Shown piece by piece: positions 1 to 39,500 of a stretch of DNA of 39,500 nucleotides (position 1 is its first letter; every line of letters begins with the position of its first letter). The notes below the pieces were generated by a model, which searched no databases, was not told the origin of the DNA, and saw only the letters and a program-made list of their open reading frames with translations. The stretch covers positions 1 to 39,500 of the forward strand of contig JAEEXG010000020.1 in the NCBI GenBank assembly GCA_016291405.1, written 5' to 3'. The stretch comes from Lachnospiraceae bacterium. Its GTDB lineage: Bacteria > Bacillota > Clostridia > Lachnospirales > Lachnospiraceae. Made by a program: the position numbers and the translations under genes.

Positions 1-296
1 CAGGCGCAAACGGTACACTTATCATGGCTACAAACGCTTTCTTTGAACCCTATGAATACTATGAAGACGGTAAGGTAGTGGGAATTGATGCAGAAATGGC
101 TCAGGCAGTAGCAGATGTACTCGGAAAGAGCTTAATGATTGAAGATATGGAATTTGATTCAATTATTGCAGCTGTTCAGACAGGCAAGGCAGATATCGGT
201 GTAGCCGGCATGACAGTTACCGAAGAACGTCTTCAGAATATCGATTTCACAGATTCTTACACAACATCGACACAGGTAATCGTGGTACGTAAATAA
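1..296 (+). CDS. Amino-acid ABC transporter substrate-binding protein (SBP_bac_3), 3' part; seems to lack lobe 2
   Basis: The gene enters from the left edge in the frame that starts at base 3 and stops with TAA at 294-296. The visible protein begins GANGTLIMATNAFFEPYEY and contains VVGIDAEMA, GKADIGVAGMTVTEERL and DFTDSY, all hallmarks of lobe 1 of family-3 solute-binding proteins, which deliver polar amino acids to HisM-type permeases. It then ends at STQVIVVRK, the point where these proteins normally cross to lobe 2 and run on for more than 100 residues. The permease start overlaps the stop (TAATG), so nothing follows. Either this is a truncated or single-lobe protein, or a deletion or assembly error removed the rest. 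The signal peptide lies outside the window. The family is secure; whether this version binds ligand is doubtful. Confidence 0.85.
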   Translation, partial: GANGTLIMATNAFFEPYEYYEDGKVVGIDAEMAQAVADVLGKSLMIEDMEFDSIIAAVQTGKADIGVAGMTVTEERLQNIDFTDSYTTSTQVIVVRK

Positions 297-991
297 TGGA
301 AATCAAAGAAAAATTTATTGCAACATTTGTTAAGGAAAATCGTTACGATTTCTTTATAAAAGGTTTATCTAACACCCTTATAATTTCAATATGTGCAGCG
401 CTTTTAGGAATCCTTATCGGATTCCTTATTGCGATTATAAGGACAACACATGATAACAATAAAAAGAAGAACGTTTTCCTTGATGTATTAAATATATTTG
501 CAAAGGTATATTTGACAGTAATAAGAGGAACGCCCGCAACGGTTCAGCTTTTGATCATGTACTATATAATCATGTCAAACAGCACAAACAAAATTTTGAT
601 AGCTATAATGACTTTTGGAATTAATTCAGGAGCTTACGTGGCTGAAATTGTGCGTTCCGGCATTCAGTCAATCGATAAAGGACAGTTTGAAGCGGGAAGA
701 AGCTTAGGCCTTTCATATGCTAAAACCATGTGGTTTATCATTGTGCCCCAGGCCTTTAAAAATGTGCTTCCTGCCCTTGCAAACGAATTTATAACATTAC
801 TTAAAGAAACCTCCATTTCAGGATATATTGCTTTAAACGATTTAACCCGTGCGGGAGATATAATCAGAAGTTTAACCTACGAAACTTTCTTCCCCCTCTT
901 TACAGTTGCGGCAATTTATCTTTTAATGGTAATGGTGCTTACAAACCTTGTGGGCAAACTTGAAAGGAGGCTTAAGAAGAATGAGCGTTAA
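296..991 (+). CDS. Polar amino-acid ABC transporter permease (HisM/GlnP type)
   Basis: This is the inner-membrane channel subunit of a polar amino-acid importer, 231 residues, the usual size for the family. Hydrophobic segments lie at about residues 22-48, 70-95, 100-120, 150-170 and 195-220. The [17 protein letters not shown] stretch near residue 75 and the cytoplasmic loop [22 protein letters not shown] (EAA-type coupling loop, about 141-162) are typical of HisM/HisQ/GlnP permeases. The ATG at 296 overlaps the stop of the binding-protein gene. The 3' end overlaps the ATPase gene by 11 bp, so the three genes form one translationally coupled operon. A single permease gene implies a homodimer, which is known for this family and inferred here. 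The amino-acid substrate cannot be read from the sequence. Confidence 0.93.
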
Positions 992-1727
992 TAACGATCA
1001 GGTCTTGTTTGAGATTACAAACTTAAGCAAATCCTTTGAAGGAACCGACGTTTTAAAGGGAATATCCACAACCGTTAAAAAAGGAGAGGTGCTTGCAATT
1101 ATCGGCCCTTCGGGTTCGGGCAAATCCACATTTTTAAGATGCTTAAATCTGTTGGAAGAGCCAACGGGAGGAGAAATTCTCTTTGAAGGAAGTAAGCTAA
1201 ACGATCCCAAAAGCGATATAAACGCCTTAAGAGAGCGAATCGGAATGGTGTTTCAGCAGTTTAATCTTTTCCCTCATATGAGTGTGAAAGAAAACATTGA
1301 ACTTGCACCCATGAAGGTCCTTAAAAAGTCAAAGGAAGAAGCTTCAAAGAAGGCGGATGAATTGCTTAAAAGAATCGGACTTTTCGATAAAGCCGATTCA
1401 TATCCAAACCAGTTATCGGGAGGCCAGAAACAGCGTATTGCAATTGCGAGAGCTTTGGCAATGGACCCTGATGTTATGCTCTTTGATGAGCCAACATCGG
1501 CTCTTGACCCTGAGATGGTTGGAGAAGTATTGGAATTAATGAAAGAACTTGCAAGATCCGGCATGACGATGGCCGTCGTTACTCATGAAATGGGCTTTGC
1601 AAGAGAAGTTGCAACCAGAGTCATTTTCATTGATGAAGGAGTTATCAAAGAAGAAGGGGCGCCTGAGGACTTTTTTTCGAATCCGAAGGATCAAAGACTT
1701 AAGGACTTTTTGTCTAAAGTCTTATAA
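981..1727 (+). CDS. Polar amino-acid ABC transporter ATP-binding protein (GlnQ/HisP type)
   Basis: This is the cytoplasmic ATPase that powers the importer, 248 residues. It shows Walker [10 protein letters not shown] (42-50), signature LSGGQKQR, Walker [14 protein letters not shown] and the switch histidine in VVTHEMGF, all intact, with the strong GlnQ-like stretch [16 protein letters not shown]. The ATG at 981 is chosen because AAAGGAGG (963-970) precedes it. An in-frame upstream start at 948 would run through that ribosome site inside the permease gene. It overlaps the permease gene by 11 bp. No clear terminator follows; nagB begins about 100 bp downstream. Confidence 0.95.
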
Positions 1728-1824
1728 GGGCAAATTTATTAAAGAAATGACAACATGGGCATGGTCCCAAGGCTAACGGATGTGATATCATTCAGTTAGT
1801 TATTATTCCATTTGGGAGGGAAAT

Positions 1825-2559
1825 ATGGCAGTAAAGATTTATGTTACAAAGAATTACGACGAATTAAGTAAGGTTGCAGCAAATATTTTGGCGGCTAAGG
1901 TGGTGCTTAAGCCTGATTGTGTACTTGGACTTGCAACAGGTTCCACACCCATCGGTACCTACAAAAACCTTATAAAGAAGTACGAAGACGGCGATTTGGA
2001 CTTTTCAAAGGTTACAACAGTAAACCTTGATGAGTACAGAGGATTGGAAAGAACTCATGACCAAAGTTATTACTACTTTATGCACGACAATCTTTTTGAT
2101 CATGTTAATTTAAGAAAGGATGCAAGCTTCTTGCCCGACGGTTCTAAGCCCGATGCAGCAAAGGAGTGTGAAGCATATGAAGCCAAGGTGGCTTCTTTAG
2201 GATATGCAGACATTCAGCTTCTTGGTATCGGAAGAAACGGACATATCGGATTCAACGAGCCTTGCGATGAGTTTATCCAGAAAACTCACTGTGTTGATTT
2301 GACAGAGTCTACAATCGAAGCAAACAAGCGCTTCTTTGCATCAGCAAACGATGTTCCAAAGCAAGCTTACACAATGGGTATCGGAACAATCATGAACGCA
2401 AAGAGCATCTTGATTTTGGCAAGCGGAAAAGACAAAGCTGAAGCTGTAAAGAATTCATTCTTCGGACCTGTAACACCTCAGGTTCCCGCTTCAATCTTAC
2501 AGTTCCATCAGGATGTAACATTGGTGGTTGATGAAGACGCATATTCGCTTTGTAAATAA
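1825..2559 (+). CDS. nagB: Glucosamine-6-phosphate deaminase
   Basis: NagB converts glucosamine 6-phosphate to fructose 6-phosphate and ammonia in the cytoplasm, the step that feeds amino sugars into glycolysis. The protein has 244 residues, the normal length. It carries LGLATGSTPIGTYKNL near the N-terminus (phosphate loop), VTTVNLDEYRGL with the catalytic Asp, and LGIGRNGHIGFNEP, the family signature with its catalytic His. The start follows GGGAGGG at 1815-1821. No nagA or amino-sugar transporter lies alongside. A short dyad TGATATCA at about 1781-1788 lies in the 97-bp upstream gap and could be part of an operator, but nothing identifies a regulator. A strong terminator follows at 2643. 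Confidence 0.95.
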   Translation: MAVKIYVTKNYDELSKVAANILAAKVVLKPDCVLGLATGSTPIGTYKNLIKKYEDGDLDFSKVTTVNLDEYRGLERTHDQSYYYFMHDNLFDHVNLRKDASFLPDGSKPDAAKECEAYEAKVASLGYADIQLLGIGRNGHIGFNEPCDEFIQKTHCVDLTESTIEANKRFFASANDVPKQAYTMGIGTIMNAKSILILASGKDKAEAVKNSFFGPVTPQVPASILQFHQDVTLVVDEDAYSLCK

Positions 2560-2642
2560 TTACTATAAAAATCGGTTGCGTAAAACGAAACTTAAATCAA
2601 TGGAAATCAAATAAGCGAAAAAGCCTGTAATTACGGCATTTA

Positions 2643-2670
2643 AACCCGAAGCTAGCCTTCGGGTTTTTTT
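2643..2670 (+). terminator. Rho-independent terminator after nagB
   Basis: A 9-bp stem AACCCGAAG/CTTCGGGTT with a CTAGC loop is followed by a run of seven T at 2664-2670. It closes nagB and insulates the carbohydrate transporter downstream. Confidence 0.9.
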
Positions 2671-2802
2671 ATACGGCCTTAAGTAAACAATTAAGTTAAA
2701 AAAGTGTGATTTGAACAGTTTTTTGGCTTATACATGTGAAAAATAACAAAATTTTTCGAAACAAAAATAATCATAATTACCAAAAAAGGTAAAAATGACA
2801 AG

Positions 2803-2837
2803 AAAAGTATAAAAATAAGTTGCAAAAGTATAAAAAT
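2803..2837 (+). repeat. 14-bp direct repeat in the promoter region of ABC importer 1
   Basis: AAAAGTATAAAAAT occurs exactly at 2803-2816 and again at 2824-2837. The copies are 21 bp apart start to start, two helical turns, and overlap the predicted promoter spacer. The stretch 2671-2902 holds no gene. Apart from this pair, a candidate promoter and one inverted repeat, it is A+T-rich with nothing else recognisable. Repeats on the same face of the helix suit a dimeric activator such as an AraC-type regulator; that reading is inference. Confidence 0.6.
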
Positions 2838-2848
2838 TGTTGTATCTT
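2820..2848 (+). promoter_or_regulatory. Candidate sigma-A promoter for carbohydrate ABC importer 1
   Basis: TTGCAA (2820-2825), a 17-bp spacer and TATCTT (2843-2848) give a moderate match to the housekeeping consensus, four of six bases in each box. The weak boxes fit a promoter that needs an activator. Confidence 0.4.
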
Positions 2849-2855
2849 AAAGCTA

Positions 2856-2881
2856 CGAAAACGATTAAGAAGCGGTTTTCG
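2856..2881 (+). promoter_or_regulatory. Inverted repeat, possible operator
   Basis: CGAAAAC (2856-2862) and GTTTTCG (2875-2881) form an inverted repeat around 12 bases, just downstream of the predicted promoter and 22 bp before the first permease gene. It resembles LacI-family half-sites but has a longer centre, and it could equally be a leader hairpin. No regulator is encoded nearby on this side. Confidence 0.35.
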
Positions 2882-2903
2882 GTAATTGTGCGAGGTTTAA
2901 GGT

Positions 2904-3809
2904 ATGAAAGATTTCTTTAGAAACACCTGGAAGCACAGAGCTCACGTAGTAATGGCTCTGCCGGTTTTCCTAATTTTATTCTTTATAATGTATGTTCCCA
3001 TGGCCGGTTTGGTTATGGCATTTAAAGATTATGATTTTTCGTTGGGTATTTTCAGAAGCCCTTGGGCAGGCTTAAAGAACTTTAACTTTATGCTTGTGTC
3101 TAAAGACATGTTTGTAAGAATGACAAAGAATACAATTTTGTATTACTTGCTTTTTACATCCGTGGGTACATTTTTAAATGTAACTCTTGCAATCGCAATC
3201 GATCAGCTTTTATTTAAGAAAATGGCAAAGACCATGCAGACGATAATGATTATCCCCGTATTCATTTCATACGCTGCGGTTCAGTTTATCGTTTATGCAT
3301 TCTTAGGCTCTAACACAGGACTTATAAACCACATGCTTGGAACCAACATTAAGTTTTATTCAAACGGAACTCTTTGGCCGTGGATACTTCTTATTGTAAA
3401 GATCTGGAAAGATACAGGTTATGGTTCGGTTCTTTACATGTCGGTACTTGCCGGTATCGATTCAGAGCTTTATGAAGCTGCTGAAATCGACGGTGCAAAT
3501 AAGTGGAGAAAGATTTGGCACATCACACTTCCTTCCCTTATTCCTATGGTTACGGTAATGCTTCTTTTGTCGGTAGGTAATGTAATGAGATCCGATACAG
3601 GTCTTTTCTACCAGGTTACACGTAACAACGGTGGACTTTATAAGTACACTCAGGTTATCGATTCCTACGTACTTAACTCAATTTTGAGAAGTTCGGACTT
3701 CGGATACACTGCAGCTGCATCACTTTTCCAGTCTGTAGTCGGTTTATTGTTAATGTTATTTGCAAACTGGCTGGTTCGTAAGATTGAACCGGAAAATGCA
3801 TTGTTTTAA
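2904..3809 (+). CDS. Carbohydrate ABC transporter permease 1 (LplB/YteP type)
   Basis: One of two membrane subunits of a CUT1-type sugar importer, 301 residues with six predicted membrane segments starting at about residue 15. The N-terminal MYVPMAGLVMAFKDYDFSLGI and the coupling loop LYEAAEIDGANKWRKIWHITLP near residues 190-211 are characteristic of the LplB branch, which usually imports oligosaccharides from plant or host polysaccharides. Translation probably starts at the ATG at 2904, about 10 bp after GCGAGG. It lies 14 bp before its partner permease and forms a three-gene operon with the lipoprotein. No ATPase is encoded; importers of this class commonly share one MsmK-like ATPase encoded elsewhere. 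Confidence 0.92.
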   Translation: MKDFFRNTWKHRAHVVMALPVFLILFFIMYVPMAGLVMAFKDYDFSLGIFRSPWAGLKNFNFMLVSKDMFVRMTKNTILYYLLFTSVGTFLNVTLAIAIDQLLFKKMAKTMQTIMIIPVFISYAAVQFIVYAFLGSNTGLINHMLGTNIKFYSNGTLWPWILLIVKIWKDTGYGSVLYMSVLAGIDSELYEAAEIDGANKWRKIWHITLPSLIPMVTVMLLLSVGNVMRSDTGLFYQVTRNNGGLYKYTQVIDSYVLNSILRSSDFGYTAAASLFQSVVGLLLMLFANWLVRKIEPENALF

Positions 3810-3823
3810 GGAGGCTTTGAAGT

Positions 3824-4756
3824 ATGAGCAAAAAGAAGAACAGTGCATTGGATATTGCACCTTCAAGAAGAGAAAGAAAAGGATTTGGCCAATACGTATT
3901 GGCATTAATACTCCTTATATATACCGTAGTTTGTTTCTTGCCCGTATGGCTTGTATTCGTTGCAGCATTTACGGATGAAAAAACAATTGCAAGAAACGGT
4001 TTCGCATTCTGGCCTGAAAAATGGTCACTCAACGGTGTTAACGCAGTTTTAAAATACGGCGACAAGCTTGTAAGTTCATACGGAGTAACGATTTTCGTTA
4101 CAGTAGCGGGAACTTTCTTAGGCCTTTTGGTAATGAGCATGTTTGCTTATTCCATCAGCCGTAAAGATTTCAGACTTTCAAAATTTTTATCGGTTTATTT
4201 GCTGATTCCCATGCTTTTTAACGGCGGTCAGCTTTCGGGTTACATTTGCTTTACAACTTACTATCACTTAAAGGATAACCTTTGGGTATTGATTTTACCT
4301 TTGTGTGTAACAACGATGAACGTAATCATCCTTCGTACATACATTGCAAACTCGATTCCCGGAGAACTTATGGAAGCCGCAAAGATAGACGGTGCGGGAG
4401 AATACAGAACATTCTTCCAGATCACACTTCCTTTGCTTAAGCCTTCACTTGCGGCCGTTGGATTTATGATGGCTACCGCATACTGGAACGATTGGCAGAA
4501 CGCTCTTATGTACATCGATACAGATAAAAAGAAACCCTTACAGCTTCTTCTTATCAACATTCAAAAGAGTATAGAGTTCCTGCTTAACAACAATAACGTT
4601 CCTTCGTCGGTAAGAGCTGCAATGGGTGGCACAATTCCTCAGTACTCATCAACGATGGCAACGGTTATCGTGGTAATCGGACCTATCATGATAGCTTATC
4701 CTTTCTTCCAGAAGTATTTCATTAAGGGCCTTACGGTTGGCTCAGTAAAAGGGTGA
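3824..4756 (+). CDS. Carbohydrate ABC transporter permease 2 (LplC/YtcP type)
   Basis: Second membrane subunit, 310 residues. A basic N-terminus (KKKNSALDIAPSRRERK) precedes membrane segments from about residue 25. The coupling loop LMEAAKIDGAGEYRTFFQITLP (about 185-206) and the C-terminal end YPFFQKYFIKGLTVGSVKG are the standard LplC signatures. The stretch after the coupling loop, with IEFLLNNNNVPSSVR, is the variable region usual in this group. It has a good AAGGAGG ribosome site at 3809-3815. It pairs with the 2904 permease as a heterodimer. The substrate is unknown. Confidence 0.92.
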   Translation: MSKKKNSALDIAPSRRERKGFGQYVLALILLIYTVVCFLPVWLVFVAAFTDEKTIARNGFAFWPEKWSLNGVNAVLKYGDKLVSSYGVTIFVTVAGTFLGLLVMSMFAYSISRKDFRLSKFLSVYLLIPMLFNGGQLSGYICFTTYYHLKDNLWVLILPLCVTTMNVIILRTYIANSIPGELMEAAKIDGAGEYRTFFQITLPLLKPSLAAVGFMMATAYWNDWQNALMYIDTDKKKPLQLLLINIQKSIEFLLNNNNVPSSVRAAMGGTIPQYSSTMATVIVVIGPIMIAYPFFQKYFIKGLTVGSVKG

Positions 4757-4823
4757 TATTTATCTGCTTTTTATGGCGGTAAATATAGATACTAAAAACA
4801 TTTTTTAATGGGAGGACAAAAAA

Positions 4824-6356
4824 ATGAAAAAATTGTTAGCCGGCATTCTTGCTGCAACAATGATGCTTTCTCTCTGTGCTTGCGGTGCTAAGACAGAAAC
4901 ACCTGCTTCTAAGACCGAAACAGCTCAGACAGAAACAAAGACAGAAACAAACAACACAGAAACTACTACAGATTCAGGAGCAACAAACATCGTTGTTTAC
5001 AGAGCTTGCTTCAACAACGGTAACCCCGATTCTGCAAAGACAAAAGAAATCGAAACAGCAATCAACGACTATATCAAAGACAAGATCAACGTTCAGATCA
5101 CTCTCTTCGATGTAGGAAGCGGTGAATATCAGGAGAAGGCAAACCTCGCTCTTAACAACAACGAAATCAACCTTCTTTGGACAGCTGCTTGGGAAGATAC
5201 AATCGGAACAAAGCAGTTATATGCTAAGAAAGCTGCATACGACATCACAGATCTTTTACCCGGAACAGACCTTTACAACTCAATGGATGCTAACCAGTGG
5301 GAAGGTACAAAGTACGGCGGAAGAAACTACTATGTTCCTGTTTACAAGGACAACGTAGAAGGTTACAACCTTATGTTCAGACAGGCACTTGTTGATCAGT
5401 TTGGTTGGGATCTTTCTTCTGTAAAGGGCCTTGCTGACATCGAGCCCATGCTCGCTGATGCTAAGGGTGAAGGACTTCCTTATCCTTTCTTGCTTCAGAA
5501 GACAGCTATGTTCTACAGATTCTACATCGACAGCTTTGATTTCTTCACAGGCGATGCTAACGGTGACTTCGTAGCAGTTGACCGTGATACAAACGAAGTA
5601 GTTGATACTATTCTTAGCCCTGAATATCTTGAATATTGTAAGTTAATGGCTAAGTGGTCAGCTCTTGGCTACATCTCAGAAGATGAAGCTGCTAAGCAGA
5701 CAACAGATACCACAACTCAGACTCAGGATTGGGCAGTTTCATGGTGGACAGACGTTCCTAACAACGACGAAGCAGATGGTCGTTACGGTCAGGACGTAAC
5801 AATGGTTAAGTGCACAAAGAACTACATGCACACAGACTCAGCTCTTGGTTCATGTTTTGCTATTACAGCTAACTCAACAGAAGAACAGGCTAAGGCTTGT
5901 ATCGACTTCTTAGGTCTCCTTTACACAGATAAGGCTCTTGCAGACCTTTACACATACGGTGTTGAAGGAACAGACTTCACATATGATGCAGACGGATACG
6001 TTGTAAAGAACGATTCTCCTTACAACCACTCAATGTGGGAATCAGCATCAGCTACAGTTGTAACAGCAGAAGCATCTTCACCTTACACACCTCAGATGTA
6101 CAAAGACTTCAACGGTTCAGCAGTTGTTTCTTGCGCAAGCGGATTCCAGTTTGATAAAGAGCCCGTTAAGGATAAGTACACAGCATGCCAGAACGTATTT
6201 GAAGAATACGGATTCATGCTTGAAACAGGTTACTTCGCAGAAGACGAAGTAGAAGCTAAGCTTGCTGAATATCAGGAAAAGCTTGATGAAGCAGGTTACC
6301 AGGATGTTCTTTCAACATTCCAGGAACAGTACAACGAATGGAAGAAAGCTAACTAA
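4824..6356 (+). CDS. Carbohydrate-binding lipoprotein of ABC importer 1 (LplA-like)
   Basis: Extracellular solute-binding lipoprotein of 510 residues. The signal peptide MKKLLAGILAATMMLSLCAC ends in a lipobox with lipidated Cys20, followed by a Thr/Glu/Lys-rich tether with TET-type repeats (about 22-52). The C-terminal DVLSTFQEQYNEWKKA matches the end of LplA/DUF3502-type proteins. The codon choice leans strongly to C-ending codons (AAC, TAC, TTC, ATC, GAC) compared with the permeases before it, the pattern expected of an abundant protein. It has a strong ribosome site, GGGAGG. It lies 67 bp after the permease, and a strong terminator follows. Confidence 0.9.
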   Translation: MKKLLAGILAATMMLSLCACGAKTETPASKTETAQTETKTETNNTETTTDSGATNIVVYRACFNNGNPDSAKTKEIETAINDYIKDKINVQITLFDVGSGEYQEKANLALNNNEINLLWTAAWEDTIGTKQLYAKKAAYDITDLLPGTDLYNSMDANQWEGTKYGGRNYYVPVYKDNVEGYNLMFRQALVDQFGWDLSSVKGLADIEPMLADAKGEGLPYPFLLQKTAMFYRFYIDSFDFFTGDANGDFVAVDRDTNEVVDTILSPEYLEYCKLMAKWSALGYISEDEAAKQTTDTTTQTQDWAVSWWTDVPNNDEADGRYGQDVTMVKCTKNYMHTDSALGSCFAITANSTEEQAKACIDFLGLLYTDKALADLYTYGVEGTDFTYDADGYVVKNDSPYNHSMWESASATVVTAEASSPYTPQMYKDFNGSAVVSCASGFQFDKEPVKDKYTACQNVFEEYGFMLETGYFAEDEVEAKLAEYQEKLDEAGYQDVLSTFQEQYNEWKKAN

Positions 6357-6392
6357 TCTTTCATACATACTGATTAAGTAAAAAGCAAATTT

Positions 6393-6422
6393 GGACCACT
6401 TCGAAAGAAGTGGTCCTTTTTT
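6393..6422 (+). terminator. Terminator of the ABC importer 1 operon
   Basis: A perfect 10-bp stem GGACCACTTC/GAAGTGGTCC with a GAAA tetraloop is followed by six T. Confidence 0.93.
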
Positions 6423-6517
6423 GATTTATTTAATTATTATTTTTAGAGATAATGAGGTATAATAAAAAAGATTTATATAGTAAATCTAAAACCATATAAA
6501 CACGTAAGGGGAAAATC

Positions 6518-8188
6518 GTGAATATAAGGAATATAAAGGGGTACATTGCTTTATTTACATGCATGGCGCTGGTTGTGCTGGTGTTTTTGTGCGCGTTGAA
6601 TGAAAGACCCGAAGAAAACAAGATTCAATTGGCTATGGTAGGCGACGCCAATATAGAATGGCAGGTGTCCGGCTGCGAGGATAAGGATTTTCCGGTTATA
6701 TTAAGGGATATGGAAGGAAAGGCCATAGAGCTTTGCGGCACATTACCAAGTAAAATTGAAGATAACTACGGCCTTATGATGAATACAATATTCAGTAAGT
6801 GCATCATTAAGGTGGACGGAAACAAAATAGCTTCTTTTGCCGAAGACATTACAGGCGTTAAGGGAAAGATGGTAGGGGATGTGCGCCTTATTGTGCCCAT
6901 CACACCCGATATGGCGGGAAAAGAAATTGCCATAAGCATCATGCCTTATCATTCCATAAGACTTAATGTGGAAAAGCCTGTTTTTGGAAATCTTGACTCC
7001 TTAAGAGGCTCGGTGGTTCATAAAAATCAGATTCACTTTTTGATAATCGTCTTTATGCTTGCCATCATGATCTTAAGCATCTGTTTTATGATTTATCAGG
7101 CGAAGAAGGGAAACAAGAAGATTGTTCCCATAAACGGATACTTTATAGGCATTGTATTCTTGGCGAGTGTCTGGATTTTTTGTAACAGTGACATCCCACA
7201 GTTTCTTTCAAACCGCACCCAGACTTTTTGTATTGTGGGGACCCTTGCTTTATCGATGATCGGAATCCCTTACATGGGTTATTTTTCGTGCGTTATAAAA
7301 AGAGAAACAAGTTTCTTTAAGGTAATGGAGCTTATCGGCTGGCTGTGCCCGATAGTTGTAATAATCGGCTATGTTACGGATATTTATGCGCCCATAGATG
7401 TTTTGGGCCTTACCCATCTTTACATTTTGGTGGCAGGTTTAGGCTCCTTTGTCTATGCGGCGATTGAACAAAAGGGCGGAGATTTCAGGAAACGCCTTGT
7501 GCTTATAGAATCGGTTACGATGATTTTAACCGCAGTGTTTGCTCTTGCGTCTTTCATCGCATCACCTTCCGGACGAAGCTTTGCAGTTGTGGGAGGCGTG
7601 GGGCTCTTTGTGTTTGTGGCGGAGATTCTCTCGCTGCTTGTGTATGATGAGACAAACTACATTAAAGAAAGAAAATACCTTGATACCTACGAAGAGATTA
7701 CTTATAAAGATGTATTAACCGGAATAGAGAACCGGGTTTCTTTTGACAAAAAGCTTGATGAATTAAAAGAATCGGCCAAGGGAAAATACGAAACCTTGAT
7801 TTTGTTTGACCTTGATTGCTTAAGAGAAGTTAATGACAATTACGGATTTGACGAAGGCGATGCCTATATCGTTGACTTTGCCGAGTGCTTAAAGAAAATT
7901 TATGAACCTAAGGGCGATTATTTCAGACTCGGTGGAGATGAATTTGCAGCCTTAATACCCGGCAATGACTTTGATCCCGATGAATCGATAGATGAACTTT
8001 TAAAAGAAGTTAACTATATTAACAGAATAAAGAAACGTTCGCTTTCCTTTATAAGCGGATGGATTCAAAAAGAGATTACTGATGATTTAAATTTCAAAAG
8101 AGATTTCTACCGCCTGGCGGACCAGTCTCTTTGCGCTATGAAGATTAGGCAGAGTTTTGCTAAAAGTGAAGATTTTAAGGAGGAATAA
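6518..8188 (+). CDS. Membrane-bound diguanylate cyclase (GGDEF protein)
   Basis: 556-residue sensor that should make cyclic di-GMP from two GTP. Layout: one membrane segment (about 8-27); an extracytoplasmic region (about 28-165) resembling the sensing part of 7TM-type receptors; about seven membrane segments (about 172-380); then a GGDEF domain. The domain has LTGIENR (400-406), the metal-binding FDLDCLREVND (430-440) and an intact RLGGDEFAALI with GGDEF at 472-476, so it is probably active. The usual product-inhibition site RxxD is absent: the residues there read EPKGDYF. Translation starts at a GTG after AAGGGGAAAATC, giving a modest ribosome site. A TATAAT at 6458-6463 is a likely -10 box. 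It sits 2 bp before the next gene and just upstream of the flagellar cluster, which fits control of motility, though that link is inferred. Confidence 0.9.
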   Translation: MNIRNIKGYIALFTCMALVVLVFLCALNERPEENKIQLAMVGDANIEWQVSGCEDKDFPVILRDMEGKAIELCGTLPSKIEDNYGLMMNTIFSKCIIKVDGNKIASFAEDITGVKGKMVGDVRLIVPITPDMAGKEIAISIMPYHSIRLNVEKPVFGNLDSLRGSVVHKNQIHFLIIVFMLAIMILSICFMIYQAKKGNKKIVPINGYFIGIVFLASVWIFCNSDIPQFLSNRTQTFCIVGTLALSMIGIPYMGYFSCVIKRETSFFKVMELIGWLCPIVVIIGYVTDIYAPIDVLGLTHLYILVAGLGSFVYAAIEQKGGDFRKRLVLIESVTMILTAVFALASFIASPSGRSFAVVGGVGLFVFVAEILSLLVYDETNYIKERKYLDTYEEITYKDVLTGIENRVSFDKKLDELKESAKGKYETLILFDLDCLREVNDNYGFDEGDAYIVDFAECLKKIYEPKGDYFRLGGDEFAALIPGNDFDPDESIDELLKEVNYINRIKKRSLSFISGWIQKEITDDLNFKRDFYRLADQSLCAMKIRQSFAKSEDFKEE

Positions 8189-8190
8189 AA

Positions 8191-8418
8191 ATGCCAAATC
8201 CTGCAGATATCATGAAACTTATGGGGTTTAAGAATAAATTTGAAGCTAATCACCCCAGATTTGTTTCTTTTATTAAAGATGTTGCCAGAGTTGGAGTAGG
8301 TGAGGGAGACATATTGGAAGTATCCATCACAAAGCCCGACGGCACCAAAACCACTGCAAACATCAAGGTTACGGCCGATGATGTGGCTATGGTAAATGAA
8401 CTTAAGAACATGAGGTAA
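8191..8418 (+). CDS. Small conserved protein of unknown function (75 aa)
   Basis: I do not recognise a characterised family. The protein is small and soluble with no signal peptide, and begins MPNPADIMKLMGFKNKF. Its second half alternates hydrophobic and polar residues (ILEVSITKPDG, TANIKVTADD) in a way that suggests a small beta-sheet domain, then ends in a helix NELKNMR. It follows the cyclase by 2 bp with a strong AAGGAGG ribosome site and is closed by a terminator, so it is co-transcribed with the cyclase and may be translated more strongly. A role in cyclic di-GMP signalling is only a guess from context. Confidence 0.8.
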   Translation: MPNPADIMKLMGFKNKFEANHPRFVSFIKDVARVGVGEGDILEVSITKPDGTKTTANIKVTADDVAMVNELKNMR

Positions 8419-8453
8419 AACAGGAATATCTATTAGAAAAACAGGACTCAAAG

Positions 8454-8483
8454 AAAAACATCGAAAAAAATCGGTGTTTTTTT
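8454..8483 (+). terminator. Terminator after the cyclase operon
   Basis: An A-rich stem AAAAACATCGA pairs with TCGGTGTTTTT (one G-T pair) around an A6 loop and is followed by further T. It separates the cyclase operon from the flagellar promoter immediately downstream. Confidence 0.75.
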
Positions 8484-8494
8484 CTTTTTAACTC

Positions 8495-8521
8495 TAAAGA
8501 TATAAAATAAAGTGCCGATAA
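8495..8521 (+). promoter_or_regulatory. Sigma-28 (SigD/FliA) promoter of the flgM operon
   Basis: TAAA (8495-8498), exactly 15 bp, then GCCGATAA (8514-8521) is a perfect match to the sigma-28 consensus. It lies about 50 bp before flgM, so the anti-sigma factor is made under the sigma factor it inhibits. Confidence 0.93.
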
Positions 8522-8569
8522 AGTTAGTAGAGAATTAGAAAAAGCGTGTAAACGCGAAGGAGGGAACAT

Positions 8570-8845
8570 ATGCGTATAGAAGCCTATACACAAGTTCAGC
8601 AACTCTATAATTCCTCTAAGGTACAGAAGGAACAAAATGTAGCAAAGAAGGGACAGACGGACCAGGTCCACATCTCTTCAAGAGGACTCGATATTCAGGT
8701 AGCTAGCGCAGCTGTAAAGGGCGCAAGCGACATTCGTCTCGATGTCTGCGAACCTTTGAAACAGGCTGTTAAGAATGGTACCTATGATGTGAGTTCAGAA
8801 AGTTTTGCTGACAAATTGTTACAGAAGTACGAGGAATTGCGCTAG
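8570..8845 (+). CDS. flgM: Anti-sigma-28 factor FlgM
   Basis: FlgM binds sigma-28 and keeps late flagellar genes off until it is exported through the finished hook-basal body. The 91-residue protein has the expected Gln-rich disordered N-terminal half and a C-terminal helical region with DIRLDVCEPLKQAVKNGTYD and SFADKLLQKYEEL, which matches the sigma-binding motif (VxxxKxxIxxGxYxVxxxxIAxKxL). The ribosome site is GAAGGAGGG. It is the first gene of the late flagellar operon, 10 bp before flgN, directly behind a perfect sigma-28 promoter. Confidence 0.9.
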   Translation: MRIEAYTQVQQLYNSSKVQKEQNVAKKGQTDQVHISSRGLDIQVASAAVKGASDIRLDVCEPLKQAVKNGTYDVSSESFADKLLQKYEELR

Positions 8846-8855
8846 GGAGGCTTAA

Positions 8856-9374
8856 GTGGCTAGTCTTATTGACACACTTGTTGATGTACTTAACAAGGAA
8901 AATGATGAATACGAAAAGCTACTTGACCTCTCTAAGGGCAAGACCGAGGTCATCGTTAAGGGTGATTTGAATGCCTTAGCTGTGATTACGGATAAGGAGC
9001 AGCTGATTGTCACAAAAATCACGGCGCTTGAAAATGAGCGCACCGAAACGATGAACGAGATTGCTAAGATCCTAAACACGGATGTTGCGGAACTGAAGCT
9101 TGATGTTTTGGTGGATTTACTTCAAAAGAAGCCAAAAGAACAAAAGAAACTATCGTTGATTCATGACAAACTTCACACTACTCTTTATGAAATGAAATTC
9201 ATAAACGAGCAGAATGCAGAGCTTTTAAAAAGCGCAATCGATATGGTGAATTTTGACATGAATATGATTCAAGCCATGAGAAAGGCACCGGAAACGGCCA
9301 ACTACAATAAGGGCGCTTACAACACAGGAAGCTCCCTTGGCACAATGTCCGGCACTTTCGACGCTAAACAGTGA
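8856..9374 (+). CDS. flgN: FlgN-type export chaperone for hook-associated proteins
   Basis: 172-residue, highly charged, all-helical protein of the FlgN family, the cytoplasmic chaperone that delivers FlgK and FlgL to the flagellar export apparatus. The start is a GTG at 8856 with GGGAGG at 8845-8850. The opening SLIDTLVDVLNKENDEYEKLLDLSKGK and the central QLIVTKITALENERTETMNEI are typical of FlgN coiled helices. It sits between flgM and two flgK genes, the classic order flgM-flgN-flgK-flgL. Confidence 0.88.
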   Translation: MASLIDTLVDVLNKENDEYEKLLDLSKGKTEVIVKGDLNALAVITDKEQLIVTKITALENERTETMNEIAKILNTDVAELKLDVLVDLLQKKPKEQKKLSLIHDKLHTTLYEMKFINEQNAELLKSAIDMVNFDMNMIQAMRKAPETANYNKGAYNTGSSLGTMSGTFDAKQ

Positions 9375-9379
9375 TGAGC

Positions 9380-9407
9380 ACCCGGTTCTTATTATTATGG
9401 ACCGGGT
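9380..9407 (+). other. Hairpin between flgN and the first flgK
   Basis: ACCCGGT (9380-9386) and ACCGGGT (9401-9407) form a 7-bp stem around 14 bases. There is no T-run, so it is not a standard terminator. It may be an RNA processing, stability or regulatory element ahead of flgK. Confidence 0.5.
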
Positions 9408-9431
9408 TGTATATACTAAGGAGATCGTAAC

Positions 9432-11225
9432 ATGCCGTTAATGGGAGCTATTTATGTAGGAACTTCAGGATTGCAAACGGGACAGAATGCTCTCAACACG
9501 ACTGCGCATAACCTGTCAAATATGGACACTCAGGGCTACGTGCGTCAACAGGTATACCTTGGTAACCGTGTGTACAACACGATTAAGCAGGGTTCCGTAT
9601 CTGTGGCTTCACAGCAGGTAGGCTTAGGTGTTTCATATGATAAAGTTCGCCAGGTGAGAGATTATTTTCTCGACTTGTCTTACCGTAAAGAAAACGGTAG
9701 GGCTGCTTTTTATGCTACAGCTTACGATGCAATGAATGAAGTTGAAGATTTGCTGGATGAGTTAAATGACGATGCCAGTTTTCATCAGGCAATGACCAAC
9801 ATGTGGTCAACAATCGAAGAACTTTCAAAAACTCCCGATGATACAGCGGTTCAAAGAATGTTAATTCAGAACTGCTCATCTTTCTTAACAAATGCGACTC
9901 AGGTTTACCAAGGTCTTCAGGACTATCAGATTGAGTTAAACGTTAAGATTAAGGAGAAAGTTGAAAGAATCAACGAGCTTGGCCATAACATATTAAAGTT
10001 AAATGATGAGATTCGAAAAATTGAGGTTGGTGGGATTGAAAGAGCGAACGATATGCGCGACACAAGAAACAAATACCTCGATGAACTTTCGGGTCTTTGT
10101 CGCATATCATATTCTGAAAATATTTACGGCTCCGTAACCGTGCAGGTTGAAGGACAGGACTTTGTTGCAGCGGATACCGTATACGATATAGAACTTTACA
10201 CCGATGCAAGAACAGGATTCTATACTCCTTACTGGAAATTAAATGCAAGACCTTATGTAGATGATGAAGGCATGGATCAGATCGATATTTCCGGAGCATT
10301 GGTATTTAAGACAACACAGCTTATTTCTTCTGACAGAAATACAGACATCGGAGAACTTCGCTCCATGTTATATGTAAGAGGAGATAAGGTTGCTAACTTT
10401 ACAGACATTCCCGTAAAGCCCGTTGTTCCCGATTCTTCAAAGTATCCACTTGGAGTAACGGACCCTCAGTATATCGCTGATGTTGAGCAGTACACAAAAG
10501 ACTTAAAGAAATACGAAGAAGATGTTGAATATTACAACAAGACAATTGCTCAGTCGGTTTGTATGAATGTTCAGGCAGAGTTTGACCAGCTTATACACAA
10601 CGTGGCAATAGCAGTAAACGATGTTTTGCATAAAGCGTGGGAAGCTTCAAAAGGAACATACATGGCAGCCGATGACGGCTCGCCTTTACAGATATTTATG
10701 AAAGCTCAGTCCGATGGCTACAGAAAAGAAGGAACAGCCGGCGACTACACAGACTGGGTATACAACGAGGAAGTTTTGGATGATGACTATCTTACAGATA
10801 CTCTTTATTCAATTCCTAATCTTATAATCAATCCGGATCTTATAAGAGAAGCCGGAAAGATGAAGTTTAGAAAAGCAGACGGAACGGTTGACTATGAAAC
10901 GGCAAAAGCCTTAGCTGATGCATTCGATGCGGATATTTACAGGCTTAACCCCAACGTAGCCACAAGATGTTCTTTAAACACCTACTACACAAACCTTGTT
11001 TCACAGGTTGCAAACTCAGGTGCCGTATATAAAAACATTTCGGAAAACCAGGATAAAACAGTTGCAAGCCTTGACCACAAGCGTGAGCAGGTAATCGGGG
11101 TTTCTTCAGACGAAGAACTCACAAACATGGTAAAGTTTCAAAATGCATTCAACGCTTCAAGCAGATATATAAATGTAATCGACGAAATGTTGGAACACAT
11201 CATCAATCAGCTTGGAACCAGATAG
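9432..11225 (+). CDS. flgK: Flagellar hook-associated protein FlgK (HAP1), copy 1
   Basis: FlgK forms the junction between hook and filament. This copy has 597 residues. The N-terminal rod/hook motif GTSGLQTGQNALNTTAHNLS with SNMDTQGYVRQQ (about 10-41) and the C-terminal LTNMVKFQNAFNASSRYINV with IDEMLEHIINQ (last 40 residues) are both present, the paired helices that build the D0/D1 core. The central part is long and holds a Pro-rich segment around 330-350 (IPVKPVVPDSSKYP). The ATG at 9432 follows AAGGAGATCGTAAC. A second flgK lies 13 bp downstream. Confidence 0.93.
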   Translation: MPLMGAIYVGTSGLQTGQNALNTTAHNLSNMDTQGYVRQQVYLGNRVYNTIKQGSVSVASQQVGLGVSYDKVRQVRDYFLDLSYRKENGRAAFYATAYDAMNEVEDLLDELNDDASFHQAMTNMWSTIEELSKTPDDTAVQRMLIQNCSSFLTNATQVYQGLQDYQIELNVKIKEKVERINELGHNILKLNDEIRKIEVGGIERANDMRDTRNKYLDELSGLCRISYSENIYGSVTVQVEGQDFVAADTVYDIELYTDARTGFYTPYWKLNARPYVDDEGMDQIDISGALVFKTTQLISSDRNTDIGELRSMLYVRGDKVANFTDIPVKPVVPDSSKYPLGVTDPQYIADVEQYTKDLKKYEEDVEYYNKTIAQSVCMNVQAEFDQLIHNVAIAVNDVLHKAWEASKGTYMAADDGSPLQIFMKAQSDGYRKEGTAGDYTDWVYNEEVLDDDYLTDTLYSIPNLIINPDLIREAGKMKFRKADGTVDYETAKALADAFDADIYRLNPNVATRCSLNTYYTNLVSQVANSGAVYKNISENQDKTVASLDHKREQVIGVSSDEELTNMVKFQNAFNASSRYINVIDEMLEHIINQLGTR

Positions 11226-11238
11226 AAAGGAGTCATAA

Positions 11239-13107
11239 GTGCCTTCACAATTTTTTGGATTAAACATTTCATATACAGGCTTGCTTGCAGCAAATGCAGC
11301 ACTTAATACAACGGCCAACAATATCTCAAATGTTGAAACAGAAGGATATTCACGCCAGGAAGCAATTCAGGAAGCAAGCGCGGCATTAAGAGTGTTTACC
11401 ACTTACGGCTGTGCGGGCTCAGGTGTAGATACAATTGCTATCGAAAGAATACATGATGACTTCTATGATGATAAATTCCGTGATTCAAACCAGAAGCTTG
11501 GAAGAATTTCCGCCAAAGCTTACTATATGAAGTCTGTAGAAAATTATTTTCAGGAAACAGATACAATAAACGGTTTTAACTCATCTTTTAACCTTATGTA
11601 TAACGCCCTTGAAGAAGTGCAGAAAAATGCCGGAGACAAAGCAACAAAGGCTCAGTTTGTAATGTATGCCCAGTCCCTTTGCGATTATTTTAACGGCGTG
11701 GCAAACCAGTTATCAGAGCTTCAGAAGGACGTTAATACAGAAATTAAAGATACGGTTTCGGAAATCAATTCAATCGCATCACAGATAGCTACACTTAATA
11801 AGCAGATTAACGTTATAGAGCTTACGGGAGCAAAGGCAAATGAATTAAGAGATAAAAGAACTCTTCTTTTAGATAAGCTTTCAGAATATGTTTCTTGTGA
11901 AGTAACAGAAACTCCTATAAGAGATGAAGCAAACAACTATGATACCGGCGCCAACAGATTTGTGGTTACAATCGCCGGAAATCAGCTCTTGGTTGATACA
12001 AACGAGTTTAGAGAAATCGAATGTAACGCAAGAGAAAACAACGAGACTATGAACCAGTCAGACACAAAAGGTCTTTACGATCTTGGCTGGACTGACGGAA
12101 ATACATTTAATATCTACAGCACTTTGATAGGCGGAAAACTTCAGGGACTTATCGAAATGCGTGACGGAAACAATACAGAAAACTTCAGAGGTGTCGTAAA
12201 GAACGTTGATACTCAGAACAGCACTGTAAAGATCCAGGTTACCGATGATTATTTAAAGGACCTTGATAAGTGTACTTTGGCAACGGGTGGCGGAAAGATT
12301 TCTTTAGGCTCTGAAACCTATCACTACACCGACTGGACCTATGAGTACAATAAAACAACAGGCGAATGCTTCTACACATTCAATATAGATCCAAACTATG
12401 ATGAATGTATTCTTTCTACATCAAGACTTGAGTTGGAAGCAAACGTAGGAAAGAGCATAGATTTCCAAGGAATTCCTTATTATCAGGAACAGTTAAACGA
12501 ATTTGTAAGACTTTACTCAAGAACCTTTAACGATATTCTTACACAGAATAATTCCGTTGACGGTTACAAAAATCCCGCCACAAGACTTTTCTTTGCGGAT
12601 AATGTTCTTGGGGGACAGCTTACATTTGATGATTACTATGCAAACAGCGCAGCAAATGTAGTAACCATTTCAAACTCCGATGACAGCTACTACAGACTTA
12701 CGGCTGCGAACTTTGAAGTAAGCGAATATATCGCACAGGATGCAAACCGCCTTGCTACAAGAACCGGCGCATCAGACGGCGAATCAAAGTCAGACGTTGT
12801 GGATCAGCTTATTGCATTAAAAACAGATAAGACAATGTTTTCTTTCAGAGGCGGCTCTGCAAGCGAATTTTTACAATCCGTTCTTTCAGACGTAGCCTTA
12901 AACGCATCAAGAGCAAATAGGTCGGAGACCTATTACTCCACAATGACAAAGACAGTTAACAACCAAAGAATTTCCATATCGGGCGTTGATTCCGATGAAG
13001 AGGCAATAAGCCTTGTTAAATTCCAAAACGCCTACGATCTGGCTTCAAGGATGATCCAGACATTTACTGAAATTTACGACAGATTAATTTTACAAACGGG
13101 TGTATAA
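11239..13107 (+). CDS. flgK: Flagellar hook-associated protein FlgK-like, copy 2
   Basis: 622-residue second member of the HAP1 family, in tandem with copy 1. It again has both conserved ends: TGLLAANAALNTTANNISNV with ETEGYSRQEA near the N-terminus, and AISLVKFQNAYDLASRMIQT with FTEIYDRLILQTGV at the C-terminus. The centre is divergent. Long coiled segments near 140-220 (QKDVNTEIKDTVSEINSIAS, TLNKQINVIELTG) match FlgK D1 helices. The start is GTG at 11239 behind AAAGGAGTCATAA. Because both copies keep complete D0/D1 ends, neither is a degenerate remnant. The copies may occupy different junction positions or serve the two flagellins; that is inference. Confidence 0.9.
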   Translation: MPSQFFGLNISYTGLLAANAALNTTANNISNVETEGYSRQEAIQEASAALRVFTTYGCAGSGVDTIAIERIHDDFYDDKFRDSNQKLGRISAKAYYMKSVENYFQETDTINGFNSSFNLMYNALEEVQKNAGDKATKAQFVMYAQSLCDYFNGVANQLSELQKDVNTEIKDTVSEINSIASQIATLNKQINVIELTGAKANELRDKRTLLLDKLSEYVSCEVTETPIRDEANNYDTGANRFVVTIAGNQLLVDTNEFREIECNARENNETMNQSDTKGLYDLGWTDGNTFNIYSTLIGGKLQGLIEMRDGNNTENFRGVVKNVDTQNSTVKIQVTDDYLKDLDKCTLATGGGKISLGSETYHYTDWTYEYNKTTGECFYTFNIDPNYDECILSTSRLELEANVGKSIDFQGIPYYQEQLNEFVRLYSRTFNDILTQNNSVDGYKNPATRLFFADNVLGGQLTFDDYYANSAANVVTISNSDDSYYRLTAANFEVSEYIAQDANRLATRTGASDGESKSDVVDQLIALKTDKTMFSFRGGSASEFLQSVLSDVALNASRANRSETYYSTMTKTVNNQRISISGVDSDEEAISLVKFQNAYDLASRMIQTFTEIYDRLILQTGV

Positions 13108-13120
13108 AATCATGATTTTT

Positions 13121-13128
13121 GCCGATAT
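13121..13128 (+). promoter_or_regulatory. Possible sigma-28 -10 element ahead of flgL
   Basis: GCCGATAT is an exact sigma-28 -10 box, 45 bp before flgL. The expected -35 position (13102-13105) reads GTAT, and a TAAA at 13105-13108 is only 12 bp away, so the promoter would be weak or non-standard. Confidence 0.5.
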
Positions 13129-13172
13129 ATACTTTAGAGCGTATTATTGGCAGCACCCCATGGAGACTAATC

Positions 13173-14639
13173 ATGAGAATAACCAACAAGATCATCCAGA
13201 ACAATTCTATTTCAAACATTAACGTAAACAAAAATCTGCAGGATTCATTGTCCACAATGATTGCAAGCAGAAAGAAAATATCAAGACCTTCGGAAGATCC
13301 CATTATAGCATTGAGATCTTTAAGACTTAGAACCAGCGTAAATCAGACCACACAGTACGTTGAAAAGAACGTACAGGACGCAAAGAGCTGGCTTAAGGTT
13401 ACGGAAGACGCCATCACACAGCTTTCGGATGCTATCGTTGATATTAGAAAGCTCTATGTAAAGGGCACACAGGATACATTAACAGCATCCGACAGAAAGG
13501 TTATTACAGACAACCTTAAATCTTTTGCAGCAGAGATTTACAACACAGGTAATGTGGACTTTGCCGGAAGAAGCGTATTTACAGGATTTAGAACAGACTC
13601 TCCTTTGGTGTTCCAAAAGGATGAAGATGTGAAATACGACATTGAGGAAACCTTTAAATCCGTAAAGGTTGACGAAACAACTTATATTAATTTAGACGAC
13701 AGCGAATTAAACGTATACACAAAGAACATTACAAGAGTAAGGCTTTCTTATAATGACTTGTCACAGACAACCGCTCCTTCGGAATTTAAGATTAAGGCAG
13801 CGGGAAAAGAGTTAGACTTAACGGGACAGGTTCAGATTAAATCGGTGAGTGATGAGCCTTACAAGTTTATTGCGGAAAATCCCGGCGAAGTAGCATACAT
13901 ACCCGAAACCGGTGAAATTTTAATCGGTGAAAATGTGGCAGTTAATGACGGAACAGGAAACATGATTCCTGTCACAAAAGACAACATTGAAGATGTTAAT
14001 GTTACTTATAGGAAAGATACGTGGAGCAAGGGTGATTTAAGACCCGAACACTACTTTAACTGTTATGACAGAACAAATAACATCGATTATACCTCTCATA
14101 ACGGAGAGATAGAGTATAATGTAGGTGTAAACCAGTCATTAAGAATAAACACAAACGCAGAAGAGTGCTTTTCACACAACATCGTAAGAGACTTAGAAGA
14201 TGTTATGTATGCCCTCGGAGAAGTGGAATCAATCGAAGCAAAGATTGCTGATATCGAAAAAGAAATCAAGAGCTACGATGAAACACAGGAAGCTTTAATA
14301 AAGGATGCTCAGGCTAGACTTGATTCAGCAAAGAAGTCTAAAACCTTTATTGATGAAAAGCTTCACTCCTTATTCTCCGGATGCATCACAAATGCCGATA
14401 AGTATCTTGAAGATAACAACGTAGCACTTACAAACTGCGGTACAAGATCCAAGAGATTAGACCTTGTAGAAAACAGACTTGATACACAGCTTTCGACCTT
14501 AAAAGAACTTAAGAGCGAAAACGAAGATGCGGACATTGCGGAGACCGCAATCCGTTTAAAGAGCGCAGAATATGCATACGATGCAGCGCTTATGTCTACA
14601 GCCAAGATAATTAAGGAAAACTTACTTAATTACGTATAG
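13173..14639 (+). CDS. flgL: Flagellar hook-associated protein FlgL (HAP3)
   Basis: FlgL is the second junction protein between hook and filament. It has 488 residues from the ATG at 13173, preceded by GGAGA (13162-13166). An in-frame TTG at 13119 would overlap the promoter-like element and is rejected. The N-terminus MRITNKIIQNNSISNINVNK with KISRPSEDPIIALRSLRLR, and GNVDFAGRSVFTGFRTDSPL near 130-150, are diagnostic for FlgL. The C-terminus SAEYAYDAALMSTAKIIKEN is the paired flagellin-like helix. A coiled segment around 355-400 (EVESIEAKIADIEKEIKSYD) is an extra within the domain. It is followed 10 bp later by fliW. Confidence 0.92.
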   Translation: MRITNKIIQNNSISNINVNKNLQDSLSTMIASRKKISRPSEDPIIALRSLRLRTSVNQTTQYVEKNVQDAKSWLKVTEDAITQLSDAIVDIRKLYVKGTQDTLTASDRKVITDNLKSFAAEIYNTGNVDFAGRSVFTGFRTDSPLVFQKDEDVKYDIEETFKSVKVDETTYINLDDSELNVYTKNITRVRLSYNDLSQTTAPSEFKIKAAGKELDLTGQVQIKSVSDEPYKFIAENPGEVAYIPETGEILIGENVAVNDGTGNMIPVTKDNIEDVNVTYRKDTWSKGDLRPEHYFNCYDRTNNIDYTSHNGEIEYNVGVNQSLRINTNAEECFSHNIVRDLEDVMYALGEVESIEAKIADIEKEIKSYDETQEALIKDAQARLDSAKKSKTFIDEKLHSLFSGCITNADKYLEDNNVALTNCGTRSKRLDLVENRLDTQLSTLKELKSENEDADIAETAIRLKSAEYAYDAALMSTAKIIKENLLNYV

Positions 14640-14649
14640 GAGGAACAAT

Positions 14650-15114
14650 ATGACTATTGAGACACGAGTTTTTGGCGAGGTTTCCATTGATCCTACCAAA
14701 ATAATCCATTTTGAAAATGGGATCATCGGATTTCCGGATTTACAGGATTTTGCCCTGATATACGATATCGAAAAGGGCGATAACGCAGGAATACGCTGGA
14801 TGCAGTCATTACAGGAACCTGCATTTGCAATGCCTGTTATGGACCCCCTTATTGTAAGCCCCACTTACAACCCGGAAGTTGACGAAGAAATTCTTAAACC
14901 CGTGGGCAATCTTGACCCCGAAGAAACATTAGTACTTGTTACGGTCACCGTTCCTAAGGACTTAACCAAGATGAGCGTAAACTTAAGAGCTCCCATGGTC
15001 ATTAACGTTACTGAAAGAAAAGCTGTTCAGATCATCCTTGATTCTGAAGAGTACATGATTAAGTTCCCCATCTATGAAATTTTGAAAGAGGGAAAGAAGG
15101 AGGGCACATGTTAG
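14650..15114 (+). CDS. fliW: Flagellar assembly factor FliW
   Basis: FliW is a cytoplasmic protein that binds flagellin or, when flagellin is exported, CsrA. This partner switch releases flagellin mRNA for translation. The protein has 154 residues, with typical motifs [33 protein letters not shown] and [20 protein letters not shown]. The ribosome site is ATAGGAGGAAC. It overlaps csrA by 7 bp, which couples translation of the two regulators and fixes their ratio, as in other Firmicutes. Confidence 0.95.
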
Positions 15115-15329
15115 CATTATCACGTAAAAAGAATGAAGCCCTCGTAATCAACAATAACATTGAGATCACGATATTGGAGATTAAGGGCGAGCAGGTAAAA
15201 ATCGGTATCTCAGCTCCAAAGGAAGTGCCGATTTACAGAAAAGAAGTTTACTTACAGATTCAGGAATCCAATAAGGAAGCCATGAACGCTGAAGACGTTA
15301 TGGATAACCTTAAAAATCTTTTTGGCTAA
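15108..15329 (+). CDS. csrA: Carbon storage regulator CsrA
   Basis: CsrA is a small dimeric RNA-binding protein that blocks translation by binding GGA motifs in mRNA leaders. It has 73 residues with the conserved Leu4, Arg6 and the RNA-contacting Arg44 in [11 protein letters not shown]. The C-terminal extension beyond residue 55 ([17 protein letters not shown]) is the element that binds FliW in Bacillus-type CsrA. It starts inside fliW, whose end supplies the ribosome site GAAGGAGGG. Predicted targets are present in the window: GGA hairpins at 15400-15415, 18714-18724 and 18763-18785, and the ribosome site of flagellin 1. Confidence 0.96.
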
Positions 15330-15348
15330 AATTTTTTTGGGCTAACTA

Positions 15349-15375
15349 TAAAGTTTTTGTCAACCGTTCCGATAT
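15349..15375 (+). promoter_or_regulatory. Sigma-28 promoter of flaG-fliD-fliS
   Basis: TAAA (15349-15352), 15 bp, TCCGATAT (15368-15375): a good sigma-28 match about 55 bp before flaG. Confidence 0.85.
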
Positions 15376-15399
15376 ATAAAATACCTGGAACCTTTATAA

Positions 15400-15415
15400 A
15401 CGGCATGGATGCCGT
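15400..15415 (+). promoter_or_regulatory. GGA-loop hairpin in the flaG leader, candidate CsrA site
   Basis: ACGGCA and TGCCGT form a perfect 6-bp stem with the loop TGGA, so a GGA triplet is presented exactly as CsrA prefers. The flaG ribosome site AAAGGAG, with a second GGA, starts 2 bases downstream. Confidence 0.55.
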
Positions 15416-15430
15416 GAAAGGAGAATGAAT

Positions 15431-15832
15431 ATGTCACTTGAACCTATTAACAGTGTGATGACTTCACAGGCACAGCAGGTTACAAAACCTGCACCAAAGA
15501 CTGCGGCAGAATACACGGATGTAACCCTGACAGCAGATACAGCGAAAATCGACGATACCACAAGAGTGGTAGAAAAAGCTGAGAACAAATCTGAGTCATA
15601 TGACAGAGAACCTTCTCAGGACCAGTTGCGTAAGGCGGTTGAGGACTTAAACAAGAAGATGTCCAATTCCGAAGTGGCATTTGGTTTTCATGAAGGTACC
15701 AACCGTGTAATGATCAGGATCGTGGACAAGGAAACTAAGGAAATCATTAAAGAGCTTCCCCCTGAAAAGACACTCGATCTTATTGCCAAAGCTTGGGAGC
15801 TTGCAGGCATCATGGTAGACGAAAGAAGATAA
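15431..15832 (+). CDS. flaG: FlaG family flagellar protein
   Basis: 133-residue small protein of the FlaG family, linked in several bacteria to filament length but not well understood. The N-terminal 60 residues are low-complexity and charged. The C-terminal FlaG domain has LNKKMSNSEVAFGFHEGTNR, MIRIVDKETKEIIKELPPEK and LDLIAKAWELAGIMVDERR. The ATG at 15431 is preferred over 15425 because the ribosome site AGGAG (15419-15423) is 7 bp before it and only 1 bp before the other. It leads the flaG-fliD-fliS operon. Confidence 0.88.
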   Translation: MSLEPINSVMTSQAQQVTKPAPKTAAEYTDVTLTADTAKIDDTTRVVEKAENKSESYDREPSQDQLRKAVEDLNKKMSNSEVAFGFHEGTNRVMIRIVDKETKEIIKELPPEKTLDLIAKAWELAGIMVDERR

Positions 15833-15865
15833 TTTCTTTTTTCGGGAACATATGGAGGATTTGTT

Positions 15866-17668
15866 ATGCCTATGCGTATGACCGGAATGTACTCCGGACT
15901 TGATACAGAAACCATTATTTCAGAATTAGTGAAAGCTAAATCTGTTAAGGTTGATAAGTTAAATAAAGACAAAACAAAAAGCGAATGGAAAACAGAAGCA
16001 TGGACTGACTTAAACAAAAAGATTAAGTCTTTCTATTCAAAAACTGTATCCGAGATGCGCTTTAATTCTTCATACTCTAAAAAGACTACGTCTGTAAGCA
16101 ACTCATCTGCAGTTTCAGTAATTACAGGTGCGGAAGCTATGGACGGAGTGCAGACTCTATCAATTTCTTCCCTTGCTAAATCAGGATACTTAACCGGCGG
16201 TAAAATGGCGGCCATGACAGGTAATGAGGTAAAGAAGACTACTATCTTATCTAACTTGGCAAAACCCAAGAATTCAGAGAATCTTTCCGATATTACAGGA
16301 AAGGCTTCTTTCACCGTTAAGACAGGCGATAAGACTACAAGAATCGAACTCGAAGCCACAAATACCGTTGAAGAAGTTGTTTCTAAATTAAAGGAAGCCG
16401 GTGTAATGGCTAACTTTGATGAAAAGAACCAGCGTATATTCGTGGGCGCTAAAGAAAGCGGTTCAAAAGAAGACTTCATTATCACAGCAGATAATGCAGC
16501 CGGCTTTTCAGCTCTTTCAAGACTTGGTCTTAATGCAAGTTTTTCTCACGATGAAGATGTCAAAGATCCTTTGTACGAAGAGTACAAAACATTTGCAGGC
16601 TGGGAGAGTAAATTAAAGTTTAAAACAGACGAAGAAACAGGCGAGCAGGTTTTTGATAAAGAAGCTACATTAACAGAAATCTCAAAAGACGTTACTTCTG
16701 ATGTATACAAATACCTTAAAGAACTTAAGGGTGATGCAAATGACTTTAATGATGCACTTGATGCTTTGAAAGATAAGATTGAAATATCTAAAACGGCACT
16801 TGCTGCAGATGCAAAGGAATTTTCAGAAGAAGCTGTTAAGATTAATGGTCAGGATTGTAAGATTACTCTTAACGGAGCTTCCTTTACATCAAACACAAAC
16901 ACAATTCAGGTTAACGGACTTACATTTACATGTTTGGCAGAAGCCTCAGACGTTACCATTACCACTCAGCAGGATACAAGCGGCATCTATGACATGATCC
17001 GTGATTTCTTTAAAGAATACAACGAGATCATGAACGAAATGGATAAGCTTTACAATGCTGACGCAGCTAAAGATTACGAACCACTTACCGATGAAGAAAA
17101 AGAAAAGATGACAGATACAGAAATCGAGAAGTGGGAAAAGAAGATTAAAGACGCTCTTTTAAGAAAAGACGATACATTAGGTAATTTAAGAACCAATATC
17201 CAGAACATTTTCCTTCAGGGCTTTGATGTAAGCGGAAAGAAAATGTACCTTACAAACTTTGGTATTGAAACATTAAGTTACTTTACAGCACCTGATAACG
17301 AGAAGCATGCTTATCACATCGACGGTGATGATAAAGATGATAACACCGCAACAAAAGATGATAAGTTGAAAGCTATGATCGCAGCAGACCCTGATGCGGT
17401 AACAAGTTTCTTCTCACAGTTATCACGTACGCTCTACACTAAACTTGGCGATCTTTCCAAGGCGACAGATTATTCAAGCGCCGGGGTATTTTGGGAAGAT
17501 AAAAAGGCTAAGAGCGATATGACCAGTCTTGAAGAGAAGATTAAAGAAGCGGAAAAGAAGCTTGCAGCTTACGAAGACAAGTACTATGATAAGTTCTCGA
17601 AGATGGAAGTGGCTCTTTCCAAACTTGAGTCTTCCACCAGTTCATTAACGAGTATGTTGGGACAATAA
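15866..17668 (+). CDS. fliD: Flagellar filament cap protein FliD (HAP2)
   Basis: FliD forms the cap at the filament tip that folds newly exported flagellin. It has 600 residues, within family range. The N-terminal MRMTGMYSGLDTETIISELVKAKSVKVDKL is the FliD N domain, followed by EWKTEAWTDLNKKIKSF. The C-terminal half has IYDMIRDFFKEYNEIMNEM, LGNLRTNIQNIFLQG and a closing coiled coil (DMTSLEEKIKEAEKKLAAYED). The ribosome site is GGAGG at 15853-15857. It lies directly before fliS. Confidence 0.93.
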   Translation: MPMRMTGMYSGLDTETIISELVKAKSVKVDKLNKDKTKSEWKTEAWTDLNKKIKSFYSKTVSEMRFNSSYSKKTTSVSNSSAVSVITGAEAMDGVQTLSISSLAKSGYLTGGKMAAMTGNEVKKTTILSNLAKPKNSENLSDITGKASFTVKTGDKTTRIELEATNTVEEVVSKLKEAGVMANFDEKNQRIFVGAKESGSKEDFIITADNAAGFSALSRLGLNASFSHDEDVKDPLYEEYKTFAGWESKLKFKTDEETGEQVFDKEATLTEISKDVTSDVYKYLKELKGDANDFNDALDALKDKIEISKTALAADAKEFSEEAVKINGQDCKITLNGASFTSNTNTIQVNGLTFTCLAEASDVTITTQQDTSGIYDMIRDFFKEYNEIMNEMDKLYNADAAKDYEPLTDEEKEKMTDTEIEKWEKKIKDALLRKDDTLGNLRTNIQNIFLQGFDVSGKKMYLTNFGIETLSYFTAPDNEKHAYHIDGDDKDDNTATKDDKLKAMIAADPDAVTSFFSQLSRTLYTKLGDLSKATDYSSAGVFWEDKKAKSDMTSLEEKIKEAEKKLAAYEDKYYDKFSKMEVALSKLESSTSSLTSMLGQ

Positions 17669-17700
17669 CTATAGGCTAGAATAATAAGGAGATTAATACT

Positions 17701-18078
17701 ATGGCACTTCCAAGCAGCTACTCACAGTACAATACAAGTAAAATACTTACGGCATCACCCGCCGAGCTTACCCTTCTTCTTTATGAAGGTGCGATTAAGT
17801 TTTCAAACATCGCCATCATGAAGATTGAGCAAAAGGACGTACCCGGTGCTCATGAAAATATTATGAGAGTTGAAAGGATCATTGATTACCTTAGAGAGAC
17901 TCTCGACATGAAGTATCCGGTTGCCGAGGATTTTGAAAGAATGTATGTATATCTTTCTCAGCGCTTACTCATGGCAAACACAAAGAAAGATAAAGAAATT
18001 ATGGAAGAGATCGTTATGCATCTTCGCTCCATAAGAGATAACTGGAAAGAGGTTATCAAGTCGGCCAAGGCTTCTTAA
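17701..18078 (+). CDS. fliS: Flagellin-specific export chaperone FliS
   Basis: FliS is a cytoplasmic four-helix protein that binds the C-terminus of flagellin and prevents early polymerisation. It has 125 residues. The signature YNTSKILTASPAELTLLLYE with GAIKFSNIAI (about 9-40) is nearly consensus, as is LYVYLSQRLLMANTKKD-like sequence later. It sits 32 bp after fliD with AAGGAG upstream, and 10 bp before the FliT-like gene. Confidence 0.95.
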   Translation: MALPSSYSQYNTSKILTASPAELTLLLYEGAIKFSNIAIMKIEQKDVPGAHENIMRVERIIDYLRETLDMKYPVAEDFERMYVYLSQRLLMANTKKDKEIMEEIVMHLRSIRDNWKEVIKSAKAS

Positions 18079-18088
18079 AGGAGTATAA

Positions 18089-18550
18089 ATGTCCAATACT
18101 TATATAACGGCGCTTACCGAAAGCCTTGAAAAGAAGGTTGAGGTACTTACGCAGATAAAAAGAAAGAACGAAGAGCAAAGTAAGATTATAGAAGAGCCTA
18201 ATTTTTCTTTTGAAAAGTTTGACATTAATACAGAAGAAAAAGGTGTGCTTATATATAAGCTTGAAAAGCTTGACGACGGCTTTGAAATGGTATATGAAAA
18301 GGTGAGAGAAGAATTAAACCTTAATAAAGATGCCTACAAAGACGAAATCAAGAGAATGCAGGATCTCATTACTAAAATTACGGAGCTTTCCACATGCATC
18401 CAGGCCCAGGAGCTTAGAAACAAAACGGCCGTTGAGAGCGTGTTTAAAAGCGAAAGAGACCGCATTAAAGCCACTCGTTCCGGCGCAAAAGCGCTTAAAT
18501 CTTACTCAGATTCAATGACAATCGGAAAAAATTTAAAAAATTTTTTCTGA
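18089..18550 (+). CDS. FliT-like flagellar chaperone
   Basis: 153-residue, strongly charged, predicted all-helical and coiled-coil protein with no signal peptide. It occupies the fliT position after fliS, and its length and helical pattern fit a FliT/FlgN-class chaperone, which would serve FliD. The C-terminus RSGAKALKSYSDSM is like that of related Clostridial flagellar proteins placed here. The sequence is poorly conserved, so the call rests on position and shape rather than a firm motif. Start: ATG after AAAGGAGTATAA. An A/T-rich 9-bp hairpin lies in its last codons (18525-18547). Confidence 0.65.
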   Translation: MSNTYITALTESLEKKVEVLTQIKRKNEEQSKIIEEPNFSFEKFDINTEEKGVLIYKLEKLDDGFEMVYEKVREELNLNKDAYKDEIKRMQDLITKITELSTCIQAQELRNKTAVESVFKSERDRIKATRSGAKALKSYSDSMTIGKNLKNFF

Positions 18551-18556
18551 TGGGAC

Positions 18557-18583
18557 TAAAGTACCACCAATTTTGTCCGATAT
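18557..18583 (+). promoter_or_regulatory. Sigma-28 promoter of flagellin 1
   Basis: TAAA (18557-18560), 15 bp, TCCGATAT (18576-18583). It matches sigma-28 and is placed 225 bp before the flagellin start, giving an unusually long leader. Confidence 0.88.
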
Positions 18584-18807
18584 ATATGCAAAGGGGATAA
18601 TATCCCCGAAAACAACCCTACTTTGAAAATTGAATATCGTGTAATAATTCATTAATTTTCAAAATGTATTATCTAAATACCTATGTATAGCTTATGACCG
18701 GACGCCATCCAGGGCCCGGAGGGCTGAAGGTCATTAACTATAAAGCAACTACTATTTAACACACGATGCACAAGGATGTGCACGTCAAAAACAAGGAGGT
18801 TTATATT
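18584..18807 (+). promoter_or_regulatory. Long structured 5' leader of flagellin 1
   Basis: No reading frame of note occupies this stretch. It holds a series of hairpins: GGGGAT/ATCCCC (18593-18607); a 9-bp stem TTGAAAATT/AATTTTCAA (18623-18662); a closing stem ATGACC/GGTCAT (18694-18734) that encloses GCCC-GGA-GGGC (18714-18724); and a GGA-loop hairpin at 18763-18785. The ribosome site ACAAGGAGG (18791-18799) follows. The repeated GGA triplets suggest CsrA control. Confidence 0.65.
18763..18785 (+). promoter_or_regulatory. Candidate CsrA-binding hairpin before flagellin 1
   Basis: TGCAC (18767-18771) pairs with GTGCA (18778-18782) around the loop AAGGAT, extended by ACG/CGT with one bulged A. 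The sequence GCACAAGGATGT matches the CsrA consensus RUACARGGAUGU at ten or more of twelve bases, with GGA in the loop, 22 bases before the start codon. Confidence 0.7.
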
Positions 18808-20325
18808 ATGGTAGTACAACACAACATTACAGCAATGAACTCTAACCGTATGCTTGGTTTAACAACTAAGACACAGGCTAAGAGCACAGAGAAACTTTCA
18901 TCAGGTTACAAGATTAACCGTGCAGCAGATGACGCAGCTGGATTATCAATCAGTGAAAAGATGCGTAAGCAGATCCGTGGTTTAACACAGGCTTCTTCTA
19001 ACGCACAGGATGGTATTTCTGCAGTACAGACAGCTGAAGGTGCTTTGAACGAAGTTCAGGATATGCTTCAGAGAATGAACGAATTAGCAGTTAAGGCAGC
19101 TAACGGAACAAACTCTATTGATGACCGTTCATACATCCAGAACGAAATTGATCAGTTATCAACAGAAATCGACCGTGTTGCTGAAACAACAAAGTTCAAT
19201 GAAACATACTTACTTAAGGGCGACAAGAACAAAGCTTCAGGTTACAGCATGTCTTATGCTAAGTTAGCTACAGGTGCAGCTCAGGCTACAGCTACATTTG
19301 CTAAGGATTCAGCTACAGGTCTTAGACTTGGTAATGCTGATAACTTTAAGCTCACTGTTACAGCAGCTAACTCATGTTCTGATATGATTCAGGACGAAAC
19401 AAATGCTTTGATTAAGTCTTTCAGAGACCAGGGTGTTAACGTTACATTTACATCTTTATATGATGAAAACACAAAGGAAACCTATAACAGCTTTAACGTT
19501 GAACTTGCAGGTTCAGTATCTGACCAGTTCGTAGTAGAAGTTACACAGCCTACAATTACTGCTACAAACACAGCTTGTACAGCAACAATCAACATTAAGG
19601 ATACTTCCGGTAACGCAATCATTTCAGGTCTTACTGTAGAAGGCGGCACATCAGCTACAGCTACAGAAGCTTCTATCATCAAGGCAGCTAAGATTTCAGC
19701 TACATCAGTTACAGCTCACAAGTCAACAGGTGCTGTTGCAGCATACTATGACAAGGACGGTAACAAGGTATCTGCTAACTCTCTTAACAACTACTTCAAC
19801 GTTGACTCTACAGGCGCTATCTCTGTAAAGGGTGACGCTCCTCAGACATACGATGCAGTAGGTAACCTTGACAGACTTGTAACCAATTCTATTGCAAAGA
19901 GCAAAGATAAGGTTGCAAACCTTCAGTTCAACCTTCACGTTGGTGCTGATGCTACAACAAACAACCAGATTTCTGTAAGCTTAAGCGCTATGTCTTCTAA
20001 GTCCTTAGGAGTTAACTTCCTTAAGGTTGACGGAGATACAGATGCTAACGCATTATCAGCAATCGAAACAATTAAGCAGGCTATTCAGAAGGTATCAGAG
20101 CAGAGATCTGCACTCGGTGCTATTCAGAACAGACTTGACCACACCATTAACAACCTCGATAACGTTGTTGAAAATACTACATCAGCTGAAAGCTCTATCC
20201 GTGATACAGATATGGCTACTCAGATGGTTAGCTACTCTAACAACAATATCCTTGCTCAGGCTGGTCAGGCAATGCTTGCTCAGGCAAATCAGACCAATCA
20301 GGGTGTTCTCTCACTCTTAGGTTAA
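18808..20325 (+). CDS. fliC: Flagellin 1 (major filament protein)
   Basis: Filament subunit of 505 residues. The N-terminal D0/D1 helices ([56 protein letters not shown]) and the C-terminal ones ([32 protein letters not shown], ending GVLSLLG) are intact, with a variable Thr/Ala-rich centre (about 145-400). The ATG at 18808 follows AAGGAGG. An upstream in-frame ATG at 18766 would lie inside the predicted CsrA hairpin and is rejected. Codon use is strongly biased, as for a very abundant protein. It is closely similar to flagellin 2 at 28113. Regulation is by sigma-28 and probably FliW/CsrA. Confidence 0.96.
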
Positions 20326-20370
20326 TTGCTGGGATACTCTAGTTAGTAATTAATAACCATAATAGGTTTA

Positions 20371-20398
20371 GCCCCGGTTCGAAAGAACCGGGGCTTTT
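20371..20398 (+). terminator. Terminator of flagellin 1
   Basis: A perfect 10-bp stem GCCCCGGTTC/GAACCGGGGC with a GAAA tetraloop is followed by TTTT. Confidence 0.9.
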
Positions 20399-20443
20399 AC
20401 TGTTTTTAAATCTATCTTATAATGTGACAGAGGTAGATTGTGT

Positions 20444-22195
20444 ATGAGAATTAAGAACAGGACGATTAACTTTAGAATTCTTATATATTTGCTGATTACT
20501 CTTCTGTGTCTTGTTTGTATTTTTTTGTATTATTACGTCTATATGAAAAAGACAACTCAGGATGAAGTATATAATTCCTTAAGAAGGGATGCTTCTTATT
20601 TATGCACAAGAGTTGATGAAGCGATTAATCAGGCCATAGATGCTGCCAAGGCGCCGGGTTATACGACAGCGCTTCAAAAGAGCATTTTTTCTGATGATCC
20701 GGTTGAAAAACTGTCAAATATGACAACGGCAAGAGAACTCATCGCAACAGCAAGAGATCAAAACGAGTTTGTAGTTGACTTGTTTTACTATGCATCCACA
20801 GGGCATCTTTATACGATTTCCATGTACTATGATAATTTAAGAAACAACATGAAAGAGTATGGTTTTGATAAGCAGATTAAAATCAACTCCTTCTTCATTT
20901 CTGATAAACCGATTCATGATAAAACTGCGTCCTTTTATTTTATCTATATTCCTATTCACAGAACGGCCATGGGAATTTCACAAAGGACAAGGCAAATAGG
21001 GCTTTGCGCTATACTTTTTGATTTTGCGCCAATAGCCAAAAACTGTGAAGATATTATCGGGGAAAATGAATCAGCGTACTTTTTATATAACGATGAAATC
21101 GTAAGTTCGCTTCATCCGATTTCCGATGTTACGTTTTCGGATTTAGCAGGATTGTCACATGATGGAGATGTAAAGCTATCTTCGAGAGACTATTGCTATC
21201 ATGTTGCAAACTGTATGGATGGAAAGATTGTTACGCTTACTCCTAAAACTATGCTTGGGATAAAGAATGTAACATTTAACGGAACCTTTTATGTATTGAT
21301 TGTTGCAACGGTTCTTTTGTTTGCTTTTCTATTATTCTTATTGAATAAGGAATACTCAAAGAAAACGGAAAACATTGTGGATGAACTTAAGAGCATAAGA
21401 AGCGGAGAAGGTAACATGAGGGTATCCGTTCCTAAGTTTTCTGAACTCAGCAAAGTTGCGACTGAGATAAACAGTATGTTGGAACGATTGGAAGAATCGG
21501 CGGAGAGGGAAAACAAGGCTAGAGAGAAGCTTTTGTATGCAACCGTAGCGCAACAGGAAGCAGAAATGTCTGCCTACAGAAGCCAGATTAATCCACACTT
21601 TTTCTTTAATACACTTGAGTGTGTGCGCTCAATGGCTCAGTACTATAACGCCGATATGATAGAAGAAATTGTTACGGCAATGTCTAAGACTTTCAGATAC
21701 TCTCTCTATTCAGACATGATAGTAGAACTTTCTTCAGAACTGGACATGTTAAAGCAGTATTTTGTAATAACAAACTTCAGATTTCCGGATAAGTATATCT
21801 TAAAAGAAGAAATCGATGATGAAACACTTACTTACAGAGTGCCGTCAATGATTTTGCAACCGCTTGTTGAAAACTGCATCAAGCACGCATTTGTCAATAT
21901 GCCGATTGGTAAAAAGAACGAAATCAAGGTAAAGTCGATGTTTACGCAGGAAGGGCTTTTAAGAATAGTGGTAAGTGATAACGGTCGCGGTATGAGCGAA
22001 GAAGCTTTAGATGAATTAAAGAATGAAACGTTTAAAGAGGAAGATATCATAGCCCAAAAAGACAGTATCGGAATCAGAAATATTTATGAAAGAATAAAAC
22101 TATTCGATAAAAGAAATGAGATGCTGTTTTCTTCAAAGGTTGGAGAGTATACGAAGGTCGAACTTATTTTATACCCGGCATTCATACATAAATAA
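20444..22195 (+). CDS. YesM-type sensor histidine kinase
   Basis: 583-residue membrane sensor of the LytS/YesM group that controls carbohydrate uptake genes. Membrane segment about 10-34, extracellular sensing domain about 35-277, second membrane segment about 281-301, a HAMP-like linker, then the His_kinase domain with QINPHFFFNTLE (phosphorylated His385) and an ATPase domain with QPLVENCIKHAF (about 472-483) and DNGRGM (about 512-517). The ATG at 20444 is chosen; an in-frame TTG two codons upstream has poorer spacing to AGAGG (20429-20433). A TATAAT at 20418-20423 may be its -10 box. It is convergent with its likely partner regulator at 22219 and lies beside ABC importer 2. Confidence 0.92.
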   Translation: MRIKNRTINFRILIYLLITLLCLVCIFLYYYVYMKKTTQDEVYNSLRRDASYLCTRVDEAINQAIDAAKAPGYTTALQKSIFSDDPVEKLSNMTTARELIATARDQNEFVVDLFYYASTGHLYTISMYYDNLRNNMKEYGFDKQIKINSFFISDKPIHDKTASFYFIYIPIHRTAMGISQRTRQIGLCAILFDFAPIAKNCEDIIGENESAYFLYNDEIVSSLHPISDVTFSDLAGLSHDGDVKLSSRDYCYHVANCMDGKIVTLTPKTMLGIKNVTFNGTFYVLIVATVLLFAFLLFLLNKEYSKKTENIVDELKSIRSGEGNMRVSVPKFSELSKVATEINSMLERLEESAERENKAREKLLYATVAQQEAEMSAYRSQINPHFFFNTLECVRSMAQYYNADMIEEIVTAMSKTFRYSLYSDMIVELSSELDMLKQYFVITNFRFPDKYILKEEIDDETLTYRVPSMILQPLVENCIKHAFVNMPIGKKNEIKVKSMFTQEGLLRIVVSDNGRGMSEEALDELKNETFKEEDIIAQKDSIGIRNIYERIKLFDKRNEMLFSSKVGEYTKVELILYPAFIHK

Positions 22196-22220
22196 AAGCA
22201 AGGCGTTATGCCTTGCTTTT
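22194..22220. terminator. Bidirectional terminator between kinase and regulator
   Basis: An 11-bp perfect stem AAAAGCAAGGC/GCCTTGCTTTT with loop GTTAT reads as A-run, GC stem, T-run on both strands. It serves both convergent genes and overlaps the stop codon region of each. Confidence 0.9.
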
Positions 22221-23268
22221 ATTGTTTCAAAGAATATTGTTCGGGAGTTATTCCGTACTTTAATTTAAATGTTTTTGTAAAGTACCCCGCATCATCAAAA
22301 CCAACCATAGATGCTATCTTGCCGACGTTATTATTTGTATGCTTGAGAAGATCTTTGGCACGGGATAATCTTACATCTTTCAAAAATCCCATCACTGAAG
22401 TATCTGTATAAATTCTGAATAATTCAAACACATAGGATTTTGATAAATAAAACTCGTTACATATATCATCCATAGACAACTTTTTATCAAGATTATCGTA
22501 CAAAAATCCCTGTATTTTTGCTGCCTGTTCGTTTTTTGAATAAAAGAAATAGCCAATATATGACTTGATGGCTTCGTTGGCCTTTGAACTTATTTCATCA
22601 AATGAATATGCGGGAGTGCTTAGGCCAATCTTGATTCCCGATAAAGTATGCTTAAATCTGTCTGCATCATCTATGATTTCGGTTATGTACGCGTACAGGC
22701 ATCCCTTAACGTTAATCACTGTAAGCCCCGGAACGATATCGGATAAGTCTTTCTCGCTTACGAGAATTTCATATCCGTTTTCATGACTTAATTCGTTTAA
22801 AAATCTTCGTACTTCAGTGGTAGATGCATCCTTGTGCGATAACATGTCATAGTTCATTATGTTAAAAGCATTTTCTTCGCTAATACAAAGTTTATTGTAT
22901 AAAGCCATGGCGGTTGTTTTAACCTCTGCCTTATCAAGGGGCTTTATCAAATAATCGGCCACATTGTTTTTGAATGCTTTCTTTGCGATTTCAAAGTCTT
23001 TGTACGCACTAACGATTACAAATGAAACATTGGGAAAAAGCTCTTTCACCTTTTCAATAAGTGCCATTCCGTCTATTTCGGGCATTCTGATGTCTGTGAA
23101 TATTACATCGGGTTTTAAAGTTGTTATGCTTTCATAAGCTTCTTTTACGCCGGTAAAGGCTCCTACGTTTTCAAAACCAAGCTCCTCCCAATCGACCACT
23201 CCTTGAATACCTCTTAGTGCCCATATTTCATCGTCTATAAAAATTGCTCTGAATAATTTCTTTGCCAT
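22219..23268 (-). CDS. AraC-family response regulator (YesN type)
   Basis: 349-residue cytoplasmic regulator. The N-terminal receiver has the acidic pair Asp12-Asp13, phosphoacceptor Asp59 in VIFTDIRMPEIDG and a conserved Lys in YLIKPLDKAE. A middle linker follows, then a C-terminal AraC-type double helix-turn-helix (about 250-349) with LSMDDICNEFYLSKSYVFEL and IASMVGFDDAGYFTKTFKLK. It should be phosphorylated by the neighbouring YesM-type kinase and activate sugar-transport promoters. The start is the ATG at 23268, with AGAGG 5 bases upstream; the GTG two codons earlier overlaps that site. It is transcribed divergently from importer 2, from the shared 175-bp gap. Confidence 0.93.
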   Translation of the reverse strand: MAKKLFRAIFIDDEIWALRGIQGVVDWEELGFENVGAFTGVKEAYESITTLKPDVIFTDIRMPEIDGMALIEKVKELFPNVSFVIVSAYKDFEIAKKAFKNNVADYLIKPLDKAEVKTTAMALYNKLCISEENAFNIMNYDMLSHKDASTTEVRRFLNELSHENGYEILVSEKDLSDIVPGLTVINVKGCLYAYITEIIDDADRFKHTLSGIKIGLSTPAYSFDEISSKANEAIKSYIGYFFYSKNEQAAKIQGFLYDNLDKKLSMDDICNEFYLSKSYVFELFRIYTDTSVMGFLKDVRLSRAKDLLKHTNNNVGKIASMVGFDDAGYFTKTFKLKYGITPEQYSLKQ

Positions 23269-23297
23269 ACTCACCTCTTAATAATCCCCGTAGCATG

Positions 23298-23306
23298 ATT
23301 ATAACA
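23298..23306 (-). promoter_or_regulatory. Extended -10 promoter of the response regulator
   Basis: On the minus strand TGTTATAAT gives a perfect TATAAT with the TGN extension, 30 bp upstream of the regulator start. A TTATCA 15 bp further upstream is a poor -35. Confidence 0.55.
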
Positions 23307-23443
23307 CCGTACTTATTTTGATAATAGGTAAATTTGACTTATATGTATTTAACATATTTTTTTCCAAGTTGAGCATACTTTTGTTCATTTGTTACTAGGG
23401 GTATATGGGATAAGATTTAATCAACAAAAACGAGGTGAGGGTT

Positions 23444-24400
23444 ATGGCAAAAAACACGACGGGCGTTAAAAAGCCTACGTTTAAAAAGACAATGAAAGAA
23501 GTAGCGCGCTTTAAAGGCGTTTATCTGATTATGCTTCCTGCAATTATCTGGTACATATTATTTTCGTATGTGCCGATGGCGGGATTATCATTGGCGTTTA
23601 AATCCTATAAGGCCAAGCTTGGCATTTGGGGAAGTCCGTTTACCGGTTTTTCACATTTCGAAAAACTCTTTCAAGATCCGCGATTTATAGATTCTGTTAT
23701 CAGAACGCTCAAAATTAACGGCGGACGTTTAATACTTACATTTCCCTGCGCAATAATACTTGCTTTACTTTTAAACGAATTAAGAGTAGGAAGGTTAAAA
23801 AAGGTCCTCCAGGTTACATTTACCTTCCCACACTTTTTATCATGGGTAATAATTGCAAGCATTATTACAAACGTATTAAGCTTTGACGGAATTGTAAACT
23901 CGGCTATTGATTTGCTTGGCGGTGAGTACGTAAACTTCATCGGAAATGCAAAACTGTTTGTTCCACTGGTTTATATTACCGAAGTCTGGAAAGGAGCAGG
24001 CTGGAGCTCGATTATATATATGGCTGCGATAGCGGGTATAGACCAGGAGCAGTTCGAGGCGGCAGACATTGACGGAGCTTCAAGATGGGATAAAGTGTGG
24101 AGGATTACTCTTCCTTCTATTTTGCCCACGATTATCATAATGTTCATTCTTGCCGCAGGAAATGTAATGACAAAGGGCTTTGATCAGATATTCAACATGA
24201 ATAACGCGGCAGTACAGAAGGTATCGCAGACCCTTGATATGTACATTTACAATGTAACCTTTAATGCAAAGAAAACAGACTTTGGATATTCAACTGCAAT
24301 AAGTATGTTTAGATCTGTTGTTAATCTCATATTCTTGATTGCTGCAAATACTATCACCAAGAAACTTGGCGGTAACGGACTTATGGGAGGTAACGATTGA
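23444..24400 (+). CDS. Carbohydrate ABC transporter permease 1 of importer 2 (LplB type)
   Basis: 318-residue membrane subunit. The N-terminal basic segment leads into GVYLIMLPAIIWYILFSYVP and MAGLSLAFKSYKAKLGIWGS. The coupling loop QFEAADIDGASRWDKVWRIT lies near residue 205. These features match LplB-type CUT1 permeases, and it is an orthologue-like counterpart of the permease at 2904. The ATG at 23444 follows GAGGTGAGG; the GTG at 23435 lies within that site. The stop overlaps the next gene start by one base (TGATG). The adjacent YesM/AraC pair probably controls it. Confidence 0.92.
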   Translation: MAKNTTGVKKPTFKKTMKEVARFKGVYLIMLPAIIWYILFSYVPMAGLSLAFKSYKAKLGIWGSPFTGFSHFEKLFQDPRFIDSVIRTLKINGGRLILTFPCAIILALLLNELRVGRLKKVLQVTFTFPHFLSWVIIASIITNVLSFDGIVNSAIDLLGGEYVNFIGNAKLFVPLVYITEVWKGAGWSSIIYMAAIAGIDQEQFEAADIDGASRWDKVWRITLPSILPTIIIMFILAAGNVMTKGFDQIFNMNNAAVQKVSQTLDMYIYNVTFNAKKTDFGYSTAISMFRSVVNLIFLIAANTITKKLGGNGLMGGND

Positions 24401-25281
24401 TGGGTAAACATAAGAAAAATTACAAGATGCGATTTCAATGGCCCGATGCGATAATGTTAGCCGTTTTGGTGGTGCTGGCGCTTTTAATCGTACTTCCGTT
24501 TCTAAATGTTATAGCAATTTCTTTTACTACACCAAAGGCTTATGCCGATACGCCGCTTCTTCTGTTCCCGAAAGTATTTACCTGGGAAAACTACGAGACG
24601 CTTTTCCAGGACGGACGAATACTGATAGGATACAGAACATCGGGTAAATTTTTGTTAATGGCAATGCCCATGAACATGTTCTTAACTACCACGATAGCAT
24701 ATGGCTTATCAAGATCAGGGTATCCGGGAAGAAGATTCTTGCTTAAGTTTGTGGTTTTTACCATGTTATTTTCGGGCGGTATAGTTCCTTTGTATTTAAC
24801 CATTAAGTCATATGGACTTATAGGTTCTATGTGGGGGGTTGCATTAAGCGAAGGAATCAATACATTCTACATGATTATAATGTTAAATTTCTTTCAGTCA
24901 TTGCCTGAATCACTTGTAGAATCGGCAAAACTTGACGGGGCAGGGGAATATAAAATTCTATGGAAGATTGTGCTGCCACTATCAAAGCCTGTTATATCGA
25001 CTGTTTTTCTCTACTATTTAGTAGACAGATGGAACGAATGGTACAACGCAATGATAATGGTGAGAGACACTCAGAACACTCCGCTTCAGCTTGTTCTCAG
25101 AAATATAGTGTTGGATTCGCAGAACTTAGATAACATCATGACCGAATCCGTTGAGATATTTACTTTTAGCGCCGGTATCAAGATGGGGGCGGTTGTGGTT
25201 ACGGTAATTCCTGTAATGTGCATTTATCCTTTTTTGCAGAAATACTTTACTAAAGGAATTATGCTTGGAGCGGTTAAATAA
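24400..25281 (+). CDS. Carbohydrate ABC transporter permease 2 of importer 2 (LplC type)
   Basis: 293-residue membrane subunit with six membrane segments. ISFTTPKAYADTPLLLFPKV, the coupling loop LVESAKLDGAGEYKILWKIV and the closing YPFLQKYFTKGIMLGAVK identify the LplC group. The start ATG overlaps the stop of the preceding permease and uses GGGAGG at 24385-24390; a TTG three bases earlier is not needed. It works with the 23444 permease and the 25335 lipoprotein. No ATPase gene is present. Confidence 0.92.
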   Translation: MGKHKKNYKMRFQWPDAIMLAVLVVLALLIVLPFLNVIAISFTTPKAYADTPLLLFPKVFTWENYETLFQDGRILIGYRTSGKFLLMAMPMNMFLTTTIAYGLSRSGYPGRRFLLKFVVFTMLFSGGIVPLYLTIKSYGLIGSMWGVALSEGINTFYMIIMLNFFQSLPESLVESAKLDGAGEYKILWKIVLPLSKPVISTVFLYYLVDRWNEWYNAMIMVRDTQNTPLQLVLRNIVLDSQNLDNIMTESVEIFTFSAGIKMGAVVVTVIPVMCIYPFLQKYFTKGIMLGAVK

Positions 25282-25334
25282 AGTGATATTTTCATCACGG
25301 TGATGATAATATATATGATAAAGAGGAGGTTATT

Positions 25335-26999
25335 ATGGAAAAACTATTTAAGAAGTCGATTGCACTGGTTTTGGCATCGATAATGGCTCTTTCAATGGCG
25401 GCATGCGGAGATAAGGCAGAAACCAAACCTGCAGTTTCGCAAAAGGAAGAGACTGTTGGAACTGCCGAGACAAACGAAGGGGAAGCAACGGCCGAAGCAA
25501 CAGTTGAGGAGAAGGACTATAGCGAGCATTATACTTACAGCTACGCAAGTACTCAGATTACTGAGTCTACAGACTATAACTCACCGGATGATGCTATGAC
25601 GCAATATTGGGAGCAAAAGTACAATTTTGATTGGGACATTATTTCCATTTCAAGTGATAAGTGGGACCAGACGGTTAATACTTGGGCTTATGCGGAAGAT
25701 CTTCCTGATGTAACAATCTTTGACTATAAGCATCCTCAGATGATGGACTGGGTAGATCAGGGACTTGTTTTTAAATTTCCCAAAGGTTGGCAGGAACGCT
25801 GGCCCAATGTAGCAAAGGTTCAGGAGTATGGTGGATTACAGCTTGCTTTTGAAGAACTTACGGGAGATACATACTTTCTTGCTCGTACCAGCTATGCAAC
25901 TAACCTTCCTTGTACACCCGGTATTAATCCTACAAACATGATGGTTTATATTCGTAAGGATTGGGCAGAAGCAGTAGGTATAGAAATAAAGGACTACTAT
26001 ACAATCGATGAAGTAATGGAATATGCAAGAAGAGTTAAAGAACAGGATCCGGGTAAGGTTGGTAAGGATTTGATTCCCATGGGGCTTTCTTCATCAAACT
26101 GTTACAGCGTTTTTGTTAGCTCTTGCAGTACATATACATCAAACAACTATTATCTTTATAGGGATGGCGATGATTTCAAGTGGGGTCTTGCGGATCCTGA
26201 AACCCTTGAAGGTTTAAAGATATGGAGACAGGCTTTTGATGAGGGACTTTTAAATAAGGAGTTTTATTCATATTCAGGCTCGGAAGATGTGGAAGATTTC
26301 TATGTACGTGGTGTATCCGGTCTCATGTGGTACCAGGGCGGTGCTCGCTATCAACAAGATGTAGCAAACCGCATGAGAGACAATTTGGGACTTGAATATG
26401 ATGATGTTGTTAAACAGATTTTCATAACAGCAAACGACGGAACCTATCATTCGGCCCCCCGCGGAAACTTCTGGGGTGTAATAATGTTTAATCCCGACAT
26501 TCCGATTGAGAAATGGGAACGATACATGGATATGCTTGATGAATCATGCTCACAGGAGGGTCAGGTATTAATCCGTATGGGATTTGAAGGAACAGACTGG
26601 GAAATGAAGGATGGAGAAATGGTTTCTTTACTTGAAGAAGGTAAGGATGCAAGAAGCAAATATCCTTCAATCTATCCTGTATATCATCAACTTTGCATGT
26701 TAAGTGATGACTTTGTTCTTATTAATCCAAATTATCCTAAAAAATACAGAGATTTAACAATCAAGATGTATAAGTTAAAAGAAGAGCTCGGAAAAGACGG
26801 GGGATGTCCGCCTATCGATTACGATATCTATCTTTACAGCTCAGACGCAACGGCTGCCTTGAGTTTTGAATATGAGAAGGAATTTGCGAACATTGTTGTA
26901 AACAACGGCGATGTGGAGACTGAATGGAAAAACTGGCTTGACAGCTGGGCATACTTAATGGATCCTGTTTTAAAGGAACTTAAAGACAATATAGATTAA
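25335..26999 (+). CDS. Carbohydrate-binding lipoprotein of importer 2
   Basis: 554-residue extracellular binding lipoprotein. The signal peptide ends in SMAAC with lipidated Cys24, followed by a Glu/Ala/Thr-rich tether (25-58). The long, Trp- and Tyr-rich body (YDFDWDI-like start, MMDWVDQGLVFKFPKGWQ, FWGVIMFNPDIPIEKWERYM) is typical of large oligosaccharide-binding proteins found with LplB/LplC permeases. The end ETEWKNWLDSWAYLMDPVLK is also usual for the group. AGAGGAGG precedes the start. The exact sugar is unknown; size and context favour an oligosaccharide. Confidence 0.9.
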   Translation: MEKLFKKSIALVLASIMALSMAACGDKAETKPAVSQKEETVGTAETNEGEATAEATVEEKDYSEHYTYSYASTQITESTDYNSPDDAMTQYWEQKYNFDWDIISISSDKWDQTVNTWAYAEDLPDVTIFDYKHPQMMDWVDQGLVFKFPKGWQERWPNVAKVQEYGGLQLAFEELTGDTYFLARTSYATNLPCTPGINPTNMMVYIRKDWAEAVGIEIKDYYTIDEVMEYARRVKEQDPGKVGKDLIPMGLSSSNCYSVFVSSCSTYTSNNYYLYRDGDDFKWGLADPETLEGLKIWRQAFDEGLLNKEFYSYSGSEDVEDFYVRGVSGLMWYQGGARYQQDVANRMRDNLGLEYDDVVKQIFITANDGTYHSAPRGNFWGVIMFNPDIPIEKWERYMDMLDESCSQEGQVLIRMGFEGTDWEMKDGEMVSLLEEGKDARSKYPSIYPVYHQLCMLSDDFVLINPNYPKKYRDLTIKMYKLKEELGKDGGCPPIDYDIYLYSSDATAALSFEYEKEFANIVVNNGDVETEWKNWLDSWAYLMDPVLKELKDNID

Positions 27000-27011
27000 A
27001 CAAACATAAGG

Positions 27012-27040
27012 GGCGGTGGAATCAAACCACCGCTTCTTTT
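27012..27040 (+). terminator. Terminator of the importer 2 operon
   Basis: A stem GCGGTGG/CCACCGC around AATCAAA is followed by TTCTTTT. The T-run is interrupted by one C. Confidence 0.8.
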
Positions 27041-27147
27041 GTGGACGAAATTTAAAGAGTGTGCTAGACTTGGTGAGTGCTAGATGATATGTTTTTGCTG
27101 ATGCACTCCGCAGGTGCTTAGGGCAAGACATATTTTGGAGGTTTGAT

Positions 27148-27912
27148 ATGACAGAAGATGAAATAAAGAAAGAATATCCTTACTTATATGAGACTCATAT
27201 GCATACATCGGAGGGCAGCAAGTGTGGAAAGTGCACAGCTGAAGAGATGGTACGGGCTTATAAAGAAGCAGGATATTCGGGTGTTTTTGTAACAGATCAT
27301 AACTGGGGAGGAAACACTGCAGCGGATAAAAGCCTTCCCTGGGAAGAATGGATAGACAGATTCTTTACAGGATACTTTAATGCTAAGGCCGAAGGGGATA
27401 AACTTAACTTCCCCGTTTTCTTAGGTTATGAAGCAACTCATGGTAAGGGCCATGATTTTTTGATTACGGGATTTTCAATTGAATGGATGAAGAAACACCC
27501 TGAATTAAAAACTGCCACGATTCCTGAACAGCTTGAATTAATTCATTCCGTAGGGGGACTTGTGATTCAGGCTCATCCTTACAGAAAGGCAAATTATATA
27601 GATGAAGTACTTTCCTTTGAAAAGTATGTTGACGGAATAGAAATGTTTAATGCTTCTCACAAAGGGACCTACGAGGATGGAAGCAGTGAAGAAGAATGGA
27701 ATTTAAAGGCTGTTAAACTTGCAAGAGACAATAATCTTCCCGGAACCGCCGGTTCAGATCAGCATAACACCGATCTTTTTGGCGGAGGCATGGCTTTTAA
27801 GACTCCTATTAAAGATGAAAAAGATTACATTCAAAGAATTAAAAATGATGAAGACAGAGTGCTCACAGACGGAGTACATTGGTATGATAAATTAGGAAAT
27901 TTAATAGTTTAG
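27148..27912 (+). CDS. PHP-domain metal-dependent phosphoesterase
   Basis: 254-residue cytoplasmic enzyme of the PHP superfamily, which hydrolyses phosphate esters with two or three bound metals. The four family motifs are present: ETHMHTSEG (His17, His19), VTDHNW (Asp50, His51), IQAHPYR and GSDQHN, plus GYEATHGKGHD with the bridging Glu. The ribosome site is TGGAGG. It sits alone between two terminators, downstream of the sugar importer, so it may process an imported or signalling phospho-compound; the substrate cannot be told. The 148-bp gap before it holds a terminator and two copies of GTGCTAGA but no clear promoter. Confidence 0.88.
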   Translation: MTEDEIKKEYPYLYETHMHTSEGSKCGKCTAEEMVRAYKEAGYSGVFVTDHNWGGNTAADKSLPWEEWIDRFFTGYFNAKAEGDKLNFPVFLGYEATHGKGHDFLITGFSIEWMKKHPELKTATIPEQLELIHSVGGLVIQAHPYRKANYIDEVLSFEKYVDGIEMFNASHKGTYEDGSSEEEWNLKAVKLARDNNLPGTAGSDQHNTDLFGGGMAFKTPIKDEKDYIQRIKNDEDRVLTDGVHWYDKLGNLIV

Positions 27913-27920
27913 CTTATTTG

Positions 27921-27954
27921 CGCCATGTTTGAAATGCTCAAACATGGCGTTTTT
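27921..27954 (+). terminator. Terminator after the PHP gene
   Basis: A perfect 12-bp stem CGCCATGTTTGA/TCAAACATGGCG with loop AATGC is followed by TTTTT. Confidence 0.92.
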
Positions 27955-28005
27955 ACGCGATTTGTACGAATTGTAAATAATTTTAATATTTTTTTGAAAA
28001 AGGGG

Positions 28006-28032
28006 TTAAGTTATTTGAAATAGCGCCGATAT
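28006..28032 (+). promoter_or_regulatory. Sigma-28 promoter of flagellin 2 and the downstream glycan genes
   Basis: TTAA (28006-28009), 15 bp, GCCGATAT (28025-28032). The -10 is exact and the -35 has one mismatch. The leader is about 73 bp, much shorter than that of flagellin 1. It contains a weak A/T hairpin (AAAGTT/AACTTT) but no GGA hairpin; only the ribosome site CAAGGAGG has GGA. Confidence 0.8.
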
Positions 28033-28112
28033 TATTTATGAAAGTTAAAAATGATCATGTAAAAACTTTAACGGAATAATAAATTGCAACTTTTTCAAGG
28101 AGGATACTTATT

Positions 28113-29636
28113 ATGGTAGTTCAGCACAACCTTACAGCAATGAATTCAAATCGTATGCTTGGTATCACCACAAAGACCCAGGCTAAGAGCACAGAAAAAC
28201 TTTCATCAGGTTATAAAATCAACCGTGCAGCAGATGATGCAGCAGGATTATCAATCAGTGAAAAAATGCGTAAGCAGATTAGAGGCTTATCACAGGCTTC
28301 CTTAAATGCACAGGACGGTATTTCAGCAGTACAGACAGCTGAAGGTGCATTAAATGAAGTTCAGGATATGCTTCAGAGAATGAACGAACTTGCAGTTAAA
28401 GCAGCAAACGGAACAAACTCTACAGACGACCGTTCATACATCCAGAACGAAATTGACCAGTTATCAACAGAAATCGACCGTGTAGCAGAAACCACAAAGT
28501 TCAATGAATCATACTTACTTAAGGGTGATAAGAACAAGGCTCGCGGATACAGCATGTCATATAACAAGTTAGCTTCAGCGACAGCTCCTGCAACAGCTAC
28601 ATTTGTAAAGGATTCAGCTACAAGCCTCTATGTTGGCGGAGATGCAGCTACAGGCGCTAAGATAACAGTTGATGCAGCTACAAACTGCTCTGACATGATT
28701 CAGAATGAAACAAACGACTTAATCAGATCATTCAGAGATCAGGGTATTAACATTACATTTACATCTTTATACGATGAAAACACTAAAGAAACATACAATA
28801 GCTACAACGTTGAACTTGCCGGTTCAGTAGCAGATAACTTTGTAGTAGAAGTTACTCAGCCTACAACAACAGCAACAAACGATGATTGTACAGCTACTAT
28901 CAATATTAAGGATACTTCAGGAAATATCATCATCCAGAACCTTACAATCGGTGGTGGTAAGTCCGCTACAGCTACCGAATCTTCAATTGTTAAGGCAGCT
29001 AAGTTATCGGCTACAGCAGTTACAGCTCATGAATCATCAGGAGCAGTTGCAGCATACTATGATAAGGCCGGCAACAAGGTATCAGCTAACTCTCTTAACA
29101 ACTACTTCAACGTAGACTCAACAGGAACAATCTCTGTAAAGGGCGATGCTCCTCAGGCATACGATGCAGTAGGTAACCTTGACAAGCTTGATGCTTCTAA
29201 TATTGCTACAAATAAAGATAAGGTTGCAGCATTACAGTTTAGCCTCCACGTAGGTGCAGATGCTACATCAAACAACCAGATTACTCTTTCAATCGAAGCA
29301 ATGTCAGCTAAGGGCCTTGGAGTTAACTTCATTAAAGTAGACGGCGATGATGATGCAAACGCATTATCAGCAATTGAAACCATTAAGCAGGCTATTCAGA
29401 AGGTATCAGAACAGAGATCCGCACTCGGTGCTATTCAGAATAGATTAGAGCACACCATCGCTAACTTAGACAACGTTGTTGAAAATACAACATCAGCTGA
29501 AAGCTCTATCCGTGATACAGATATGGCTACTCAGATGGTTCAGTACTCTAACAACAACATCCTTGCTCAGGCAGGTCAGGCAATGCTTGCTCAGGCTAAT
29601 CAGTCTAACCAGGGTGTTCTCTCATTACTTCAGTAA
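28113..29636 (+). CDS. fliC: Flagellin 2
   Basis: 507-residue filament subunit, colinear with flagellin 1. The first 160 residues and the last 110 are nearly identical to it; differences concentrate in the central domain (for example KDSATSLYVGGDAATGAKIT instead of the corresponding flagellin 1 segment) and at the end (SLLQ instead of SLLG). The Thr- and Ser-rich centre offers many possible O-glycosylation sites. The start follows AAGGAGG. It heads the transcript that runs into the glycosyltransferase operon, separated from it by 88 bp with a hairpin whose T-run is weak. Confidence 0.96.
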   Translation: MVVQHNLTAMNSNRMLGITTKTQAKSTEKLSSGYKINRAADDAAGLSISEKMRKQIRGLSQASLNAQDGISAVQTAEGALNEVQDMLQRMNELAVKAANGTNSTDDRSYIQNEIDQLSTEIDRVAETTKFNESYLLKGDKNKARGYSMSYNKLASATAPATATFVKDSATSLYVGGDAATGAKITVDAATNCSDMIQNETNDLIRSFRDQGINITFTSLYDENTKETYNSYNVELAGSVADNFVVEVTQPTTTATNDDCTATINIKDTSGNIIIQNLTIGGGKSATATESSIVKAAKLSATAVTAHESSGAVAAYYDKAGNKVSANSLNNYFNVDSTGTISVKGDAPQAYDAVGNLDKLDASNIATNKDKVAALQFSLHVGADATSNNQITLSIEAMSAKGLGVNFIKVDGDDDANALSAIETIKQAIQKVSEQRSALGAIQNRLEHTIANLDNVVENTTSAESSIRDTDMATQMVQYSNNNILAQAGQAMLAQANQSNQGVLSLLQ

Positions 29637-29672
29637 TAGAAACAGTTAGTAAACAGCCATAGGACATTTTAG

Positions 29673-29700
29673 ACGGGGAGGGAGTTTTATCCCTCCCCGT
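29673..29700 (+). terminator. Strong hairpin with weak T-run after flagellin 2 (leaky terminator?)
   Basis: An 11-bp perfect stem ACGGGGAGGGA/TCCCTCCCCGT with loop GTTTTA is followed by TATTAAA, not a T-run. It may attenuate or protect the flagellin mRNA end while letting part of the transcription continue into 29725. Confidence 0.6.
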
Positions 29701-29724
29701 TATTAAATGTAAAGGGTGAAAATT

Positions 29725-30837
29725 ATGGGAATAAAAATAGCAGATTATTCAGAAACAAGATATATAACCGCAGACCTATCGGAAAAGGAAAAAGATTTCC
29801 CCTTAATCTGTGTGGGTAAAGGTACATATGCTTGCGATATAAAAGTAAATAATGCCTTGAATATTCTGGGGGCAAATCAGTGCTATAACTTTCAAATCGG
29901 AAATTATACATCCATCGGTTCAGAGGTGGAATTTATAATAGATCAAAACCATGATTACAAGTCGGTTTATCAGGGAGTTATAAGACCTTTCGGAACGGGA
30001 GAACGTTCAAAACAGGGTCTTGGACAGATGATGAGCCGAATCCATAGAAAGGGCCAGATAATAGTAGGCTCCGATGTATGGATTGGCGACAGAGTTACAA
30101 TTCTAGGCGGCGTAACAATCGGAAACGGAGCAGTAATTGCAGCAGGATCCGTAGTTACAAAAGACGTTCCTCCCTTTGCAATAGTAGGAGGAAATCCGGC
30201 GCAGGTCATTTCCTATAGATTTGACAGAGATACCTGCAATAAGCTTAATAAAATTCAGTGGTGGAACTACAGTGAAGATGATCTTATGTTTGCAAAAGAA
30301 GACCTTCAGGGAGATCCTAAAGAGTTTGCAAACAAGTATATAGACAGTGTTAAGTACTTTGAGAGAAAGAGTGGAGCATTTGTTCCATACATTACTGACA
30401 GAACTGTTCCAAGATACTTAACATTTATAGAATCAGACACCACGTATCCACTGTTTCCTTTTGCAATCGAAAGCTTTATGGAAAAATTTGTGGATGGCGG
30501 AGCTGAACTTATAGTTGCTTATTCAAGCGATGATAAGATTCAAAGTGAAGCGGCAATAAAATTAATAGACATTCTTAATGAAACCGTACCGGAAGACTTG
30601 ATTGTAAATGTGTGCGGCATAGAGACGGCTGATGAAGAAGCGGTATTTAGTGAAGCCGATTATTTCATTACCGGCCGTGATATGAGAAATCTAATAAGAA
30701 TGGATTATGCTTCTAAATATGGTGTAGGCGTTATATCCGGTGCGGATGTGCCTATCCAATTATCCAGATTGGAGAACTTATGGGACAAAAACAAATTCTT
30801 ATATTTCAATGGGACTCCATTGGAAAAGACGATGTAG
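29725..30837 (+). CDS. CatB-like hexapeptide O-acetyltransferase with an extra C-terminal domain
   Basis: 370 residues. Residues about 40-175 form a left-handed beta-helix acetyltransferase of the CatB/Vat type: [43 protein letters not shown] and [20 protein letters not shown], followed by the family's WWNYSEDDL. Such enzymes move acetyl groups from acetyl-CoA to sugars or antibiotics. The C-terminal about 160 residues are not part of that family. They end [20 protein letters not shown] and [11 protein letters not shown], reminiscent of the second half of a GT-B glycosyltransferase, but I cannot assign them. The ATG at 29725 follows AAAGGGTG; a GTG at 29716 is inside that site. The 3' end overlaps the next gene by 58 bp. 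A role in acetylating the flagellin glycan is inferred from position. Confidence 0.8.
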
Positions 30838-31976
30838 TCGAAGGCTTTAAGAAATTAGGATTTGCTTGTGACATCCATTATATAGGTTCCGGAAAAGAAG
30901 CCAGAAAAGAAATAGATGAAGACGTAGTTCGGGCAAGGCTTTTGGGCAAGAACTACGCCTTTTCTTTTTCCACTAATTATTTTTACAGTCTGGCTAAAGT
31001 ATGTAACGAACTTGGCGTACCTTACCTTTCCTGGTCTTATGATTCACCAATGAGAGTGGAACATGAAGACAAGCTTTCAATGGATACTAATCATGTTTTC
31101 TTTTTTGATAGTAAGGAAGCAGAGTATTACAAGATAAACTATGGATGCAAAAACGTTTATCACTTACCGTTAGCTGTTAATACAGACAGATTTGATAAGG
31201 TTTTAAAGGAAGAAGCGGATCCAAAGTATAAATCCGATGTTTCTTTTGTGGGAAGGCTTTATGACAGCACTTTCTCAAACGCCTTGTCACTACTCGATGA
31301 CTACAGAAGAGAATTTCTTTTAGGAATTACGGATGCCGCTCTTCGCACAAGAGACGCAGAGCATGTATACAGTATATGTAACCAAGGCTTTGTTGATTGG
31401 ATAGACAACAAGGCGTTTTGTGATGCTGTAAATGCGGATTTTGATGATGTTTCAACTACAGACAGAACTGCATACAGATTAGGAATTCAGCTTTGTAAGT
31501 ATTCAACCAACAAAGAAAGATTAATGCTTCTTTCTATGCTTGGTCCGCATTTTGATGTAAAGCTATACTCCGATACTTCAAGTGAGCTTTTAAAGGACGT
31601 AAAAGAATGTGGTACGGTTGAGTATGAAGGTGAATCACCCTTTGTCTTTAAATACTCAAAGATTAATTTAAACAGCACATATTTAAGTATCCGCTCGGGA
31701 ATTCCACTTAGATGCCTTGATATTATGGGGTGTGGCGGAGCACTCTTAAGTAACAGGCAAAAAGACTTTGAACTTGACTTTGAAGATAAAAAAAGCGTGC
31801 TTTTGTATAGCTCAATGGAAGAAGCTTTTGATAAATGTGAGTATTACGTAAGCCATGATTCAGAGAGGGAAAAACTTTCTGAAGCAGGTAAAAAAATCGT
31901 GCGGGATAAATACTCTTATGAGTATAAGCTAAAAGAGATGATTAAGATTGCAAACATGGAATATCTTTTAAAATAG
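30780..31976 (+). CDS. CgeB-family glycosyltransferase (DUF3880 plus glycosyl transferase group 1)
   Basis: 398-residue cytoplasmic GT-B type protein. The opening [20 protein letters not shown] with the later [12 protein letters not shown] and [20 protein letters not shown] with [10 protein letters not shown] is the CgeB/DUF3880 pattern. The C-terminal [20 protein letters not shown] and a helical tail starting at [18 protein letters not shown] match the glycosyl transferase group 1 half that holds the sugar-nucleotide site. CgeB proteins occur in spore-coat and flagellin glycosylation. The ATG at 30780 lies 58 bp inside the acetyltransferase gene with GGAG 5 bases upstream, so translation is coupled. 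Donor and acceptor are unknown. Confidence 0.82.
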
Positions 31977-31985
31977 GGAAAAAGA

Positions 31986-33017
31986 ATGAATATAGTTTTA
32001 ATAAATAAAGAAATAAAACTATTTGAATATGTGGCAAATGCGTTAATTGACCAAGGGGCAAATGTCTATGCTATAGACCCTCCGGAAGAAACCGGTAATC
32101 GCTACCTTGAAGAGATACTTATGATAAAAAAAGAAGCGGGAGTAGACTTGCTTCTTTCCTTTGATTACTATCCAAACATTTCCCTTGCGGCAGGGGCTTT
32201 GGGCGTTAAATATGCTTGCATAGTTACAGAAGATTTCGATGAAAAGCTTTTTGATAAGTCTGTATTAAACGCATGGAACTACATTTTTGTTTCTGATTCA
32301 ATGAAAGCTTCGAAACTTTTAAAACTTGGGCAAGCCAACGCATTTTTCTTACCTTTTCCATGTGCAGATTACGGCGAAAGAAAGATGTGCGCATTCACAA
32401 AGACTGATGAAAATACTAACGATGCGTTGTATAATATATTTAACGATTTATCGCAGAAAACCAAGGGCTATTTAGACGGATTCATGGCGGTAATGAGGCA
32501 GGATGGTAAGGTAAATACGATATTTAATAGTTTAAATGTCTTTGCAAGAAAAGAATTGGAAACTCTGGTTTCTTTTAACGAGGAAGCTTCTCTTGAATCT
32601 AAAGGAGACTACTTGGACAATGCTTTCCTTTTGCCTATACTCTCAGACCGTACCTATTCATTAATGAAAAACGTAATAATATACGATGAAATAGATTTAG
32701 AAACTCTTGAAAAGGGCGGAATAGTTGTTTCCATACCTGAGAGAACAGCAGGAACCGGAGCCTCTTTTAAAGAATGGCAGGCGATTTTTGAAGGTAAATT
32801 TTTGATTGCATCCTTAGTAACGGATTTTAGTGTTTTGGGAGACTCAAAGCCTGTAACCTATGCTGACAGGTTTGAACTTATAAGACAGATAAAATACTAT
32901 CTTGAGCATAAAAAAGAAAGAGAAGAATACGCATTAAAGGTGAAAGAAACTGCTCTTTCTTTAAACAACATAAAGACTTATTTAAGTTTCATAATCGAAA
33001 GGTTAAATAATGAATAA
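31986..33017 (+). CDS. Divergent CgeB-like protein, possible glycosyltransferase
   Basis: 343 residues, about 55 shorter than the preceding gene product and alike in overall plan: MNIVLINKEIKLFEYVANAL, LLSFDYYPNISLAAGALGVK with YACIV, WNYIFVSDSMKASKLLKLG and FFLPFPCADYG in the first half, YYLEHKKEREEYALKVKETA at the end. The core donor-site stretch that reads [12 protein letters not shown] in the neighbour is replaced by ASFKEWQAIFEGKFLIAS, so activity is uncertain. It may be a partner or scaffold for the other CgeB protein. Ribosome site AGGGAAAAAGA is weak. It starts 9 bp after the preceding gene and overlaps the next by 8 bp. Confidence 0.65.
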   Translation: MNIVLINKEIKLFEYVANALIDQGANVYAIDPPEETGNRYLEEILMIKKEAGVDLLLSFDYYPNISLAAGALGVKYACIVTEDFDEKLFDKSVLNAWNYIFVSDSMKASKLLKLGQANAFFLPFPCADYGERKMCAFTKTDENTNDALYNIFNDLSQKTKGYLDGFMAVMRQDGKVNTIFNSLNVFARKELETLVSFNEEASLESKGDYLDNAFLLPILSDRTYSLMKNVIIYDEIDLETLEKGGIVVSIPERTAGTGASFKEWQAIFEGKFLIASLVTDFSVLGDSKPVTYADRFELIRQIKYYLEHKKEREEYALKVKETALSLNNIKTYLSFIIERLNNE

Positions 33018-34050
33018 ACCTTTAGTTTCGATTTGCATAATAACAAAGAACGAAGAAAAGCATATAGGTGAGTGCCTAAAAGCCATTAAAAAAGCTGCGC
33101 CTGATGCGGAAATCGTGGTGGTTGATACAGGCTCCACGGATAAGACCGTTGAAATCGCAAAAGAGTATACGGATAAGGTTTTCTTCTTTGAATGGTGTGA
33201 TGATTTTTCTAAGGCGAAGAATTTTGCGGCAGATAAAGCATCCTGTGATTACATTGTTTCAATAGATGCGGATGAATATATCGAAAAGATAGATTTAAAT
33301 CAGATCGTAGATTTTTTGACTAAGCATCCCAATGCTACGGGAAGTATAAGGCTTGCCAATTTAATGAACACCGATGAAGGCGTATCAAAGTACTTTATCG
33401 AAGTGACAAGGATTTATGACAGACGCCATGTTCATTTTGAAGATAGGATTCATGAACAGTTAAAGCGCCTTGATAAAAAGAAATCTGAAGTAGCTCTTTT
33501 AGACGTAGAGGCTACCCATGTAGGGTACTTAATTTCCGGAGAAGAGCTTCTTTTAAAGAATAAAAGAAACATTAAACTTTTGGAAAAGGAACTAACCGAT
33601 AATCCAAATGATCCCTATCTTTTGTTTCAATTAGGGCAATCATTACTATCAATTGGGGAGGCAGAGAAAGCTTTTAACGCTTATTCCAAAGCCCTGGATC
33701 AAAACCCACCTCTTGATGCGCCCTACGTAGAGCCTCTGATTCTGGGATTTGGTGATGCAAGTCTTGCGGCAGAAAAGTTTAAGGAGGCTCTGAGACTTGA
33801 AGAATATTATGATGAAATGAGTCATATAGGCGACTATATGTACACACTTGGAAGAGCATACTTAATTAATGAACGGGGTGAAGATGCTTTGATGGCTTTT
33901 AAGTTGGCAACTGCTGCTAAGAAAGTTTATCTTCAAGGCATGAATGATTATTACCCGCTTTATGCTTTATCTGTAGTGTATGAAAATTTCGGGGAAACGG
34001 AACTTAGTAAACAATATGAGCAAGAAGCGCTTAAATACAAAAGAGGATGA
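33010..34050 (+). CDS. Family-2 glycosyltransferase with C-terminal TPR repeats, copy 1
   Basis: 346 residues. The N-terminal GT-A domain has VSICIITKNEEKHIGECLKA, VVVDTGSTDKT (36-46) and the metal-binding IDADEY (DxD at 86-88), then RIYDRRHVHFEDRIHEQL, which is characteristic of SunS-like GT2 enzymes. From about residue 200 two or three TPR-type helical repeats follow (PNDPYLLFQLGQSLLSIGEA, EKAFNAYSKAL, and MYTLGRAYLINERGEDALMA), suited to holding a protein substrate. Such GT2-TPR proteins modify peptides and proteins, so a direct role on flagellin is reasonable but inferred. It overlaps the preceding gene by 8 bp and is followed by a paralogue. Confidence 0.88.
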   Translation: MNKPLVSICIITKNEEKHIGECLKAIKKAAPDAEIVVVDTGSTDKTVEIAKEYTDKVFFFEWCDDFSKAKNFAADKASCDYIVSIDADEYIEKIDLNQIVDFLTKHPNATGSIRLANLMNTDEGVSKYFIEVTRIYDRRHVHFEDRIHEQLKRLDKKKSEVALLDVEATHVGYLISGEELLLKNKRNIKLLEKELTDNPNDPYLLFQLGQSLLSIGEAEKAFNAYSKALDQNPPLDAPYVEPLILGFGDASLAAEKFKEALRLEEYYDEMSHIGDYMYTLGRAYLINERGEDALMAFKLATAAKKVYLQGMNDYYPLYALSVVYENFGETELSKQYEQEALKYKRG

Positions 34051-34056
34051 GCCTAC

Positions 34057-35112
34057 ATGTCACAGCAGATTTCTGTTTGCATAATTGCTAAAAATGAAGA
34101 AAAGTACATAGAGACCTGCCTTCAGGCATTAAAGCCCTTTGATGTGGAAATTGTGGTAGTGGATACAGGTTCTACAGATAAAACTAAGGAAATTGCCGCA
34201 AAGTATACTGATTCTTTGTATGATTTTGAATGGGTAGGCGATTTTTCGGCTGCAAGAAACTATGCGGCTAAGATGGCAAAACATGATTACATTTTTGCTC
34301 TTGACTGTGATGAATTTATAGAAAAATTCAGTATATCCGACATTTGTAAAATACTTAAGAAAGAGCCTAACTCATCGCTGGCTATCAGCATTAACAATGT
34401 TGTTGGGTCGGGAAATTCAATTTCTAAGTTCTTTTCGGAAGCAGACAGAATATATGACAGAAGATTTGTGCATTTTGTAAACAGGATTCATGAGCAACTT
34501 GCTACTAAAGATTCAAACGCTAAAGTGCTTAGAAAAGTTATAAATACGTCTGTTTTGCATATGGGGTATTATTTAACTCCGGAAGAAAAGCTAAAAAAGA
34601 ATGAGCGTAACATAGAGCTTCTTTTAAAACAGATTGAAGAGATGCCCGATGACTGTTATTCATACTTCCAACTGGGCCAATCTTATGCCGAGATAAAAGA
34701 AAATGAAAAAGCGTACGAAGCCAGGAAAAAAGCTCTTTCTCTAAAGCCTCCGGTTTCTTTTGAATTTATGGATCAACTTCTTGTTGGGTATGCAAAAAGT
34801 GCACTTGATATGGGAAAATATGAGGATGCACTTTCGGTGCTTGACTATTATGATGACATGAAAAATGTCGCGGACTATATGTTTTACTTAGGCCAGGCAT
34901 ATTACGCAAACGGAAGGCTTGAAGAAGCATTAAAGACATTTGAACTTGCAACAAAATGTAAAATAGTGCACGCACAAGGAACGAACAGTTTCTTTCCTTA
35001 TAATGCCATGGCTCTTCTTTATGAAAAACTTGGCGAAAATGAGAAGGCGGTTATGTACAGTCAAATGGCTCAGGATGCACTTTCAAAAGCATATAATCTT
35101 GATAAGAAATAA
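34057..35112 (+). CDS. Family-2 glycosyltransferase with C-terminal TPR repeats, copy 2
   Basis: 351 residues, a tandem paralogue of the gene before it with the same architecture: ISVCIIAKNEEKYIETCLQA, VVVDTGSTDKTKEIA, LDCDEFIEKF (DxD variant DCD), RIYDRRFVHFVNRIHEQL, then TPR repeats (DDCYSYFQLGQSYAEIKENE, MFYLGQAYYANGRLEEALKT, MALLYEKLGENEKAVMYSQM). The two copies match along their whole length yet differ at many positions, so they probably add different sugars or act at different acceptor sites. It begins 6 bp after copy 1 with a weak AGAGGATGAG ribosome site. Confidence 0.88.
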   Translation: MSQQISVCIIAKNEEKYIETCLQALKPFDVEIVVVDTGSTDKTKEIAAKYTDSLYDFEWVGDFSAARNYAAKMAKHDYIFALDCDEFIEKFSISDICKILKKEPNSSLAISINNVVGSGNSISKFFSEADRIYDRRFVHFVNRIHEQLATKDSNAKVLRKVINTSVLHMGYYLTPEEKLKKNERNIELLLKQIEEMPDDCYSYFQLGQSYAEIKENEKAYEARKKALSLKPPVSFEFMDQLLVGYAKSALDMGKYEDALSVLDYYDDMKNVADYMFYLGQAYYANGRLEEALKTFELATKCKIVHAQGTNSFFPYNAMALLYEKLGENEKAVMYSQMAQDALSKAYNLDKK

Positions 35113-35125
35113 AATAGGGGTTTAG

Positions 35126-36469
35126 ATGCAAAAACCACAAAAAGAGTTTTTACTTAATCAACTGAATACTTTGAGCGAAAATCATGAGGTTATATGTGAC
35201 ACCTTGGCCGAAGAAGATTTAGAAAAGGGACTTAATACCCTTGTATCCTGTCAGGAAAAGGCAATTGCTCTTGGCGAAGTGATAGAAAAGTTTGAAGGTG
35301 AAGGCTGTCCTTCTATTAAAAAACTTGAAAACTATTGTGAGCTTCTTTATGACATTCACGTAGCTGTTTCTAACGGGAATTCACCTGATTTAGATGAAAT
35401 AAAAGGGAAACTTTCAAGCGCATATGAAGATATAAAAGTAAGCTTTGAAAATGATATTAAAGTAAAAAAAGAAGCTGTTTTTCTTCCTTACAAGGCTTCA
35501 ATGTGGGATGCTCTTGAAACTATTTGGAAAAAGTACGATGCAGACCCTGAATGGGATGCTTATGTTATTCCTATCCCTTATTTTGAATTAAATCCTGAAG
35601 GACAGGTTTCAAAGCGCGTTTACGAAGGAGCAAGTTTCCCAAAGGATGTGCCGGTAGTTTCTTTTAAGGAATACGACTTTGCTGCACGACGCCCCGATGA
35701 AATCTATATAATCAATCCCTATGATGACCGCGGATTTGTGACAACGGTAGATCCGTTTTTTTATACCACAAATCTTAAAAACTTTACGGATTGCCTTGTG
35801 TACGTGCCTTATTTTGTGCTTGACGAGCCTGTCTTAAACAACCTTTCTTATATGGAAAACTTAAAGGGCTTTGTCCTTCTTCCGGGTGTTACCAACTCAA
35901 ACAAAGTAATAGTGCAATCTGAGAAAATGCGTGAAGCATACATTAAGATTCTTGTCGATAAATTCGGTGAAAAATCCAAGGAAATCTGGGAAAAAAGAAT
36001 CTTTGGAACGGGCTCTCCCAAAATTGAAAAAATACTAAACGCAAAGATTACTGATTATGAGATTCCTGAGGATTGGGAAAAGAAGATAATAAAGCCTGAC
36101 GGCACAAGAAAGAAGATTGTTCTTTATAATACAAGTCTTGGGGCATTTTTAGATAACAGTGAGCTTATGATTAAAAAGATAGAAAGAGCCCTTGAAATAT
36201 TTAAAGAAAATAAAGATGAGATTACTCTTTTGTGGAGACCCCATCCTTTGCTTATTTCTACAATTTCTTCTATGCGTCCGGAACTTTTGGATGATTATAT
36301 GAAGATTGTAAACAAGTATAAAGCCGATGACTTTGGAATATACGATGAATCCCCTGATATGGACAGAGCGCTTGTCATAAGTGATGCGTATTACGGAGAC
36401 CAAAGCAGCTTAGTGGTTTTATACGAAAAGATTAATAAGCCTATTATGATACAGAACGTTTTTGTATAA
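35126..36469 (+). CDS. CDP-polyol phosphotransferase-like protein (CDP-glycerol glycerophosphotransferase-like fold)
   Basis: 447 residues. The N-terminal about 115 are helical and charged. The rest looks like a GT-B enzyme related to the CDP-glycerol glycerophosphotransferase (TagB/TagF/TarL) group: FLPYKASMWDALETIWKKYD, VIPIPYFELN, then GTGSPKIEKIL, a Rossmann strand KKIVLYNTSLG, the histidine motif TLLWRPHPLL and the acceptor-end ISDAYYGDQSSLVVLYEKIN, comparable to the RPHP and DYSS motifs of that family. If so, it moves a polyol phosphate from a CDP-linked donor. The three following genes look able to make such a donor, which supports the call. The match is remote, so a plain glycosyltransferase is the alternative. 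Confidence 0.6.
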   Translation: MQKPQKEFLLNQLNTLSENHEVICDTLAEEDLEKGLNTLVSCQEKAIALGEVIEKFEGEGCPSIKKLENYCELLYDIHVAVSNGNSPDLDEIKGKLSSAYEDIKVSFENDIKVKKEAVFLPYKASMWDALETIWKKYDADPEWDAYVIPIPYFELNPEGQVSKRVYEGASFPKDVPVVSFKEYDFAARRPDEIYIINPYDDRGFVTTVDPFFYTTNLKNFTDCLVYVPYFVLDEPVLNNLSYMENLKGFVLLPGVTNSNKVIVQSEKMREAYIKILVDKFGEKSKEIWEKRIFGTGSPKIEKILNAKITDYEIPEDWEKKIIKPDGTRKKIVLYNTSLGAFLDNSELMIKKIERALEIFKENKDEITLLWRPHPLLISTISSMRPELLDDYMKIVNKYKADDFGIYDESPDMDRALVISDAYYGDQSSLVVLYEKINKPIMIQNVFV

Positions 36470-36494
36470 GGAAAATCTTTTGGAGGGTATTTTT

Positions 36495-37160
36495 ATGGAA
36501 TACTTTGAACTTAATGCTTCGATGATGTGTGCCGATTATGGACACTTGGAAGATGAAGTCAGAAGACTTGACGATGCGGGAATAGATTCTTTTCACATCG
36601 ACATAATGGATGGTCGATATGTGCCAAACTTCGCAATGTCTTTAAATGATATGGCTTATATTGCAAAAGCAACAAAGACTCCACTTGATGTTCATCTTAT
36701 GATTGAGCATCCAAATACCCACATTGAATTGTTTTTAGAAAAGCTTCGCCCGGGTGATACAGTTTATATTCATCCCGAAGCTGAGTATCATCCTTCAACC
36801 ACGCTTCAAAAGATAATAGACGCTAAAATGATTCCCGGCATAGCAATCAACCCCGGCACCAGCGTTGAAACTGTAATGGAGATGCTTCAGATTGTAAAGA
36901 AGGTGCTTGTCATGAGCGTAAATCCCGGTAATGCAGGCCAGATGTATCTTCCTTACGTTAGCAAAAAGTACGATAAGATTCTTCCTTTGCAAAAAAAGTG
37001 CGGCTTCGACGTTTACTGGGACGGAGCTTGTGGAGCGGATAAAATCAAAGAATTTGTTCCAAAGGGCGTTAAAGGATTTGTTATTGGTACCACCCTTTTG
37101 TTTGGAAAGACTGATAATTATAAAGAAACCATTGCAAATATTCGTAACATGAAATTCTAG
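36495..37160 (+). CDS. Ribulose-phosphate 3-epimerase family protein
   Basis: 221-residue TIM-barrel enzyme that changes the C3 configuration of a ketose phosphate. The four metal/catalytic residues are in place: His34 and Asp36 in SFHIDIMDGRYVPN, His67 in LDVHLMIEHP and Asp176 in VYWDGACG. The loop VLVMSVNPGNAGQMYLP replaces the canonical VNPGFGGQ, and WDGACG replaces VDGG, so it is a divergent member and may use a different pentulose or hexulose phosphate, such as the allulose-6-phosphate group. The ATG at 36495 follows GGAGGG; an in-frame ATG at 36462 lies inside the previous gene. Placement before a cytidylyltransferase and a polyol dehydrogenase suggests supply of a special precursor rather than central metabolism. 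Confidence 0.85.
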   Translation: MEYFELNASMMCADYGHLEDEVRRLDDAGIDSFHIDIMDGRYVPNFAMSLNDMAYIAKATKTPLDVHLMIEHPNTHIELFLEKLRPGDTVYIHPEAEYHPSTTLQKIIDAKMIPGIAINPGTSVETVMEMLQIVKKVLVMSVNPGNAGQMYLPYVSKKYDKILPLQKKCGFDVYWDGACGADKIKEFVPKGVKGFVIGTTLLFGKTDNYKETIANIRNMKF

Positions 37161-37168
37161 GAGGATGC

Positions 37169-37849
37169 ATGAACATCGCTGTTTTGCTATCCGGCGGAAA
37201 GGGATTGCGGCTTGGAGGAGATGTCCCCAAGCAATACATAACCGTAGCCGGAAAACCAATAATTTCATATGCGATAGATACACTTGTAAAAAGTGGGAAA
37301 TTTGGATTTATTCAGATTGTCTGTGAAAGAGAGTATGAACGCCTTATAAAGAATTGTATGCCAAAGGGCATAGACTATGGCTTTTCGGATCCCGGTGAAA
37401 ACAGGCAGTTGTCAATTCTTAATGCGTTAAGAGATGCCTCGGATCTTTGCGATTCAAAATCCCTTGTATTTATTCACGATGCCGCAAGGCCGTGCCTCTC
37501 TTCAAAAATGATAGACGGTTGTTTTGACGCAATTGCAGGCCATGACGGTGTTCTTCCTGTTCTTCCTATGAAGGATACGGTTTATGAATGCGATGAAAAG
37601 GGCAAAATTGTTTCTTTGTTAAAAAGGGAAAGAATTTTTGCAGGCCAGGCCCCGGAGCTGTTTCTTTTTAAAAAGTATCTTGAAGCAAACGAATCTTTTG
37701 GCAAAAAGAAACTGCTTGAAATCCATGGTTCAACAGAACCTGCAGTAATGTGCGGACTTGATGTGGTTACAATAGACGGAGATGAAGATAACTTTAAAAT
37801 AACCACTCCCATAGATCTTGAGAAGTACAAAAACTTGTTTAGAAAATAA
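37169..37849 (+). CDS. IspD/TarI-family cytidylyltransferase (probably CDP-polyol synthesis)
   Basis: 226-residue nucleotidyltransferase that joins CTP to a polyol phosphate. Signature GGKGLRLGGDVPKQY (9-23), FIHDAARPCLS, the substrate loop LPMKDTVYECDEKGKIVSLL, and ITTPIDLEKYK at the end are standard for IspD/TarI. IspD makes CDP-methylerythritol; TarI makes CDP-ribitol. The families are hard to separate by eye, but the adjacent reductase and epimerase and the downstream use by a phosphotransferase-like protein favour a TarI-like role. AGGAGG precedes the start, 8 bp after the epimerase. Confidence 0.85.
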   Translation: MNIAVLLSGGKGLRLGGDVPKQYITVAGKPIISYAIDTLVKSGKFGFIQIVCEREYERLIKNCMPKGIDYGFSDPGENRQLSILNALRDASDLCDSKSLVFIHDAARPCLSSKMIDGCFDAIAGHDGVLPVLPMKDTVYECDEKGKIVSLLKRERIFAGQAPELFLFKKYLEANESFGKKKLLEIHGSTEPAVMCGLDVVTIDGDEDNFKITTPIDLEKYKNLFRK

Positions 37850-37858
37850 TGGAGCAAA

Positions 37859-38908
37859 ATGAAAGCATACGTCCTTAAGGGAATCAATGAGCTTATAAAA
37901 ACTGAAGTTGAGAAACCTGTCATCGGAGCTGACGACGTTTTGGTAAAGGTGATGGCAGCAGGCATTTGCGGGTCTGACATTCCAAGAATATTTAAAACAG
38001 GTGCCCATGTGCATCCTCTCATTCCCGGCCACGAGTTTTCAGGAAAAGTGGTTGAATGCGGAGTAAATGCTAAGGAATGGGCTGACGCAAATGTCGGTAT
38101 ATTTCCGCTTCTTCCGTGCATGAAGTGTGATTGCTGTAAGGAAAAGCAGTATCAAATGTGCAAAAACTACTCATATTTGGGATCGCGTTGTGACGGAGGA
38201 TTCGCCGAGTATGTAAGGGTGCCCTCGTGGAACTTAATTAAATTGCCTGATAGTCTTTCTTTCGAAGAAGCTGCCATGCTTGAACCGCTTTCCGTAAGTG
38301 CCCATGCAGTAAGAAAAGCTGTTAAAGGTGTTAATAAAGAAGCCTTTGTTTGCGTGTGGGGACTTGGAACAATCGGCCTTATGTGCGTAAGCATTTTAAA
38401 GGCCATGGGATATAACAATATTATTGCTGTAGCAAAGAAAAAACGTCAGATTGAGCTTGCAAACAAGTGCGGAGTATCTGCAAGTTTTTGCGTAGATATA
38501 AATAGTGCGGATGCTTTTTCCGCAATTAGTGAACTAACTAATGGCAATGGCGCAGATGTTTCTTTTGAATGTGTCGGAAGACCTGAATCTGCCGAAGCAT
38601 GTGTTAAGATTTCCGCACCGGGAGCAAAGGTTATGTTTGTCGGAAATCCCGCGTCTGATATGAACTTTTCAAAAGATGTTTATTGGAATATCCTTCGCCA
38701 TGAGTTAACAATTTATGGCACATGGAATTCTTCCTTTACCCACGAGGATGACGATGATTGGCATTTTGTGACGGACTTGCTTAATAAAGGGAAAATTGAT
38801 AAGGATATTCTTATTTCCCATAAGCTTCCTTTTGATGAATTAGAGAAGGGACTTCACATTATGAGGGATAAGACAGAAGATTACACGAAAATAATTGTAA
38901 CTCCGTAA
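37859..38908 (+). CDS. Zinc-dependent polyol-phosphate dehydrogenase (GatD/TarJ-like)
   Basis: 349-residue medium-chain dehydrogenase. Catalytic zinc ligands Cys37, His58 and Glu59 lie in GICGSDIPRIFKTGAHVHPL and PGHEFSG. The structural zinc set is Cys87, Cys90, Cys93 and Cys101. The Rossmann motif is VWGLGTIGLMCVSILKAMGY, followed by AVAKKKRQIELA, where basic residues replace the acidic one of NAD-type enzymes and suggest NADPH. The ICGSDIPRIFK...GAH and LPC...GSRxDGGFAEY stretches are close to galactitol-1-phosphate dehydrogenase. Next to a TarI-like gene it most likely reduces a ketose phosphate to a polyol phosphate (ribitol 5-phosphate or a relative). It is the last gene of the operon. 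Confidence 0.87.
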   Translation: MKAYVLKGINELIKTEVEKPVIGADDVLVKVMAAGICGSDIPRIFKTGAHVHPLIPGHEFSGKVVECGVNAKEWADANVGIFPLLPCMKCDCCKEKQYQMCKNYSYLGSRCDGGFAEYVRVPSWNLIKLPDSLSFEEAAMLEPLSVSAHAVRKAVKGVNKEAFVCVWGLGTIGLMCVSILKAMGYNNIIAVAKKKRQIELANKCGVSASFCVDINSADAFSAISELTNGNGADVSFECVGRPESAEACVKISAPGAKVMFVGNPASDMNFSKDVYWNILRHELTIYGTWNSSFTHEDDDDWHFVTDLLNKGKIDKDILISHKLPFDELEKGLHIMRDKTEDYTKIIVTP

Positions 38909-38937
38909 TATGAGTATCATAAATTTAATGAAAGCAT

Positions 38938-38965
38938 AAGGTTTTCTTTTTACAGAAAACCTTTT
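38938..38965 (+). terminator. Terminator of the flagellin 2 / glycan operon
   Basis: A 10-bp stem AAGGTTTTCT/AGAAAACCTT with loop TTTTAC is followed by TTTTCTTT. Confidence 0.85.
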
Positions 38966-38973
38966 CTTTATGT

Positions 38974-38979
38974 TATTAT
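38974..38979 (+). promoter_or_regulatory. -10-like box placed for a leaderless transcript
   Basis: TATTAT ends 6 bases before the ATG at 38986, and TTTACA (38949-38954) lies 19 bp upstream. Transcription would start about at the A of the start codon. No ribosome site precedes the gene. Confidence 0.4.
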
Positions 38980-38985
38980 TTCACT

Positions 38986-39462
38986 ATGAAAATCGACAGT
39001 AAAAAGAATATCGCCATAAGAACACTTCCTATGGCACTTACAATGATAATAATATTTATTTTTTCCTGCATGCAGGGCGATGACTCCTCCGATACCAGCG
39101 GGGCTATTTTGAATGCTTTGGTAAAGTTGATGGAGGGCGTATCCCATAAAGATTTTTCAGCAAACTTCCTTGGATCCATGCATCTTATCATAAGAAAGCT
39201 GGCTCACGTGACTGAATACGCAGCTCTTGGAGGATGCGCAGGTTTCTTTGCAAAGACTTTTGCTCCCGGGCTTAAGAGCCGAAGTATTTTTGCAATTATG
39301 ATTAGCGTTTTATATGCTACCACCGATGAAATTCACCAATACTTCGTCCCCGGACGTGTCGGCACCTGGAGCGATGTTCTAATAGACTCTATTGGTATTG
39401 TGCTTGGTATTTTGATATATCGAGCGCTAAGCAAAAAACGTGCGAAACACTATCTGCATTGA
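38986..39462 (+). CDS. VanZ-family membrane protein
   Basis: 158-residue protein with about four membrane segments (about 12-28, 70-92, 100-116 and 130-150). RKLAHVTEYAALGG and TTDEIHQYFVPGRVGTWSDV with LIDSIGIVLG are the VanZ signatures. VanZ proteins alter surface properties and low-level teicoplanin resistance, but the biochemical role is unknown. No Shine-Dalgarno sequence is visible before the ATG, which lies right behind a -10-like box. It is separated from the glycan operon by a terminator. Confidence 0.88.
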   Translation: MKIDSKKNIAIRTLPMALTMIIIFIFSCMQGDDSSDTSGAILNALVKLMEGVSHKDFSANFLGSMHLIIRKLAHVTEYAALGGCAGFFAKTFAPGLKSRSIFAIMISVLYATTDEIHQYFVPGRVGTWSDVLIDSIGIVLGILIYRALSKKRAKHYLH

Positions 39463-39500
39463 TTTAGGCAATTGAAGGGGGAAGAGCAGTGGCATAGATG

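Follow-up and report, generated by a model that had tools for sequence, protein, structure and literature searches.

We propose, with a probability of about 0.7, that an operon behind a flagellin gene modifies flagellin via a dedicated CDP-polyol pathway, by which a polyol phosphate would be placed on a flagellin glycan. The operon lies in the window, here meaning the whole stretch of 39,500 nucleotides analysed. Nine co-directional, tightly packed open reading frames follow flagellin 2 at 29725-38908, as described in the first-pass annotation, which had however counted six genes outside the pathway where there are five (5 + 4 = 9).

28113..29636, + strand: flagellin 2, the probable acceptor (PF00669 147 bits, PF00700 87 bits)
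29672..29701, + strand: strong hairpin located after flagellin 2 and ahead of the modification genes
29725..30837, + strand: hexapeptide-repeat acetyltransferase-like protein with an extra C-terminal part (PF00132 42 bits)
30780..31976, + strand: DUF3880 / GT-B-type glycosyltransferase-like protein (PF12996 70.8 bits, PF13524 (Glyco_trans_1_2) 66.5 bits)
31986..33017, + strand: weak glycosyltransferase-like protein (PF13524 (Glyco_trans_1_2) 18.5 bits, under the cut-off of 25)
33010..34050, + strand: GT2 glycosyltransferase with TPR repeats (PF00535 87 bits; TPR matches all under their cut-offs)
34057..35112, + strand: second GT2 glycosyltransferase with TPR repeats (PF00535 73 bits; several TPR matches over the cut-off)
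35126..36469, + strand: TagF-like polyol-phosphotransferase candidate
36495..37160, + strand: dedicated 3-epimerase, RPE/AlsE-like (PF00834 (Ribul_P_3_epim) 154.7 bits)
37169..37849, + strand: IspD/TarI-family cytidylyltransferase (PF01128 (IspD) 117.8 bits)
37859..38908, + strand: GatD-like zinc dehydrogenase (galactitol-1-phosphate 5-dehydrogenase 4a2c, 197.6 bits)
38938..38963, + strand: terminator-like hairpin 3' of the last gene (terminator scan)

In the cytoplasm, a short O-glycan would be assembled on flagellin by the two GT2-TPR proteins together with the other glycosyltransferases, and the TPR part would dock the substrate. A ketose phosphate would be altered at C3 by the epimerase and then reduced by the GatD-like enzyme, and the resulting polyol phosphate would be activated to a CDP-polyol by the IspD/TarI-like enzyme. 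Finally, the TagF-like protein with its helical bundle would pass the polyol phosphate to the glycan and release CMP. By analogy with Clostridioides difficile type A, this transfer onto the flagellin glycan likely takes place in the cytoplasm.

Layout of the flagellin-linked operon

The modification genes adjoin the flagellin gene in the same direction, and similar arrangements occur in relatives, which places the locus among candidate flagellin glycosylation islands. Relatives of the DUF3880 protein adjoin flagellins in several of the loci examined. The start of the first gene is ATG 29725, in agreement with the original annotation, and not the mechanically called GTG 29716; this ATG is preceded by AAAGGGTG. 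Two relatives of the epimerase begin at the level of ATG 36495, which makes this a more likely start for it than the mechanically called TTG 36462.

A sigma-28-like site, TTAAG...GCCGATAT, was read by eye about 80-110 nt upstream of the flagellin 2 start. The hairpin behind flagellin 2 reached -27 kcal/mol with its flanks, against -10.2 +/- 2.9 for shuffled sequences (z -5.7), and was absent from the terminator scan output; it is possibly an attenuator or a processing site. The terminator-like hairpin behind the last gene alone is no evidence, since 13 such sites were observed across the stretch versus 8.2 expected.

Enzymes of the putative CDP-polyol cassette

The cytidylyltransferase retains GGKGLR, PKQY, HDAARP, and KITT, and its nucleotide-binding motifs are intact. 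Its best solved relatives are 3f1c, labelled as putative MEP cytidylyltransferase 2, and TarI 4jis. It scored 103 against the ribitol-5-phosphate cytidylyltransferase model (cut-off 166) and 156 bits against the IspD model TIGR00453 (cut-off 181.3), and thus falls below the threshold for MEP cytidylyltransferases. According to the first-pass annotation, the CDP-polyol proposal would fail if this were the sole IspD of the genome and used methylerythritol phosphate, but a second, higher-scoring IspD is encoded at G000:C91. The genome likewise encodes another RPE, with 250.6 bits in Pfam versus 154.6 for the operon epimerase in the same search. The IspD-like and RPE-like copies in the operon are accessory, because these stronger genes lie elsewhere in the genome.

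The best NCBIfam match of the dehydrogenase was galactitol-1-phosphate 5-dehydrogenase, at 229 bits far below the cut-off of 550, which leaves the protein outside GatD proper. Positions that we take to be the zinc ligands are conserved. Use of NADPH is suggested by the sequence AKKKRQ, which lacks the acidic residue presumed to follow the second Rossmann strand. The protein is probably an NADPH-dependent ketose-phosphate reductase, both cofactor and direction being predictions.

The epimerase belongs to the RPE/AlsE superfamily of ketose-phosphate 3-epimerases, as indicated by the PF00834 match and the conserved HIDIMD, DVHLM, and WDG motifs; for this assignment we assumed that the conserved His/Asp residues form the metal set. 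It is not an rpe equivalog by score (TIGR01163 170.3 bits, cut-off 212.6). Its sequence is about as near to AlsE of E. coli as to Rpe. The pathway had been annotated as one for CDP-pentitol. Its dedication to a CDP-polyol and its link to flagellin are supported, whereas the pentitol is not established, because the epimerase is about equally near AlsE and Rpe and a housekeeping RPE is present.

This raises the possibility, which we place somewhat short of even odds, that the epimerase turns fructose 6-phosphate into another hexulose 6-phosphate, whose reduction would lead to a CDP-hexitol. Since the housekeeping RPE already links ribulose 5-phosphate and xylulose 5-phosphate, there would be no need for another epimerase acting on pentuloses. 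The subfamily motifs DGAC and GT-x-LF, set beside DGSC and GTSGLF in E. coli AlsE and DGGV and AGSAIF in Rpe, are in line with a hexitol, as are the pairwise scores (AlsE 107 bits, own RPE 103, E. coli Rpe 96) and the dehydrogenase, which is nearest to a hexitol-phosphate enzyme. However, NCBIfam ranks rpe above AlsE (170 versus 141 bits, both under cut-off), the best solved RPE chains exceed AlsE (115 versus 101 bits), and the closest relatives of the cytidylyltransferase are enzymes of the TarI type. A tree including E. coli Rpe, AlsE, and SgcE has long branches and does not separate the alternatives.

The candidate transferase

The 35126 protein combines an N-terminal four-helix bundle (about residues 1-113) with a GT-B domain of TagF/TarL-like fold that carries WRPHPL and GDxSS motifs. 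Its membership in PF04464 is marginal, with 23.0 bits versus a cut-off of 22.1 (22.6 in the genome search), and a sequence search of solved structures returned none at E <= 1. It is the single PF04464 match in the whole genome, and LicD (PF04991) had no match there at E <= 0.1; thus, no other TagF/LicD-type consumer of a CDP-polyol is visible. We take the N-domain His, RPHP, and D-x-S-S to be the TagF/TarL catalytic motifs, the role of the His at position 196 being assigned by analogy to TagF. The first-pass annotation had this fourth enzyme transferring the polyol phosphate. The PF04464 match and the intact RPHP and GDxSS motifs agree with that proposal, but it is weakened by Ile196, which replaces a His found in 22 of 24 distinct stand-alone relatives, the protein of locus L130 being one that bears it; Asp209 was also noted.

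Many relatives carry a fused LicD domain and mostly lack the TagF motif. Among the 54 TagF-like homologues counted, after exclusion of C-terminally incomplete proteins, near-copies with the same last 120 residues, and the duplicate L098/L189, RPHP was lost in 28/30 LicD-fused proteins and kept in 23/24 distinct stand-alone ones. The His196 equivalent was kept in 2/24 LicD-fused relatives with a residue at that position. Ile196 and Asp209, together with the concurrent absence of His and RPHP from nearly all LicD-fused relatives, would fit a catalytically dead 35126 protein, in which case the CDP-polyol would be made and then transferred by another enzyme or never. We regard this as less likely than not, considering that RPHP and GDxSS are intact, all ORFs of the operon are open, and neither LicD nor a second PF04464 protein was found as a substitute.

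FliS (6gow) was the top Foldseek match of the N-terminal bundle at E = 0.056, while designed bundles ranked first in another run and hhalign against FliS gave a probability of 0.2 of 100. As a tentative and rather doubtful extension, flagellated Lachnospiraceae might possess a CDP-polyol pathway reserved for flagella, which would be served by an epimerase family of its own and possibly yield a hitherto undescribed CDP-hexitol, plus a transferase family that docks flagellin via a chaperone-like bundle and whose catalysis shifts between TagF- and LicD-type domains.

Distribution and flagellar linkage in relatives

The sharply bounded epimerase subfamily was present in 47 of the 397 sampled family genomes, the operon's own genome included. 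All 47 carriers possess flagellin, compared with 212/397 sampled genomes overall (p = 1.1e-14), and the subfamily occurred in 0/185 of the sampled flagellin-negative family genomes. LicD, used as a control for flagellin association, gave 139/244 (p = 0.08). A smaller comparison gave 15/18 genomes with flagellin versus 0/14 without, but it is biased because the flagellin genomes were mostly picked as carriers of the family under study.

At least 7 of 51 epimerase genes lie <10 kb from a flagellin versus 0.77 expected, counting the strongest flagellin matches listed and disregarding contig ends in the expectation. In 3/51 loci an opposite-strand ORF displaced the epimerase ORF in calling, and the locus centre was assumed. 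Further relatives came from the best 80 of 589 matches in a genome-contig scan, 6/80 being on contigs already in the other locus set. It had been proposed that homologous clusters confined to capsule or teichoic acid loci would speak against a flagellar role; they were found beside flagellar genes in other genomes. Gene orders include flagellin-LicD/TagF-GT2-IspD-dehydrogenase-epimerase (L028), fliD-fliS-FlgN-LicD/TagF-epimerase-IspD-dehydrogenase-flagellin-flagellin (L112), and TagF-epimerase-IspD-dehydrogenase-flaG-fliD-fliS (L130). In the epimerase tree, the 19 of 127 rows with flagellar adjacency are scattered, requiring 17 changes; resolution is weak, however, and only 3 changes are forced by well-supported branches.

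Most epimerase-IspD-dehydrogenase cassettes are not beside flagellin, and one genome with no flagellin match (G309) contains a sister cassette (L118). Neighbours of the epimerase loci, among the 25 commonest families listed for 105 of 135 proteins, include Caps_synth (5 of 105), LicD (9), PF04464 (10), and GT2 (10). Such surroundings would suit a CDP-polyol made for a wall polymer or capsule, with only incidental proximity to flagellin. This appears quite improbable in view of the restriction to flagellin genomes in our sample, the local enrichment near flagellin, and the lack of a second PF04464 or a LicD match in the genome. Moreover, two distant cassettes (L207 and L208), >10 kb from flagellin, are part of long islands reaching into the flagellar operon. 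Housekeeping roles, with 37169 acting as an additional MEP cytidylyltransferase for isoprenoids and 36495 as a redundant RPE, would fit similarity at family level only, but are extremely remote given the stronger copies elsewhere, the scores under the ispD and rpe equivalog cut-offs, and the conservation of the cassette with its dehydrogenase.

Relation to known systems and implications

In the TarI/TarJ/TarL pathway for CDP-ribitol, a ketose phosphate is reduced, as proposed for the operon, and the cytidylyltransferase family and TagF/TarL-like fold are shared. To our knowledge, TarJ and TarI require no epimerase; the pathway also differs in its wall target, and the operon's TagF-like protein has its own N-terminal helical bundle. 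Human ISPD, fukutin, and FKRP combine IspD-type CDP-ribitol synthesis with LicD-fold transferases acting on a glycoprotein, dystroglycan; the LicD domain occurs in relatives, whereas the window has none.

Another close system is that of C. difficile type A (CD0240-CD0244), for which the accessible text of the reports describes a flagellin glycosyltransferase, a CDP-donor cytidylyltransferase, and TagF-like, phosphate-linked transfer to a core sugar (PMC10714395, PMC11833859), modelled as a core GlcNAc on flagellin (PMC10714395). The P. aeruginosa genes PA1088-PA1091 are similar. In contrast to the operon, the donor is modelled as CDP-threonine, and no ketose-phosphate epimerase or dehydrogenase is described in that text. 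The operon's IspD/TarI-type enzyme, GatD-like dehydrogenase, and epimerase point to a CDP-polyol.

A polyol-phosphate glycan on flagellin built by such a pathway had been considered undescribed. That claim has to be qualified, for ribitol and teichoic-type genes in flagellin islands had already been predicted in Enterobacterales (PMC4875605, PMC6993521). Ribitol-biosynthesis genes were noted in 2016 in an enterobacterial flagellin glycosylation island, FGI type 12, where genes for a pentose alcohol lie inside such an island; in the accessible text this is a one-sentence prediction for 2 strains, with no epimerase or TagF/LicD set described (PMC4875605). In Enterobacterales flag-2 loci, as accessible in the 2020 report, teichoic-acid-type enzymes likewise adjoin flagellins, and TagD/TagB/LtaS genes were read as indicating teichoic-type flagellin glycans; these involve CDP-glycerol rather than a ketose-derived polyol, and Gram-negative secondary flagella (PMC6993521). 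Our literature search, a weak negative as it covered few subscription papers, returned no paper combining flagellin, glycosylation, and CDP-ribitol.

If the proposal is correct, the flagella of members of a major gut-commensal family bear a coat of sugar alcohol attached through phosphate. Flagellin, which host immunity senses, would thereby gain negative charge and an epitope resembling those of the wall, and CDP-polyol chemistry would reach beyond wall polymers to this protein. For genetics, the link to flagella offers a simple handle; for enzymology, the epimerase raises a well-defined question, namely, which ketose phosphate it acts on.

Organization of the flagellin-linked operon

The source genome is a 2.81-Mb draft, 99.45% complete, in which the window constitutes contig C78. 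Profile matches bore out the family assignments of the first-pass annotation with small corrections only, giving the following gene order:

8570 onward, late flagellar run: flgM, flgN, two flgK-like genes, a flagellin-N gene read as flgL, fliW, flaG, fliD, fliS, a weak flgN-like gene (family match below cut-off) and flagellin 1
20438-27912, interval between flagellin 1 and flagellin 2: sensor kinase, AraC-type response regulator (opposite strand), ABC transporter genes and PHP-domain protein
28113-29636, flagellin 2
29725-38908, nine co-directional, packed genes behind flagellin 2, including a TagF-like transferase (35126), an epimerase (36495), an IspD/TarI-like cytidylyltransferase (37169) and a GatD-like dehydrogenase (37859)
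38938-38963, terminator-like hairpin 3' of the nine-gene run

Scanning with a loose sigma-28 pattern returned 13 sites in the window versus 2.84 expected, three of them upstream of flgM (8495), flaG (15349) and flagellin 1 (18557) and the rest elsewhere; a similar site, read by eye, precedes flagellin 2. The 79-nt gap 3' of flagellin 2 contains a hairpin (-27 kcal/mol, z -5.7). The tandem FlgK-like genes (597 and 622 residues, 9432-13107) recur as a pattern in the fetched loci L104, L124 and L207, and the PHP gene adjoining flagellin 2 is also kept in genome G016 (L024).

Accessory pathway enzymes and their predicted product

The pathway enzymes of the window are accessory copies. The genome encodes another IspD (184.9 bits versus 117.2 for the window copy) and another RPE (250.6 versus 154.6 bits), and neither window copy reaches its equivalog cut-off (ispD or rpe); the 37169 protein is thus not the sole IspD of the genome, which would have spoken against the proposed role. 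Family motifs are intact in the cytidylyltransferase, whose nearest solved proteins are 3f1c and TarI 4jis. The dehydrogenase, with galactitol-1-phosphate 5-dehydrogenase as its nearest match, lacks the acidic residue after the second Rossmann strand that is present in E. coli GatD. Absence of this residue suggests that the enzyme uses NADPH and so would work in the reduction direction.

The enzymes agree with a dedicated CDP-polyol pathway, but the identity of the polyol as the pentitol initially proposed is less secure. The epimerase subfamily keeps what we take to be the catalytic His/Asp set, and near the phosphate site its motifs (DGAC and GT-x-LF) resemble those of E. coli AlsE (DGSC and GTSGLF) rather than Rpe (DGGV and AGSAIF). 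Pairwise scores to AlsE and Rpe are near equal, and the tree does not resolve to which of them the subfamily is closer. Since the genome already has a housekeeping RPE, it would have no need of another epimerase for pentuloses, and CDP-hexitol is therefore a serious alternative to CDP-pentitol as the product.

The N-terminal bundle of the transferase

Residues 1-113 of the transferase form a four-helix bundle. A profile search detected this bundle in 23 of the 24 distinct relatives that stand alone and in 19 of the 30 fused to a LicD domain. We hypothesize that this bundle docks flagellin. Foldseek ranked FliS first, below significance, and further comparisons gave no support for homology of the bundle to FliS. 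In L211 (6780-7277), the bundle occurs as a separate 165-residue protein with flagellin on one side and a GT2 gene on the other, a candidate flagellin-docking adaptor. Genome G302 carries repeated flagellin - GT2/TPR - bundle-TagF modules (L209, L210 and L098), three copies lying near three flagellins on a single contig.

Distribution of the cassette and its link to flagella

Transferase homologs were found in 12 of 60 genomes, the source genome included, and all 11 others had flagellin matches. The L024 neighborhood is nearly identical to the window and ends at the contig edge; L019, L020 and L022 hold the transferase together with flagellin, and L026 has all four genes, with no flagellar gene seen within its 20 kb. 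L028 reads flagellin - LicD/TagF - GT2 - IspD - dehydrogenase - epimerase, so that homologous cassettes are not confined to capsule or teichoic acid settings.

An epimerase model run over 397 family genomes set 47 genomes (E below 1e-110) apart from four at about 1e-75. Gene content around the epimerase was tallied in two locus sets, six of the 80 named loci being contigs already in the 51-locus set.

Genes near the epimerase
51 fetched loci: IspD 36, dehydrogenase 34, both 31 (within 6 kb); TagF- or LicD-like 21 (nearby); flagellar 8 (within 8.5 kb)
Named loci, best 80 of 589 relatives: IspD 65, dehydrogenase 56, both 55; TagF/LicD 22; flagellar 11

Striking loci are L112, L130, L124, L181, L182, L129 and L128, the last with a 1713-residue flagellin (10755-15896) between epimerase and IspD.

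All 47 genomes carrying the epimerase subfamily encode flagellin, versus 212 of 397 in the whole draw (p = 1.1e-14, shared ancestry not removed); G002 and G007 also do, raising the count to 49/49. LicD belongs to a common surface-glycan family, and as a control, 139 of 244 LicD-bearing genomes had flagellin (p = 0.08, shared ancestry not removed), as did two of four genomes with outgroup epimerases. The single carrier outside the family in a phylum draw of 299 genomes, which included the source genome and some family members, has flagellins too. Among the flagellin matches listed, a flagellin is found no more than 10 kb from the epimerase gene in 7 of 51 cases (0.77 expected) and no more than 25 kb away in 11 (1.77 expected). 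Against a flagellar link, the majority of cassettes are not flagellar-adjacent, and the neighbors of these include, among the matches listed, glycosyltransferases, DUF4422, PF04464, LicD and capsule-synthesis families. L207 and L208 were scored non-adjacent, yet are part of long islands running into the flagellar operon. Flagellar-adjacent rows, 19 of the 127, are scattered over the epimerase tree and require 17 changes, against a mean of 18.0 after shuffling; such scatter is expected if the entire subfamily serves flagella. The tree is, however, weakly resolved, with only 3 changes forced by well-supported branches.

The general idea has been predicted earlier, from ribitol genes in flagellin islands of two enterobacterial strains (PMC4875605) and from TagD/TagB/LtaS genes in flag-2 loci (PMC6993521). 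For a Geobacillus island, the presence of tagD was taken to hint at a derivative of phospholipid type (PMC5109656). The model for C. difficile type A combines CDP-threonine and a cytidylyltransferase with a TagF-like transferase acting on flagellin GlcNAc (PMC10714395), and was later refined (PMC11833859). In the partly accessible literature searched, no account was found of the epimerase-IspD-dehydrogenase cassette, of the TagF/LicD transferase family that goes with it, or of a link between the cassette and flagellated Lachnospiraceae.

Sister cassettes in L118 (G309) and L116 (G187) share 45-51% (epimerase), 37-41% (IspD) and 38-40% (dehydrogenase) identity; that of G309 probably serves a non-flagellar purpose, since this genome has no flagellin match. 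In L190, L193 and L206, which comprise contigs with Selenomonadaceae titles and a genome from a different family, the epimerase is 70-73% identical whereas IspD (24-26%) and dehydrogenase (36-39%) are distant, which suggests that the epimerase was transferred separately from its partners. L135 (JAMPBI010000235.1), titled Alistipes sp., bears a typical Lachnospiraceae-type TagF-epimerase-IspD-dehydrogenase cassette and is probably a mis-binned contig. A giant flagellin of 1814 residues (8752-14196) lies in or adjoins the cassette of L167 and L069, which are one and the same contig, and further long flagellin open frames (1472-1685 residues) occur among the flagellin matches of the sampled genomes.
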